From Bacteroidetes bacterium GWC2_46_850 (GTDB taxonomy: Bacteria > Bacteroidota > Bacteroidia > Bacteroidales > Dysgonomonadaceae), in NCBI GenBank assembly GCA_001768325.1, contig MENQ01000024.1:124001-188000 (forward strand): DNA of 64,000 nt, given 5' to 3'. Positions 1-64,000 of the stretch are shown in pieces. The translations under genes and the position numbers were made by a program. The notes under the pieces are model-generated. The model ran no database searches. It saw only the letters and a program-made list of their open reading frames with translations, and had not been told where the DNA came from. How positions within the stretch are numbered: the first letter of the stretch is position 1; every line of letters starts with the position of its first letter.

Positions 1-511
1 TCAGCATAAGGGTCAGCTTCATGGCCGAATACTCTTTCCGGCCGCTGCCCCAGACGCCGATCAATAGATACATCGGTATCAGCGCCGTCTCGTAGAAAAG
101 AAACAGGGTAAACAGGTCCAGTGAGATGAAAAAACCGAAGACTCCGGTGGCAAGGAGTGAGAACCAGAGAAAAAACTCTTTGGTGAGCGGTGCCATCTTC
201 CACGAGACAAAAGTACCAGTAAAGACAATCACCGCAGAGAGGCAGAGCATCACGACCGACACACCATCTACTCCCACAGCATACTGAATGTGAAGTGGCT
301 TAAACCACGACAGGGCGGCGGTGAAGAGCATGGGATCGGTATTTCCGCTGTTACGAACAGTGATATAGTTATAAGCAAGAAAGGCTGCAAGAGTCACCAG
401 CATTGAGCTTCCGGCGACCATGATTCCCAAGACTTGCTTTCTGTTCCGTGCCACAAACAGGGCGAGGATCATCAGCAGCGGAATGAGCACAAAGAGGGAT
501 AAAAAATTCAT
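1..511 (-). CDS. nuoM: NADH-quinone oxidoreductase subunit M (N-terminal part, cut by window edge)
   Basis: This is the 5' part of a proton-pumping antiporter-like membrane subunit of complex I. The start ATG is the complement of 509-511. The frame stays open to base 1, giving about 170 residues of hydrophobic protein that begins MNFLSLFVLIPLL. It contains the charged loop PMYLLIGVWGSGRKEYSA, typical of NuoM, in which the glutamate of the preceding FFYETALIPMY helix is the conserved membrane carboxylate of the family. It follows nuoL after 24 bases and is clearly in the same operon. The remainder, and presumably nuoN, lie beyond the left edge. Confidence 0.93.
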   Translation of the reverse strand, partial: MNFLSLFVLIPLLMILALFVARNRKQVLGIMVAGSSMLVTLAAFLAYNYITVRNSGNTDPMLFTAALSWFKPLHIQYAVGVDGVSVVMLCLSAVIVFTGTFVSWKMAPLTKEFFLWFSLLATGVFGFFISLDLFTLFLFYETALIPMYLLIGVWGSGRKEYSAMKLTLML

Positions 512-535
512 ATCTCTATTTCTTTATAATCAAAT

Positions 536-2434
536 TTAAATAAACAGAATCAATACCGTGATCAGCAAGGTTCCAAAAAGGAATACCCAGGCGTACCACG
601 CTATTTCGCCGGACTGAAAGCCCCTGATCCGGATAGAAAACCAGTCGGTTGCCGTAGCCAGGCCATTGATGAAGCCATCCACCACGTGACGGTCGAACCA
701 GGCGAAAGCCCGGGAGATGCCGTTGAACAGGATCTTTTTGGTGACAAACAGATAGACCTCGTCCACGTAAAAACGATGGCTTGCAGCTTTATGAAACCCT
801 TTCAGACCGGAAGGAACTGTGGCCGGTTTCTTCGGATGCTGATACAACTTACTGGCAATGAAAATGGCCTCAAGTGCTACAACGACACTGATTACCGCCA
901 CCAGCCAGTCCATGTGTATGGTGTATGGTGCACGGTCGGCCGTCACCAACTGTCCGAAGGGGATGAATCCACCCAGCAGGGTGGGGATTGCCAGAAATAT
1001 CAGGGGGAAAGTCATCGATTTGGGCGACTCGTGGAGAGGATGTGCATGCTGCTTCTCCTTTCCCCAGAAGATAGAGTAGTATAGCCTGAACATATAGAAA
1101 GCAGTGAGTCCGGCCACCAGCGTCATCCAGATACCCAATCCCGTATTATATTGATAGGTGGCCGAGAGAATCTCATCCTTGCTGAAAAAGCCGGAGAAGG
1201 GGGGTATGCCTGCGATGGCCAGGCAAGCGGTCAGGAAGGTAAGGTGGGTAATTGGCATCTTTTTGCGTAATCCCCCCATATTTTCCATTTCATTGCTGTG
1301 CACGGCGTGAATCACTGATCCTGCCCCCAGGAACAGCAGTGCCTTGAACATGGCATGGGTAAAGAGATGGAACAGGGAAGCCATATATCCCAACCCCTCA
1401 TGTCCATCGAATTTCGAGACACCAAGTGCCACCATCATAAAGCCGATCTGGGAGATGGTGGAAAATGCCAGTACCCGTTTGATATCGGTCTGCACAATGG
1501 CAATGACCGCCGCGAACATCGATGTGAAGGCACCCACATAGGCAATCCCTTCCAGTACCTGCGGTGTAAACAGCACATAGACGGGAAAGAGCCGTGCCAC
1601 CAGGTAGACGCCGGCCACCACCATGGTGGCTGCATGGATCAATGCCGATACCGGAGTAGGGCCCTCCATCGCGTCGGGTAGCCAGATATGCAGGGGAAAC
1701 ATGGCCGATTTGCCGGCACCGCCGATAAAGATCAGTGCCATGGCCCATACCAGTGCAGAAGCGCCCAGAAATTGTGTCGAAATAGCCTGTTGAAAAACAG
1801 CACCGTTGCCCGATGTGAGCGTGCCAAAATCAAAAGTTTGCGTATAGTAGGAGAGCACCAGGATGCCGATCAGGAAAAACATATCGGCAAAGCGGGTCAC
1901 GATAAATGCTTTTTTAGCGGCCGCTACGGCAGAAGGTTTTGTATAATAGAAACCGATGAGCAGGTAGGAGGAGACGCCCACCAGCTCCCAGAAGATGTAC
2001 ATCTGAAAAATATTGGTCGACAATACCAGTCCCAGCATCGAGAAAGTAAAGAGAGACAGGAAGGCGTAGTAACGCTGAAATCCTTTTTCTCCCTTCATGT
2101 AACCCAGACTGTAGATGTGCACCATCAGCGAGACGGTGGAGATCACCACCAGCATCATCACCGAGAGCGGATCGAGCAGGATTCCCATATCGATATGCAG
2201 ATTGGCACCCATATTGAGCCAGGGCACATTCAGCGGTACCAGTGTTTGAAAAATAGCATCGACTTTTTGTGTCGTGAAGTACTCCCCTGCTGCATAAAAG
2301 GAGAGCAGTGCCACCATCAGGAGGCTTCCCGTCCCGATCATTCCCGATGTCTTGTGACTCAGTTTGTTGCCGGACAGACCCAAAAGCACGAAGGAGACCA
2401 GGGGCAGAAGTAGTATCATGAGTGTATATTCCAT
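536..2434 (-). CDS. nuoL: NADH-quinone oxidoreductase subunit L
   Basis: A 632-residue polytopic membrane protein, the distal antiporter-like proton pump of complex I. The region near residues 120-270 (FSMLGLVLSTN, WELVGVSSYLLIGFY, KSAMFPLHIWLPDAMEGPTPVSALIHAATMV in pieces) is the classic NuoL/ND5 proton_antipo core, with the conserved glutamate, lysine and histidine channel residues. A C-terminal part with the long lateral helix and a final TM helix follows. Length is normal for the family. It sits 4 bases after nuoK and 24 bases before nuoM, so it is translated from one nuo transcript. Confidence 0.97.
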   Translation of the reverse strand: MEYTLMILLLPLVSFVLLGLSGNKLSHKTSGMIGTGSLLMVALLSFYAAGEYFTTQKVDAIFQTLVPLNVPWLNMGANLHIDMGILLDPLSVMMLVVISTVSLMVHIYSLGYMKGEKGFQRYYAFLSLFTFSMLGLVLSTNIFQMYIFWELVGVSSYLLIGFYYTKPSAVAAAKKAFIVTRFADMFFLIGILVLSYYTQTFDFGTLTSGNGAVFQQAISTQFLGASALVWAMALIFIGGAGKSAMFPLHIWLPDAMEGPTPVSALIHAATMVVAGVYLVARLFPVYVLFTPQVLEGIAYVGAFTSMFAAVIAIVQTDIKRVLAFSTISQIGFMMVALGVSKFDGHEGLGYMASLFHLFTHAMFKALLFLGAGSVIHAVHSNEMENMGGLRKKMPITHLTFLTACLAIAGIPPFSGFFSKDEILSATYQYNTGLGIWMTLVAGLTAFYMFRLYYSIFWGKEKQHAHPLHESPKSMTFPLIFLAIPTLLGGFIPFGQLVTADRAPYTIHMDWLVAVISVVVALEAIFIASKLYQHPKKPATVPSGLKGFHKAASHRFYVDEVYLFVTKKILFNGISRAFAWFDRHVVDGFINGLATATDWFSIRIRGFQSGEIAWYAWVFLFGTLLITVLILFI

Positions 2435-2438
2435 GCGT

Positions 2439-2774
2439 CTATCCTTTCATCTTTTTGAGGTTATCCACTTCGGCATTTCCAAAATTCCGGTATACGTTGA
2501 TGATGATGGCGATGGCCACCGCAGTCTCACAAGCTGCAATGGCAATAGTGAACAATGCAAAAAACATACCCTCCATCTCACCGGGATAGAGATACCGGTT
2601 AAATACCGCAAAATTAATATCGGCGGCATTGAGTATCAGCTCCACAGAAATAAGTATCATCATTAAGTTCCTGCGGGTGAAGAAGCCGTAGATACCGGCA
2701 AAAAACATGATCAGGCTCACCAGCTGATAAGCCAGTACCGGTACTCCTGTATTATTGATCAGTAGTTCTCCCAT
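2439..2774 (-). CDS. nuoK: NADH-quinone oxidoreductase subunit K
   Basis: A 111-residue, three-helix membrane subunit of complex I (MrpC/ND4L type). The family hallmarks are visible: the NLMMILISVELILNAADINF segment (part of it given here) carries the conserved membrane glutamate, and AIAACETAVAIAI carries the second one. The start lies 2 bases after the nuoJ stop, indicating translational coupling. The reading frame ends MKG before TAG. The length is slightly above the usual ~100 residues because of a short N-terminal extension. Confidence 0.96.
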   Translation of the reverse strand: MGELLINNTGVPVLAYQLVSLIMFFAGIYGFFTRRNLMMILISVELILNAADINFAVFNRYLYPGEMEGMFFALFTIAIAACETAVAIAIIINVYRNFGNAEVDNLKKMKG

Positions 2775-2776
2775 AT

Positions 2777-3316
2777 TTATAGTTCCGTCTCGTTTGGTTC
2801 ATTCTTTTCTGTCTTCGTTTTCCGGGCAATCAGTATGGCACCCACAATGCAGGCAAGCAGCAGGATGCTCATCATCTCGAATGAGAGTAAATACTGCTGT
2901 TTTCCCGTTCCCAGCATGGCGGTACCAATTTGCTGCATGGTCGGTTCCTCCTTGCCGGCAAACCGGACTATCCCGATGGTATTATTCAGGATAATCTCAC
3001 CACATAACAACAGCCCTGCAACCGATAGCAGCAAAGACAAACGAACTCTCCAGCCCTGTTTGATACTGACGTTGTTGCCTGGCTTGTGAGTGAGAAAGAT
3101 GGCCATGATAAACAGCACCATGATTCCGCCGGCATAGACTGATACCTGCACGGCAAACAGGAAATAATAACCCAGCAGCATGTAGAGTCCGGCAGTGGCC
3201 AGTAGCACAAACAACAGGTATGTGGCCGAGCGGACAATCCGTTTGCTTGTCACTGCCAGAATCGAAAAGACTGTGACCACAATGGCCAGCAGATAAAATA
3301 TAATTTGTTCTGTCAT
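2777..3316 (-). CDS. nuoJ: NADH-quinone oxidoreductase subunit J
   Basis: A 179-residue membrane subunit of complex I (ND6 type), with five hydrophobic segments and the conserved motif YAGGIMVLFIMAIFL in TM3, the pi-bulge helix of ND6-like subunits. The C-terminal tail is charged (RKTKTEKNEPNETEL). The start ATG overlaps the nuoI stop by four bases (ATGA), so it is coupled to nuoI. nuoK follows after two bases. Confidence 0.95.
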   Translation of the reverse strand: MTEQIIFYLLAIVVTVFSILAVTSKRIVRSATYLLFVLLATAGLYMLLGYYFLFAVQVSVYAGGIMVLFIMAIFLTHKPGNNVSIKQGWRVRLSLLLSVAGLLLCGEIILNNTIGIVRFAGKEEPTMQQIGTAMLGTGKQQYLLSFEMMSILLLACIVGAILIARKTKTEKNEPNETEL

Positions 3317-3831
3317 GCTTCTTTATTTTCTTTTTTTGCGGATGTGTCAAGGGTGGATGCTTCCTTCTTTCTGTCGCGCAGCTTCGATCCTTCATGATTG
3401 AGGCGATGCAAAAGCTTGCTTTTGTCGAATACTGCTCCCTCAAAGTCGTTGTTGAAGATAATGGCGTCAGACGGGCAGGTGATCACGCACAGATTGCAGA
3501 AGGTACAACTTCCGTAGTCCCAGAGGTGCTTATCCAGTATCTTCTTTTTTTTGCCATCTTCGGTGTCTATCGACGACGAAGTCACCTGGATGGTACCATT
3601 CGGGCAGTTGATCATGCAAATGCCGCAGGCAGTGCAGGCGTGTTCGTTATTTTCGTCGTGCGGCATGATCAGCTCCGAACGCCAGCGGTCCGAGATGACC
3701 AGCGTTTTTCTGTTTTCCGGATACTCCATCGTGACCTTGGGTGTCAGCAGCTCCTTCCAGGTGACGATCATTCCCCCTGCGAGCGATCTCAGGGCGGTGA
3801 AGATACCTCCTATATATTGTATAAACTTCAT
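3313..3831 (-). CDS. nuoI: NADH-quinone oxidoreductase subunit I, two [4Fe-4S] ferredoxin domain
   Basis: A 172-residue peripheral-arm subunit that passes electrons through clusters N6a and N6b towards NuoB. Two complete binding motifs are visible: CTACGICMINCP at residues 66-77 and CTFCNLCVITCP at 109-120. The N-terminal amphipathic stretch (about residues 1-30) fits membrane contact. The tail after residue 150 is lysine and glutamate rich and probably disordered. It lies 34 bases after nuoH and overlaps nuoJ by 4 bases. Confidence 0.97.
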   Translation of the reverse strand: MKFIQYIGGIFTALRSLAGGMIVTWKELLTPKVTMEYPENRKTLVISDRWRSELIMPHDENNEHACTACGICMINCPNGTIQVTSSSIDTEDGKKKKILDKHLWDYGSCTFCNLCVITCPSDAIIFNNDFEGAVFDKSKLLHRLNHEGSKLRDRKKEASTLDTSAKKENKEA

Positions 3832-3865
3832 ATCAGTTTGAACTTACGCTGTTGGATTAAACATA

Positions 3866-4990
3866 TTATTTACCGAATAGGGCCGGAAAAAGATCTGTCA
3901 GTGTGAATCCCGACAAGACAATTACCACCATCACCAGCAGGTTTGCCAGGTTTATGGGTAGCAGGTATTTCCACTCCAGATTCAGCAGCAGGTCAATACG
4001 CAGCCGCGGAAAGGACCAGCGTACCCACAAACTGAAAAACATCAGCAAACCTGCTTTTCCAAAGAACCATGCCCAGGAGGGGATGTACCACATTACCTGA
4101 TTGAATGCCTCCCAGCCTTTTATCTGCACGGGCATCCATCCTCCCAGGAAGACTGTGGCGGCTACGGCGGCCACGATGAACATGTTGAGATACTCTGACA
4201 GGTAGAAAAAACCGAACTGTAATCCGGAGTATTCGGTGTGATAACCTGCGGTGAGTTCCGACTCGGCTTCGGGAAGGTCGAAGGGGCCACGGTTGGTCTC
4301 GGCATGGCCAGAGATCAGGTAGATGAGGAACGCGATCATCGCCGGCAGGTGTCCGTTAAACAGATTCCAGCAGTATCGCTGACCCTCAATGATCTCGGAG
4401 AACTGCATGCTCCCGCTCAGCACCACGATGGTCATCAGGGAAAATCCGGCTGAGAGCTCATAGCTGATAAACTGGGCTCCGCTGCGCATGGCGCCGATCA
4501 TGGAGTATTTGTTGTTGCTCGACCATCCCGCCAGCAATATACCGATGATCCCCAGTGATGATACTGCCAGCAGGTAGAATACCCCGATATTAAAATCGAG
4601 CGCGTGCAAGTTCATTCCAAAGGGAAGTGCTCCGAATGCAAGGACAGAGGCTACAATCACAAAAAATGGAGCCGCATAGAACAGTAGTTTGTCCGCCTTA
4701 TTTATCTGGATGACCTCCTTGATCAGGATCTTGATCATGTCGGCCAGTGACTGGATGACACCATACTTGCCCAGCCTGTTTGGGCCCAGCCGTGCCTGGA
4801 AGAAGGCGGCCACCTTGCGCTCAATATATATGAGCGACAGCGCAATAAGGGTATATGCCGCGAGGATCAGAATTCCCACCAGTATGCCTTTCACAAGAAC
4901 AGTCCACCCCGGGGTGAGGTTGCCCTGCAAGAAATTGTCAATCGCCGCAAGGAGTTTAGTCAACTCCAGGGGCTGTGAATAAATCAGCAT
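3866..4990 (-). CDS. nuoH: NADH-quinone oxidoreductase subunit H
   Basis: A 374-residue membrane subunit with eight or more helices that, with NuoB and NuoD, forms the quinone chamber of complex I. Conserved blocks visible are [20 protein letters not shown] (residues about 56-75), the loop [22 protein letters not shown] (given in part), rich in acidic residues and near the quinone site, and the C-terminal [12 protein letters not shown]. Length is typical or slightly long. It lies between nuoCD (42 bases upstream) and nuoI (34 bases downstream). Confidence 0.97.
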
Positions 4991-5032
4991 CGTGTTTAAT
5001 CGGTTTAATTTCCTTTATTTTGTTATCTGTCT

Positions 5033-6691
5033 CTACCGGTCGATGTCGGGTATCACAAAGTCCATGGATCCGGTGATACCGATAAGGTCTGAGAGAAAGG
5101 CTCCCTGGCTAATCAGAGGGATTACTGAAACGGCCGACAGCGAGGGAGAGCGAAATTTTACACGGGAAGGATTCTTGTCGCCACTACTTTCTATGAATAC
5201 ACCAAACTCGCCTTTTCCCGTTTCCACACTCTGAAAGAATTGTCCCGCGGGAATACGGATAATCGGTTTTACTTTGGCGCATACTTCGCCGGAAGGAATA
5301 TTGTCGATCAGCTGCTCAATGATATGAAGCGACTCTTCTATTTCATCGAGCCTGTTTAGATAGCGTGCATAAGAATCTCCTTCGGTGCGCACAATCTCCT
5401 TGAATTCTACCTGGTCATACAGTGCATAGGGCTTGTACCTGCGCACATCGCATGACCATCCCGAAGCCCTTCCGGCAGGACCGGTGACACCATAGCTGAT
5501 GGCATCCTCACGGCTCAGTAGTCCGATATGGACCATCCGCCCCAGGGCAATGGCATTGTGTGAAAAGAAATCGTCATACTCCTTCAGCCTTCTGCGCATA
5601 TAAGGGATGAAAGCTTTCACATCTTTCTGAAAGTCAGGATAGATGTCGAACATGACTCCTCCCACCACATTTTGGTTGATGATGAGCCGGCCACCGCAGG
5701 TTTTGTCAAAAATATCGAGTACGTGTTCCCGTTCGCGCATACCATAAATGAACGCAGTGGTCGCGCCCAGGTCGTTGCAATGCGTGGCCCAGGCGAGCAG
5801 GTGCGAGCTGATGCGTTGCAACTCATCCATGATGGTGCGGATATACTGCGCCCGTTCGGGCACTTCTATTTCTGCAGCTTTCTCAATGCACATGCAGAGG
5901 GCATGGCGATTGATGTTGGCCGAGAGGTAGTCGAGGCGGTCTGTCAGATGCAGCATCTGGGGGTAGGTCATGCTTTCACACAACTTCTCAATTCCGCGAT
6001 GGATATACCCACTGTGGACATCTATTTTTTTTACAATCTCTCCGTCGAGCGATGTCCTGAAGTGCATCACACCGTGTGTGGAAGGATGCTGGGGACCGAT
6101 GTTCACGATGTAGTCCTCTTCTCCGAAGACAGCCACACTTTCTTCAATCAGCTCTCCATCTCTTTCCACGATGTGGGGTGCCACGTCGATGATCTCGCTG
6201 CTGACCACGGTCTCCGGGTTCAGCTTGGGATCATGAACATAGTCCTTCCTGAAGGGAAATCCCTTCCACTGATCGTTTAACAGGAAACGGCGCATGTCGG
6301 GATTGTTGATAAAGCGAATGCCAAACAGTGCGTATATTTCCCGCTCGTTCAGATGGGCCGTCCCGTAAAGGTCGGTGACCGAATAAAGGAGCGGATTATC
6401 CCGGTCGGCCGTGGCAGTAATGACAATTACCTCCCTTGTAAGGTCGACCGATGAGGAGAGCTGGTAGATCGCACCCAGCCGGTCACCCCAGTCCATTCCG
6501 ACCAGGCTGATCAGATAATCGAAACAAAGGGTTTCGTTCCCGTAGAGTGCCTCAATCACGGGATGCAGCTGATCCGGCCTCACGGTGACGGTGAGCCTTT
6601 GCTTTGCTTCAATCTGCGCATCGGGAGCGATTTGTTGTATGAGTTGTGTGATTTCGTTCATTGCGGTGTCGTATGCGTCACGATTATTCAT
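5033..6691 (-). CDS. nuoCD: NADH-quinone oxidoreductase subunit C/D fusion
   Basis: A 552-residue fused subunit. Residues 1 to about 155 are the NuoC (30 kDa) domain, with the family motif [19 protein letters not shown]. Residues from about 190 are the NuoD (49 kDa) domain, with [14 protein letters not shown] and [18 protein letters not shown] chose the start at 6691 (MNNRDAYD) because the frame extending to 6784 lies inside nuoB and its extra residues are basic and unlike NuoC. With this start the gene overlaps the nuoB stop by 8 bases. Fused CD is common in several phyla, Bacteroidetes included. Confidence 0.95.
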
Positions 6692-7328
6692 TGTCAAAAT
6701 CAATCTGCGGATCAATGGTTTCACCCGTCTCCGGATGAACAAGCGTTTCGGGACGATAGTTTCTTTTGATCCTTTTGTTGCCAAAGAACCGTTCTATCTT
6801 TACCTTTCTTTGTAGTTGCAGCAACCCGTAGAACAATGATTCGGGACGTGGGGGACACCCGGGGATGTATACATCTACGGGTACAATCCGGTCCACACCC
6901 TGTATCACATTGTATGAATTTAGAAAAGGACCTCCCGAAATGGAGCAGGCTCCCATGGCCACCACATATTTTGGTTCGGCCATCTGGTCATATACCCTGC
7001 GGAGCAGGGGCGCCATCTTGTTGACGATGGTACCGGCGACGACCATCACGTCGGCCTGACGCGGACTGTTGCGAGTGACCTCCATCCCGAAACGGGAAAG
7101 GTCGTAATGCGCCGACGCCGCAGCCATGAACTCAATGCCACAGCAGCTTGTCGCAAAAGCGATGGGCCACAGTGAGTTGGAACGTCCCCAGTCGATCAGC
7201 TGATCGAGCTTGCCGACGATCACACTGCCTCCTGCCTTTTTTAATTCATCGATGTAGAGCTGCAGGGTGTCGTTGTCCTTGAACTCTTCTGCCGGAAATG
7301 CTTTTATTTTGATGTCGTTGACTTCCAT
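6684..7328 (-). CDS. nuoB: NADH-quinone oxidoreductase subunit B
   Basis: A 214-residue subunit carrying the terminal [4Fe-4S] cluster N2. The ligand pattern is present: tandem cysteines in CCGIEF at 62-63, GACSISGG (C128) and PGCPPRPE (C158). The frame remains open to 7547, but the start is placed at 7328 (MEVNDIKIK) because the upstream part lies antiparallel to nothing and out of frame within nuoA. The chosen start overlaps the nuoA stop by 25 bases. The C-terminal tail (about residues 190-214) is charged. Confidence 0.96.
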
Positions 7329-7672
7329 TCCAATACTCCTTTCTTCCAAGCATAGGCGAGGCCAAGGCTCAGAATTACGATAAACATGAGAATACTTGCC
7401 AGTCCTGTCATTCCAAGGCTGCGGACAACGGTAGCCCAGGGAAATAAAAAGATGATCTCTACATCGAACATCAGAAACAGAATGGCGTACAAATAATAAC
7501 CCACTCTGAACTGCATCCACGATGTACCGTGTGTGGGAAGCCCGCACTCATAGGGTTCTCCTTTCTGGAAGTTGACCGATTTCGGGGAAATCAGCAACGC
7601 TACCCCAAGTCCGAGTGCAACAAGCGTTATTCCTGCCAGGAGAACGACAAGAAAAAATGAAGATTCTGTCAT
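7304..7672 (-). CDS. nuoA: NADH-quinone oxidoreductase subunit A
   Basis: A 122-residue, three-helix membrane subunit (ND3 type) and the first gene of the nuo operon. It shows the conserved loop [16 protein letters not shown], with the quinone-site cysteine in YECG, and the second-helix motif [22 protein letters not shown] (given here as a description of residues about 60-81). No nuoE, nuoF or nuoG is present between nuoA and nuoM, so the operon resembles the 11-subunit complex I known in Bacteroidetes, whose electron donor is not settled. Confidence 0.96.
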
Positions 7673-7944
7673 AAATGATTTAATGTATCAGAAAAATTGT
7701 GATTTCAAAAAGCAGTGCAAAGGTCGGGTATTCGGATAAAAAGTGTATTTGATTACCTACAACACAGATACGATAGCATGTTGTAATGCATACTACAAAT
7801 CCGGTAGGATTGCTGTTTATGGGATACTACAAATATACCATGGTGTGTTTTAATTTTCACGTTTTGAGTTAGATAGAGATGTTGTGTTGGTTTTTAAGGT
7901 TCTGGTTGCCTTTTAATGTGTCTGGCGTTAGATTTCAGTATGCA

Positions 7945-8478
7945 TCAAACAAATGATCTGATATACATATAGAGATCTGTAGAAGGTTTTAGTTGCAATT
8001 TTTTTCGGAGACGGCTTTTATTGGTCTGTACCGAGCGGTGTTGAATAAAGGTATATTCGGCAATTTCTTTTGAAGAGAAGTTTAAAAAGATCATCGCACA
8101 AAGCGATAATTCTGATGTCAACAATCCGGGATGTTTTTGCAGTATTCGTCGGGTAAAATCGGAGTATACTTCAGTAAATCGCTTCAGAAACAGGGGATCG
8201 TTGTGTATGGCGAGCTCACGTATCTCTTCAAAGTAGTGGTCGATTACGGGTTCAGCATCATACCTTGTGATGGTTTTTTTGTCTTCTTCCTGATGCTCCT
8301 TCCTCGATTTTCGGGAGGCATAAAAAATCAATGCTCCCTTGGGTAACAGTGTCAGAAAGAAGATAACAAGAACTATAAACAGGCCACCCGTCACTTCAAC
8401 TTTCAACAAGGATGCAGATGATACAGCGGTGAATATGAAAGAAGAAACCCTAATGGAGAGAGAACAGACCAGATGCAT
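7945..8478 (-). CDS. Membrane-anchored LuxR-like HTH regulator
   Basis: A 177-residue protein. One strong membrane helix lies at about residues 32-50 (GLFIVLVIFFLTLLPKGAL), followed by a charged linker. The C-terminal 70 residues read as the HTH found at the end of many Bacteroidetes TPR/HTH regulators (LCAMIFLNFSSKEIAEYTF, QHRSVQTNKSRLRKKLQL). Those relatives usually carry periplasmic TPR repeats before the helix, but this protein has none, so it is either a short form or the remaining 3' part of one. It lies 25 bases after the DUF4270 gene and 272 bases before nuoA, on the same strand. Its target is unknown. Confidence 0.7.
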   Translation of the reverse strand: MHLVCSLSIRVSSFIFTAVSSASLLKVEVTGGLFIVLVIFFLTLLPKGALIFYASRKSRKEHQEEDKKTITRYDAEPVIDHYFEEIRELAIHNDPLFLKRFTEVYSDFTRRILQKHPGLLTSELSLCAMIFLNFSSKEIAEYTFIQHRSVQTNKSRLRKKLQLKPSTDLYMYIRSFV

Positions 8479-8503
8479 TTAAAAATAAACTTGATTCTTC
8501 CGT

Positions 8504-9898
8504 CTAAAAATTACTGAATATGAGTTCCAGCTTCAGGTTCCCGCGACGTTTATCGAGCATCACGGCTGTTGGCCACATCTGGTTTTGCAGTGCTGTGAGT
8601 ACGCTGGTTGCCTGCGAATAGTAGCTTTGTTGCGTGGTGGTGAACGTTGCATCCACAGGGATCAGATAGTAGACCAGATCGAAAGCAGCACCATCATGTT
8701 CCTGGTTGTAATGGTTGATCATCGTGGAGATGTTGTTGAACTTGTAGGAATAGGTGGTTGCGTCGAATTTCGATGAGATGAAGCTGGTTACGTTGTCGAT
8801 GAGTTTACGTTGTTCAAAGAAACCGTTTAATGAGTCTTTGTTGACCAGCAGCAGATAGTCGGGCGGACTGATTTTCACCATGGGATTTTCAGATGCATCG
8901 GGTATCGCATACACTGTAAAATTGGCCAGATTCAACGCCTGTGATTTGATCTTGTTGTTCAATTCGGATAAGGGGAAAGTAATCTCGGTGTTGACCCCTG
9001 CCGGACTTTTCACGTATGTGTGGGTGTCGTTTTCACCCAGCAACTGGCTGTTGTTGTTCTGGATATAATTGAGCTGGGTCACCTCGGGGGTAATATTCAG
9101 CCCCAAAGCTGTATTCCGGATGGTGTCCTGATTGGTAGAGGATCCATTTTTATCGAGATAGTGATAATGAACGTAGAGCGAAGTGACGTCCACTTTCACA
9201 ATGGTGCTATTACCGAAGGTTGTGGTAAAATACAAACCCTTGAAAAACTCCCGGAAGGTATCCGCATTCACCATCTTTCCGTGTCCCGGTTTGTTGTATT
9301 CGTCCAGAAAGCTTTCACCCAATGTCTTGGGTAGCTTTACGATGATATCATATATGTTGTAGGTGACAGTGGAATAATCCGATGCCGTATAGGATCCTGT
9401 TCTGTAGGTGGAATTTTTACCCGAGAATACCTGTTTGCCGAGGGGAGCCGACAGGTTGGCATAATCTGCCGGATCGATGTGGGTATATTTATCCACCCCT
9501 TTGAGTGATTTGTTGACTTCGTATACCGACAACTCCATGGGTGCCAGTGAGTCGCCCATCATGGTGGTGTAGGAAACCATCACCCGCACCGAGTCGATAT
9601 TGGCACCCTCTTTAAAGCCGGCGCCTTCGGGAAAATAAAACTCACCGATGTAGGAAGACCGGACGGTTCCGAATACGGGATCGGCATATTCGCCCAATAC
9701 CGGGTATTTTGTTCTGCTGTAAACGGAATCTACCTGTACTGTACGTGCCAGTAGGTCGAGCGTGTCGACTCCCGGCTCCAGCCGGTCCTTGCCGGGCTGT
9801 ATGGTGAATCCCACCTGATCCAGCGTATCGTTACAGGAGAGGGTGAAGATCACCACAAAGATCAGGAATAGCCCTTTTATTAAGGAATTGCGCTTCAT
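8504..9898 (-). CDS. DUF4270 family lipoprotein
   Basis: A 464-residue predicted outer-membrane lipoprotein. The start at 9898 (MKRNSLIKG) puts a normal lipoprotein signal at the N-terminus with lipobox TLSC and cysteine near residue 22. The upstream alternative at 9937 adds 13 residues before the signal and is unlikely. The region QVGFTIQPGKDRLEPGVDTL and following beta-strand-rich sequence match the DUF4270 family of Bacteroidetes. Family function is not known. In related genomes it is often next to a glycogen-synthase-like gene, as here (10034-10852), which suggests a cell-envelope or polysaccharide connection, by inference only. Confidence 0.85.
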   Translation of the reverse strand: MKRNSLIKGLFLIFVVIFTLSCNDTLDQVGFTIQPGKDRLEPGVDTLDLLARTVQVDSVYSRTKYPVLGEYADPVFGTVRSSYIGEFYFPEGAGFKEGANIDSVRVMVSYTTMMGDSLAPMELSVYEVNKSLKGVDKYTHIDPADYANLSAPLGKQVFSGKNSTYRTGSYTASDYSTVTYNIYDIIVKLPKTLGESFLDEYNKPGHGKMVNADTFREFFKGLYFTTTFGNSTIVKVDVTSLYVHYHYLDKNGSSTNQDTIRNTALGLNITPEVTQLNYIQNNNSQLLGENDTHTYVKSPAGVNTEITFPLSELNNKIKSQALNLANFTVYAIPDASENPMVKISPPDYLLLVNKDSLNGFFEQRKLIDNVTSFISSKFDATTYSYKFNNISTMINHYNQEHDGAAFDLVYYLIPVDATFTTTQQSYYSQATSVLTALQNQMWPTAVMLDKRRGNLKLELIFSNF

Positions 9899-10033
9899 TC
9901 GTTGCAAGAAGTTTGATTTTGAGCCGCAAATATCCAAAAAAAAACATTCAAATGAAAGATGTTGAATTGCTTTCTTCTCTTTTTTAATGATATTTGGGTT
10001 TAACTACAATAAAAAAACGAATCGTTCGTGTCT

Positions 10034-10852
10034 TTACGCGTCTATTTTTTCGTAAAAGGCATCAATGGCATCTGCACTTTTCTCAAAGTCGGCCTCATAG
10101 GAGAGAAATGGTATTTTCTCTTGTTTGATATACTTCACCACATCGGGGTGTACATTTTTGTCGGCCTGAATGATACCGTCGGAATAATCTGCAGCCAGTT
10201 TCATCAGATTCACATAATCCATGATGCCCCTGCTTTTCACCTTTTCTACTTCCGGATCGCCGATACCCTCGAAACGAAGCTTCTCGGCCGTGTCCTGGTT
10301 GAAGGGTTTTTGAAAGGTCTCTTCAAAAAGCGAAAAAACTACTTTGGCATTTTTGAAACAGGGGTCATCGGCATATCCTCTCTTGATGAAAAGCGGCGCC
10401 AGAGCTGTGAACCATCCATGACAGTGAATGATGTCGGGTACCCAGCGCAGCTTTTTGATGGTTTCCATCACGCCGCGCACAAAGAAGATACTCCGCTCGT
10501 CGTTGTCGTCGTATTCCTCGCCGTTTTTGTCGACCAGCGTTTCGCGGTTTTGAAAAAAGTCTTCGTTGTCGATGAAATAAACCTGCATTCTTGCCGCCTG
10601 AATGGAAGCCACTTTGATGATCAGTGAATGATCGGAGTCATCAATGATCAGATTCATTCCCGAGAGACGAATTACTTCATGGAGCTGGTTACGGCGTTCA
10701 TTGATGTTGCCGTATTTGGGCATGAAAGCACGAATTTCCTTCCCTTTTTCCTGGATAGCCTGCGGAAGATAGCGTGAAGTATTCGAAATGGGAGTTTCAT
10801 CGAGATAAGGATAGATCTCCTGGGAGATGTACAAAATTTTTTTCTGAGACAT
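10034..10852 (-). CDS. Glycogen/starch synthase-like protein, N-terminal GT5 domain only
   Basis: A 272-residue cytoplasmic protein with the N-terminal (acceptor-side) half of the GT5 starch/glycogen synthase fold: KKILYISQEIYPYL at the start, then PDIIHCHGWFTALAPLFIK near residues 135-153. Full GT5 enzymes are about 480 residues. The C-terminal GT-B domain that binds ADP-glucose is absent and no second half follows, since the gene ends cleanly with TAA and is followed by 135 non-coding bases. The start at 10852 was chosen because the -7 element TATCTTTG lies at 10885-10878, immediately upstream. The start at 10939 would be upstream of the promoter. It is probably not a working glycogen synthase. 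Confidence 0.8.
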   Translation of the reverse strand: MSQKKILYISQEIYPYLDETPISNTSRYLPQAIQEKGKEIRAFMPKYGNINERRNQLHEVIRLSGMNLIIDDSDHSLIIKVASIQAARMQVYFIDNEDFFQNRETLVDKNGEEYDDNDERSIFFVRGVMETIKKLRWVPDIIHCHGWFTALAPLFIKRGYADDPCFKNAKVVFSLFEETFQKPFNQDTAEKLRFEGIGDPEVEKVKSRGIMDYVNLMKLAADYSDGIIQADKNVHPDVVKYIKQEKIPFLSYEADFEKSADAIDAFYEKIDA

Positions 10853-10877
10853 GAAGCTAATTATCTTAATTTGAGTA

Positions 10878-10911
10878 CAAAGATAATAAAAAAAATCCGG
10901 ATAATTACAAA
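10878..10911 (-). promoter_or_regulatory. Promoter of the GT5-like gene
   Basis: On the minus strand a TATCTTTG -7 element (10885-10878) is preceded after 22 bases by TTTG (10911-10908). It drives the GT5-like gene starting at 10852 and lies back to back with the panC leader. Confidence 0.55.
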
Positions 10912-11049
10912 ATAAAACCGGACAAACTTTATAAATCATTGATAAACAGCGGAAGACCCCCGTTTGTCAGTCGTTATTTCCGTGAAATAATGCAAAATGG
11001 TTTCTCTATGTGGCAAATATTTTGTTGCTTTGCAGTTTAAAACAAACAG

Positions 11050-11892
11050 ATGGAAATCATTCATACGATATCCGGCCTGAAGGAGTTATTGCGTACATTG
11101 CGCAGGGCTGGCAAGACGATTGGTTTTGTACCCACGATGGGTGCGCTGCATGCAGGACACGCCGAACTGGTCAGGTTGTGTGCCGCTGAAAACGATGTGT
11201 GTGTGGTGAGCCTCTTCGTAAATCCTACCCAATTCAACAACAAGGAGGATTTACGTGTATATCCACGCACATGGGAGGCAGACTGCGTATTGCTGGAGCA
11301 AACGGGTGCCGGCGTGCTGTTCGCCCCTTCTGTAGAGGAGATGTATCCGGAGCCAGACACCCGTGTTTTCGACTTCGGGCTGCTCGATAAGGTGATGGAA
11401 GGTCGTTACCGGCCCGGTCATTTCAACGGTGTAGCGCAGGTTGTGAGCAAATTGTTCACTTTTACGGAACCCGATAAAGCCTACTTTGGCGAGAAAGATT
11501 TTCAGCAACTGGCCATCGTGCGAGCCATGGTGGCCCAGCTCCACATGCCGGTGCAGATTGTGGGTGTTCCCATCGTCAGGGAGGCCGGAGGACTGGCATT
11601 GAGCAGCCGCAACACCCTTCTCACGGAACAGGGAAGAACAGATGCCGCGAATATTTACAGGGTTCTGAGCGAAAGCAGGGAAATGGCAGGGACAACCACG
11701 CCCGATAAACTGACCGATTGGGTGATTGATCAGGTTAGCGTGGTACCGGCGTTGCAGGTTGAGTATTTTGAAATCGTTGACGGCGACACGCTGCAGCTTG
11801 TCGCTTCCTGGGACGATTCGGAAACCGTGGTGGGCTGTATTACTGTTTTTTGTGGCAAGGTGCGATTGATAGACAACATCAGATACAAATAA
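11050..11892 (+). CDS. panC: Pantoate-beta-alanine ligase
   Basis: A 280-residue cytosolic enzyme that joins pantoate and beta-alanine using ATP (AMP and PPi released) in pantothenate and CoA synthesis. It shows the adenylate-forming signature [10 protein letters not shown] (residues 28-37), the [10 protein letters not shown] segment and SSRN near residue 180, all active-site blocks of the family. Length is typical. It overlaps nothing and is followed after 3 bases by panD, so the two form a panCD operon. The likely -7 element is TTGCTTTG at 11025-11032. Confidence 0.97.
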
Positions 11893-11895
11893 TTT

Positions 11896-12246
11896 ATGTG
11901 GGTAGAAACATTAAAATCGAAAATACACAGGGCCACGGTGACCGATGCCGACCTGAATTACGAGGGGAGCATCACCATCGACGAAGCGCTGATTGAGGCC
12001 GCGAACATGTTCGTACACGAAAAGGTGGCGGTGGTAAACAACAACAACGGTGAACGTTTTGAGACTTACATCATCCGGGGTGAGCGCGGTTCCGGCATCA
12101 TTTGCCTGAACGGTGCTGCTGCACGCAAGGTACAGAAGGGCGATGTCATCATCATCATGAGCTACGCCTTCCTGCCGCTGGAAGAAGCCCGGCTGTTTCA
12201 GCCCACAGTCATCAACCTGGAAGAAAAGACCAATCGCATTAAATAG
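11896..12246 (+). CDS. panD: Aspartate 1-decarboxylase proenzyme
   Basis: A 116-residue proenzyme that makes beta-alanine from aspartate for panC. The self-cleavage site Gly24-Ser25 is visible in YEGSITID, where Ser25 becomes the pyruvoyl group. Other family residues are present: the N-terminal [10 protein letters not shown] block, and [12 protein letters not shown] with [11 protein letters not shown]. Length and position of the site are those of the family. It starts 3 bases after panC. Confidence 0.97.
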
Positions 12247-12267
12247 CAACCAGATATCCAAACAAAT

Positions 12268-12298
12268 AAACCGCCGGTTGTTTCTGCATCGGCGGTTT
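12268..12298. terminator. Hairpin after panD
   Basis: Arms AAACCGCCG (12268-12276) and CGGCGGTTT (12290-12298) with a 13-base loop follow the panD stop by about 20 bases. There is no clear T-run, so termination strength is uncertain. The right arm overlaps the first possible TTG start of the MATE gene. Confidence 0.5.
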
Positions 12299-13634
12299 GT
12301 TGTACAAAGACGTGTATTCAAACCGACACATTGCTAAAATAAGTACGCCTATCCTGTTGAGTCTGCTGGCTCAGAATGTGATACAGGTGATCGATACCGC
12401 TTTTCTTGGCCGCGTGGGAGAAGTGGAACTGGGCGCGTCGGCACTGGCAGGTATTCTCTACATTGCATTGTATACACTCGGCTTTGGCTTTAGTATGGGT
12501 AGCCAGATTCTTATCGGGAGGAGGAATGGAGAGGGAAACTTCAACCAGATTGGCGACATCGTCATGCAGGGTTCAATATTCCTGCTCATCCCTGCCCTGC
12601 TGTTCATTCCGCTCTTGCGTTACGGTGCTGGAGCATGGCTTCCCTCCCTGTTTGAATCGACCGAGGTGGCCGGTGCTGTGACGGAGTATCTGGAGTGGCG
12701 GGTGTTTGGCCTTGTTTTCGCCTTTATCAACGTGATGTTCCGTGCATTTTACATCGGCATCGCGCGCACGAAGGTACTTACCATCAACGCGGTGGTCATG
12801 GCACTGGTCAACGTGGTATTCGATTACGGCCTTATTTTCGGTAACCTGGGTATGCCCGAGATGGGCATTGGTGGTGCTGCCATCGCATCGGTCATTGCCG
12901 AGTTCGCGTCCACGCTCTTCTTTTTCTTTTATACCCGCAAGACGGTGGATCCCGAAAAATACGGTTTTACAAAGATCCGTTTTCAATGGTCCGTCATCAA
13001 ACGGGTACTCGACGTCTCTATCTTCATGATGGTGCAGTATCTTTTTTCTATCGGCACCTGGATGCTCTTTTTCCTGTTCATCGAGAATTACATGGGTGAA
13101 CGATCGTTGGCGGTAACCAACATCGTTCGTAGTTTTTATACCATCTTTACCATTCCTTCCCATGCAATCGGATCCACCACCGGCACCATGGTGAGTAACA
13201 CCATTGGTGCGGGCAAAGATGACGAGATGGCCGGTCTTATCCGGCGGCTTTCGCTGATCAGCCTCGGGGTAATGGGTGTCGTGGTTCTCATTGTCTCTAT
13301 CTTTCCCCGTGCCATGATCCATATTTACACCGATGATCCTTCACTGATACAGGATACCGTGCTGCCTTTGTACGTATTGATCTCTTCCCTGCCACTCTAC
13401 AGTGTAGGAACGGTACTGTTCAGTGCCGTCTCGGGTACGGGCAATACGCGCACCGCGCTTCGGTTTGAAATCTTTACGCTGCTGTTTTATGTTTCTTACA
13501 TGTGGCTTATCATCATTCACCTGCGGGCATCGGTGGCGGCAGCATGGACGACGGAACATGTTTACTGGCTGTTTTTGACAGTCCTTTCCTATTTTTATCT
13601 GCGTAGCGGAAGATGGAAAGACCGAAAGATTTAG
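12297..13634 (+). CDS. MATE family multidrug efflux transporter
   Basis: About 445 residues and twelve hydrophobic segments, with the MATE pattern of two six-helix halves. Typical elements are FLGRVGEVELGASALAG near residue 38 and SHAIGSTTGTMVSNTIGAGK near residue 290. It likely exports cationic compounds using a sodium or proton gradient. No ATG is available near the N-terminus: TTG at 12297 or 12300 or GTG at 12312 are the candidates, and TM1 begins at about residue 12, so any of the three would work. It follows panD but is separated by a hairpin. Confidence 0.88.
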   Translation: MLYKDVYSNRHIAKISTPILLSLLAQNVIQVIDTAFLGRVGEVELGASALAGILYIALYTLGFGFSMGSQILIGRRNGEGNFNQIGDIVMQGSIFLLIPALLFIPLLRYGAGAWLPSLFESTEVAGAVTEYLEWRVFGLVFAFINVMFRAFYIGIARTKVLTINAVVMALVNVVFDYGLIFGNLGMPEMGIGGAAIASVIAEFASTLFFFFYTRKTVDPEKYGFTKIRFQWSVIKRVLDVSIFMMVQYLFSIGTWMLFFLFIENYMGERSLAVTNIVRSFYTIFTIPSHAIGSTTGTMVSNTIGAGKDDEMAGLIRRLSLISLGVMGVVVLIVSIFPRAMIHIYTDDPSLIQDTVLPLYVLISSLPLYSVGTVLFSAVSGTGNTRTALRFEIFTLLFYVSYMWLIIIHLRASVAAAWTTEHVYWLFLTVLSYFYLRSGRWKDRKI

Positions 13635-13664
13635 GATTTTCATGTATCTTTAACCCCTTAAATA

Positions 13665-17623
<3,959 letters not shown>

Positions 17624-17829
17624 TCGAGTGCTTAATTTCCGATAGACGGCAAAAGTAGCGGTTTTCGGCCTAAAACCCAATCATTGGTCTTTCTTTTTTG
17701 GAATTTTAAGATAAACCCTTTCGGTTTTAAAAATACGGGATTTTATTCAACGAAACTTCTGAAAAAGTGTTATAATTGTGTTATATTTCGGAATATTGCG
17801 GAGAGTAGGAAAATGCTAAATTTAATCAT

Positions 17830-18372
17830 ATGAAGACAACAACTTATTTTCTGACCATCGGCATGATTGCTTTTTTTGCCGGTTGCGGTTCTTTTCAGCG
17901 GGTACTGGACGGTGACACGGCTGCAGAACGGATTATTGGATTGTGGGAGGTGAAGGCGATACACCACAGCGATGAAGTGGGCTACAAGGTGATTCCTTCC
18001 GGGATGTTCAAGATGATTTTTGATGACGGCAGGTTTATGAATTTCATGTCTACAGCCCAGGGAGCCATCATCACGGTGGATGGCACATACAGACTTGAAG
18101 GAAACCTTTACATGGAGGAGATCGTGAATTCATTCAACAAAAGCCAGGAAGGGAAAGACAACCCGCTCAATATCAAACTGACGCACAAAAATTTCATGTA
18201 CCTGCGCTGGTTTCAGCCTGTCGATGAATTTGGGGTTACCCAGAACAGGTGGGTAGAAGAGATCTGGCAACGTGTGGGCATCGAAGATCTGGAGGTGAGC
18301 AATGTAGATCTGCGACAGGAGCTCAGGCAGTTGCTCGACAATGAAGAGGTGATAAAGGAAGTGACGAAATAG
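17830..18372 (+). CDS. Small lipoprotein, lipocalin-like (DUF4488-like)
   Basis: A 180-residue lipoprotein. The signal MKTTTYFLTIGMIAFFAGCG has its lipidated cysteine at about residue 19. The following AERIIGLWEVKAI and MFKMIFDDGRFMNF resemble the beginning of DUF4488/lipocalin-type lipoproteins of Bacteroidetes. The C-terminal 40 residues are acidic and helical. The gene stands alone and ends 4 bases before a strong terminator. Family assignment is by resemblance and is uncertain. Confidence 0.7.
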   Translation: MKTTTYFLTIGMIAFFAGCGSFQRVLDGDTAAERIIGLWEVKAIHHSDEVGYKVIPSGMFKMIFDDGRFMNFMSTAQGAIITVDGTYRLEGNLYMEEIVNSFNKSQEGKDNPLNIKLTHKNFMYLRWFQPVDEFGVTQNRWVEEIWQRVGIEDLEVSNVDLRQELRQLLDNEEVIKEVTK

Positions 18373-18375
18373 TCA

Positions 18376-18409
18376 CAAAAAAAGGCGACCTTTTCCGGGT
18401 CGCCTTTTT
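18376..18409 (+). terminator. Rho-independent terminator after the lipoprotein gene
   Basis: Perfect 7-base GC stem GGCGACC (18384-18390) with GGTCGCC (18398-18404), extended by A/T pairs and followed by a T-run. It serves the lipoprotein gene and, from the other side, metY. Confidence 0.85.
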
Positions 18410-18425
18410 ATGGTAAGGTGAAATA

Positions 18426-19802
<1,377 letters not shown>

Positions 19803-19809
19803 TTAACAC

Positions 19810-21015
19810 TTACTCAGAAAAGAGGCGACCCCTTGCAATCATGCATGCGCCAATGATACCGGTTTTATTTTTCAATTTGGAGGATACAATTTTTGTGTCT
19901 TTGTTGACCAGGTTGAGTGAATATTTCCGGACGGAGCTGCGGATGGGCAACATGATAAATCCCTCAGTCTCGGCTACCTGTCCGCCTATGACGACCAGTT
20001 CCGGGTTAAAGATGTTGATAAGGCCGGCGATGTATTTTCCCAGTTTGTATCCCACCTCTTCCACGATTTCTATGCACAACGGATCTTCCTGGTTGGTTGC
20101 TTTGATGATGTCGGTGAGGGTGAGCTTGTTTATATCTTTCACCATTTCGGTGAGGATGGTACTTTCGCCATTGGCCACACGTTCAAGTATGTTCCTGTGA
20201 ATTGCAAGGCCGGAAGCTTCTGTTTCGAGGCATCCCTTTTTACCGCAATGGCAGATGATCTCATTCTCGAAGATGGGAAAATGGCCGAATTCGCCCGAGA
20301 ATCCCGATTTGCCATAATAGGGTTTGCCATCGATGATGATTCCGATGCCGAGGCCCCAGGAGACATTGACAAAGATCACGTTCTGTTCTCCCTCTACCGC
20401 ACCCTTCATGTATTCGCCATAGGCCATGGCGCGGGTATCATTGTCGATTCCCACGTTATAATTCAGTTTCTTGGTCAGTATTTCACTGATCGGGTGTTCG
20501 CTGAAATAAAAACTGCTGTAGCTGTAACCCGATTCGGGATTCACCCGACCTGAAATATTGAGGTTGATGTTAAAAATCTTCTGTTTGAGTTCACCCGTCC
20601 TGTCGATGAAGTTCTGGATGTGCCCGCAAAGCACGTCGAACGACTCCGGTGTACTTTCATAGGTATAGGAGATTCCCATCTGGTTATCCACGATGTTTCC
20701 GGTAAAATCCATCAGTGCGATATTCAGGTGGTGACGGCTCATGTCTACCCCCACGAAATAAGCAGAGGAAGGTTTTAACCCGTAAACAATAGGATGTCTG
20801 CCTCCCGGCGTGTTGATCTTGCCGAACTCGGCAATCAATCCCTGGTCGGTAAGTTCGGCAATGAACTTGGTGACGGTTGGTACACTTAATTCAAGTCCTT
20901 TGGCCAGTTCCGAAATTGTGTCATTTCCGGTAGTAATAAAATGAGTGATAATGTCCTTCTTTATTTGGATGTTTTTCGGACTTTTATCGCTTTTCAAAAA
21001 AAAGTTTTTTACCAT
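19810..21015 (-). CDS. ROK family transcriptional regulator
   Basis: 401 residues. The N-terminal ~70 form a winged HTH (DTISELAKGLELSVPTVTKFIAEL). The rest is a ROK sugar-kinase-like domain with GVDMSRHHLNIALMD (phosphate loop region) and the zinc-binding signature CHCGKKGCLETEASG near residue 250. The architecture is that of NagC/XylR-type repressors that sense a sugar or amino sugar. It is divergent from hppA across 328 bases that contain a 21-base palindrome. There is no sugar gene adjacent, so the ligand is unknown. Confidence 0.9.
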   Translation of the reverse strand: MVKNFFLKSDKSPKNIQIKKDIITHFITTGNDTISELAKGLELSVPTVTKFIAELTDQGLIAEFGKINTPGGRHPIVYGLKPSSAYFVGVDMSRHHLNIALMDFTGNIVDNQMGISYTYESTPESFDVLCGHIQNFIDRTGELKQKIFNINLNISGRVNPESGYSYSSFYFSEHPISEILTKKLNYNVGIDNDTRAMAYGEYMKGAVEGEQNVIFVNVSWGLGIGIIIDGKPYYGKSGFSGEFGHFPIFENEIICHCGKKGCLETEASGLAIHRNILERVANGESTILTEMVKDINKLTLTDIIKATNQEDPLCIEIVEEVGYKLGKYIAGLINIFNPELVVIGGQVAETEGFIMLPIRSSVRKYSLNLVNKDTKIVSSKLKNKTGIIGACMIARGRLFSE

Positions 21016-21057
21016 AATTTCTTAAACTTAGTAATGTACATAGAGTGTGCTAATAAT

Positions 21058-21078
21058 TAGCTTCTATTGCAGAAGCTA
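21058..21078. promoter_or_regulatory. Perfect palindrome in the ROK-hppA intergenic region
   Basis: Arms TAGCTTCT (21058-21065) and AGAAGCTA (21071-21078) around ATTGC form a perfect 8-base inverted repeat about 45 bases upstream of the ROK start codon. It could be the autoregulatory operator of the ROK protein. The remaining part of the 328-base gap (21016-21343) is AT-rich and holds only the hppA promoter. Confidence 0.45.
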
Positions 21079-21242
21079 TCCAACAAGTCCATTCTGATCG
21101 GTCAAAACGTAACTCCCTGCATCCGAAGGGTTGATTACAGATTCATTATAATGAATGTAAAACTTACAAAATTACGAAAAAATCCAAATTATCAAAATAA
21201 AAAAAAGAAGTTCATTGTTTTGCGGTTTTTTAATATAATTGT

Positions 21243-21272
21243 TTTGTTTTTTAGATATTTTCCGCATCTTTG
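21243..21272 (+). promoter_or_regulatory. hppA promoter
   Basis: TTTG (21243-21246), 18 bases, then CATCTTTG (21265-21272), close to the Bacteroidetes consensus except for the first base of the -7 box. The hppA GTG lies about 70 bases downstream. Confidence 0.5.
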
Positions 21273-21343
21273 TGAAACAGAAAACAAGCTTTTTGAGTTG
21301 TTTTTTCTTATAACCCTTTTTACAAACAATTAATTTCAACGCT

Positions 21344-23545
21344 GTGAATTACTTTTATCTTGTACCCGCCGCTTCTGTAGTGGCCCTGTTCTTCGCTTTT
21401 TACTTCTATAAAAAGATGATGAAAGAGAGTGAAGGCACTGAGAAAATGAAATCAATTGCCGGTTATGTACGCGAAGGTGCCATGTCGTACCTCAAACAAC
21501 AGTACAAGGTGGTGATCATGGTTTTTGTTGTGCTTGCCCTGCTTTTTGCCGTGATGGCCTTTTTCGGCCTGCAAAACAATTGGGTTCCCTTTGCCTTTCT
21601 CACGGGTGGATTCTTCTCGGGACTGGCCGGTTTCTTCGGCATGAAGACGGCGACTTATGCATCCGCAAGGACCACCAACGCAGTGCGCCGTTCGCTCAAT
21701 AGCGGGCTGCAGATTGCTTTCCGTTCCGGAGCCGTCATGGGTCTGGTCGTAGTAGGGCTGGCCCTGCTTGATATTTCGGCCTGGTATTTTATTCTCAACT
21801 CTTTTATTGACGAAGCCGATGCCGGACACAAGCTGATCATGATTACAACCACCATGCTGACCTTTGGCATGGGTGCTTCCACGCAGGCGCTATTTGCCCG
21901 TGTGGGAGGAGGTATCTATACCAAGGCGGCCGATGTGGGTGCCGATCTGGTGGGAAAGGTGGAGGCGGGCATCCCGGAGGATGATCCCCGCAACCCCGCT
22001 ACCATTGCTGATAATGTGGGTGACAACGTGGGTGATGTGGCCGGCATGGGTGCCGACCTGTATGAGTCCTACTGCGGATCCATCCTTTCTACCGCGGCAC
22101 TGGGCGCTTCGGCATTTGTATTAAACCCGTCGATGCAGCAGAATGCGGTATTTGCTCCGATGATTATCGCAGCCATTGGCGTTTTTCTGTCTATTCTGGG
22201 TATCTTTCTGGTGCGCACCAAAGAAAATGCAAGCGTAAAGCAACTGATGGATTCCCTCAACCGGGGTGTAAATGTGAGTGCGATACTGATTGCCATCTGC
22301 TCGTTTGGCATCCTGTATCTGCTCGGATTCAGCAACTGGGTTGGATTATCCTTCTCTGTGATTGCGGGTCTGGTAGCAGGAATTATCATCGGCCAGGGTA
22401 CCGAGTATTTCACATCACACTCCTATAAACCTACCAGAAACATTGCCAAAAGTGCCCTCACGGGTCCAGCTACGGTGATCATCTCCGGCATGGGAACCGG
22501 CTTTGTCTCTACCGTGATCCCGGTGACAACCATTGTCGCCGCAATCCTCATTTCTTACCTGGCCGCCATCGGGTTCGATGTGCAGAACATGGTTTCGGCC
22601 GAAAACCTGAGCATGGGGTTATATGGCATCGCCATTGCGGCGGTGGGCATGCTCTCCACGCTGGGAATCACGCTTGCTACTGATGCGTACGGCCCCATTG
22701 CCGACAATGCCGGAGGTAATGCCGAGATGAGCGGGCTGGAACCTGAAGTGAGAAAAAGGACCGATATGCTCGATTCGCTGGGTAATACGACTGCTGCCAC
22801 AGGAAAAGGATTTGCCATCGGTTCGGCGGCACTGACCGCATTGGCGCTGATGGCATCTTATATGGAGGAGATACGCATCGGGATGTTGCGCCTGGGAGAC
22901 AATGTGATGCAGTTTGCCGATGGTGAAACCGTGGAGGTGTCCAGGGCGAGCTTCGTGGATTTCATGAATTATTTTGAAGTCACGCTGATGAACCCCAAGG
23001 TGCTTACGGGCATCTTTCTTGGATCCATGATGGCCTTTCTCTTCTGCGGGCTCACCATGAATGCCGTGGGCAGGGCTGCCCAGAAGATGGTGGAAGAAGT
23101 ACGCCGTCAGTTTCGGGAGATACAGGGTATCCTTACCGGTGAGTCTACGCCCGACTATGCGCGCTGTGTGTCGATCTCAACCAAGGGGGCACAGCGGGAG
23201 ATGTTGTTACCTTCGCTGCTGGCCATCTTTGCTCCCATTGCCACGGGTCTGCTGATGGGTGTAGCTGGTGTGATGGGGCTTCTGGCGGGCGGATTGGGTG
23301 CAGGCTTCGTGCTGGCCGTTTTCATGGCCAACTCGGGAGGCGCATGGGATAACGCCAAGAAGTATATTGAAGAAGGCAATTTGGGCGGCAAGGGTAGCGA
23401 AGCCCACAAGGCCACCGTGGTAGGCGATACGGTGGGCGATCCATTCAAGGATACCTCCGGTCCCTCATTGAATATCCTGATCAAGCTCATGAGCATGGTA
23501 TCCATTGTGATGGCGGGGCTCACTGTGGCATGGAGCCTTTTGTAA
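21344..23545 (+). CDS. hppA: Membrane-bound K+-dependent ion-pumping pyrophosphatase
   Basis: A 733-residue integral membrane enzyme that hydrolyses pyrophosphate and pumps cations. Diagnostic blocks are the substrate-binding GGGIYTKAADVGADLVGKVE (given as residues about 185-204), DNVGDNVGDVAGMGADLYES, and the C-terminal VVGDTVGDPFKDTSGPSLN. In GNTTAATGKGFAIGSA the residue after GNTT is Ala instead of Lys, which marks the potassium-dependent subfamily. Members of that type in Bacteroides pump sodium, or sodium and protons, so sodium transport is likely here but is inferred. Translation starts at GTG. It is followed after 122 bases by mdh. Confidence 0.95.
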   Translation: MNYFYLVPAASVVALFFAFYFYKKMMKESEGTEKMKSIAGYVREGAMSYLKQQYKVVIMVFVVLALLFAVMAFFGLQNNWVPFAFLTGGFFSGLAGFFGMKTATYASARTTNAVRRSLNSGLQIAFRSGAVMGLVVVGLALLDISAWYFILNSFIDEADAGHKLIMITTTMLTFGMGASTQALFARVGGGIYTKAADVGADLVGKVEAGIPEDDPRNPATIADNVGDNVGDVAGMGADLYESYCGSILSTAALGASAFVLNPSMQQNAVFAPMIIAAIGVFLSILGIFLVRTKENASVKQLMDSLNRGVNVSAILIAICSFGILYLLGFSNWVGLSFSVIAGLVAGIIIGQGTEYFTSHSYKPTRNIAKSALTGPATVIISGMGTGFVSTVIPVTTIVAAILISYLAAIGFDVQNMVSAENLSMGLYGIAIAAVGMLSTLGITLATDAYGPIADNAGGNAEMSGLEPEVRKRTDMLDSLGNTTAATGKGFAIGSAALTALALMASYMEEIRIGMLRLGDNVMQFADGETVEVSRASFVDFMNYFEVTLMNPKVLTGIFLGSMMAFLFCGLTMNAVGRAAQKMVEEVRRQFREIQGILTGESTPDYARCVSISTKGAQREMLLPSLLAIFAPIATGLLMGVAGVMGLLAGGLGAGFVLAVFMANSGGAWDNAKKYIEEGNLGGKGSEAHKATVVGDTVGDPFKDTSGPSLNILIKLMSMVSIVMAGLTVAWSLL

Positions 23546-23602
23546 ATCGTTTTTTTAGTGATTATTATAAATTTGACTTGAGTCGTTTTCGATAACATTT
23601 TG

Positions 23603-23610
23603 TATATTTG
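23603..23610 (+). promoter_or_regulatory. mdh promoter -7 element
   Basis: TATATTTG, with ACTTG ending at 23580 (22 bases upstream) as a possible -33. Its position shows that the mdh start is the ATG at 23668 and not an upstream one. Confidence 0.5.
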
Positions 23611-23667
23611 AAGTCCGAAAAAATCACTGCTACAAAAAGAGTTATCAACATTCAAATACAACAAATT

Positions 23668-24666
23668 ATGAGTTTTTTAACGAACGACAAGTTAACAATT
23701 GTAGGAGCTGCCGGTATGATCGGTTCCAACATGGCGCAGACTGCCGCCATGATGCGTTTGACCCCCAATATCTGTCTGTACGACCCGTTTGCACAGGGTC
23801 TTGAAGGCGTGGTGGAAGAGATGCGTCACTGCGGTTTTGAAGGCGTGAACTTCACCTTCTCCACCGATGTGAAGGAAGCATTTACCGGCACAAAGTACAT
23901 GATCTCATCCGGCGGTGCACCCCGCAAGGAAGGCATGACGCGTGAAGACCTGCTGAAGGGGAACGCCGAAATCGCCGCACAGCTGGGTAAGGATATCAAG
24001 TCTTATTGCCCTGAACTACAGCATTTGACCATCATCTTCAACCCGGCAGACATCACCGGGCTGGTTGCATTGATCTACTCAGGCCTGAAACCCTCCCAGG
24101 TCACCACACTGGCTGCTTTGGACAGTACTCGTCTGCAGAGCGAGCTGGCCAAACATTTTGGTGTGGAGCAGAGCAAGGTGACCGGCGCCCGCACTTATGG
24201 CGGACATGGTGAACAAATGGCTGTATTCGCTTCTACCGCAAAGGTGGACGGCAAGCCGCTGACCGAACTGATCGGTACCGATGCACTCAGCAACGAAGCA
24301 TGGGCCGACCTGAAGGTACGCGTGACCAAGGGTGGTGCCAACATCATCAAGCTGCGCGGACGTTCTTCATTCCAGAGCCCTGCTTACGCTTCAGTTGAGA
24401 TGATCCGTGCCGCCATGGGTGGTGACGCCTTTCGCTGGCCTTCGGGTTGCTATGTGAACATTCCCGGTTTCGAGCATATCATGATGGGCATGGAAACCAC
24501 ACTGGATAAGAATGGCGTTTCGTTCGGCGACATCAAAGGAACCGATGCCGAGATTGCCGAACTGAAACAAAGCTACGGCCACCTGGTAAAACTGCGCGAC
24601 GAAGTAATCGGCATGGGCATAATCCCTGCCGTGGATCAGTGGAGCAGCGTGAATCCCAACCTATAA
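23668..24666 (+). CDS. mdh: Malate dehydrogenase
   Basis: A 332-residue NAD-dependent oxidoreductase interconverting malate and oxaloacetate. It has the Rossmann motif VGAAGMIGSN near residues 13-22, the SGGAPRKEGMTREDLL segment carrying the substrate-binding arginines, and the catalytic histidine region ARTYGGHGEQMAVF near residue 180. It is of the lactate/malate family variant found across Bacteroidales. Start at 23668 (MSFLTND) agrees with the -7 element. A strong terminator follows. Confidence 0.93.
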   Translation: MSFLTNDKLTIVGAAGMIGSNMAQTAAMMRLTPNICLYDPFAQGLEGVVEEMRHCGFEGVNFTFSTDVKEAFTGTKYMISSGGAPRKEGMTREDLLKGNAEIAAQLGKDIKSYCPELQHLTIIFNPADITGLVALIYSGLKPSQVTTLAALDSTRLQSELAKHFGVEQSKVTGARTYGGHGEQMAVFASTAKVDGKPLTELIGTDALSNEAWADLKVRVTKGGANIIKLRGRSSFQSPAYASVEMIRAAMGGDAFRWPSGCYVNIPGFEHIMMGMETTLDKNGVSFGDIKGTDAEIAELKQSYGHLVKLRDEVIGMGIIPAVDQWSSVNPNL

Positions 24667-24689
24667 AAAACAATTTTTTCATCACAGAA

Positions 24690-24716
24690 AGAGACGGCCA
24701 AAACCGTCTCTTTTTT
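24690..24716 (+). terminator. Rho-independent terminator after mdh
   Basis: GAGACGG (24691-24697), 6-base loop, CCGTCTC (24704-24710), then six Ts. It is clearly for mdh. Confidence 0.9.
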
Positions 24717-24755
24717 ATGTGTGCCGTGCCGCATACGACCTGTCTGCTATTGCGG

Positions 24756-24915
24756 GTCATAAGACAGCAACCGTCTGTCACCCTCAACATAAATCACCGA
24801 AGTAAGACAACCGGAGGGTAGTCATAAGACAGCAACCGTCTGTCACCCTCAACATAAATCACCGAAGTAAGACAACCGGAGGGTAGTCATAAGACAGCAA
24901 CCGTCTGTCACCCTC
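24756..24915. repeat. 65-bp tandem repeat, about 2.5 copies
   Basis: A 65-base unit starts at 24756 and again at 24821, and its first 28-30 bases recur at 24886. The copies are identical. The first 28-30 bases match the 3' coding end of the DUF438 gene, so the array is a tandem duplication of that end with 37 following bases. It is not a CRISPR, because both 'spacers' are the same. The duplication changes the C-terminus of the neighbouring protein. Confidence 0.95.
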
Positions 24916-26115
24916 CAGCTTACGCAGGTGGGTGATGTCCTGTGTCACTTCTAGCACGCCGAGGTACTCGCCCTCTTTTCCACGTACGGCATAATATTCT
25001 ATCACAATAAACCGCTCTTGTTGAAATCCCGAGATCCAGAACATGGCCTTGCTCTCTTTGCCGCTTTTGAAATCTTTCAGAATCTGCTCCACCACGTGCA
25101 CGCTACCGGGTGGGTGACACATACGCACATCGCGGCCGATGATGGAGCGGTTTCGCTCGAACACCCTGTTGGGGCTGTGCGAGAAGAACCGTACTTTGTC
25201 GTCCTTGTCCACGAAGGTGATATCGAGGGGTAGATGCAGAAAGAGTGCCTCCAGCTCGTCGGTATTGAAAGCGCCCGAAGAAAGCCTGATGCCATCTGAC
25301 TTCGCATATTCCTGCTTTTCCACTTTCATACCCTGCGGATGCCATTCCTCTTCCGGATCATATAGGCAATATCCGAACTCGGGCGTCTCCAGATACACCC
25401 TGTACCACTCCTCTTCCTGGAGTGTATCCATGGCCATGGGAAAAAGGATCTCCTCCTCCTTCATGATCATGCCAGCGATCATCTCCACGGCATAGTCCAG
25501 TGCGGGCAGACCGGTTGCACGGAATGTGCCGGCCGATGAAGCCGGGGAGGTGAGCACCTCGTGCGCCTTATCCAGCAGCTCGCGTGTCTCGTCGTGCTTG
25601 CCCCACATCACCTTGGGAGGGCCTGTGATAAGATGTTTCTCCAGGAAGGGAAAAAGCAGATACTCCTTGCGCTTGTAATGCTTGTCGATGTCGGAGAAGT
25701 TGTTGAAGAGGGTGCGCAGCTGCATCAGGTAACCGGGTAGCTGGGCATCGTTGATGTCTGCGAACTTCTTTTTGATCTCTTTGTAGGCCTCAATCTCCTT
25801 TTCCAGTGCACGGTTCTCCTGCCGGAAAGTGTCTATAGGGTGTCCCGCAGGAATCTCCTTCGCTCCTCGCAGATCGATGCTCCCGTCGAGTACCGCCGTA
25901 TGCAGATCACAGAAATCCAGTATCTCCTCTTCGGTGAGTGCGTTGCTGTTAATCAGTTCCTGCTCCACTTCCACCACCTCGTTGTAAGGAATATTTTCCA
26001 GTGTGCTGATCAGATGGCGGCGCAGCAGGGCCGGGTTTCCTCCGTTATGCAGTTCAAGAAGGAGGTGTTTTAGTTGCTCCTTGCGCTGTGTTGCATTGTT
26101 GATAAATTCACTCAT
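24859..26115 (-). CDS. DUF438 / hemerythrin / PAS protein
   Basis: 418 residues. An N-terminal DUF438 domain (about 1-80) is followed by a hemerythrin-like HHE region (about 135-235; KHYKRKEYLLFPFLEKH, MWGKHDETRELL, MIMKEEEILFPMAMD) that can hold a di-iron or oxygen/NO-reactive site, then a PAS-type domain (about 290-405; FVDKDDKVRFFSHSPNRVFERN). Such proteins are found next to hcp in anaerobes, and a role in sensing or scavenging NO or oxygen is inferred. It begins 15 bases after the hcp stop, in one operon. The last residues SYDYPPVVLLR come from the 65-base tandem repeat: without it the frame would read SYDPQ and stop. Confidence 0.85.
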   Translation of the reverse strand: MSEFINNATQRKEQLKHLLLELHNGGNPALLRRHLISTLENIPYNEVVEVEQELINSNALTEEEILDFCDLHTAVLDGSIDLRGAKEIPAGHPIDTFRQENRALEKEIEAYKEIKKKFADINDAQLPGYLMQLRTLFNNFSDIDKHYKRKEYLLFPFLEKHLITGPPKVMWGKHDETRELLDKAHEVLTSPASSAGTFRATGLPALDYAVEMIAGMIMKEEEILFPMAMDTLQEEEWYRVYLETPEFGYCLYDPEEEWHPQGMKVEKQEYAKSDGIRLSSGAFNTDELEALFLHLPLDITFVDKDDKVRFFSHSPNRVFERNRSIIGRDVRMCHPPGSVHVVEQILKDFKSGKESKAMFWISGFQQERFIVIEYYAVRGKEGEYLGVLEVTQDITHLRKLEGDRRLLSYDYPPVVLLR

Positions 26116-26130
26116 AATTGTTCTTTTTTT

Positions 26131-27816
26131 TCAGACATTTACGTTCTGTTGTCTTTTTTGTCCACCCATCAATATCCTCATATCTTCATCCACGGTGGTG
26201 ATGCCCGAGATACCGAAGTTGTTGACAAGCACGTTCACCACATTGGGCGAGAGAAATGCCGGCAGGGTGGGGCCGAGGTGAATATTTTTCACGCCCAGGG
26301 AGAGCAGCGCCAGCAATACGATCACCGCCTTCTGTTCGTACCAGGCTATGTTGTAGGCTATGGGCAGGTCGTTCAGGTCATCAAGTTCGAAAGCCTCTTT
26401 CAGCGTGAGTGCGATCTTGACGAGTGAATAGCTGTCGTTACACTGTCCTGCATCCAGCACGCGGGGGATGCCGTTGATATCGCCCAGGGGCAGTTTGTTG
26501 TAGCGGTACTTGGCGCAGCCGGCCGTAAGGATCACCGTATCCTTGGGCATATTTTCCGCAAACTCGGTGTAGTAGTTGCGTCCTTTCATCCTGCCGTCGC
26601 AGCCGCCCATGACGAAGAACTTGCGGATGGCACCCGTCTTCACTGCCTCCACCACCTTGTCGGCCAGTGCAATAACCTGGTTGTGTGCAAAGCCGCCCGT
26701 GATCTCACCGGTTTCAATCTCTTCGGGGGCGGCACATCGTTTGGCGTGTGCAATCAGCGCCGAGAAATCCTTGGGTTTCCCATCCTTCCGGTTGCCGATA
26801 TGTTTGAATCCTTCAAACCCTGAGGCTCCCGTGGTATAGACCCTGTCGGTATAGGTCGATGATTTTTTTGGTGGTACAATGCAATTGGTGGTGAACAGGA
26901 TCACGCCGTTGAAATGTTCGAAGTCCTCGGTCTGATGCCACCATGAGCTGCCGTAGTTACCCACGAAGTGACTGTATTTCTTGAATGCAGGATAATAGTT
27001 TGCCGGGAGCATCTCGCTGTGGGTATACACATCCACGCCGGTACCTTCGGTTTGTTTCAGCAGCTCTTCCATGTCCTTCAGGTCGTGTCCGCTGATGAGG
27101 ATGCCCGGGTTATTGCGGACGCCCAGGTTCACCTTCGTGATCTCCGGGTGTCCGTAGCTCGAGGTGTTGGCCTTGTCGAGCAGCGCCATTACCTCCACAC
27201 CATATTTGCCCGTTTCCAGCACGAGTGCCGTCAGTTTATCCACGGAAAGGGTATCGTTGGTAACGGCCACCAGTGCTTTTTGCATAAATGCGTAGATGCT
27301 ATACTGTTCATGTTTCAGGTTGTATGCATGCTCCGCATAGGCAGCCATTCCCTTCAGTCCGTAGGTGACCAGTTCACGCAGCGAACGGATGTCTTCGTCC
27401 TTGCTGGCCAGCACACCCACCTCGAGGGCCTTTTCAGCCATTTCATCCTCGGTCTCACCGCTCCAGAAAGCTCCCTCATAGGTGATACCTTCCACGCTGC
27501 CTCCGGCGGAGATCAGGCGCTCTTTGGCGGCATTCCGCATCTCGTATGCCATCAGGATGCGGGTGATGAACCTGTTCCTGTCGAAATTGGCATTGGTGAT
27601 CGTCATGAACAGGCTGTCGGTAATAAACCGGTTGATCTGGGGAATCTCAATCCCCAGTGTTCTCAGGCGTACCGTATAGTGGGATATCCCTTTGCAGAGA
27701 AACAGCAGCAGGTCCTGCATGTTGGCCACATCGGCCGTTTTTCCGCAGACACCCTTTACCGTGCAGCCCTCGTTTCTACTGGTTTCCTGACACTGATAAC
27801 AAAACATTTTTTCCAT
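26131..27816 (-). CDS. hcp: Hydroxylamine reductase (hybrid cluster protein)
   Basis: A 561-residue cytosolic iron-sulfur enzyme with a hybrid [4Fe-2O-2S] cluster, acting on hydroxylamine or NO. The N-terminal cysteines are C6, C9, C18 and C24 (spacing C-X2-C-X8-C-X5-C), the class I form that binds [4Fe-4S]. Hybrid-cluster ligands occur in the later blocks [18 protein letters not shown] and [10 protein letters not shown]. Start at 27816 was taken because the longer frame runs back through the promoter; an alternative ATG is nine bases downstream. Divergent from a Crp/Fnr regulator gene, with a palindrome between. Confidence 0.96.
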
Positions 27817-27855
27817 ATATGATTTTATTTTTGTGGTAATTTCCGATAACCGCTG

Positions 27856-27863
27856 CAAAATTA
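27856..27863 (-). promoter_or_regulatory. hcp promoter -7 element
   Basis: Minus-strand TAATTTTG (27863-27856) fits TAnnTTTG. No TTTG lies 19-21 bases upstream; the palindrome at 27885-27900 takes that place, as expected for an activator-dependent promoter. Confidence 0.55.
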
Positions 27864-27884
27864 TTGCTTCAAGGGTGCAATTTT

Positions 27885-27900
27885 TGTAACCTGAGTTACA
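27885..27900. promoter_or_regulatory. Crp/Fnr-type palindrome between hcp and its regulator gene
   Basis: Perfect inverted repeat TGTAACctgaGTTACA. If the first transcribed base of hcp is four bases past the -7 box (about 27852), the centre lies at about -40 to -41, the classic position for a Crp/Fnr activator that touches polymerase. Relative to the regulator's own predicted start (about 27960) it is near -67. It is the most likely operator of the adjacent regulator. Confidence 0.65.
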
Positions 27901-27948
27901 CACCGAATCGTTTAACGGATTTTAATCATTGTATTTTTTTATTTATTC

Positions 27949-27956
27949 TATCTTTG
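27949..27956 (+). promoter_or_regulatory. Promoter -7 element of the Crp/Fnr regulator gene
   Basis: TATCTTTG, 16 bases before the ATG at 27972. ATTG at 27928-27931 could serve as a weak -33. This position shows that the longer frame from 27864 is not the real start. Confidence 0.6.
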
Positions 27957-27971
27957 TGTACAAACAAAACA

Positions 27972-28637
27972 ATGGCTGCATACGATTTGTCCTCCTGTCC
28001 GCTTTTCTTTCATCTCTCGCCCGGGGAGACGAATGATATTCTTTCACGCGCCGTGGAAGAAGAACGCAGGATAGAAAAGGGTCATTATGTGGTGAGGCAG
28101 GGCGATCCGGTACTGAATCTTTTTCTGCTTGCGGAGGGATTGGTTCGCACCGAGATGGTGACCAAGGAGGGAAATGTGCTGGAGATAGAATTTATTGAAC
28201 CCGTGAGGCCACTCGCTCCCGCCTTTCTGGTGGCTGCCGAAAGCCGGTACCCCGTAGATGTGATCACCATGGAGGAGACTGTATTCTATGTGATCCCCAA
28301 ATCCTCGTGGCTGAAGGAGATGATGCGGAACGAGACGCTCATGACCAACTTTATGCGGGTGAGTTCCAACATGACCGTCTTTCTCTCCAAGAAGGTGCAG
28401 ATGATGTCAATCAAGAGCCTGAGAGGCAAGTTGTCGCTCTATATTCTTGAGAATACCGATCTCCGGGATCCCTCGTTCATATTGAGGAGAACACAGTCGC
28501 AGCTGGCCGAGTATTTCGGTGTGCAGCGCCCCTCGCTTGCGCGCACCCTGGGTGAACTGATCAGTGAAGGAGCCATCCGATTGTACAAAAGAGAGCTCAC
28601 TGTACTCGACCGGCATAAGTTGGAAGAGATGGTATGA
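27972..28637 (+). CDS. Crp/Fnr family regulator, probable HcpR
   Basis: A 221-residue transcription factor. Residues 1-120 form a cyclic-nucleotide-like beta roll (KGHYVVRQGDPVLNLFLLAEGLVR). The C-terminal HTH (about 165-205) contains RTQSQLAEYFGVQRPSLARTL, a normal Crp-type recognition helix. No cysteine cluster of the Fnr type is present, so the signal is not an Fnr [4Fe-4S]; the known HcpR of this phylum senses NO through heme, which is possible here. Divergence from hcp, with a perfect palindrome between them, supports HcpR-like control. The name is an inference from context. Confidence 0.8.
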   Translation: MAAYDLSSCPLFFHLSPGETNDILSRAVEEERRIEKGHYVVRQGDPVLNLFLLAEGLVRTEMVTKEGNVLEIEFIEPVRPLAPAFLVAAESRYPVDVITMEETVFYVIPKSSWLKEMMRNETLMTNFMRVSSNMTVFLSKKVQMMSIKSLRGKLSLYILENTDLRDPSFILRRTQSQLAEYFGVQRPSLARTLGELISEGAIRLYKRELTVLDRHKLEEMV

Positions 28638-28658
28638 GGTGATTAAAAATAAAAAACC

Positions 28659-28666
28659 TATATTTG
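28659..28666 (+). promoter_or_regulatory. Promoter -7 element of the Gfo/Idh gene
   Basis: TATATTTG, 46 bases before the ATG at 28712. A clear -33 was not found. Confidence 0.4.
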
Positions 28667-28711
28667 TTACTGGAAAGAAAAAAGTTACATTTCTAAATTA
28701 TTATCTAAGTC

Positions 28712-30034
28712 ATGAGTACCCAATTATCAAGAAGGAAATTTATCAAAACGGCCGCCGTGGGTGCGGTTGGTGTGGCCATCTTTCCGCAGTTCCTTGCCTC
28801 GTGTAAACAGAACAAGGCAGCAGGAAGCGGTGAAGAGGTTATTCGTCTCGGTTTTATCGGCCTTGGCCGGCAATCCATGTATCTGCTGAACGGTTACCTC
28901 GGTATGGAGGGCGTGCAGGTCGTGGCCGGGAGCGATGTGTATGGCGTGAAGAGGGAACGTTTTCTCAAGCGTGTGAATGAACATTATGCAGCGCAGGAAC
29001 AGCCGCCTGTGGTGGAGGTATATGAAAATTACAAGGAGCTGATTGCCCGCGAAGACATCGATGCGGTGGTAATCGCCAGCCCCGACCACTGGCATGCATT
29101 TATGGCCAGAGATGCAGCTGCTGCAAAGAAAAACATCTATCTGGAAAAACCCCTCACCTTTACCATCAAAGAGGGACAGATGCTGGTGAAGGCTGTACGC
29201 GACAATGGAGTGATCCTCGCCGTGGGCAGTCAGCAGCGTTCCGATGTCAACTTCCAGCATGCTGTGAAGATGGTGCAGGAGGGCAAGATCGGAAAAGTGG
29301 AACGGATCAATGCCTATGTAGGTGGACCTCCCACGCCGTACGATCTGCCCGAGGAGCCGGTGCCAGCCGATCTGAACTGGCCAATGTGGCTGGGTCCGTC
29401 GGAGTTTGTACACTACAACGCACAGCTCGACCCGCCCATCTCGCTTGATCCGGAAAAGAACGAAGAGTTCTGGGGTGCCTGGCGCTGGTACAAGGAGCTG
29501 GGCGGCGGATTTACCACCGACTGGGGCGCACACATGTTCGACATTGCCCAGTGGGGCCTCGGCATGGACAATAGTGGACCCGTGGAGATCATTCCTGCCG
29601 GCTACAAAGACACAAAGTATCTCACTTTCAAATATGCCGATGGTGCAGTGATGACCGAGGAGCCGTTCAACGAAAAACAAACCAAGGGCGTGAAGTTCTG
29701 GGGTGACAAAGGTTGGATAGAAGTATCAAGGGAACATTTCCTGGCATCCGATGACAGCCTATTGCCTCCGGTTGTGGAAGCTACCGAAGGGGCTTACGAG
29801 ACCAAGATTCCCCATCTGGAGAATTTTGTCAACGCGCTGAAGAGCAAGAGCGATCCGGTGGTTCCCGTGGAGATCGGACACCGTTCCTGCACCGTCTGTA
29901 CCCTGGGGAATATTGCCTACGACCTGGGCCGTCCCATCAAGTGGGATCCCGCTACCGAGGCTTTTGTAGACGACGCCGAAGCCAGTGCGCACCGGCTGTT
30001 CAACAAAACCTACAGTGAAGGATATACACTTTGA
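28712..30034 (+). CDS. Tat-exported Gfo/Idh/MocA family oxidoreductase
   Basis: 440 residues. The N-terminus has a twin-arginine signal (SRRKFIKT) that runs into a lipobox-like LASC with cysteine near residue 31, so it is probably a Tat-exported, lipid-anchored protein. A Rossmann domain follows (IRLGFIGLGRQSMYLL), then the Gfo/Idh catalytic region with EKPLTFT near residue 150. The C-terminal domain contains RWYKELGGGFTTDWGAHMFD. Such proteins act on sugars or glycosides outside the cytoplasm in Bacteroidetes; the substrate cannot be told. It stands alone, ending at a strong bidirectional terminator. Confidence 0.88.
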   Translation: MSTQLSRRKFIKTAAVGAVGVAIFPQFLASCKQNKAAGSGEEVIRLGFIGLGRQSMYLLNGYLGMEGVQVVAGSDVYGVKRERFLKRVNEHYAAQEQPPVVEVYENYKELIAREDIDAVVIASPDHWHAFMARDAAAAKKNIYLEKPLTFTIKEGQMLVKAVRDNGVILAVGSQQRSDVNFQHAVKMVQEGKIGKVERINAYVGGPPTPYDLPEEPVPADLNWPMWLGPSEFVHYNAQLDPPISLDPEKNEEFWGAWRWYKELGGGFTTDWGAHMFDIAQWGLGMDNSGPVEIIPAGYKDTKYLTFKYADGAVMTEEPFNEKQTKGVKFWGDKGWIEVSREHFLASDDSLLPPVVEATEGAYETKIPHLENFVNALKSKSDPVVPVEIGHRSCTVCTLGNIAYDLGRPIKWDPATEAFVDDAEASAHRLFNKTYSEGYTL

Positions 30035-30050
30035 CGGATATCCGGTACTG

Positions 30051-30087
30051 AATAAAAAAAAAGCTGCCTGCGGGCAGCTTTTTTTAT
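30051..30087. terminator. Bidirectional terminator between Gfo/Idh gene and aspS
   Basis: AAGCTGCC (30061-30068), 4-base loop TGCG, GGCAGCTT (30073-30080), with A-run before and T-run after, so it works for both convergent genes. Confidence 0.9.
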
Positions 30088-30090
30088 TTC

Positions 30091-31845
30091 CTATTGCTTT
30101 GCCGGTTTGAGCAGGATGCCCAGTTCTTCTAGCTGCTCCTGTTCCACCCGCGAAGGCGCATCGATCATCACATCGCGGCCGGCATTGTTCTTGGGGAAGG
30201 CGATGCAGTCTCGGATGCTGTCGAGACCTGCGAAGATGGAGACAAAGCGATCCAGTCCGAAGGCTATCCCACCATGGGGAGGCGCACCATATCTGAAGGC
30301 GTTCATCAGGAAGCCGAACTGTTCCTGTGCCCGTTCCGGGGTGAAGCCCAGCACCGAGAACATCTTCTGCTGCAGCTCGCTGTTGTGGATACGGATGGAG
30401 CCGCCACCAATCTCCACGCCGTTGATCACCAGGTCGTAGGCATTAGCCCGCACAGCACCCGGATCGGTATCCAGCAGGGGGATGTCCTCCGGCTTGGGAG
30501 AGGTGAAGGGATGATGCTTCGCGAAGAAACGGTTCAACTCCTCGTCCTTTTCCAGTAGGGGGAAGTCCACCACCCACAGGCATTTGTAGTTGTTCTTGTC
30601 CCTCAGTCCGAGGCGTGACCCAATCTCCAGTCGGAGTTCGCACAGTTGCTTCTGTGTCTTTTCTGTGTCGCCTGCCAGCATCAGGATCAGGTCGCCCGGT
30701 TTTGCGTGGCAGCGCTCGGCCCACTGTTTGAGGTCGGCTTCGCTATAGAATTTGTCCACCGACGACTTCAGCGATCCGTCTTCGTTGTAACGCACATAGA
30801 TCAGTCCCTTGGCGCCAATCTGGGGACGTTTCACAAAGTCGGTCAACTCATCCAGCTGCTTGCGGGTATACGCTGCACATCCTTCCGCGCAGATGGCACC
30901 CACATAGGCTACCGAGTCGAAGACTACGAAATCGCGTCCCTCGGTCAGGTCCTTCAGTTCTGTGAACTTCATTTCAAAGCGGATATCCGGCTTGTCCGAA
31001 CCATACTGCTGCATGGCATCGGCATAGCTTATGCGGGGAAAATCTGGAATTTCCATCCCCTTGATTGTTTTGAAGAGATGTTTGGTAAGCCCTTCAAAGG
31101 TATTCAGTATATCTTCCTGTTGCACGAACGACATCTCACAGTCGATCTGTGTGAACTCCGGCTGACGGTCTGCCCGCAGGTCCTCGTCGCGGAAGCACTT
31201 CACGATCTGGAAGTACCGGTCGAACCCCGACACCATCAGCAGCTGCTTGAAGAGTTGCGGCGACTGGGGCAGGGCATAAAACTCACCCTGGTTCATGCGG
31301 GAGGGTACGATGAAGTCGCGCGCCCCCTCGGGTGTGGAGCCAATCAGTACCGGTGTTTCCACCTCCAGGAAAGCCCTTTCGTCGAGGTAGCGGCGTGTCT
31401 CGAAAGCCATTCTGTGTCGTAGCTCCAGGTTCTCGCGCACCACGTTGCGGCGCAGGTCCAGATAGCGGTATTTCATCCGCAGCTCGTCGCCGCCGTCGGT
31501 CTCCGTCTCAATGGTGAAGGGCGGTGTTTGTGAAGCATTCAACACAGTCAGTTCAGAGGCAATGATCTCGATGTCGCCGGTGGGGATATGGCTGTTTTTG
31601 CTGGAGCGTTCCTTTACGATGCCGGTGACCTGTATCACCCACTCGCGACCCAGCTTGTTGGCCTGCTCGCACAGGTCGTGATTTACCTCCTGGTTAAAGG
31701 AGAGCTGTGTGATTCCGTACCTGTCTCTCAGGTCGATAAACGTCATTCCTCCCATCTTGCGGATCTTGGATACCCAACCCGCCAGTGTTACTTCCCTGTT
31801 TGCATCGGCCAACCTGAGTTCGCCGCATGTGCTGTTTCTGAACAT
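30091..31845 (-). CDS. aspS: Aspartyl-tRNA synthetase
   Basis: A 584-residue class II aminoacyl-tRNA synthetase. An N-terminal OB-fold anticodon domain (residues about 1-110) with [20 protein letters not shown] is followed by motif 2 ([18 protein letters not shown] near 225) and motif 3 ([15 protein letters not shown] near 540). The bacterial-type GAD insertion lies between about 290 and 410. Length is normal. The -7 element TACATTTG (31888-31881) precedes the ATG at 31845. It converges with the Gfo/Idh gene. Confidence 0.97.
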
Positions 31846-31880
31846 ATCAATAACCGTTATTTAGCGTTGCTTTTGCGGTA

Positions 31881-31888
31881 CAAATGTA
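31881..31888 (-). promoter_or_regulatory. aspS promoter -7 element
   Basis: Minus-strand TACATTTG (31888-31881), 35 bases before the ATG at 31845. The -33 is less clear (TTG complement at 31912-31914). Confidence 0.5.
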
Positions 31889-31924
31889 CACAATTATCGT
31901 GTGAAATGCTTCAATTACATTAGT

Positions 31925-31983
31925 CGTTTTCTGCGCTCGGCAAAACAAATAAATTTGTTCTGCTCTTGCTTGACGAAAACGTT
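31925..31983. repeat. Palindromic interspersed element, copy A
   Basis: Outer arms CGTTTTC (31925-31931) and GAAAACG (31975-31981), inner arms AACAAAT (31944-31950) and ATTTGTT (31953-31959) with an AA loop, and the shared middle TTCTGCTC. It is related to copy B at 62044-62108. It lies directly behind the cydC stop codon and could act as a transcription end or an RNA-stability hairpin. Confidence 0.7.
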
Positions 31984-33647
31984 CATATCTTTATCACTTT
32001 ATCGGCCACCTGCTCGAACTCTTTCAGGTGTGTGGCCATCAGGATGGCGATGCCCGGGTGTTGTGCCTGAATGTTTTGGAATATGGCAATTGCGTTTTCC
32101 GTGCTGATGCCCGCCGTGGGCTCATCCACCACCAGCAACTGGGGTTTCTTGAGGAGCGCCTGTGCCAGCAGCAGTTTCTTCCGCTGTCCACCGCTCAGTG
32201 TTTCGCCGTTCTCACCCAGCCAACTCCCCAGTCCTTCCGGCAGGGAAGCACGCCACGAAGCCAGGTCCACCGTCTCCAGCGCCCTGTCTATCTCCTCGTC
32301 GGCATAGCCTTCGAAGTTCTCACGCAGCGTGCCGGTCAACAGATACGCTTTCTGGGTCACGTAGATGGTTTCAGGCACCGGGAGGTGGCGCAACTCATCC
32401 GTTCCATTCCAGGTCAGTGTTCCCCCCTCCCTGTACTCCGGATAGAAGAGGCTGTTCAGCAGGGTCGTTTTGCCCTTGCCGGTCTCCCCGTAGAGGGCGA
32501 CCCATTCGCCCCTGGCGATCTCCAGCGACACCGGCCCCACACGTACCGGAGTGCCGGGTACTACCGCTTCAATGTTTGCCATGCGCAGCTGCTTTAATGG
32601 GTCGGAGACAGCGACTACCTCTGCCGGTCCAGCACTCCCGCCTGCTCTCTTGGTCTCGCCTTGTTCATGGCTTGCAGCGACCACTTCTGCCTGTTCAACC
32701 CCTTCATCAAAAATCGATTTTATATCCCTTACTTGCTGTTCCACCGCACTCTTTTCCGATTTCCCGGAGAAGAGCATCTCGGCCAGCTCTGCTTGGGCCA
32801 TGATGCCAAAGAAGATGCCAATGGCGAGGGATGCGTCCAACTGCTGCTGACCCGAATGCCAGAGGAGGAAGGCGGCGATATAGCTGAAGCCGAGGCCGGC
32901 AATGAGCTGCAGGTAGAAGGAGTTGAACTGGATCTTGTTTTCCAGTCGTTCCAGCTGCTGCCGCATCTGCTCGTGGCGGTCAATCGCTTTCTCCTCCAGG
33001 TTGTATTTCGAGATCTCTATTCTCCCCCTGAAGCCCTCCATCAGTATCTGGTGTGTCTCCTCACGCACCGCTTTCAGCTGTAGGTGCAACTGTTTGTTCC
33101 TGCGGAAGGTCAGCTGAGGCACCAGAAACAACAATACTGTCGATGAGATCAGAAACTCGATGGCGATCACCTGAGAGAAGAATGCCACGAAAAGGGTATA
33201 GATGACGATTGTCAGAATCAGTGCTGCAAAAGGCAGCAGCCACAGCAGGATGTGATTCAGTATCTGGTCGGTGCCGTGGGTGCTGTTTTCAAGGAGCGAT
33301 GAGTTGTTGCTCACCTGTTTGCGGAAGTAGGGTAGCCGGGCGACCGACGAAAATATTTTTAATTGCAGGCTTTGCTGCACGCTCAGTGTGGTCTTGTGGT
33401 TCTCCAGCCGCTCGAAATATCGGGTGGCGGTACGCAGCAGCGACAGCAGCCGGATGATGGAGGAGGGGATAAGGTAAGCGAATGCCGTGTTAGCTGTAAC
33501 AAATACCACGCTACAGATGGCCAGGAACCATCCCGAGAGGGCTGGCATGGTCACGAAGGCCACCGTCCAGAGGGCCAGCAGAAGAAATCCTTTCCGCCAT
33601 TGTCCCCTGAAGGGTCGCAGAATATGGGTCACCATAAACTCACGCAT
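31983..33647 (-). CDS. cydC: Thiol reductant ABC exporter subunit CydC
   Basis: A 554-residue fused permease/ATPase. Six membrane helices take up about residues 1-310. The ATPase has Walker A GETGKGKTT, signature LSGGQRKKLLLAQ and Walker B LLVVDEPTAG. With CydD it exports glutathione or cysteine from the cytoplasm and is needed for cytochrome bd assembly in known systems. It starts 8 bases inside the cydD stop (ATGCGTGA overlap), so it is coupled. No cydA or cydB is in the window. Confidence 0.9.
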   Translation of the reverse strand: MREFMVTHILRPFRGQWRKGFLLLALWTVAFVTMPALSGWFLAICSVVFVTANTAFAYLIPSSIIRLLSLLRTATRYFERLENHKTTLSVQQSLQLKIFSSVARLPYFRKQVSNNSSLLENSTHGTDQILNHILLWLLPFAALILTIVIYTLFVAFFSQVIAIEFLISSTVLLFLVPQLTFRRNKQLHLQLKAVREETHQILMEGFRGRIEISKYNLEEKAIDRHEQMRQQLERLENKIQFNSFYLQLIAGLGFSYIAAFLLWHSGQQQLDASLAIGIFFGIMAQAELAEMLFSGKSEKSAVEQQVRDIKSIFDEGVEQAEVVAASHEQGETKRAGGSAGPAEVVAVSDPLKQLRMANIEAVVPGTPVRVGPVSLEIARGEWVALYGETGKGKTTLLNSLFYPEYREGGTLTWNGTDELRHLPVPETIYVTQKAYLLTGTLRENFEGYADEEIDRALETVDLASWRASLPEGLGSWLGENGETLSGGQRKKLLLAQALLKKPQLLVVDEPTAGISTENAIAIFQNIQAQHPGIAILMATHLKEFEQVADKVIKI

Positions 33648-35286
33648 AGGCCATCTGTTCTCCCCAGTTTAAGTTAAGCACCCTGTGGGCCACTTCTTCG
33701 AACCGCTGTTCATGGGAGGCCACAATTACCAGTCGTTCCCCTGCCATCTTCACAATCTCCTGCAGGATAACCTCTACCGTGCCGGCATCCAGGTTGGCTG
33801 TAGGCTCATCGAGGATCGCCACCGGCCGTGGGTGCATCATCATTCGTGCCAGGGTTACCAGTTGTCGTTCACCGCCGGAAAGCTGTCTTCCGTTGTGAGT
33901 TAAAACGGTATCCCATCCATCCTCCTTTTTTGCGACAATCTGCTGCATGAATTCGGGAAAGGATTCTTCGCCGGTCGTTTCCCGTTGCAAGAGGAGGTTA
34001 TAGTGTAGCGTACCGTCGAAGATAAACGGAAACTGGTTCATGTAGGTCGTATTCGCTTTAAGCCAGTGGCGGGACCAAACGTTATCCCGTCTGTTGACCG
34101 AAACGGTCCCTTCGTGTGCGGCAAGACTGCCGGCGCATATTTTGAGGAGGGTCGATTTTCCCGATCCCGAGATGCCTTTCACCAGCACTAGTCCTTTTTT
34201 GGGAAATTGTTGATGAATCTCGTGTAGCACCTTCACCGGCGAGTCGGGATAAGCAAAGCTGAGGTTGCTGATTGTGATATGGTCAAATGTTTCATCCAGA
34301 TCTGTAGGTGGTGTTTCCGCCGTGCGGGTAAGCAGTGGCATCAGCAGGTCGGCCGCAGCCAGTGCCCTGTTCCGGTCGTGATACGCACCCACGAACTTCC
34401 GGATGTAAAAGAAGAAATAGGGCGTGATGGTAAGCAGGAACAGCGCCGTGCCAAAGTCGTACCCCTTGCCGTAGTTAGGGCCGTTCATGATTCCCATCAA
34501 GCTGAAGCCAAGGTAAATGGCGATGGCGGCAATGGCGATGGTGACAAACAGTTCAAGCACTGCCGAGGAGAGGATGGCCACCCGCATCACGCCGATGGTT
34601 GCCTGGTTGAGCTCTTCGCTCTTGCGCGACAAGAAACGGTATTGCGGTAATAGATTGTCGAGGTTGACGATCTCTGTAACCGTTTTCAGCCGGTTATAAA
34701 ATACGGCCGAATATTTCAGGAAAAGTCCGGTATGTTTCTTATGTATTGCTTCGGCTCCAATACCGATGACAGCCATCTGCACGGGGATTACGAAAAGGGA
34801 GACCATCAGGATGAGTGCCACCCATTTTTCCAGGAAGAAGCAGATCACCAGCAGCAGGATGCTCACCACGGCCGTCGCCACGGAATAGGGAATAAAAAAT
34901 GCAAAGTAGGGCTTCAGGTCGTCACTGATTTTGGTCATATACAGCGCGCCGGTGGTGGAGTCGAACCGGTTTTCCCGCATCAACACCGGGTAAAGCTCCT
35001 TTTTGATGCCGGCCACAATGGTATTTCCAGCCCGGTAGTTGGAACGCGACTCGAAGTGGGCGAAAAGGTACCGCCCTGCAAGGAATGCCAGTGCCGACAG
35101 CAGCGTCTTGGGGAGCAGGTTTCCATTGTTGAGCCACGAAGCTGCGAATTCAGACAAATACCAGCTGAAGGCCGCAAAGCTCCCCGCGCTGAGCAGGGTG
35201 AACAGCGAGGCAATGGCATAGGTACTCCTCGCCGCTGCCATTCTTTTGCCGAGCCATCCGGAGGCACTCTGTTGTTTTGTACTCAT
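33640..35286 (-). CDS. cydD: Thiol reductant ABC exporter subunit CydD
   Basis: A 548-residue partner of CydC: an N-terminal six-helix permease domain, and an ATPase domain with GISGSGKSTLL, LSGGERQLVTLARM and VAILDEPTANLD. The frame remains open to 35343, but the promoter at 35341-35371 lies over that part, so the start is the ATG at 35286 (MSTKQQSASG). Assignment of C and D follows order (D first) and general likeness; the two families are similar and could be exchanged. Confidence 0.85.
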   Translation of the reverse strand: MSTKQQSASGWLGKRMAAARSTYAIASLFTLLSAGSFAAFSWYLSEFAASWLNNGNLLPKTLLSALAFLAGRYLFAHFESRSNYRAGNTIVAGIKKELYPVLMRENRFDSTTGALYMTKISDDLKPYFAFFIPYSVATAVVSILLLVICFFLEKWVALILMVSLFVIPVQMAVIGIGAEAIHKKHTGLFLKYSAVFYNRLKTVTEIVNLDNLLPQYRFLSRKSEELNQATIGVMRVAILSSAVLELFVTIAIAAIAIYLGFSLMGIMNGPNYGKGYDFGTALFLLTITPYFFFYIRKFVGAYHDRNRALAAADLLMPLLTRTAETPPTDLDETFDHITISNLSFAYPDSPVKVLHEIHQQFPKKGLVLVKGISGSGKSTLLKICAGSLAAHEGTVSVNRRDNVWSRHWLKANTTYMNQFPFIFDGTLHYNLLLQRETTGEESFPEFMQQIVAKKEDGWDTVLTHNGRQLSGGERQLVTLARMMMHPRPVAILDEPTANLDAGTVEVILQEIVKMAGERLVIVASHEQRFEEVAHRVLNLNWGEQMAYA

Positions 35287-35340
35287 CGATTGCCTGTGAT
35301 TTTTAATTTCCCTTAACTCGGGGATGTGGGTGATGAGGGA

Positions 35341-35371
35341 CAAAGATAGTTATTTTGGATTCCAATACAAA
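35341..35371 (-). promoter_or_regulatory. cydDC promoter
   Basis: Minus-strand TTTG (35371-35368), exactly 19 bases, then TATCTTTG (35348-35341). It is one of the best matches to the Bacteroidetes consensus in the window. Confidence 0.7.
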
Positions 35372-35419
35372 AGCCGGCCGGAGAAGATAGATCGAAATTT
35401 AATTTTAGAAGCAATCCTT

Positions 35420-35449
35420 TTTGTTTCTCAGAAAAATATACTACTTTTG
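35420..35449 (+). promoter_or_regulatory. tRNA-Pro promoter
   Basis: TTTG (35420-35423), 18 bases, TACTTTTG (35442-35449). The tRNA begins 31 bases later. Confidence 0.6.
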
Positions 35450-35480
35450 CATCCGCGAATCACATCCACTCGCAATGTTT

Positions 35481-35555
35481 CGGGGTGTAGCGCAGTCCGG
35501 TTAGCGCACCTGCTTTGGGAGCAGGGGGTCCCAAGTTCGAATCTTGGTACCCCGA
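35481..35555 (+). tRNA. tRNA-Pro (anticodon TGG)
   Basis: A 75-base cloverleaf: acceptor arms CGGGGTG and TACCCCG with discriminator A, anticodon stem CCTGC/GCAGG with loop TTTGGGA (35514-35520), so anticodon TGG at 35516-35518, and T arm with GTTCGAATC. The CCA end is not encoded. It marks the left edge of the AT-richer accessory stretch. Confidence 0.95.
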
Positions 35556-35566
35556 CGTTGAAAATC

Positions 35567-35603
35567 AAACACTTATCTGAATATTCAGGTAGGTGTTTTT
35601 TTT
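35567..35603 (+). terminator. Terminator after tRNA-Pro
   Basis: A 14-pair stem (35567-35580 with 35585-35598, two wobble pairs) around ATAT, followed by a T-run. It ends the tRNA transcript. Confidence 0.8.
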
Positions 35604-35700
35604 GAGAACACACAATTAGCGTATCAGATCACTTTTATTTCCTACTCCGCTGATTACAAATTGCCTCGTTGCTGTAACCCGATTTTTTTAATCATTATTT

Positions 35701-35766
35701 TTAGAAATCTTCATCAAAGTAGTTGCTGGCGAAATTTTCACCGATATTTTGAATGAAATGAATCAT
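35701..35766 (-). other. 21-codon ORF behind the AAA_14 ATPase gene, possible gene fragment
   Basis: ATG at 35766 lies 1 base after the ATPase stop; the frame reads MIHFIQNIGENFASNYFDED and one more residue before TAA. The sequence looks like the beginning of a longer protein (a restriction-methylase-like start came to mind but I cannot support that), so it may be a 5' remnant. No family is recognised. Confidence 0.25.
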
Positions 35767-35767
35767 A

Positions 35768-37003
35768 TTATTCGCCCCAAACATTATTTATTGGTACTGC
35801 TTGTAAATTATTACCTCCAAATCCGCCCAACACATGTTCTCCCGTATACAGCAAAATGCCTTTTTTAAATTTAGGGCCTGCCAATTGGGCTAACTTCTTT
35901 AGACCTTTAAAGTCATCTGGTTTCAAGGACGATTTTGATTTAATTTCGATTCCATAGATCATCTTTTTTTGATCTTCGATCACCAGGTCCACCTCAGCAC
36001 CTTTGTGCATGCTAAAATGCATTAATTTTAATGGGTCGTTGAACCAACTGATCTGTTTCTGGATCTCCATGGCTACAAAATTTTCTACAAAATGTCCTGC
36101 CTGTGTTCGGTCTTGCAATAGGTCGTCGCCATTATTCGCCAGCTGACACAATAAGCCGGTATCATTTAAAAATATTTTTGGGGATTTCACAAATTGCCCT
36201 TCAGCATGGGGAGTCCATGCGGGAATTTTTACGATCATAAAAACCTGTTCCAACAATGCCATATAACGTTGAAAAGAACTGTTCTTGATTCCAGTCAATC
36301 GGGCAATGTCAGACATGTTGATTGTGCTTCCCACTCTCACGCTCAGCAGGTTTAAGATTTTAGGCATGAATATCAGGCCATCAATATTGGCCAGGTCTCG
36401 AATGTCTTTTTGCAGGATAGATTCCATATAAGCTTGCAGCCACTTTGCTCTTCTGCTATCCGAGGTACGGTTTATAACTTCGGGATATCCCCCTCGTCTT
36501 ATCAGTTTAATAATCTCTTCCCAACTCGTAGGAATAGACTTGAAGTTATTCTTGTCTTTGATTAAATTATCCAGGAAAACACTTTTACTTCCAGTTATTT
36601 CATCAACAGAAAATGGCCAAAGCTGGTGTGTTTCGATTCTTCCGGCTAATGAATCTGCTATTTTGGGTTGAAGCATCACATTGGCAGATCCTGTAAGGAT
36701 GATTCTACGATTGCGATTGTCATCAATCAATTTCTTTAGACTTAAAAATAGCTCAGGTGCGCGTTGTACTTCATCAATAATTATATTCTCTCCAATATCC
36801 AACAAGAAACCCATTGGATCTGAATGAGCAGTGGCTAATACCGACGGGTCGTCCAAGGTGACATATTTACCAGAAAAAACTCCATCTTTTAATAACTGTT
36901 GACAAAAAGTGGTCTTTCCGGTTTGCCTTGCCCCTGTTATCATTACCACTGGCGTGTCTTCCAGTGCTTTTGATATCTGCGTATATATAAAACGTTTAAT
37001 CAT
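35768..37003 (-). CDS. AAA_14 / DUF4143 family ATPase
   Basis: A 411-residue protein with Walker A GARQTGKTT (residues 24-32), Walker B-like NIIIDEVQRAPEL near residue 75, sensor ILTGSAN near 103, and a C-terminal DUF4143 (about 200-370) with a PD-(D/E)XK-like end: HKGAEVDLVIED and YGIEIKSKSSLK, where Glu-Asp and Glu-Ile-Lys fit nuclease-fold residues. The family is widespread and patchy in Bacteroidetes and archaea; its task is not known (suspected defence, addiction or mobile). It is lower in GC than its neighbours. A -7 box TATATTTG (37024-37017) gives a leader of only a few bases. Confidence 0.9.
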   Translation of the reverse strand: MIKRFIYTQISKALEDTPVVMITGARQTGKTTFCQQLLKDGVFSGKYVTLDDPSVLATAHSDPMGFLLDIGENIIIDEVQRAPELFLSLKKLIDDNRNRRIILTGSANVMLQPKIADSLAGRIETHQLWPFSVDEITGSKSVFLDNLIKDKNNFKSIPTSWEEIIKLIRRGGYPEVINRTSDSRRAKWLQAYMESILQKDIRDLANIDGLIFMPKILNLLSVRVGSTINMSDIARLTGIKNSSFQRYMALLEQVFMIVKIPAWTPHAEGQFVKSPKIFLNDTGLLCQLANNGDDLLQDRTQAGHFVENFVAMEIQKQISWFNDPLKLMHFSMHKGAEVDLVIEDQKKMIYGIEIKSKSSLKPDDFKGLKKLAQLAGPKFKKGILLYTGEHVLGGFGGNNLQAVPINNVWGE

Positions 37004-37028
37004 GTCTAATTTACTGCAAATATAATAA

Positions 37029-37068
37029 TTTGTGGGTAAATATGGACAATTTTGTGGGTAAAAATGGA
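37029..37068. repeat. Two 18-base direct repeats, 22-base period, before the AAA_14 gene
   Basis: Copies at 37029-37046 and 37051-37068 share 17 of 18 bases (core TTTGTGGGTAAA). They sit directly upstream of the -7 element of the ATPase gene and are about two helical turns apart, as binding sites for one protein would be. Confidence 0.75.
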
Positions 37069-37214
37069 ATTACTTTCGACGTAAAACATGCCCCTGGGTA
37101 ATCGGTGGATTCTGGAAACGAGAGCCACATCTTTATCGACCGAAGTTTCCAACTGTGTCATCAGATAACTGACCACTGGGAGCCGACCCCATCGCGTGGT
37201 GAGCCACTTGTTTA

Positions 37215-38198
37215 TTATGGCGCCAGGAACCAGTATTTCGCGGTTTCATCCGTCGAGAAGAAATTTATCAAAAGATCAGCAACCTTTTTTCTGCCGGACA
37301 TGCTTGGGTGTGTACCGTCTGTTTGGAAATCGTCCCGTACCCAATAAAGACCGTCGCTTCTCGGAGTGGTACCATTGGCCCAAAGATATGGTCCCCAGGA
37401 AAGCCAGGCTGCATTAGGATTTGCACCTGCGAAACTTAATTCGTTGTCTCCGTTGATCTGCTCTTCGATTAACTTTTTTATTGTCCATCCCGTGTACCAC
37501 GCAAAAGGTTCGGGATTTAGTTTTGTTGTGGCGTAACCGGCATAAATCCTGTTGCTTAAATAGACTATTTTTAGGTTTGGAAATTTAGATTTCAACATCT
37601 TCATGACCGATTTGTACTTCATTTTCAATGCGTTGGGATAAGTAACGAAGGAGGTGTCCGAAGGTCCGGCTTCTGCTTCCTTAAACCAGATTATCTGAAC
37701 CTGTGAGGGAGTCAGACCGCCATTGGCCAAACGAGTATTTACAGCGTTCCAATAGGGAGCTTCCGGGTTGTTTATTTTATTAATATCCTGACCTCCCTGG
37801 GCACCGTCGATCAAAACCAGTTTCGGATGTTTGCCAGTGAAAGTTTTCATCTGGTCAATAAAAGCGGATGTCTCCTGGGTGGTGTTCGACATGCCGACGG
37901 ACATCCATACTATTTTACCATTGGCTACGTCTTCGACACCCGATTCATTTAATGGACGAATGAATTTTGAAATTTCAATGCCGGCATTGTTGTGGGCGGA
38001 TGGCCTTTGGTTTGATCCATTTGGGTACAATCCACCTTGAACTCCACGATAAGTTGCACCGTCAAAATCAATTAAAGGAGTAGGGATTGTTATTTCCTTC
38101 TTGACAATAACTTCATCCTCGTTTTTATCTATTCCCTTGTCGCAAGCCGTTAATAGCAGAACAAGGGTAATAAAAAAGAAATAATTCAGGATTTCCAC
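37215..38198 (-). CDS. SGNH-hydrolase-like lipoprotein
   Basis: A 327-residue predicted lipoprotein with a signal ending LLLTAC (cysteine 19). The signal lacks basic residues before the hydrophobic part, so the GTG start at 38198 may not be exact. The C-terminal block QTDGTHPSMSGRKKVADLL has the Asp-X-X-His of SGNH/GDSL hydrolases, and GMSN near residue 105 may be the changed Ser block, so an esterase or acetylesterase for polysaccharides is possible. It follows the GH5-like gene on the same strand, 35 bases after its stop, and probably works with it. Confidence 0.7.
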   Translation of the reverse strand: MEILNYFFFITLVLLLTACDKGIDKNEDEVIVKKEITIPTPLIDFDGATYRGVQGGLYPNGSNQRPSAHNNAGIEISKFIRPLNESGVEDVANGKIVWMSVGMSNTTQETSAFIDQMKTFTGKHPKLVLIDGAQGGQDINKINNPEAPYWNAVNTRLANGGLTPSQVQIIWFKEAEAGPSDTSFVTYPNALKMKYKSVMKMLKSKFPNLKIVYLSNRIYAGYATTKLNPEPFAWYTGWTIKKLIEEQINGDNELSFAGANPNAAWLSWGPYLWANGTTPRSDGLYWVRDDFQTDGTHPSMSGRKKVADLLINFFSTDETAKYWFLAP

Positions 38199-38235
38199 AG
38201 GCTTTAATTATTGGAAATTATTTGTAATTGAACCT
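38183..38235. repeat. Imperfect direct repeat, copy 1
   Basis: 53 bases that share 43 positions with 39434-39486. It spans the start codon of the SGNH-like gene and the stop of the GH5-like gene. The two copies flank the GH5-like gene. Confidence 0.65.
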
Positions 38236-39337
38236 AGTCAGCACCTGTAAGACTTTTTATCACATCCACTTCGTCCTGTTTATAAGGCGTTCCGTCCTGA
38301 TGAAAAATATCATGAAACCAAAGTTTTGGTTGGGCTCCGTCCGGCATAGGGGTGTCCCACGCGTAAATAGTGTTTGTTTTTCCTGAAACCAGTCCCCAGT
38401 TATAAGCTCCAATCTGTTCTCTTTTCAATATCGGTAAAATATCTTTAAACAAACTGTTGCGCGTGCGTGCCATATATTCGGTACATATTAGCGGTTTGGA
38501 AGACAATGATCTTAATGTATCGATATACCATTTGTGATTAATGGAATCGCCATAATTATGATATGTAATCACATCCGAATTTTTAATTTGATAATCAGTC
38601 AATTCTTTCAGATCCCATTTCCACACACCAACTGATAAGGGTTGTGAAGGATTAATCTCCCGTCCCCATTTGAAAACTTTTTCGAGCAAAGGCATACTTT
38701 TGTTTCCGTGATCCGAATTTCCAGGTTCGTTATACAAATCCCACAAAACGATTCGTTTGTCGTTACCAAATGAAGAGAGAATGTCTTTTACGTATTTTTC
38801 CAACGAACCGACCATGCCCGGATTGATATGGATTGAATCTCCCGGATCTTGCACCCATCCCGAGTTGTGGATGCCCGGTTTCGGTTCCGGCTGTTTGCCC
38901 GCCTGGTAAGTAGGGTTCCAGCAATCGTCGAAGAGTACAAAAAGCGTTGAAATACCGTGTTTATCTGCAATGTCCAGGTATTGATTCATCCTGTTTTTAA
39001 AGCCAGTGGTGTCGATTTGCCAGGCCAGATGGTGCAAATAAACACGCATGGAATTAAATCCGATGCTTTGAGCATAGCCCAATTCACGATCAATGGTTTC
39101 GGGATCAAAGGTTTCGGCTTGCCACATTTCAAGTTGATTAATGGCTGTACTCGGAATGAAATCGCTTCCTCTCAGCCAGTCTACACCGTTATACCATGTG
39201 TTTGCCTGTTCATCGGTCCACACTTCACGAATCGGTTTTTCGCTTGTCTCATTCTTTTTTTGCGATTGATTGCACGAAACCAAGGTAATCGCTGTTGCCA
39301 TCACTAACGATAAAAAAAAGTACTTTTTCACATTCAT
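38234..39337 (-). CDS. GH5-like glycoside hydrolase lipoprotein
   Basis: A 367-residue protein with lipobox LVSC (cysteine 22). It has a TIM-barrel cellulase-like fold: FNSMRVYLHHLAW near 95-106, acid/base E204 in WDLYNEPGN, and a probable nucleophile E287 in ICTEYMAR. The pattern fits clan GH-A, near GH5; its subfamily and sugar are not known, though similar genes are often called xylanase. It is lipid-anchored, probably on the surface. It precedes the SGNH-like gene on the minus strand and is AT-rich. Confidence 0.85.
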   Translation of the reverse strand: MNVKKYFFLSLVMATAITLVSCNQSQKKNETSEKPIREVWTDEQANTWYNGVDWLRGSDFIPSTAINQLEMWQAETFDPETIDRELGYAQSIGFNSMRVYLHHLAWQIDTTGFKNRMNQYLDIADKHGISTLFVLFDDCWNPTYQAGKQPEPKPGIHNSGWVQDPGDSIHINPGMVGSLEKYVKDILSSFGNDKRIVLWDLYNEPGNSDHGNKSMPLLEKVFKWGREINPSQPLSVGVWKWDLKELTDYQIKNSDVITYHNYGDSINHKWYIDTLRSLSSKPLICTEYMARTRNSLFKDILPILKREQIGAYNWGLVSGKTNTIYAWDTPMPDGAQPKLWFHDIFHQDGTPYKQDEVDVIKSLTGAD

Positions 39338-39433
39338 TTTTTATTGAATAAAACTAATAACATATTTATTTTTCATTGATTAATTCAGGATTTATTCCGT
39401 GCTTTTCCATAATTTATCCATACAAAAAGAGTA

Positions 39434-39486
39434 AATTCAGGATTTCCACAGCCCTTGATTATAGTGTACTATTTGTGATTGAATCT
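39434..39486. repeat. Imperfect direct repeat, copy 2
   Basis: See 38183-38235. On the minus strand it contains a copy of the SGNH-like gene's start region (GTG, then a frame reading EILNLLFLYG before TAA), so it is a duplicated 5' end. A shorter match of 12 bases lies at 39382-39393. Confidence 0.6.
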
Positions 39487-39841
39487 ACAATGTGAAATAA
39501 CCAAAGATGTGACCGATGCAAATTTAGTTTAAATTTTTCTTTTTATTTACAACTTTTCAATAATCATGCATTTCTCATGCAATGCAAAGTCTGTATCTAC
39601 CTCTTCAAAAAATCATAGCCAACAATAATAATTGGAACCCGTAATGCATTTGGATCATTATTTGTTTTAATATTCCGTGAAATTTATCGTACTTTATTAT
39701 AAAATAACTCGCCGTATTTCCTGATTACGATATCGAAAAGCATCGTAACGATCCCGTCTATCTGACCATCGAGAGAGCGATGCTCAAGTGCGCATCCACT
39801 CAGTAATCAAAATGCAAAGCGTGTCGGGACTTGTGATTGGA

Positions 39842-39973
39842 CTAGAAACTACCGGAACGGATGATCAGGCGTGCGTTTAGATTCTCAATCCGGTTATCAT
39901 TGGAGGTAACCGGTTTTCCGTTGATTTTCACGTTTTCCAGTATCACCTCATGCACGGTGTGTTTATCGCCATT
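39842..39973 (-). pseudogene. C-terminal remnant of a beta-helix or GH28-like protein
   Basis: A 43-codon minus frame, bounded by TAA upstream and a TAG stop, reads HEVILENVKINGKPVTSN and ends RLIIRSGSF. This looks like the final turns of a right-handed beta-helix carbohydrate-active protein. No 5' part is found nearby. The assignment is from the style of the repeat only. Confidence 0.4.
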
Positions 39974-40021
39974 TTAAACAACAGCTTGTCGGTGCTTTCC
40001 GAATTGATGAAATTTCGCATG

Positions 40022-40108
40022 CTTCCAATCGCACCATACTGGAATTGAAATGATTGCACTTGAGTCAATCGATTTAGAGAATCAGATCCTTCCAATCGCA
40101 CCATACTG
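40022..40108 (+). CRISPR. Minimal orphan CRISPR array, two repeats, one spacer
   Basis: A 30-base repeat at 40022-40051 begins CTTCCAATC and ends GGAATTGAAAT; ATTGAAAT is the known 8-base 5' handle of many type I-B and type III repeats. A 37-base spacer follows (40052-40088), then a second repeat whose first 20 bases (40089-40108) are identical and whose rest has diverged, as in a terminal repeat. Orientation is therefore plus, with the leader to the left. No cas gene is in the window. Alternatively, a chance repeat, but the length, spacing and handle fit well. Confidence 0.7.
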
Positions 40109-40308
40109 CTATAATTACAACCTTACGTGATTATCCTCCCGAGTAATCAAGCAATATTAGAATTATACAAACGCATGGCCTCCTCGGTGCTTCGTGATAT
40201 TGTAACGGTATTTAATCGGGGTAGCTGACCGGTGCGGTCAGCAAAACTACCTGATTGGAGATTGGACTGAAATATTGGTTGAACTTATTCTTGTCAAAAA
40301 AACAGAGA

Positions 40309-41628
40309 CTACGGATCCGGGACCGGTAGCAGCACCACCACCATATCCATCACATTGGTGCGGGTATTGCCGGTGATGATATGCCCTCCGGCCTGTTGGA
40401 AAAAGTGGTAGGAGTCGAACCGGGAGAGGTGGTCGAAAGCATCGACCTGTTTCTTCCGTGCATCTGGGAGGGTGCGACTGTCCACCACTGCGCCTGCCGC
40501 ATCGGTGGGACCATCGGTGCCGTCTGTACCGGCACAGAGGATGGTGATCTCCCTGGCGGAATCTATATGCGTAGCCAACCGGAGTGCCAGGTGTTGGTTG
40601 CGTCCGCCCAGCCCTGTGCCGCTCACCTGCAATGTGGGCTCCCCGCCAAAAAGGAGGCAGAGCGGTTTAGCGAGATTTTGATACGGAGCCTCTTCAATGG
40701 TGTGGAGAATAAAATCTGTCACAACGCTGTAATCCCCCTGCAGTGCATCGGTGATGATGTGTGCTTCAAAACCGAGCTCCCCGGCCCTGCGGGCCGCTGC
40801 CTCGAGCGCCAGCCGGTTGCTTCCGACAATATGGTTGTAGACGTGACTGAAGACAGGATCTCCCGGTTTCGGTGTCTCCGGAAGAAGAGCTGCCGCCCCC
40901 CGGCGCAGATGATCCAGTAGCATTGCTGGAAAACGATCCCCGAGCGCATATTTCCCTATTACGGTCAGTGCATCGGCGAAGGTGCTGCTGTCGGGAGCTG
41001 TGGGACCGGAGGCGATGACATCCAAAGGGTCGCCAATCACATCGGAAAGAATCAGCGTGATCACCGTGGCGGGAGTAGCTGCCTTGGCCAGCTGTCCCCC
41101 CTTCACCCCGGAGAGATGCTTGCGGACGGTATTGATCTCGGAGATGTCGGCGCCGCAACGTACCAGCAGGTCACTGGCCTGTGTCAGATCGTCGAGGGTG
41201 GCTCCTTCAGGGACATCGGCCATCAGTGCCGAGGCACCACCGGAGATCAGGCAAATCACCAGATCATCTTTCTCCGCCCGGCGGGCCAGCGCAAGCATCC
41301 GCCGTGTGGCCTCCACCCCGGCAGCATCGGGTAACGGATGCCCCGCCTCGGTAAGGGTGAGACGGCTCAGCATGCTCCCATGTCCATACTTGGTCACCAC
41401 AAGCCCATCGGTGATGAGGTCCCCCATGATATTCTCCGTCTCCTTCGCCATCAGTGCCGCCGCCTTGCCCGCCGCCAGCACATATACCCGTCCGTCCGGG
41501 GAAAGTGGGTAGGTGCGGCCTGCTATATGCAGCAGGCTGCCCTCCCGGTTGACCTGTTGCGCTATCAGCCTGTCGGGGAGAACGTGTTCCACGCCAGCAA
41601 GAAATATCTGTTCTGCGATTTTTCTCAT
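40309..41628 (-). CDS. Glycerate 2-kinase, MOFRL family (DUF4147)
   Basis: A 439-residue cytosolic kinase that phosphorylates glycerate at C2. The N-terminal half is DUF4147 (VLAAGKAAALMAKETE, LISGGASALMADVPEG), and the C-terminal half has the MOFRL domain (LLFGGEPTLQVSGTGLGGRNQHLAL, and CAGTDGTDGPTDAAGAVVD near residue 370). It begins 11 bases after the permease gene on the minus strand, so the pair takes up and uses glycerate, or a related sugar acid. Confidence 0.92.
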   Translation of the reverse strand: MRKIAEQIFLAGVEHVLPDRLIAQQVNREGSLLHIAGRTYPLSPDGRVYVLAAGKAAALMAKETENIMGDLITDGLVVTKYGHGSMLSRLTLTEAGHPLPDAAGVEATRRMLALARRAEKDDLVICLISGGASALMADVPEGATLDDLTQASDLLVRCGADISEINTVRKHLSGVKGGQLAKAATPATVITLILSDVIGDPLDVIASGPTAPDSSTFADALTVIGKYALGDRFPAMLLDHLRRGAAALLPETPKPGDPVFSHVYNHIVGSNRLALEAAARRAGELGFEAHIITDALQGDYSVVTDFILHTIEEAPYQNLAKPLCLLFGGEPTLQVSGTGLGGRNQHLALRLATHIDSAREITILCAGTDGTDGPTDAAGAVVDSRTLPDARKKQVDAFDHLSRFDSYHFFQQAGGHIITGNTRTNVMDMVVVLLPVPDP

Positions 41629-41639
41629 GGCAGGTTACA

Positions 41640-43028
41640 TTATAATAGAAAAAGGGATAGTAGCCAGACACAGCAGAAAGTGACCAGGCCCATCACGATG
41701 GTGGCTGATGAATAGACCTTCAGCGTGGTATTGGAATCGATACCGGAGAAACGGGAGATGACCCAGAAGTAGGAGTCGTTGGCGTGCGAGATCATCATCG
41801 AGCCTGCACCCATCGCGAGCATGGTAAGTATTTTCCCGTTTTCGGAGTCCAGTCCCAATGCGGACAGCATGGGCATTATCAGTGAGGCGGCCGTGATGAT
41901 GGCCACCGTGGAGGAACCCTGCGCTGTCTTCAGGATGAAGGCGATAAGAAAGGGTATGGCAAGCCCCAATCCCGTTTGCAGAAAGAAATCACCGGCGAAG
42001 GCTCCTACGCCCGTTTCCTTGATTACCAGACCGAACATACCACCGGCTCCCGTGACAATGAGGATTGGGCCCGCTTTCTCAATTGCCGACTCAAGCACGC
42101 CATTAATCTCTTTTATCGACTTGTCTTTCAATAAAAACAACGATAGGAATACGCCGATCAGCAGGGCAATGATGGGTTGCCCGAGAAATAACAACGATCT
42201 GGACAAGAAGTGAATATCGGACACATTGAGTACCGTGAGCAAAGAACCCACCGCTATAAGAAAAAGAGGGACGGCGATAGGTAGTAACGAAAGACGGACC
42301 GGGGGCAATTGATTTTCGGCCCGGGTTTCTGTTTCGGGAAATCCTGCCCGGGAAAATGCTGTTCCAGAATGTTCTATTCCGGGAAGTGCTGTTTCCAGGC
42401 GGACCGTTCCATCATAAGATGCTTTTCTTGTTTGCCACCGAATCCAAAAGAAAGCGGACAGTGCGGGTGGAACGGCAAGAACTGCCCCCAGCAATATCAA
42501 CAGTCCGATATTGGCATGTAAAATACCTGCTGCAGCTAACGCCCCGGGATGGGTGGGGATGAGACAATGAACTGAATAGAGTGAAGTGGCCAGCACAAAG
42601 GCAATAAAGGGCAGCGTAATTCGGGCTTTGGAACTGAACGACTTTGCCAGTCCGCTCAGTATGATATAACCGGAATCACAAAATATGGGCAACCCCACAA
42701 TAAAACCTGTAATTCCCATGGCCGAAACGGCTTTACGGTGGCCTGTGCGGGAAAGGATATAATTTGCAATGGCGACTGCGCCACCCGTCTTTTCGAGTAT
42801 GACGGCAATAACGGCTCCGAAAATAATAAGAAACCCGATGGATGCCATTGTACTGCCAAAGCCCTGTTTCAGGATTTCAACCACTTCTTTACCGGGAAGA
42901 ACAGCCAAAGCCAATAATAAAGCGACGAGAAACAGGGAGGCAAATGCATTGAGCCTGGTTACAGATGTGAGTATGATGATCAGTATGATACTCAACAGTA
43001 CAAAGATGGAAATGGTAATGATACTCAT
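41640..43028 (-). CDS. GntP family permease (gluconate or glycerate type)
   Basis: A 462-residue polytopic protein with about 12-13 membrane segments and GntP blocks such as VLEKTGGAVAIANYIL, GLPIFCDSGYIIL and KTAQGSSTVAIITAASLI. It is a proton-coupled symporter of sugar acids. With a glycerate kinase directly downstream (11 bases), glycerate is a more likely substrate than gluconate, by inference. Confidence 0.9.
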   Translation of the reverse strand: MSIITISIFVLLSIILIIILTSVTRLNAFASLFLVALLLALAVLPGKEVVEILKQGFGSTMASIGFLIIFGAVIAVILEKTGGAVAIANYILSRTGHRKAVSAMGITGFIVGLPIFCDSGYIILSGLAKSFSSKARITLPFIAFVLATSLYSVHCLIPTHPGALAAAGILHANIGLLILLGAVLAVPPALSAFFWIRWQTRKASYDGTVRLETALPGIEHSGTAFSRAGFPETETRAENQLPPVRLSLLPIAVPLFLIAVGSLLTVLNVSDIHFLSRSLLFLGQPIIALLIGVFLSLFLLKDKSIKEINGVLESAIEKAGPILIVTGAGGMFGLVIKETGVGAFAGDFFLQTGLGLAIPFLIAFILKTAQGSSTVAIITAASLIMPMLSALGLDSENGKILTMLAMGAGSMMISHANDSYFWVISRFSGIDSNTTLKVYSSATIVMGLVTFCCVWLLSLFLL

Positions 43029-43039
43029 ATCATCTTTGT

Positions 43040-44005
43040 TTATCTGCGTCCGCTACTGGTACTGCGGGTCGTTGTTTCACTCCCGGAACTGCGGGTGTTG
43101 GGCGTGCTGCTACGGGTTTCGGTCGTCCTCCCCTCCCCGGAGCTTTCGCGCATCTGCCGTTCTACCCGTACGGGTTGGCCGATGGAACCACCATAGTAGT
43201 TGGTCTCCTCTGAACGGCTGGTGCTTGTGCGCTGCGTTGCGGGTGCTGTAGGCGTTTGTGTCGTATTTGCGCGGCTGTTAGCTGTCCGGTCGGCAGCTGT
43301 GCGGTTCGTGGTCGTCCTGCCGGTGGTTGTCCGGTTGATTGCCGGAGTGGCATCACGGCTGGTGATTCGTCCCTCGTCGGCATTCCCGAGACGTCTTACA
43401 TCTTCCGGCGACGGGGTCACACGTTGCGATACACGGCGGGTGACCTCCTGCTGTACGCGCCGGTCGTCGGTAGAGTATCTGAAGTTACGTCCTTCGCGAA
43501 TGCTTCTGTCTCCCCATTCGCGGGCGCGGTTCCGCTCGTTTTCCTTCCAGTAGACGGCCCGTCGCCCGTTTTCGTTGTAGGCCCTTACATACGGGATATT
43601 ACTGTAGTCGTAGTAGTCAATATAATAATAGCGCGGGTAATGTGAATTATAATATTGATGATGCATCCACGGATTGTACATGTTGCGGTCGACGATGACC
43701 ACAAATGCATTCCGCAGGTTGAAGGTGGAGTAGAGGGAAGGTAGCGTTTGTGCGAAAAGCCAACGCCCGTTGTAGAGATAAACGAAATTACGCGTGGCCA
43801 GATCGTAGTATGTCTCAATGTCGGGAAAATAGTAGTAACGTGTTCCTGCGTAATAATCAGGAGCCCACGCCGGATTATAATCGTAATAATTGTCGTAATA
43901 ATCATTTCCGCCCGCACCGTAGTATGATGTTCCACAACCGGTGAAACCGAGCGCCAGGATGAATGTTGTGAGGACGATGGCTAATTTTTTGGTAATTCTT
44001 TTCAT
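43040..44005 (-). CDS. Tyrosine-rich lipoprotein with a low-complexity tail
   Basis: A 321-residue lipoprotein with signal MKRITKKLAIVLTTFILALGFTGC (given as residues 1-24) and lipobox FTGC. Residues about 25-140 are rich in Tyr, Asn and Asp (DYYDNYYDYNP). The final 150 residues are Thr, Arg and Ser-rich and disordered (TTTGRTTTNRTAADRTAN). I do not recognise a family. The start at 44005 is preferred to 44029. It starts on the minus strand upstream of the permease gene, 11 bases before it, but its link with glycerate is unclear. Confidence 0.75.
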   Translation of the reverse strand: MKRITKKLAIVLTTFILALGFTGCGTSYYGAGGNDYYDNYYDYNPAWAPDYYAGTRYYYFPDIETYYDLATRNFVYLYNGRWLFAQTLPSLYSTFNLRNAFVVIVDRNMYNPWMHHQYYNSHYPRYYYIDYYDYSNIPYVRAYNENGRRAVYWKENERNRAREWGDRSIREGRNFRYSTDDRRVQQEVTRRVSQRVTPSPEDVRRLGNADEGRITSRDATPAINRTTTGRTTTNRTAADRTANSRANTTQTPTAPATQRTSTSRSEETNYYGGSIGQPVRVERQMRESSGEGRTTETRSSTPNTRSSGSETTTRSTSSGRR

Positions 44006-44132
44006 TTCATTCGGTTTTAAATGGTTCATTTGGCTTTTTACCTGTCCTTTTGACTGAGAAAAGCGGGAATGTTTAGTATGGATCCGGTTTTATATCTGAA
44101 TGTCGCGGAAAGTATGGATATGTCCTCGTAAT

Positions 44133-44633
44133 CTATTGCACAATCTTGGCGAAATCCTCCAGGTTCTCATCCACATACTGGGCAATGAGGGCGGTTTCCT
44201 CCTCTTCAATATAGAAAAACTTCTCTTCCAGCTCGTCGAACTGCTCGAAATCGACGTACATGGCGGTGAATTCCTCGTCGGTAGTTTCCCGCTCCAGCTC
44301 CGCACGATGTGCATCAAAAATTTCCTTTGCCTTGTAGAGTATCTTTGAAACGCCTTTGGCTCCCATCATCTTCAGAGCCTTGGCGGTGGGGTTATCGAAG
44401 ATATAACCCCCGTAACCATTCTGGATCAGTTGCACAAAGCCTCCTTCGTTCACTTCATCAGAGAAAAAACGATACGCCAGCAACGTATGCTGATAGCCGT
44501 TGAGCTTGTCCATATTTTCTGCCGTGATGTCCCCGCCCAGGGTCTCCAGATAGGCATCGGTAAATACCTTCAGAAATTCGTCCATCCCCTTTTCTGCGGC
44601 TTCGATAATTATCTTCTCCTGAATCTGTATCAT
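44133..44633 (-). CDS. DUF4375 (DMP19-like) protein
   Basis: A 166-residue, acidic, cytosolic all-alpha protein. The blocks FFSDEVNEGGFVQLIQNGYG and GAKGVSKILYKAKEIFDAH are those of DUF4375, related to DMP19, a possible DNA-mimic. It is acidic along its whole length. No partner is adjacent; the function is unknown. It is divergent from the DUF1015 gene. Confidence 0.8.
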   Translation of the reverse strand: MIQIQEKIIIEAAEKGMDEFLKVFTDAYLETLGGDITAENMDKLNGYQHTLLAYRFFSDEVNEGGFVQLIQNGYGGYIFDNPTAKALKMMGAKGVSKILYKAKEIFDAHRAELERETTDEEFTAMYVDFEQFDELEEKFFYIEEEETALIAQYVDENLEDFAKIVQ

Positions 44634-44728
44634 AAGGTCATTTTTTGCGGTCTTTGTTTACAGGAACAAATGTAACTGTTTTTTATTAAATCTCTCTTTG
44701 AAGCTCCCTGTTTTCCGGATAAAATGGC

Positions 44729-44736
44729 TACATTTG
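44729..44736 (+). promoter_or_regulatory. Promoter -7 element of the DUF1015 gene
   Basis: TACATTTG, 47 bases before the ATG at 44783. A TTTG at 44697-44700 is 28 bases upstream, too far for a firm -33. Confidence 0.45.
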
Positions 44737-44782
44737 CGTGAAATACACGGTTAAATAAATTCACGATAAATATAATATTTGT

Positions 44783-46024
44783 ATGAAGGTAAAACCTTTC
44801 AGGGGTGTCCGCCCCCCAAAAGCACTGGTAAGAGAGGTGGCGTCGCGTCCCTACGATGTGCTGAATTCGGAAGAGGCCCGCAGCGAGGCCGAAGGCAACG
44901 AGAAATCGCTCTATCGCATCATCAAGCCGGAGATCGATTTTCCGGTGGGAAAGGATGAACACGACGAGGACGTGTATATGAAGGCGGCCGAAAACTTCCA
45001 CCTGTTCCAGGAGAAGGGATGGTTGCTCCAGGACGAGCAGGAGATGTATTACGTCTATGCCCAGACCATGAACGGCAAGACGCAGTACGGACTCGTGGTG
45101 GGCGCCTCGGTGGAGGATTACATGACCGGCAAAATCAAAAAACATGAGCTTACACGCCGCGACAAGGAGGAGGACCGCATGAAGCATGTGCGGGTGAACG
45201 ATGCCAACATTGAACCGGTCTTCTTTGCCTATCCCGATAACAGGGAACTCAATGAGATTGTTACAAAAACTACAGCACAGCAGCCTGAATATGACTTCGT
45301 GTCGGTGGATGGCGTGGGTCACCACTTCTGGCTGATTAGTGACACTGCGGATATCAAACGCATTACCGAGGTTTTTGCCGAAATGCCGGCCATGTACATT
45401 GCCGACGGGCATCACCGCTCGGCGGCAGCTGCCCTGGTGGGTGCCGAGAAGGTGAAAAATAATCCGTACCATACCGGTGCCGAGGAATACAACTATTTTA
45501 TGGCAGTCTGCTTCCCCGACAGCCAGCTCACCATCATCGACTACAACCGCGTGATGAAGGACCTGAACGGACTCACACCGGCAGAATTTATTCAAAAGCT
45601 GGAGAAAAACTTCACGGTGGAACCCACCGGCACGGAGATACAACGGCCAAAGAACCTGCACAACTTCTCGGTCTACCTCGACGGACGCTCCTTCAGCGTA
45701 ACCGCCAAGCCGGGTACTTACGACGACGGCGATCCCATTGGCCAACTAGACGTGACCATCACCTCCAACCTGGTGCTCGATGAAATCCTGGGTATCAAGG
45801 ATCTGAGAAGCGACAAGCGGATCGACTTCGTGGGAGGAATACGGGGCCTCGATGAACTGAAGAAACGGGTGGACAGCGGAGAGATGGCTGTGGCCCTCGC
45901 CCTTTATCCCGTGTCGATGAAGCAGCTGATGGACATTGCCGACACCGGCAACATCATGCCGCCCAAGACCACCTGGTTTGAACCGAAGCTGCGCTCGGGG
46001 CTTGTAATTCACAAATTGCACTGA
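44783..46024 (+). CDS. DUF1015 family protein
   Basis: A 413-residue cytosolic protein of the DUF1015 family (MKVKPFRGVRPPKALV at the start, ASRPYDVLNSEEAR, and YIADGHHRSAAAALVG near residue 214, which is the conserved core of the family). In Bacteroidetes it is usually downstream of serC-serA, but no serine gene is beside it here. Its activity is not known. Length is normal. Confidence 0.9.
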   Translation: MKVKPFRGVRPPKALVREVASRPYDVLNSEEARSEAEGNEKSLYRIIKPEIDFPVGKDEHDEDVYMKAAENFHLFQEKGWLLQDEQEMYYVYAQTMNGKTQYGLVVGASVEDYMTGKIKKHELTRRDKEEDRMKHVRVNDANIEPVFFAYPDNRELNEIVTKTTAQQPEYDFVSVDGVGHHFWLISDTADIKRITEVFAEMPAMYIADGHHRSAAAALVGAEKVKNNPYHTGAEEYNYFMAVCFPDSQLTIIDYNRVMKDLNGLTPAEFIQKLEKNFTVEPTGTEIQRPKNLHNFSVYLDGRSFSVTAKPGTYDDGDPIGQLDVTITSNLVLDEILGIKDLRSDKRIDFVGGIRGLDELKKRVDSGEMAVALALYPVSMKQLMDIADTGNIMPPKTTWFEPKLRSGLVIHKLH

Positions 46025-46080
46025 TCTTTCATGGAGTGCCGATCCGCATCTCTGCTGCCTGATCCGGTGCGGAAGGGGTG

Positions 46081-46139
46081 GTTATGCGGGTATGGCAGGA
46101 TTGATGAAGTACGGGTTGTTATGCAGGTATGGCAGAATT
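46081..46139. repeat. Two 22-base direct repeats, period 37
   Basis: Copies at 46081-46102 and 46118-46139 share 20 of 22 bases (core TATGGCAG) just before the amidohydrolase start at 46154. They may be part of its regulation or a small slip duplication. Confidence 0.5.
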
Positions 46140-46153
46140 AACCGAAAGAGACA

Positions 46154-47341
46154 ATGAAACTGGGTGAACTGATCAAACAGGAAACGGAAGCAATATTTCC
46201 GGAAGTGGTGCAGCACTATCGTTGGCTGCACCAACATCCGGAACTCTCCTACCGGGAGAAGGAGACGGCTGCCTATATTGCCGACTTTCTCCAACGGGAA
46301 GGTATTTCCTTCAAAAAGGGAATCGGCGGCGATGGCATCCTCGCCACGGTAAAGGGAGAGATGGAAGACAATGGGAGATGTGTGGCCTTCGTGGCCGATA
46401 TGGACGCACTCCCGGTAACGGAACAGAATGATGTACCCTACAAGTCGGTCAACCATGGCGTGATGCATGCCTGCGGCCACGATGCACAGGCTGCTTCCCT
46501 GATGGGAGCGGTAAAAGTGGTACATGCCCTGCGCAGCCGGTTTGCCGGAACGGCCCTCTTTGTATTCCAGCCGGGTGAAGAACGCTCTCCCGGCGGTGCC
46601 GACCTGATGCTGAAAGATGGGGTGTTCAGCGACCACAATCCCGATTTTATTGTGAAGCAGCATGCCTACACCGACCTGCCGGCAGGCATGGTGGGCTTCC
46701 ACGCAGGAACCATCATGGCCTCGGCCGACGAGGTACATATCAAAGTAAAAGGCCAGGGCGGGCACGGTGCACTGCCACATGAGCTGAACGATACCGTGCT
46801 GGCCGCATCACAGATTATCGTGGCCATGCAACAACTGGTCAGCCGCAGAGCAAATCCCTTTCATCCCATGGTGCTCTCCTTCGGGAAGTTTATTGCCGAC
46901 GGCGCCACCAACGTGATCCCAGGCGAGGTAACCCTGGCGGGCTCCCTGCGCTGCATGCAGGAAGAGGAACGCCACACGATGCTGCAGCTGATTCCGCAGA
47001 TTGCCACTGCCACCGCCACGGCATATGGCTGCAGCTGCGAGGTGGAGTTGCCACAGGGATATCCCTCCGTCATCAGCGACGAGCAGATTACCTCCCGCAT
47101 AAGAACCATGACAGAGGCATTTCTGGGTGAAGCAAAAGTATCTGAATTCCCGAAGAGGATGACGGCCGACGACTTTGGCTTCTTCACACAACTTTACCCA
47201 TGCTGCTACTATCGTTTTGGTGTGGCCGGCGAAAAAGGGAGACCGGGGCCGCTCCATTCCGCTACCTTCCTCATCGATGAACAGGCGCTGCGGGCATCAA
47301 CGGGACTGCCTGTCTACCTTGCTTTAAATTCGTTAAAATAA
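46154..47341 (+). CDS. M20 family amidohydrolase (N-acyl-amino-acid or hippurate hydrolase type)
   Basis: A 395-residue zinc-dependent amidohydrolase. Catalytic and metal-binding blocks are VADMDALPV (near residue 80), NHGVMHACGHDAQAASL with Cys and His ligands (near 105), FVFQPGEERSPGGADLM with the metal and catalytic glutamates, and a C-terminal His block GPLHSATFLID. It probably removes an acyl group from an amino acid or works on peptidoglycan-derived compounds. No signal peptide. It stands alone, before the Lrp-type gene. Confidence 0.9.
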   Translation: MKLGELIKQETEAIFPEVVQHYRWLHQHPELSYREKETAAYIADFLQREGISFKKGIGGDGILATVKGEMEDNGRCVAFVADMDALPVTEQNDVPYKSVNHGVMHACGHDAQAASLMGAVKVVHALRSRFAGTALFVFQPGEERSPGGADLMLKDGVFSDHNPDFIVKQHAYTDLPAGMVGFHAGTIMASADEVHIKVKGQGGHGALPHELNDTVLAASQIIVAMQQLVSRRANPFHPMVLSFGKFIADGATNVIPGEVTLAGSLRCMQEEERHTMLQLIPQIATATATAYGCSCEVELPQGYPSVISDEQITSRIRTMTEAFLGEAKVSEFPKRMTADDFGFFTQLYPCCYYRFGVAGEKGRPGPLHSATFLIDEQALRASTGLPVYLALNSLK

Positions 47342-47385
47342 CCGGCAATTGTTACCTTTCGTGTGGCAAAAACGATCTTTTGTAC

Positions 47386-47393
47386 TATTTTTG
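47386..47393 (+). promoter_or_regulatory. Promoter -7 element of the Lrp-like gene
   Basis: TATTTTTG, 63 bases before the ATG at 47457. No clear -33. Confidence 0.45.
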
Positions 47394-47456
47394 TGCAAAA
47401 CGAACATATATCAGTAGAAAACTCCCCCTTTTACATAACAATTTAAAAGTAAATCT

Positions 47457-47936
47457 ATGGCCCAGCATGAATTAGATGAATTAGATGAGAAAATACTCAG
47501 GATGATCGTGGACAATGCACGTGTGCCTTTCCTGGAAGTGGCACGCGCCTGCGATGTGTCGGGAGCTGCCATCCATCAACGGGTGCAGAAACTAACCAAC
47601 CTCGGCGTCATAAAAGGTTCGGAATTTGTGGTGGATCCCGAAAGAATCGGTTACGAAACCTGTGCTTTTGTGGGCATCTTCCTCACCTCTCCTTCCACAT
47701 TCGATTATGTGGTAAAAGAATTGGAAAAAATTCCCGAAGTGGTGGAATGCTATTACACCACGGGGCAGTATGACCTGCTCATCAAAGTGTTCGCAAAAAA
47801 TAACAAGGATCTGCTGCGGATCATTCACAAAGAACTACAACCACTCGGACTCTCGAGGACGGAAACACTGATGTGCTTCAAGGATGGCTTCCGCAAAAAA
47901 CTACCCATTGACTTTGCTTCTCAACAGTCTGAATAA
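47457..47936 (+). CDS. Lrp/AsnC family transcriptional regulator
   Basis: A 159-residue regulator. Residues about 4-60 form the AsnC-type HTH (LDELDEKILRMIVDNARVPF, EVARACDVSGAAIHQRVQKL), and the C-terminal RAM domain (about 70-150) contains TGQYDLLIKVFAKNNKDLL, which binds amino acids and makes octamers. It has no adjacent target on the other strand and ends at a strong terminator. Possible targets: the M20 enzyme or its own gene. Confidence 0.92.
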   Translation: MAQHELDELDEKILRMIVDNARVPFLEVARACDVSGAAIHQRVQKLTNLGVIKGSEFVVDPERIGYETCAFVGIFLTSPSTFDYVVKELEKIPEVVECYYTTGQYDLLIKVFAKNNKDLLRIIHKELQPLGLSRTETLMCFKDGFRKKLPIDFASQQSE

Positions 47937-47943
47937 TAAACCC

Positions 47944-47970
47944 CGATGCAGATCATCTGCATCGTTTTTT
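47944..47970 (+). terminator. Terminator after the Lrp-like gene
   Basis: A perfect hairpin of arms CGATGCAGA and TCTGCATCG (47944-47964, loop of three) is followed by six Ts. It separates the regulator from the mannosidase operon. Confidence 0.9.
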
Positions 47971-47984
47971 AATGTGAATATATT

Positions 47985-49436
47985 ATGACCACACGCAGAA
48001 ATTTTATCAGGACATCGGCGGTAGGATTAACCGCATTGGCTCTTAATCCTTCCCGTGCAGCCGCATCGGTGATGGGAAAGAAAACAGGAGGTAGCTCCTA
48101 TGTTTCCAAACGGCCTGCCAAGGGCGACCGTCATTTCAGTTCCGTCGCCGTTGAGCAGACCATCTCGCGGGTGAAAGCAAAAATAAAAGATCCCAAGCTG
48201 GCCTGGATGTTCGAAAATTGCTTCCCCAACACACTGGATACCACAGTCAACTTCAGCATACAAAACGGCAGACCCGATACATTCGTGATTACGGGTGACA
48301 TCGATGCCATGTGGCTGCGCGATTCATCGGCACAGGTGTGGCCCTACCTGCCCCTGACAAAGAAGGACGACCATCTCAAGCAGATGATTGCCGGCGTGAT
48401 TAACAGGCAGACAAAGTGCATCCTGATTGATCCCTATGCCAATGCATTCAATCATGATCCAAAACCCGACAACGAATGGATGACCGACCGCACGGAGATG
48501 AACCCGATGTTGCACGAACGCAAGTGGGAGATCGACTCGCTGGCATATCCCGTACGTCTGGCTTACAACTACTGGAAAACAACAGGCGACACGGCGGTGT
48601 TCGATGCCGACTGGACCAAGGCCATGAACAGGCTGATTCAGACATTCAGGGAGCAACAGCGCAAAGAGGGCAACGGCCCCTATAAGTTTCAACGGAAAAC
48701 GGAACGTCAGCTCGATACGCTGAATAACGACGGATGGGGCAACCCGGTAAATCCTGTGGGACTCATCGTCTCTTCATTCCGCCCGTCGGACGACGCCACC
48801 ACCTTCCAGTTTCTGGTACCCTCCAACCTGTTTGCCGTGACCTCGCTGAAGCAGATTGCAGAGATAGCCCGGAAGGTGACGAAGGATGAGGCGCTGGCGT
48901 CAGCAGCCACAGCACTCGCCAAGGAGGTGAGCGATGCCATTCAGAAATATGCCATCGTGGAACATCCCAAGTATGGAAAAGTATATGCCTTTGAGGTGGA
49001 CGGCTTTGGCAATGCCTATTTTATGGACGATGCCAATGTGCCCAGCCTGCTGGCGTTGCCTTACCTGGACTCCATCGACAGGAAGGATCCCGTCTACAGC
49101 AACACGCGGAAGATGGTGCTGAGCGCCGACAATCCCTACTTCTTCAAGGGCACTGCCGGCGAGGGAATCGGCGGCCCGCACATCGGCTATGACATGATCT
49201 GGCCCATGAGCATCATCATGCGCGCGCAGACAAGCAGAAGCGACGAGGAAATCAAACACTGCCTCCGCATGCTCCGCAACACCGACGCCGACACCGGGTT
49301 TATGCACGAGTCGTTCCACAAGGACGATCCTGCCAAATTTACCAGAAGCTGGTTCGCATGGGTCAACACCCTCTTCGGTGAACTGATCGTGGGGCTCGAA
49401 GCAAAAGGTAAAATGAATCTCATAAACAGCATCTGA
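47985..49436 (+). CDS. GH125 family exo-alpha-1,6-mannosidase, Tat-exported
   Basis: A 483-residue protein with a Tat-like signal (TTRRNFIRTSAVGLTALAL). The following (alpha/alpha)6 region has the GH125 blocks WMFENCFPNTLDTTVNF, DIDAMWLRDSSAQVWPYL and AGEGIGGPHIGYDMIWPMSI; the Asp and Glu of these are possible catalytic residues. GH125 removes alpha-1,6-linked mannose. It is followed after 2 bases by a GH92 enzyme, so together they trim mannose from N-glycans or yeast mannan. Confidence 0.95.
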   Translation: MTTRRNFIRTSAVGLTALALNPSRAAASVMGKKTGGSSYVSKRPAKGDRHFSSVAVEQTISRVKAKIKDPKLAWMFENCFPNTLDTTVNFSIQNGRPDTFVITGDIDAMWLRDSSAQVWPYLPLTKKDDHLKQMIAGVINRQTKCILIDPYANAFNHDPKPDNEWMTDRTEMNPMLHERKWEIDSLAYPVRLAYNYWKTTGDTAVFDADWTKAMNRLIQTFREQQRKEGNGPYKFQRKTERQLDTLNNDGWGNPVNPVGLIVSSFRPSDDATTFQFLVPSNLFAVTSLKQIAEIARKVTKDEALASAATALAKEVSDAIQKYAIVEHPKYGKVYAFEVDGFGNAYFMDDANVPSLLALPYLDSIDRKDPVYSNTRKMVLSADNPYFFKGTAGEGIGGPHIGYDMIWPMSIIMRAQTSRSDEEIKHCLRMLRNTDADTGFMHESFHKDDPAKFTRSWFAWVNTLFGELIVGLEAKGKMNLINSI

Positions 49437-49438
49437 AA

Positions 49439-51727
49439 ATGAAGAATGTTTTTAAAGTTGCCCCGGTGTTACTCTGCATCTTGTTGGGTGCAGCAAGCAT
49501 GAAGGGGCAATCGTATGATACGCCGGTAGATCATGTAAACATACTGATGGGCACCCAGTCGGAGTTTTCCCTATCCAACGGAAACACTTATCCCGCCGTG
49601 GCATTGCCCTGGGGAATGAACTTCTGGACGCCTCAGACTCGCAAGATAGGCAACGGATGGCAGTATGCATATACCGACAACAAGCTGAACGGCTTCAAGC
49701 AGACCCACCAGCCCAGTCCCTGGATGAACGACTACGGTCAGTTTTCCATCTTCCCGATGGTGAACAGGATGGAGTTCGACCAGGAGAAAAGAGCCAGCTG
49801 GTACTCCCACAAGGCGGAGGTGGCGAAACCCTACTATTACAGCGCCTACCTGGCCGACTATGATGTGACCACGGAGATCACGCCGACCGAACGTGCCGCC
49901 ATCTTCCGGTTTACCTTTCCCGAAACCGACAACGCCTATGTGCTGGTGGATGCCTTCGACAAGGGTTCCGCCGTGGAGATCCTACCGGAGAAAAATGCCA
50001 TCATCGGCTACACCACCCGCAACAGCGGTGGCGTGCCGGCAAATTTCAAGAACTATTTCGTGATCGTCTTCGATAAGCCTCTTCAGCAGAAGCATGTGGT
50101 AAAAGACAAGGAGATCATGCAAAATAGCACCAAAGCCGAAGCCAACCATACCGGTGCTTTTGTCGGCTTCTCCGCAAAACGGGGCGAAAAGGTGGTTGCC
50201 CGGGTTGCTTCCTCTTTTATCAGTCAGGAACAGGCATGGCAGAATCTCAAGGAGGTGACCGGCAAGGATTTCGAACAGGTGAAGCAGGCAGGACGCGACG
50301 CATGGAACGAGGTGCTGGGTAAAATTGAAGTGGAGGGAGGCAACCTCGACCAGCAACGTACCTTCTACTCCACGCTCTACCGCTCCACCCTGTTTCCGCG
50401 CAAGTTTTACGAGATCGATGCCAAAGGCAACGCCATACATTACAGTCCCTACAACGGAGAGGTACTCCCCGGTTACATGTACACCGACACCGGATTCTGG
50501 GATACTTTCCGTGCACTGTTCCCACTCCTGAACCTGGTATACCCCTCTGTGAACAAGGAGATTCAGGAAGGGCTGGTGAACACCTACAAGGAAAGCGGGT
50601 TCCTGCCGGAGTGGGCAAGTCCCGGCCACAGAGGCATCATGATTGGCAACAACTCGGCTTCGGTGGTGGCCGATGCTTACCTGAAAGGGCTGCGCGGTTA
50701 CGACATCGAAACACTCTACAAGGCCATGCTCCATGGCACGGAAAATGTGCATCCTAAGGTATCCTCCACAGGACGACTCGGACATCAGTATTACAACAAA
50801 CTGGGTTACGTGCCCTACAACGTGGGCATCAACGAGAATGCGGCGCGCACGCTGGAATACGCTTATGCCGACTGGACCATCTACAAACTGGCCAAAGCAT
50901 TGAAGCGCCCCAAGGCGGAGATCGACCTCTTTGCCAAAAGGAGCCAGAACTACCGCAACCTCTATTCGAAGGAATACAAACTCATGCGGGGACGCAACGA
51001 GGATGGCACCTTCCAGTCGCCCTTCAGCCCCACGAAATGGGGGGATGCCTTCACCGAAGGAAACAGCTGGCACTACACCTGGTCGGTATTCCACGATCCG
51101 CAGGGATTGATCGACCTGATGGGAGGGAACAGGGCGTTTGTGAAGATGCTGGACTCGGTGTTTATCATGCCGCCCATCTTCGACGACAGCTACTATGGCG
51201 GCGTCATTCACGAAATACGGGAGATGCAGATCATGAACATGGGCCAGTACGCCCACGGCAACCAGCCCATTCAGCACATGGTGTACCTTTACAACTATGC
51301 CGGTGAACCCTGGAAAGCGCAGTACTGGGCCCGCGAGGTGATGGACAAGCTCTACCTGCCCACGCCCGACGGATATTGCGGCGACGAGGACAACGGACAG
51401 ACATCGGCCTGGTACGTCTTCTCGGCATTGGGCTTCTACCCCGTCTGCCCCGGCAGCGACGAGTATGTGATCGGATCACCGCTATTTGAGAAGATGATCC
51501 TTCATCTCGAGAATGGAAAGAAGGTGGAGATAAACGCATCGGGTAACAATCCCGAAAGCCGCTACATCAGCGATGTCCGGATTAACGGGAAAGCATCTTC
51601 CAAAAATTACTTTACCCATACCGACCTGATGAAGGGGGCAAAGATCGACTTCACCATGTCAGATGCACCCAACAAGAACCGCGGTGTGAAGAAGGCCGAC
51701 TATCCCTATTCTTTCACCAACGAATAA
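49439..51727 (+). CDS. GH92 family alpha-1,2-mannosidase
   Basis: A 762-residue exported, calcium-dependent alpha-mannosidase with signal MKNVFKVAPVLLCILLGAAS and cleavage after the MKGQ region. It has GH92 blocks: SNGNTYPAVALPWGMNFWTP near residue 47, DTGFWDTFRALFPLL near 355, and YCGDEDNGQTSAWYVFSALG near 645, in which the Glu-Asp pair takes part in catalysis. It probably works outside the cytoplasm with the GH125 enzyme. No susC/susD genes are next to the pair, which is unusual for a full PUL. Confidence 0.97.
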   Translation: MKNVFKVAPVLLCILLGAASMKGQSYDTPVDHVNILMGTQSEFSLSNGNTYPAVALPWGMNFWTPQTRKIGNGWQYAYTDNKLNGFKQTHQPSPWMNDYGQFSIFPMVNRMEFDQEKRASWYSHKAEVAKPYYYSAYLADYDVTTEITPTERAAIFRFTFPETDNAYVLVDAFDKGSAVEILPEKNAIIGYTTRNSGGVPANFKNYFVIVFDKPLQQKHVVKDKEIMQNSTKAEANHTGAFVGFSAKRGEKVVARVASSFISQEQAWQNLKEVTGKDFEQVKQAGRDAWNEVLGKIEVEGGNLDQQRTFYSTLYRSTLFPRKFYEIDAKGNAIHYSPYNGEVLPGYMYTDTGFWDTFRALFPLLNLVYPSVNKEIQEGLVNTYKESGFLPEWASPGHRGIMIGNNSASVVADAYLKGLRGYDIETLYKAMLHGTENVHPKVSSTGRLGHQYYNKLGYVPYNVGINENAARTLEYAYADWTIYKLAKALKRPKAEIDLFAKRSQNYRNLYSKEYKLMRGRNEDGTFQSPFSPTKWGDAFTEGNSWHYTWSVFHDPQGLIDLMGGNRAFVKMLDSVFIMPPIFDDSYYGGVIHEIREMQIMNMGQYAHGNQPIQHMVYLYNYAGEPWKAQYWAREVMDKLYLPTPDGYCGDEDNGQTSAWYVFSALGFYPVCPGSDEYVIGSPLFEKMILHLENGKKVEINASGNNPESRYISDVRINGKASSKNYFTHTDLMKGAKIDFTMSDAPNKNRGVKKADYPYSFTNE

Positions 51728-51731
51728 CCCT

Positions 51732-52208
51732 TTATTTCAGCACCGTCTTTTTTCCGATTTGTACGTTCTGCAGTGTCTCGGCTGCGCTTTTTACATTGAC
51801 AAACAGGCCATGTGCATCGAACGGGATCGCCAGGGGCAAATAAAACGGGTTGAATACCCACTCTTTGATTTCTACCTGTGCAATGCCCTGATTGATGATG
51901 CCCAGCTCTTTGGCGGCAGCATAGGAGAGGTCGATGATCCTGCTCCGGTAGCGGGGACCTCTGTCGGTGACCTTCACAATCACCTTCTTGTTATTCTTCA
52001 GATTGATCACCTCCAGCATGGTGCCGAAAGGCAAGGTGCGGTGGGCACAGGTGAGACTGTCCCGGTGATAAGGAATGCCGTTTGACATTTTCCTACCCTG
52101 AAACCGGTGGGCATAAAAGGAGGCTTTCCCTGTTTGCTGGGCAAGAGAGTCGGTAATAAAGAGACAGAGGCTAACTGCAACAAACAGCAGTTTGATCTTT
52201 TTCTTCAT
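51732..52208 (-). CDS. RlpA-like septal ring / DPBB protein
   Basis: A 158-residue exported protein with signal MKKKIKLLFVAVSLCLFITD and cleavage after SLAQ. The double-psi beta-barrel contains GKASFYAHRFQGRKMSNG, LTCAHRTLPFGTMLEVINL and VKVTDRGPRYRSRIIDLS, with the catalytic-type Asp in TDRGP. It is a peptidoglycan glycosidase of the RlpA kind, without a SPOR domain. It converges with the GH92 gene with only 4 bases between. Confidence 0.9.
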   Translation of the reverse strand: MKKKIKLLFVAVSLCLFITDSLAQQTGKASFYAHRFQGRKMSNGIPYHRDSLTCAHRTLPFGTMLEVINLKNNKKVIVKVTDRGPRYRSRIIDLSYAAAKELGIINQGIAQVEIKEWVFNPFYLPLAIPFDAHGLFVNVKSAAETLQNVQIGKKTVLK

Positions 52209-52286
52209 CGCTGTAAAGATTTCCGGCTACAAATAAAAGAAAAAAATAGAAATAAAAAAAGGAAAGCTGTTACACTTTCCTTTCGA

Positions 52287-52362
<76 letters not shown>

Positions 52363-52455
52363 ATATGTTGTTCCTTAATTGGGTTGCAAAGATAGGGTTT
52401 TTAATTGAAACAACAAAATTTATGGGAATCTTTTTTATTTATACCCGAAAAACAG

Positions 52456-52463
52456 TACTTTTG
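52456..52463 (+). promoter_or_regulatory. Promoter -7 element of the mannosyltransferase gene
   Basis: TACTTTTG, 17 bases before the ATG at 52480. The -33 is only T-rich. Confidence 0.5.
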
Positions 52464-52479
52464 AATTAAATTTATAGCT

Positions 52480-53229
52480 ATGTCAGATAGTATCGTCATT
52501 ATTCCTACCTACAACGAGAAAGAGAACATTGAACTGATCATCCGGGCGGTCTTTTCCCTGGAGAAGATTTTTCATATACTGATCATCGACGACGGCTCAC
52601 CCGACGGAACCGCCGACATTGTGCAACGGCTTCAAAAGGAGGAGTTCGGAGACCGGCTCTTTCTGGAGCAACGGAAAGGAAAGCTGGGCCTGGGCACGGC
52701 CTATATACACGGTTTTAAATGGGCATTGGCACGCACTTACGACTTCGTATTCGAGATGGATGCCGATTTCTCACACAGTCCTGCCGATCTCCCGCGCCTC
52801 TATGCGGCCTGTAACGATGAGGGGTATGACGTGGCTGTGGGATCCCGCTATGTTACCGGTGTGAATGTGGTCAACTGGCCCATGGGGCGGGTGCTGATGT
52901 CTTACTTTGCCTCCAAATATGTGCGGTTTATCACCGGACTGAACGTACGGGATACAACGGCCGGTTTTGTCTGCTACCGCAGGAAGGTGCTGGAAACCAT
53001 CAACCTCGACCGGATCAGATTCAAAGGGTATGCTTTTCAGATAGAAATGAAATATACGGCCCACGTGCTCGGGTTCAAGATTAAGGAGGTGTCGGTGATC
53101 TTCGTCAACCGGCGACTGGGAACATCGAAAATGAATACAAGCATCTTCGGGGAAGCTTTCTTCGGGGTGATCAACCTGCGCTGGCGAAAGATGACCGGAA
53201 GAGTTAAACCGACAGTCAAAAAAAAATAA
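52480..53229 (+). CDS. Polyprenol monophosphomannose synthase-like GT2
   Basis: A 249-residue GT2 family glycosyltransferase. It starts IPTYNEKENIELIIRAVF and contains DDGSPDGTADIV and EMDADFSHSPADLPRL, the metal-binding DAD and flanking blocks of DPM1-type enzymes, that load mannose (or another sugar) onto a polyprenol phosphate. No membrane domain is attached. It is 10 bases before pyrC, an arrangement that is common in Bacteroidales, so the two are probably one transcript. Confidence 0.92.
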   Translation: MSDSIVIIPTYNEKENIELIIRAVFSLEKIFHILIIDDGSPDGTADIVQRLQKEEFGDRLFLEQRKGKLGLGTAYIHGFKWALARTYDFVFEMDADFSHSPADLPRLYAACNDEGYDVAVGSRYVTGVNVVNWPMGRVLMSYFASKYVRFITGLNVRDTTAGFVCYRRKVLETINLDRIRFKGYAFQIEMKYTAHVLGFKIKEVSVIFVNRRLGTSKMNTSIFGEAFFGVINLRWRKMTGRVKPTVKKK

Positions 53230-53239
53230 CAGCCTGTCT

Positions 53240-54580
53240 ATGAAACTGATTCACAAAGCAACAATCATCAATGAGGGAACCTCCTTTACCGGATCGGTAC
53301 TGCTGGAGGGAGAAAGAATTTCGCGTGTCTTCACTGGCGATGTGCCAGCAGAGGTGATGAATGCCTGCCGTCAGGTCATCGACGCAAGGGGGTTGTATCT
53401 TATTCCCGGCGTCATTGATGACCAGGTGCATTTTCGTGATCCCGGCTTAACACACAAGGGTGATCTGTTCACCGAAAGCAGGGCTGCCGTGGCGGGCGGG
53501 GTTACCTCCTTCATGGAGATGCCCAACACGAACCCGCAGACGGTCACCCTGGAGGCTCTCGACCGGAAAATGGAGAGCGCTGCCGAGAAATCGGCTGCCA
53601 ACTTCTCCTTTTACCTTGGTGCCACCAACGACAATCTCAAAGAGCTGAAAAAAGCGGACAGCAAAAAGATATGTGGCGTGAAGGTCTTCATGGGAGCCTC
53701 CACAGGCAATATGCTGGTGGACAACGAAAGCGCCCTGCAGGGAATCTTTGCAGAAGTGGATGCGCTCATCGCCACCCATTGTGAAAAAGAGGAGATTATC
53801 CGGGAGAACATCGATCTATACCGGAAGAAATATGGGGAGGAGATCCCCATCTCCGCGCATCCGCTCATCCGAAGTGCGGAAGCATGCTACCGCTCCTCGG
53901 CGCAGGCGATAGAGCTGGCCGACAAATATGGGGCTCGACTGCATGTGCTGCATCTTTCCACTGCCCGGGAGATGGCGCTCTTCAGTGCGGCCCCCCTGGA
54001 GACGAAGAAAATTACGGCAGAGGTCTGTGTGCACCATCTCTGGTTTTCCGATCAGGATTATGAGAGGCTGGGGGCACGCATCAAATGGAACCCGGCCGTC
54101 AAGACCGCGGAAGACAGGCAGGCGCTACGCGAAGCGCTCACACAGGGAAAGCTCGATGTGGTAGCTACCGACCATGCACCCCATCTGTTGAGCGAGAAGC
54201 AGGGCGGAGCACTCCGCGCGGCATCGGGCGGACCGCTGGTGCAACACTCGCTGCAGGTGATGCTCGCGTTGGCGGGTAAAGGTGTTTTCAGCCGGGAGCA
54301 GGTGGTGGAGAAGATGTGTCACGCCCCGGCACGTTTGTTCAGGGTGAAAGACAGAGGGTTTATCAGAGAGGGTTATTTTGCAGACCTGGTGCTGGTGGAT
54401 CCGGCTAAGCCCTACACGGTGACCCCGCAAAACATACTATATAAATGCGGCTGGTCGCCCTTCGAAGAAGAAACATTCAGCTGCACGGTAACCAAAACTT
54501 TTGTCAACGGACAGCTGGTGTGGGATGGGGAAAATGTGGCCGACAACATCCAGGGTATGCCCCTCGCATTCGAAAGATGA
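53240..54580 (+). CDS. pyrC: Dihydroorotase
   Basis: A 446-residue zinc enzyme of pyrimidine synthesis (carbamoyl-aspartate to dihydroorotate), class I. It shows the metal block DDQVHFRDPGLTHKGD, GGVTSFMEMPNTNPQT, the possible carboxylated lysine in CGVKVFMGASTGN (K near residue 145), AHPLIRSAEAC with metal His and the catalytic Asp block VVATDHAPHLLSEK. Length is normal for PyrC of Bacteroidetes. The PyrC start is 10 bases after the preceding transferase gene. Confidence 0.95.
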   Translation: MKLIHKATIINEGTSFTGSVLLEGERISRVFTGDVPAEVMNACRQVIDARGLYLIPGVIDDQVHFRDPGLTHKGDLFTESRAAVAGGVTSFMEMPNTNPQTVTLEALDRKMESAAEKSAANFSFYLGATNDNLKELKKADSKKICGVKVFMGASTGNMLVDNESALQGIFAEVDALIATHCEKEEIIRENIDLYRKKYGEEIPISAHPLIRSAEACYRSSAQAIELADKYGARLHVLHLSTAREMALFSAAPLETKKITAEVCVHHLWFSDQDYERLGARIKWNPAVKTAEDRQALREALTQGKLDVVATDHAPHLLSEKQGGALRAASGGPLVQHSLQVMLALAGKGVFSREQVVEKMCHAPARLFRVKDRGFIREGYFADLVLVDPAKPYTVTPQNILYKCGWSPFEEETFSCTVTKTFVNGQLVWDGENVADNIQGMPLAFER

Positions 54581-54617
54581 AAGTATGGCAGGCTTGACGT
54601 TCGTTAACCGAAAATGA

Positions 54618-54648
54618 TTGGGCGTGCCGATATATTTTTCTACTTTTG
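54618..54648 (+). promoter_or_regulatory. Promoter of the glycosyltransferase gene at 54677
   Basis: ATTG (ending 54620), 20 bases, TACTTTTG (54641-54648). The GTG start follows 28 bases later. Confidence 0.55.
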
Positions 54649-54676
54649 TGTCGAAATTTAATAAAAACCATCACGA

Positions 54677-55780
54677 GTGAGATTTTTGTTTACTGTTCAG
54701 GGAGAAGGCAGGGGCCACTTCACACAGGCGTTATCCCTGGCTGCCATACTTCGCAAGCATGGGCACGAAGTAGTGGCCGTGCTGGTGGGGAAAAGCGACT
54801 CAAGGCAGATCCCGCCGTTCTTCATGAACAAAATAGGAGCTCCGGTGGCCGAGTTTAGCAGCCCCAACTTCACCTCTTTCTACAAGCAGAAACGGCCCAG
54901 TATTTTCTTCACCGTCGTCAATAACTCCTCCCGATCTTTTATCTTCCGGGAAAGCCTGCTGTTTATCAAACAACAGATCGAACAATACCGTCCCGACAAG
55001 GTAATCAACTTTTATGAGATGATCACCGGCATGGCGTACGGGATGTACCGGTTCGATAAAAAACTGGGTGTGGAGATGATCGCGGTGGGACATCAGTATG
55101 TACTAACCAACCCGGACTACAAGACTTCAGCCGAGCAGGATGTGAAGTTCTACCTGCTGCGGATGCTCTCCCGGATTACATCTACCCGTGCTTCGAAAAT
55201 ACTTGCACTCTCCTTTCGCGATATGCCGGGATCGAAAGACAGAAAATTGGTGACAGTTCCGCCATTATTGCGCTCGGAAGTGTTCGATATTGAACCGACA
55301 CAGGGCAACTATATTCACGGTTATATGCTGAATGCCGGCTATTATGAAGAGGTGTCCGACTGGCATGAAAAAAATCCCGACATTCCGTTGCATTTCTTCT
55401 GGGATAAGAAGGATGCGGAGGAGGTGACGCAAGTGGACGAGAACTTTGTCCTGCACAAGCTGAACGACGAACGTTTCCTGCATAGTATGGCAGGCTGCAT
55501 GGCATATGCCACCACCTCGGGCTTCGAGTCGCTCTGTGAAGCGCTCTACTACCAAAAGCCGGCCCTTATGGTGCCGGTACATGTGGAGCAGGAGTTCAAT
55601 GCCTATGATGCATCCATCTCGGGCGTGGGCATCTCAGCGAGAAAATTCAAACTGAGCGAGCTCATTGAGTTCATACCCCAATATGCTCCCGATGAGCATT
55701 TCAGGGAGTGGGTGCACCAGGCCGAGATACGGTTTATCAAAGAAATTTGCGACAACTACAAGCCAACCGAGTCGCGGTAA
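54677..55780 (+). CDS. Glycosyltransferase, MurG-like family protein
   Basis: A 367-residue protein of the GT-B type, close to the group annotated as MJ1255/VC2487-like glycosyltransferases: start RFLFTVQGEGRGHFTQALSL, and nucleotide-sugar site GFESLCEALYYQKPALMVPV near residue 275. It has no signal. Translation starts at GTG. The substrate is unknown. It overlaps the convergent aroB by 25 bases. Confidence 0.8.
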   Translation: MRFLFTVQGEGRGHFTQALSLAAILRKHGHEVVAVLVGKSDSRQIPPFFMNKIGAPVAEFSSPNFTSFYKQKRPSIFFTVVNNSSRSFIFRESLLFIKQQIEQYRPDKVINFYEMITGMAYGMYRFDKKLGVEMIAVGHQYVLTNPDYKTSAEQDVKFYLLRMLSRITSTRASKILALSFRDMPGSKDRKLVTVPPLLRSEVFDIEPTQGNYIHGYMLNAGYYEEVSDWHEKNPDIPLHFFWDKKDAEEVTQVDENFVLHKLNDERFLHSMAGCMAYATTSGFESLCEALYYQKPALMVPVHVEQEFNAYDASISGVGISARKFKLSELIEFIPQYAPDEHFREWVHQAEIRFIKEICDNYKPTESR

Positions 55781-56811
55781 AAATCCAACGCTTCAAAAAA
55801 GAGTTCCTTCGCGGCAGTCTGGTCGATCTGCACATCACCCGTGTCTGATAACAGGGTGAAGTTGATCTGGTTACCCACATTCTTCTTGTCGTGTCGTGCA
55901 ATCTCAAGAAGTCGATCGTAATCGTCGCAGCTGATGGGAAAAGCACCATAGTGCTGCTGAATGAAGCGGACCGTTGTGAGCAGCTTTTCTTTGGGAAAAC
56001 CGCAGATCCGATGAGAAAGATATAACTCCACAATCATTCCCCAGGCTACGGCATAGCCGTGCGGCACGGGCTTTCCACTATCTATGGCAAAGCTCTCGAA
56101 AGCATGGCCGGTGGTATGTCCCAGGTTCAGTGCCTTGCGGATATTCTTTTCAAAAGGATCCTGCTCAACGATTTCCCGCTTGATCTCCACGGAACGAAAA
56201 ACCAGCTCGTTCAGTTTTGCATAGTCCGGCTCATCGAATGAGAAGGTCAATATCTGTTCCCAGTCAGCCCTGGAGTGGATGAGTGCATGCTTGATCATCT
56301 CGGCATATCCCGAGAGGATGGCGCGCCGGTCGAGCGTGCGGAAAAAGAGGGAAGAGATGATCACATACTCCGACGGATAAAAGGCGCCGATCTCATTCTT
56401 ATATCCTCCGAAGTTGATACCTGTCTTTCCGCCCACGGCGGCATCCACGGCACCCAGCAGGGTGGTGGGAAGGTTGATGTATTTGATCCCCCTTTTGAAG
56501 GTGGCTGCAGCGAAGCCACCCAGGTCGGTAACCATGCCTCCTCCCAGGTTGATCAGCAGTGAGTGACGTGTGGCTCCGTGTTGGGTGAGTTCAAGCCATA
56601 CCTTGCTCAGATTCTCCAGGGTCTTGTGGGTATCGTCGGCAGGAATAATGATTTCTGTCGCTTCGCCAATGGCGGGGATGCCGACAAGTAGCGGCAGGCA
56701 ATGCAGGTGCGTGTGGGTGTCGCTCAGAAGAAAAAGCTTGTCGTGCGGAATTTGTCCTACAATCTTCTCTATATCGGTTGCCAGTTGGCTGCTCTTGATA
56801 ATCTGTTGCAT
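55756..56811 (-). CDS. aroB: 3-dehydroquinate synthase
   Basis: A 351-residue NAD- and metal-dependent enzyme that closes DAHP to 3-dehydroquinate in the shikimate path. Blocks: GGGMVTDLGGFAAATFKRG and PTTLLGAVDAAVGGKTGIN near residues 90-135, and the metal-binding HTTGHAFES (GHTTGHAFE near 230) and HGYAVAWGM. Length is normal. It starts 8 bases after the GH3-beta-lactamase gene, as last gene of that operon. Confidence 0.96.
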   Translation of the reverse strand: MQQIIKSSQLATDIEKIVGQIPHDKLFLLSDTHTHLHCLPLLVGIPAIGEATEIIIPADDTHKTLENLSKVWLELTQHGATRHSLLINLGGGMVTDLGGFAAATFKRGIKYINLPTTLLGAVDAAVGGKTGINFGGYKNEIGAFYPSEYVIISSLFFRTLDRRAILSGYAEMIKHALIHSRADWEQILTFSFDEPDYAKLNELVFRSVEIKREIVEQDPFEKNIRKALNLGHTTGHAFESFAIDSGKPVPHGYAVAWGMIVELYLSHRICGFPKEKLLTTVRFIQQHYGAFPISCDDYDRLLEIARHDKKNVGNQINFTLLSDTGDVQIDQTAAKELFFEALDFYRDSVGL

Positions 56812-56819
56812 TTATTTTG

Positions 56820-59774
56820 TTATTGTTTGTTATCCACTGCATTATATAGTTCCTCCTGGATACGTTCCCGTATGTTCAATGTGGAGAGCCGGTTGGGAGA
56901 ACGGGAGGGGTTCACCCGGTTCGACAGGAAGATGTAGATCATGTTGTTTGTGGGATCTATCCAGAAGCAGGTGCCCGTGAATCCGGTATGGCCATATACT
57001 TCTACGGGTGTGCCCGGACTGGTGGGACTGGCATTGCTGTTGCCCGGATCGGGCTTGTCGAAGCCCAGGCCGCGGCGGCTCACACTGCTTTTCGCGGTGG
57101 TGAAGAGCTTTACGGTTTCTTCACTCAGGTATCGCTCATCGCCATACACTCCGCCATTGAGCCACATCTGATATAGTTTTGCCAGATCACCGGCATTGGA
57201 AAAAAGACCCGCATTGCCCGATATGCCGCCAAAGAGGGCGGCGCCTTCATCGTGCACATATCCCCGGAGGTGTTGCCTGCGAAAAAAAGGATCATCCTCG
57301 GTGGCTGGAATCCGGTCGACAGAGAGGTAGTTTAGCGGCTGAAAGGTGGTCGTCGTGGCACCCAGCTTCCGGTAAAACGAATCCTTGACATAGCTGTCGA
57401 GGTTCTGTTTTGTGATCTGTTCCACGGCTTCCTTCAGCAACATGAAGTTGAGGCAGCTGTAGGTATATTTCCCTTTCGTTTTCAGTGGAGATGCAATCAC
57501 ATCGCCCAGCAGGACATCGTGCATCTTGTTGCTGGCATAAAGTCCTTTTGCTACGGGCAGGTGAAACTGTGCCGAGGAGTCACGGGAGATGAGATCGGGC
57601 TGAAAACGGTAATCTGTACGGGCCCAGGCTCCGGCATAGCGGACATGAAATGTAGCGGAACGGGGTCCAAACAGGCGTCCTGTGTAGCTGTCGGCATCAA
57701 TGGCGCTGGTGTAGTAGGGGATAAAGGAGGTGATACCCGACTCATGCAGGAGGAGTGAACGGAGCGGTATCTTCGCCTTGTCGCTTCCTTTTGTTGCAGG
57801 CACGAACCTGTCGATGGGATCCAGCAGTGCCAGTTTCTTCTCATCATAGAGTTTCATCACAGCAGGCAGCGTGGCCGATGCCTTTGTCATGGAAGCCAGG
57901 TCGTAGACCGTCTCGGCGGTCACCTGCGGACTATCACCGTAATCGAAGCGGCCGAACTCTTTCTCATAGATGATCACTCCATCTTTGGCCACCAGGATCT
58001 GGCAGCCGGGGTATGCTTTTTGACGAATACCTTCCAGCGCAATTTGTTCGATGCCTGCCAGTCGTTCCGAAGCAATGCCCACCTCTTCCGGCATGGAGTA
58101 ACCCAGTCGTGTCTTTTGTGTGACGATGCCGCTTCCCTCCGGGAAGGCGGTGGTGGTCACCGGCAGTCTGCCACGCAGGCTTATTCCCCCAAAGATACCC
58201 TGGGCAGCGCTCATCTGAGCAAAGGGGGTGTTGTCATAGGCCAGGATCACCACATCGGCAGCTTCCATGATCTGCCTGTACTGATTTGTGGCATAAGGCA
58301 TGGTGAAGAACACCAGCATGAAGCGGTTATTGCCCACCAGCTGCTGCAGGGAAGCCGCATCGGCAGCCAGGTTGTCGTGCAGGGAGACAATGATCAGGTT
58401 CTGTTTTTTTAATTCTGTCTCCTTTAGAAACTCCTCCGCCGTTCTGGCCTGAAACGTTTGCAGGTCGCCCTGTTTTCTCAGATATTGCTGGAATGTGTTG
58501 TCGTGAGGAGCGCCGAGCGCCACGGAGACAATCCGTGTGGTGTCGAGCCCTTTCAGCGGCAGCCGTGCGTGTTGGTTCTTCAATAGGGTCACTGCGTTGT
58601 CGTATATCTTTCGCCGCAGCCAGGTTGCATGGGGGGTGTCGATGCGCTGGCGGACGGTGCCGGTGTTGATGGGGGTGAAACGGTGTGCGCCGAGAATGTA
58701 TTTGTATGAAAGTATCTTGCGTACCTTTTTTCTGAGGAGTGAGTCGGGGATGGTGCCGTTGGTCACTGCCTCATTGACCGATTCAAATGCCTTCTGCTGG
58801 TTTATTACCCCCAGGATCACATCATTTCCCGCCAGCAAAGCGCGCACGCTGGCTTCGGGCTGACGGGACACGCCCTTCATCGCCATGCCGTCGGTGAAGG
58901 TGAGGCCGGCAAAACCCATATCCTTTTTCAGTAGATTCACGCCGATGGCTGGAGATAGAGAGGCAGGCATCCCATTGGTTTTCAGCTGGGGCACGTTGAG
59001 GTGGCCCGACATGATGCCCGACAGACCGGCGTTTATATATTCCCTGAAAGGGTAGAGCTCCACCTCTTCCAGTCGCTCCCGGCTGTGCCTGATGGTGGGC
59101 AATGTTTTGTGGGAATCGTGCGAGGTGTCGCCATGTCCCGGGAAATGTTTTGCCACTGCCATCACCCCATTGCTTTCCAGTCCCCGGGCAAAAGCAATGC
59201 CCTGCCGGGCCACATTCAACGGATTTTCGCCGTAGGAGCGGGTGCCGATGACCGGGTTGTCGGGGTTGGTGTGCACGTCGATGGAGGGTGCGAAGTTCAC
59301 ATGGATGCCCATCTCCCGGCACTGGCGCGCCACCTCTTTGCCGTAGCTGGTGAGCAGCGAGTCATCGGTGATGGCGCCGATGATGATGTTGCGGGGGAAT
59401 TCGGGCGCGTCGGTCAGCCGCATCGAGAGTCCCCATTCACCATCGAGGGCAATCAGTAGCGGCACATCGGACAGGCTTTGCGCATAGTTTGTACTCATGG
59501 CCTGCTGCGCCAAGGTCCCTTTTGAGTAAAGCAGGCCGCCCACCTTCTGGTTCTTGATGTACCCGGCTATTCTGGAATTCCATCTGCTGCCGGGTTCTGC
59601 GATGGGCATAAAAAGCTGACCCACCTTTTGTTCCTGCGTGAGCGTGCTGTAGACTGAATCCACCCACCGGTTCATGGCTGCCTGGTCCGCCTGCCGGTAT
59701 AGGTGGGGTACCACCTGTGCCGGGGCCGATAGCGCGAAGATGAATAATATGCTGATTAATCCTGATCTGATCAC
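56820..59774 (-). CDS. GH3 beta-N-acetylhexosaminidase fused to a beta-lactamase-like domain
   Basis: A 984-residue exported two-domain enzyme. A signal peptide ends near residue 20 (SAPAQ). The GH3 domain (about 35-400) has AKHFPGHGDTSHDSHKTLP (residues 208-226), the NagZ-type motif whose His serves as acid/base, and TFTDGMAMKG with the nucleophile Asp near 295. An (alpha/beta) sandwich domain follows to about 570. The C-terminal serine beta-lactamase/esterase domain (about 600-980) has SMTK near 650, YSCLN and HTG, so all three catalytic elements are intact. The combination fits peptidoglycan or muropeptide processing. It overlaps the nucleotidase gene by 4 bases. Confidence 0.93.
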   Translation of the reverse strand: MIRSGLISILFIFALSAPAQVVPHLYRQADQAAMNRWVDSVYSTLTQEQKVGQLFMPIAEPGSRWNSRIAGYIKNQKVGGLLYSKGTLAQQAMSTNYAQSLSDVPLLIALDGEWGLSMRLTDAPEFPRNIIIGAITDDSLLTSYGKEVARQCREMGIHVNFAPSIDVHTNPDNPVIGTRSYGENPLNVARQGIAFARGLESNGVMAVAKHFPGHGDTSHDSHKTLPTIRHSRERLEEVELYPFREYINAGLSGIMSGHLNVPQLKTNGMPASLSPAIGVNLLKKDMGFAGLTFTDGMAMKGVSRQPEASVRALLAGNDVILGVINQQKAFESVNEAVTNGTIPDSLLRKKVRKILSYKYILGAHRFTPINTGTVRQRIDTPHATWLRRKIYDNAVTLLKNQHARLPLKGLDTTRIVSVALGAPHDNTFQQYLRKQGDLQTFQARTAEEFLKETELKKQNLIIVSLHDNLAADAASLQQLVGNNRFMLVFFTMPYATNQYRQIMEAADVVILAYDNTPFAQMSAAQGIFGGISLRGRLPVTTTAFPEGSGIVTQKTRLGYSMPEEVGIASERLAGIEQIALEGIRQKAYPGCQILVAKDGVIIYEKEFGRFDYGDSPQVTAETVYDLASMTKASATLPAVMKLYDEKKLALLDPIDRFVPATKGSDKAKIPLRSLLLHESGITSFIPYYTSAIDADSYTGRLFGPRSATFHVRYAGAWARTDYRFQPDLISRDSSAQFHLPVAKGLYASNKMHDVLLGDVIASPLKTKGKYTYSCLNFMLLKEAVEQITKQNLDSYVKDSFYRKLGATTTTFQPLNYLSVDRIPATEDDPFFRRQHLRGYVHDEGAALFGGISGNAGLFSNAGDLAKLYQMWLNGGVYGDERYLSEETVKLFTTAKSSVSRRGLGFDKPDPGNSNASPTSPGTPVEVYGHTGFTGTCFWIDPTNNMIYIFLSNRVNPSRSPNRLSTLNIRERIQEELYNAVDNKQ

Positions 59775-60601
59775 TTTGTCGTTTCCATTGTTATGTCCAT
59801 TCTGCCCACGGTGGCGCCCCGGCCACTGGTCTGGTAAATCAGCACGGGCTTATTGTCCCTGTTCATGCGTTCAACCGGTTCCTGCAGGTATGTGTGGCTG
59901 TGCCCCCCGATGATGAGGTCTATATTCCGGGATGATTCGGCCAGTCTGAGGTCTGCTCCGTAACCCAGATGGGAGAGGCAGACGACCAGATCGCATTTCT
60001 GTTTCCGGCGTAGCTGCTCTGCCATTTTGTTGGCGGTCTCCTCGGGATCCAGATACTTCATTCCTTTGTAGTTGTCTGTGGCAATCAACCCATTGGGCTG
60101 GATGTTGATGCCGATGACGCCGATGCGCAGTTTCCCTTTCTTCAGGATCAGATAGGGTCTGACCATGCCGGAGAGAGGGGTTTCAGAAAAATCGTAGTTA
60201 CTCGATACGATGGGGAAGTGGGCCAGCCTGATGACCTTTTGCAGCACCTCCAGCCCGTAATCAAATTCATGATTGCCCAGCGTGGCTGCATCGTAATGCA
60301 TCAGGTTCATCGCCTTCACTTCAACTTCTCCCTTAAATAAATTGAAGTAAGGGGTCCCCTGAAGAAAATCGCCTGCATCGAACAGGAGTACCTGCTTGTT
60401 TTCAGCCCTTACCTGATCGATATAGGAGGCCCGACGCACAACACCTCCCTTGTCGGGGTTTGTCCTGTCGGTCTGCGGCAGCGGCTCAATGCGACTGTGG
60501 GTGTCGTTTGTATGCAAAATGACCAGCCGCTCCTGAGCAACGAGTGTCAGGCAGGAGAATAAAAAGAGGTTCAGCAGCAGGGTAAGATATGATTTTGTCA
60601 T
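59771..60601 (-). CDS. 5'-nucleotidase metallophosphatase domain protein
   Basis: 276 residues with a signal peptide (MTKSYLTLLLNLFLFSCLTL, ending VAQ). It is only the metallophosphatase half of a 5'-nucleotidase: ILHTNDTHSR, LLFDAGDFLQGTPYF, LGNHEFDYG and GGHSHTYL contain all metal ligands. The C-terminal substrate domain is coded by the separate gene at 60613-61365, so the two together probably make one enzyme. It starts 11 bases after that gene and ends 4 bases inside the GH3 gene. Confidence 0.9.
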   Translation of the reverse strand: MTKSYLTLLLNLFLFSCLTLVAQERLVILHTNDTHSRIEPLPQTDRTNPDKGGVVRRASYIDQVRAENKQVLLFDAGDFLQGTPYFNLFKGEVEVKAMNLMHYDAATLGNHEFDYGLEVLQKVIRLAHFPIVSSNYDFSETPLSGMVRPYLILKKGKLRIGVIGINIQPNGLIATDNYKGMKYLDPEETANKMAEQLRRKQKCDLVVCLSHLGYGADLRLAESSRNIDLIIGGHSHTYLQEPVERMNRDNKPVLIYQTSGRGATVGRMDITMETTK

Positions 60602-60612
60602 CGGAATGGGTG

Positions 60613-61365
60613 TTATTTGTGAATGATTATGCGCCCGTCGAGGGTGGAGACGACTTCATCTCCGCGGCGTGTTTGTTCCTTCACGTAGGCGATCATCACA
60701 TCGCGGAGCGTGACGCCGGTATCTGTGCGCGAAAGTGCATTGCGGAAAGCAGCCATGTTGTCGTTTCCTTCGGCGAGATAATCGAGGGTGACAATGCGGT
60801 AGACCTTCTCATCGGCAATGGGTCTGCCATCGATGGTAACGCTTTTTACTTTTCCCTCCCCGGCCACAAGCTTCACATTGGAAGAGATGCCTGCTCCGCC
60901 AATGCGGGCGTAGGCATCGAATATTTTTTTCAGGTCACTCCCCTTCAGCTCCAGAAAGGTGATGGCATTGTCGAACGAATAGGTCTCGTAAAGGTTGCCC
61001 ACCGTAATTTGTCCCTGCGGCAGAGTGGCACGGTGGCCGTGTACATTCATCACACCCACATCGGCACCCTGGGGCAGATACTCATCGCCGTAGGCCTTCA
61101 TCACATCGGAGGTGAGATTGGTGAGCAGGCTTTCGGGCCTTTTGTAATCCATGAACTGTGCCGAGTAGCCGATAACCTCATTCATCTCCCGGTCGAGCCC
61201 TTCCTTGTAGGATTGTACCAGTGCCTGCATCTTACCGTGCGGGCGATTATCGAATGTGGAATCCATCTCCACGACGGTGCCTGACATTTCAGTCACGTGG
61301 TAGGTCTGTTTACACGAAAGCAGGAGGATTGCCAGACAGAAAACCGGGATTATTTTTTTATGCAT
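60613..61365 (-). CDS. 5'-nucleotidase C-terminal domain lipoprotein
   Basis: 250 residues with lipobox LLSC (cysteine about 18). The fold is that of the 5'-nucleotidase C-terminal (nucleoside-recognition) domain: ADVGVMNVHGHRATLPQGQI, FDNAITFLELKGSDLKKIFD and GDNMAAFRNA. It has no metallophosphatase part; that is made by the next gene. The two domains are thus in inverted order relative to a normal 5'-nucleotidase. It is first in the operon, with a perfect promoter 39 bases upstream. Confidence 0.88.
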   Translation of the reverse strand: MHKKIIPVFCLAILLLSCKQTYHVTEMSGTVVEMDSTFDNRPHGKMQALVQSYKEGLDREMNEVIGYSAQFMDYKRPESLLTNLTSDVMKAYGDEYLPQGADVGVMNVHGHRATLPQGQITVGNLYETYSFDNAITFLELKGSDLKKIFDAYARIGGAGISSNVKLVAGEGKVKSVTIDGRPIADEKVYRIVTLDYLAEGNDNMAAFRNALSRTDTGVTLRDVMIAYVKEQTRRGDEVVSTLDGRIIIHK

Positions 61366-61403
61366 GCTGAATAGATGAAAGTGCCCTAAACCGTTTATAA
61401 GGC

Positions 61404-61434
61404 CAAAAATAGGTATTTTTACCCTGAAAGCAAA
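61404..61434 (-). promoter_or_regulatory. Promoter of the nucleotidase-GH3-aroB operon
   Basis: Minus-strand TTTG (61434-61431), 19 bases, TATTTTTG (61411-61404). A 12-base palindrome AAACAGCTGTTT (61432-61443) overlaps the -33. Confidence 0.65.
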
Positions 61435-61494
61435 CAGCTGTTTTATAAATAAACATTAAATAATATTTTGTGTGGAGATTTCAGGAATAATTAC

Positions 61495-61502
61495 TACCTT
61501 TG
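61495..61502 (+). promoter_or_regulatory. rplS promoter -7 element
   Basis: TACCTTTG; the TTTG at 61467-61470 is 24 bases upstream, longer than usual spacing. The ATG at 61589 follows an 80-base leader. Confidence 0.55.
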
Positions 61503-61588
61503 CATCCGCTTTGCGTAATCTCTGTCGGTACCGTTCCGTCATATTGCGTTTAAACAGGGTTAATTATTAACATAAAGCTTATTACAAG

Positions 61589-61939
61589 ATGGATTTAATG
61601 AAAATAGCAGAAGCCGCTTTCGCCAGAGAAAAGAAAGAGTTTCCTGCTTTCAGAAGTGGCGATACCATCACGGTTTCCTACCGCATTGCCGAAGGAAACA
61701 AAGAGCGTATACAGCAGTATCGCGGTGTGGTGATCAAGATTGCCGGTCACGGAGATGCAAAACGTTTTACCGTGCGTAAGATGTCGGACAACATTGGTGT
61801 GGAACGTATCTTCCCGATGAACTCACCCTTTATCGAAGATATTACACTCAACAGTGCAGGAAAGGTTCGCAGAACAAAACTCTATTACCTGCGCAAGCTG
61901 CGTGGAAAAGCTGCCCGCATCCGCAAGAAAGTATATTAA
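61589..61939 (+). CDS. rplS: 50S ribosomal protein L19
   Basis: A 116-residue ribosomal protein with the L19 signature ([43 protein letters not shown]) and a basic C-terminus ([12 protein letters not shown]). Length is normal. It is a single gene here with its own promoter and terminator, not in a rpsP-rimM-trmD operon. Confidence 0.98.
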
Positions 61940-61959
61940 AAGATGCTGCAGACGAAATA

Positions 61960-61992
61960 AAATTGCTCCGGAAAGAATTCCGGAGCTTTTTT
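61960..61992 (+). terminator. Terminator after rplS
   Basis: GCTCCGGAA (61965-61973), loop AGAA, TTCCGGAGC (61978-61986), followed by Ts. Confidence 0.9.
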
Positions 61993-62017
61993 GTATCTGG
62001 CCATCTTTAAATTTTCC

Positions 62018-62025
62018 TATTTTTG
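62018..62025 (+). promoter_or_regulatory. recO promoter -7 element
   Basis: TATTTTTG; TTG at 61991-61993 is 24 bases upstream. The palindromic element copy B lies between this and the recO start. Confidence 0.5.
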
Positions 62026-62043
62026 TGGTTCAATAAATTTAGG

Positions 62044-62108
62044 CGTTTTTTCGCAACGGCATAACTCGAACAAGTTCGGTTCTGCTCGTATTGCTTAACA
62101 AAAACGTT
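62044..62108. repeat. Palindromic interspersed element, copy B
   Basis: Outer arms CGTTTTT (62044-62050) and AAAAACG (62100-62106), inner arms CGAAC (62067-62071) and GTTCG (62074-62078) with an AA loop, and the shared GGTTCTGCTC region. It resembles copy A at 31925-31983, with changed bases kept paired in both stems. Here it lies in the recO leader. Confidence 0.7.
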
Positions 62109-62134
62109 GTTATTCTTTGACTGAAAATAGACTC

Positions 62135-62857
62135 ATGCTTCATAAAACCGAAGGGATCGTGCTGGCTACTTCGCCCTATAACGACATCTATGGCATCGCG
62201 CAGGTGTTTACCCGCGACTTTGGCCGGGTCTTTTACCTGCTTCCACGCTCACACGGTAAAAAAGCGAAAATAAAAACTTCACTCTTCTTTCCGCTCTCGA
62301 TACTTAACCTGGAGGTGGAACATCTGCCGTTGCGAGACCTGCACCGGTTGAAGGAAGCTGAGCGGCAATTTCCACTGCAGGATCTCTGCACGAACATGAC
62401 CAAGGTGTCGCTGGCTTTTTTTCTGTCCGAGTTTTTGTCGCGCGTGCTCCGGGAGTCGGATAACAATGGGCCGACATTCGACTTTGTAAAGAACTCGGTA
62501 GAGACACTGGAGGCTACCGAAAGGGGCCTGGCCAACTTTCACCTGGCCTTCCTGTTCGGGTTGACGCGCTTCATGGGTATCTATCCGAATGTGGCGTGGG
62601 GAGGGAAACACCGTTTTTTTGATCTGATGCAGGGTGAATTTGTGCAGAACATGCCGATGCATACCCACTATCTGAATAGCAGTGAAAGTGATTTTCTGGT
62701 GCTGCTCCAGCGCATGAATTACGGCAACATGCATCTCTTCGGTTTGTCACGTAGTAACCGGAACACAATCCTGGATTACCTGCTCGAATATTACCGTTTG
62801 CATGTGTATGATTTCCCCCCGCTCAAGTCGATCGACATCCTGCGGGTGCTCGCCTGA
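62135..62857 (+). CDS. recO: DNA repair protein RecO
   Basis: A 240-residue recombination mediator that, with RecR, loads RecA at gaps. The N-terminal OB fold begins MLHKTEGIVLATSPYNDIYG, with VFYLLPRSHGKKAKIK in the DNA-binding face, followed by a helical domain (HLAFLFGLTRFMGIYPN). Length matches the Bacteroidetes form, which lacks the full zinc site. A TTG at 62117 could start six residues earlier, but ATG at 62135 is preferred. Confidence 0.9.
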   Translation: MLHKTEGIVLATSPYNDIYGIAQVFTRDFGRVFYLLPRSHGKKAKIKTSLFFPLSILNLEVEHLPLRDLHRLKEAERQFPLQDLCTNMTKVSLAFFLSEFLSRVLRESDNNGPTFDFVKNSVETLEATERGLANFHLAFLFGLTRFMGIYPNVAWGGKHRFFDLMQGEFVQNMPMHTHYLNSSESDFLVLLQRMNYGNMHLFGLSRSNRNTILDYLLEYYRLHVYDFPPLKSIDILRVLA

Positions 62858-62902
62858 TACATGGCTGTGTTTTGCCATCCACCGGAGCAGGGCAGGGAAA
62901 AA

Positions 62903-63529
62903 TCAGGCATATGTCCTGAACAGGACAACCCGGCCGGATGATTCTATCATGAAGCTGCTGCCCAGCGACTCGTTGAGTGTTCCTTGCCACCAGTTGGTGA
63001 GTATCCGGTTGGTGAGCGGGTATTTGAGGTTGTGGGTGGTTATGGCCGCACGGTCTATCGGGAAGAGGGAGACCTGCTGCCCGGGGAAACCGGCAAATTC
63101 AACAGAGCCCCGCATGGGGGTAAAGATGCCATAGTTGGTGTACATCTCCACAGTGGCCACCTCCATATAATCGGCCAGCAACGAGATGTTTCCCAGCGTG
63201 TGATCCTCCCTGTAGCCTGTGCCGCCCACAATCACGATCTCTTTTCGCCCGTGTCGCACACAGAATTGCACTGATTTGGTGAGGTCATTCGTCTCCTGAT
63301 CGGGGTCGGGATGCAGGATGGGTGCATAACGAAGGCGGTTTTCCTCCGAGATGGAGTCACAATCGCCCACAATGGCATCGGGCCTGCCGCCGCGCTCAAT
63401 GAAATCGTTTGCGGCGCCATCGGTGCAGACAATGTATTCCGCCCTTTCGATGAGGGAGAGTGGCAGGGGATGACTCGGGAACCGCCCGTTGGCAATGATT
63501 ACCGTGGAGACCTGTGGCAATATATCCAT
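62903..63529 (-). CDS. Thiamine pyrophosphokinase
   Basis: A 208-residue enzyme that turns thiamine into thiamine diphosphate with ATP. Blocks: IIANGRFPSHPL, VCTDGAANDFIERG, IVGDCDSISEENR and DQETNDLTKSVQF, with the conserved acidic Mg-binding set, then YREDHTLGNISLL. Length is normal. The -7 element TATCTTTG (63584-63577) is 48 bases upstream. Confidence 0.93.
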   Translation of the reverse strand: MDILPQVSTVIIANGRFPSHPLPLSLIERAEYIVCTDGAANDFIERGGRPDAIVGDCDSISEENRLRYAPILHPDPDQETNDLTKSVQFCVRHGRKEIVIVGGTGYREDHTLGNISLLADYMEVATVEMYTNYGIFTPMRGSVEFAGFPGQQVSLFPIDRAAITTHNLKYPLTNRILTNWWQGTLNESLGSSFMIESSGRVVLFRTYA

Positions 63530-63576
63530 GCAGCTTTTATTTTATTTAGTCGACTTCTTGTCGCACTTGGCAGAAA

Positions 63577-63584
63577 CAAAGATA
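63577..63584 (-). promoter_or_regulatory. Promoter -7 element of the thiamine pyrophosphokinase gene
   Basis: Minus-strand TATCTTTG (63584-63577), directly after the T-run of the terminator of the preceding gene. Confidence 0.55.
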
Positions 63585-63614
63585 CAAAAAGAAGCGGCAA
63601 TTTTTTGCCGCTTC
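63582..63614 (-). terminator. Terminator after the RIC-type gene
   Basis: Arms GAAGCGGCAA (63591-63600) and TTGCCGCTTC (63605-63614), loop of four, followed on the minus strand by TTTTT. It ends the gene at 63638. Confidence 0.85.
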
Positions 63615-63637
63615 TCTCATGATTGATCCCTTTCATT

Positions 63638-64000
63638 CTATTCCGCAAGCGATTCTTCCAGTGCAATTGATTTTGGAAAAAGAATGTTGTTCTCCAGGTG
63701 AATATGCCGGTGCAGGTCTTCCTCAAATTCCTTCACCAGACTCAGGGTCACACGGTAGGTGTTGCAGGCATCTTCGGGTGGGGTGTAGTCGCCCGTGAGC
63801 TCACTGATGGTGCGGAAACGTTCGCCTTCTGCATCGTGCTCATGCTCCATCTGGGCGATCATGGCCGCTGCCGTGCCCACTTTGGTACGCGGAATTTTCC
63901 CTCCCGACAGTTTCGCTTTCACCACTTGTCTGATATGCGGGAAGAGCATCAACTCTTCCTTTTTGAGGTGTGCCGTGAGGTCGCCCGCCGATTCGAGGAA
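63638..64000 (-). CDS. Iron-sulfur cluster repair di-iron protein (RIC/ScdA type), C-terminal part
   Basis: 121 residues, open to the window edge, so the N-terminal domain is missing. The hemerythrin-like region has HLKKEELMLFPHIRQ, IAQMEHEHDAEGERF and LHRHIHLENNILFP, each with the His and Glu ligands of a di-iron centre. RIC proteins repair iron-sulfur clusters after NO or peroxide damage. The function agrees with the hcp/DUF438 genes at 25-28 kb, though far from them. Confidence 0.85.
   Translation of the reverse strand, partial: FLESAGDLTAHLKKEELMLFPHIRQVVKAKLSGGKIPRTKVGTAAAMIAQMEHEHDAEGERFRTISELTGDYTPPEDACNTYRVTLSLVKEFEEDLHRHIHLENNILFPKSIALEESLAE

Follow-up and report, generated by a model that had tools for sequence, protein, structure and literature searches.

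A two-repeat CRISPR array in a Bacteroidales genome as the very probable deletion scar of a type I-B CRISPR-Cas locus

How a CRISPR array of only two repeats and a single spacer is to be understood is the question raised by positions 40022-40108 of the DNA analysed here, a stretch of 64,000 nucleotides from Bacteroidetes bacterium GWC2_46_850 (contig MENQ01000024.1, positions 124,001 to 188,000), referred to below as the window. The initial annotation described a repeat of 30 bases, followed by a spacer of 37 and by another repeat, identical over 20 bases and diverged at its end, a form whose coordinates proved exact, and it left two readings side by side: the trailer-end remnant of a lost type I-B or type III locus, or an array dependent on cas genes located elsewhere in the chromosome. 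On comparison with related genomes, principally those designated G031 and G029, we consider that this stub is very probably what a deletion has left of a type I-B CRISPR-Cas locus on the chromosome (Table 1).

Table 1. Features at and around the stub, in window coordinates
Feature	Position	Strand	Basis or remark
Collinear left flank	33578..39390		94.5% over 5818 bases to G031:C2 26000-20184
Intergenic scraps preceding the GH10 gene in G031	39503..39704		two matches to G031:C2
GH10-family gene tail, most of gene missing	39715..39821	+	82% to G031:C2 18937-18829
Frameshifted GH28-family gene tail	39858..40021	-	85% over 165 bases to G031:C2 15379-15543
CRISPR repeat 1	40022..40051	+	intact 30-mer; probably the penultimate repeat of the former array
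Single remaining spacer	40052..40088	+	37 bases, adjoins terminal repeat
Terminal repeat	40089..40118	+	20 identical bases to 40108, last 10 decayed
Trailer-side flank, including the tail of a probable nitroreductase gene in its far part	40109..40258		similar to G029 trailer

Repeat 1 ends in ATTGAAAT, an octamer that is uninformative by itself (two occurrences in the window against 4.45 expected), and the two repeats lie 67 bases apart from start to start. The spacer falls inside the span of 34-37 bases found in relatives (41 spacers in G031, 25 in G029 and 41 in the array L004) and is unique, being found at one place only in its own genome at up to three mismatches. On the usual model of array growth the spacer beside the terminal repeat is among the oldest, such that 40052-40088 would be one of the oldest spacers of its array. 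Both decay of the terminal repeat and the position of the oldest spacer at the trailer end are general features of arrays, and decayed last repeats are likewise seen in G029 and in the locus L006. Folding of 40022-40108 is unremarkable (z -0.40), Rfam returned no match to a structured RNA at E values up to 1 in 39300-40320, and one terminator-like hairpin lies at 39890-39913 within the GH28 tail (0.4 in shuffles). As to the origin of the spacer, the proposed search of phage and plasmid sequences gave no convincing match: blastn against phages with 61 bases including repeat ends and against plasmids with the 37-base spacer stayed at chance level (best E 2 and 0.4, respectively), two back-translated frames and one exact 20-mer each found nothing in IMG/VR, and among the 39 genomes of the genus only the spacer itself was recovered at up to three mismatches.

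The identity of the unit is established by the occurrence of the same repeat elsewhere. In the genome collection the exact 30-mer is present in three stretches, with 42 copies in JAJFTO010000018.1 ('Porphyromonadaceae bacterium isolate bin.24', the DNA of which is identical to that of G031 over the 8000 bases compared), four in JAFGDZ010000068.1 and one in Sunxiuqinia indica, where it is part of a longer array of variant repeats. Since the 30-mer is thus identical to the unit of arrays linked to cas genes, in G031 beside Cas1b and Cas2b, the unit in the window is CRISPR, and the absence of the repeat from every related array, which together with a lack of spacer variation between strains the initial annotation had named as evidence against it, does not obtain. 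Four of the 39 genomes of the genus, the window's own among them, carry the leading 20 bases of the repeat at up to two mismatches, with 2 copies in the own genome, 42 in G031, 27 in G029 and 10 in G037.

Some of these further arrays merit a remark of their own. In Sunxiuqinia indica (L004 4000-6100) variants of the repeat succeed one another and the 30-mer of the window stands at the switch between two of them, as if, judging by the order of the variants, the repeat had been altered stepwise along the array. A relaxed 26-mer is carried by two IMG/VR contigs of 4.1 and 4.7 kb, in six and four copies located at the contig end (L007 1-354 and L008 4427-4669), which are either mini-arrays of viruses or host sequence classed among the viruses. 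The ten copies in G037, of a related repeat, are spread over two contigs without a Cas1 match in an assembly 94% complete; the array (L017, G037:C33:48000-58609) reaches contig ends, and here too the cas genes may have been lost, or they may fall in a gap of the assembly.

What a locus with this kind of repeat and its cas genes looks like can be read from the two relatives. Outward from the G031 array come eight cas genes in the order cas2, cas1, cas4, cas3, cas5, cas7, cas8b and cas6, the best PADLOC models of which (Cas1b, Cas2b, Cas3b, Cas4b, Cas5b, Cas6b, Cas7b and Cas8b) assign the system to type I-B; the Cas8b protein of 649 amino acids matches the PADLOC model and no Pfam or NCBIfam model. 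The array meets the contig start in an assembly 86% complete, so that it numbers at least 42 repeats. This locus shares with the window the identical repeat, the range of spacer lengths and a common left flank including the GH28 gene, and differs from it in possessing a long array, a leader and the eight cas genes, where in the window the repeats number two, the leader is missing and the searches made brought up no cas gene. In G029 the array is preceded by genes for Cas8b, Cas7, an AbiEi-like and an AbiEii-like protein, Cas5b, Cas3, Cas4b, Cas1b and Cas2b, and the contig starts 524 bases ahead of cas8b, so that cas6 and the left flank are not visible. Here the resemblance to the window consists in a 20-mer differing at two bases, the trailer flank and last repeats decayed at the 3' end, whereas the 27 repeats, the seven cas genes seen, the other spacers and the Abi-like genes inside the operon set it apart. 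These Abi-like genes (L016 3542-5163, on G029:C49), by model name a type IV toxin-antitoxin pair, lie between cas7 and cas5 on one strand and have no counterpart in the G031 operon; one testable reading is that the pair guards the cas genes of G029.

The collinearity of 33578-39390 with G031 places the stub at the CRISPR-cas site of that genome. Identity along this left flank ranges from 85 to 99% per 500-base bin, with 85-91% at 33.5-35.5 kb and 96-99% at 35.5-39.4 kb, a step which suggests, from the alignment, that the latter stretch was recently exchanged. Nearer to the stub the scraps of 39503-40021 follow the same order as in G031: 39503-39546 and 39659-39704 match G031:C2 at 20166-20124 and 20120-20075, and the counterpart of the GH10 tail lies inside the open reading frame 18825-20036 (Pfam GH10). 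The scrap 39434-39487 departs from this order: it matches G031 21391-21338 and also resembles window 38173-38236, so that it may be repeated intergenic DNA. In G031 the GH28 gene (Pfam GH28) is intact and sits beyond the cas operon, and in the window the similarity to it stops at 40021, repeat 1 beginning at the very next base. We take this to be the deletion junction, a breakpoint placed by comparison with G031 alone and not with the true ancestor. In G031, base 15379 lies 12.6 kb from the first repeat, beyond which the array extends for another 2.7 kb or more. No leader was found at the array in the window, the GH28 tail abutting repeat 1, and matches of the G031 leader elsewhere in the window are weak (E 0.04 and 0.48). 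An IS4-type gene lies between the operon and the GH28 gene in G031 and no IS gene was seen at the window junction; an IS-mediated deletion is conceivable but not supported. A search of the genus with window 39340-40310, in which mostly the 12 best candidates per genome were scored, gave matches in six of the 39 genomes, which in G001 and G013 amount only to 28 bases in the repeat.

On the other side it is G029 that provides the counterpart. Positions 40087-40258 align at 69% with the array end and trailer of that genome (G029:C49 12447-12614, E 2.5e-9); the terminal repeats align with one another, the last two in G029 being decayed at the same 3' end, and the Pfam assignment of the G029 gene at 12568-13170 is the basis for recognising the tail of a probable nitroreductase gene. 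Further to the right, 44149-45999 aligns with G029 16179-18027 at 80%; the DNA in between, from 40258 to 44149, gave no nucleotide match to G029, and synteny on this side is thus partial. Nothing corresponding to 40109-46000 was found in the G031 assembly, which at 86% completeness decides nothing, and in no relative are both flanks joined to one locus, the left being taken from G031 and the right from G029. The neighbourhoods of glycerate kinase genes in the genus (18 loci) match 39338-40400 only at 40326-40400, inside the gene, and are uninformative on the scar. The decayed genes reported beside the array are accordingly real, namely the GH28 and GH10 tails on the left and the probable nitroreductase tail on the right.

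Since the same repeat stands beside the I-B operon of G031, while the left flank corresponds to G031 and the right flank and decayed repeat to G029, the first of the two original readings, a trailer-end remnant, is supported and its type narrowed from I-B or III to I-B. The ancestor, in window orientation, would have comprised the GH28 gene, a cas operon as in G031 (cas6-cas8b-cas7-cas5-cas3-cas4-cas1-cas2), a leader, an array of the 30-base repeat, the trailer and the flanking gene. By one or more deletions the penultimate repeat would then have come to lie, with its 5' edge, against the interior of the GH28 gene. Lost in this way would be the cas operon together with the leader and almost the whole array, which in G031 coordinates comes to at least 12.6 kb, with more loss further to the left, while a repeat, a spacer and the decayed terminal repeat stayed behind.

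The alternative that survives best, albeit as a very unlikely one, is that the unit functions as an orphan mini-array whose transcript starts from a promoter outside it and is processed and used by Cas proteins acting in trans from other loci of the genome. Repeat 1 is indeed fully intact, the spacer is of normal length, and for truncated type I-B arrays of B. fragilis PMC5704556 considers it possible that proteins of other systems are used. Such proteins should be encoded in the window's own genome (G000, 32 contigs totalling 3.75 Mb, with an estimated completeness of 100%), which was searched for Cas1, Cas6_C and the Cas3 core. Neither Cas1 nor Cas6_C was detected, the same searches being positive in 9 and 5 of 14 control genomes, respectively. 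The Cas3 core (TIGR01587) gave four matches, none over the cut-off, and because all 14 controls contain such matches (six over the cut-off), we read those in the own genome as ordinary helicases. Cas operon DNA (G031 2600-16000 as query) returned four matches, none to cas genes, though distant relatives could escape such a query; two are to the IS4-type gene, one is the GH28 tail beside the stub and one a repeat. Likewise, at up to three mismatches over 20 bases the genome holds no repeat copy beyond the two, there is no leader, and promoter-like sites in 39800-40310 number one against 1.3 in shuffles. Within the scope of these searches the array is thus, as first noted, without cas genes: the genome-wide check proposed at the time finds the repeat only twice and neither cas1 nor a Cas6_C gene. 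The second original reading, an array served from elsewhere, is disfavoured by the lack of Cas1, Cas6_C, operon DNA and a third repeat.

A variant of the deletion itself concerns its agent. The join lies exactly at the 5' edge of a repeat, and if this is not chance the locus's own Cas1-Cas2 integrase could have removed the locus by disintegration or off-target integration, an idea that we regard as highly improbable. The solitary mini-array could also be the older state, beside which the relatives gained a type I-B operon later. The patchy distribution of cas1 in the genus (13 of 39 genomes) would be compatible with such gains, but cas genes and array are found with the left flank of this site in G031 and with its right flank in G029, and the GH28 and GH10 genes, of which only tails are present here, run as long open frames in G031; this speaks for deletion in the window and makes the reverse order of events extremely unlikely. 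We infer loss in the window's lineage rather than gain in the relatives, and the number of events likewise. Finally, that this is a short direct repeat of chance or unrelated origin, in favour of which only the presence of two copies in the genome would speak, has a practically negligible probability, given that arrays adjoining cas genes are built of the exact 30-mer and that the exact 20-base direct repeat exceeds every run at a spacing of 50-100 when the window is simulated 60 times with a first-order Markov model (longest 14 bases, in one of the 60) and hence is not due to chance. At that spacing the only other runs of at least 14 bases in the real window belong to a tandem repeat at 24756-24915, a 65-base unit present 2.5 times at 100% identity, which differs from the CRISPR repeat and spans the 3' end of the open reading frame 24859-26115 (minus strand) and beyond.

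If the stub is a deletion scar, the lack of a leader and of a detected Cas6 implies that it should give no crRNA and drift neutrally, and we take it to be probably inert and silent. As such it constitutes a single clear case in which a type I-B locus vanishes and its terminal repeats stay, the lost part being readable from two relatives, one for each flank. The case also advises caution, in that an orphan array of two repeats, rather than being new or moonlighting, may be the trailing end left by a deleted locus.

In kind the scar is ordinary. Orphan arrays and degenerating CRISPR systems are described in PMC8616872 and PMC5704556. The orphan type I-F arrays of E. coli (Almendros 2016, as summarised in PMC8616872) resemble the stub in being small arrays that persist after loss of the cas genes of their own type, and in that summary they carry anti-cas spacers. 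The window spacer, considered in the same light, matches cas-region DNA of G031 and of G029 at 21 of 37 bases, a value equalled by 150 and 156 of 200 shuffles, respectively, and hence no better than shuffles. In B. fragilis, for which PMC5704556 outlines orphan arrays as well as truncated type I-B loci, some cas genes are kept and type IIIB or IIC systems are present, unlike the window, where the searches made found no cas gene; in common with the window, many type I-B cas genes have been lost there and a short array stays in its usual neighbourhood.
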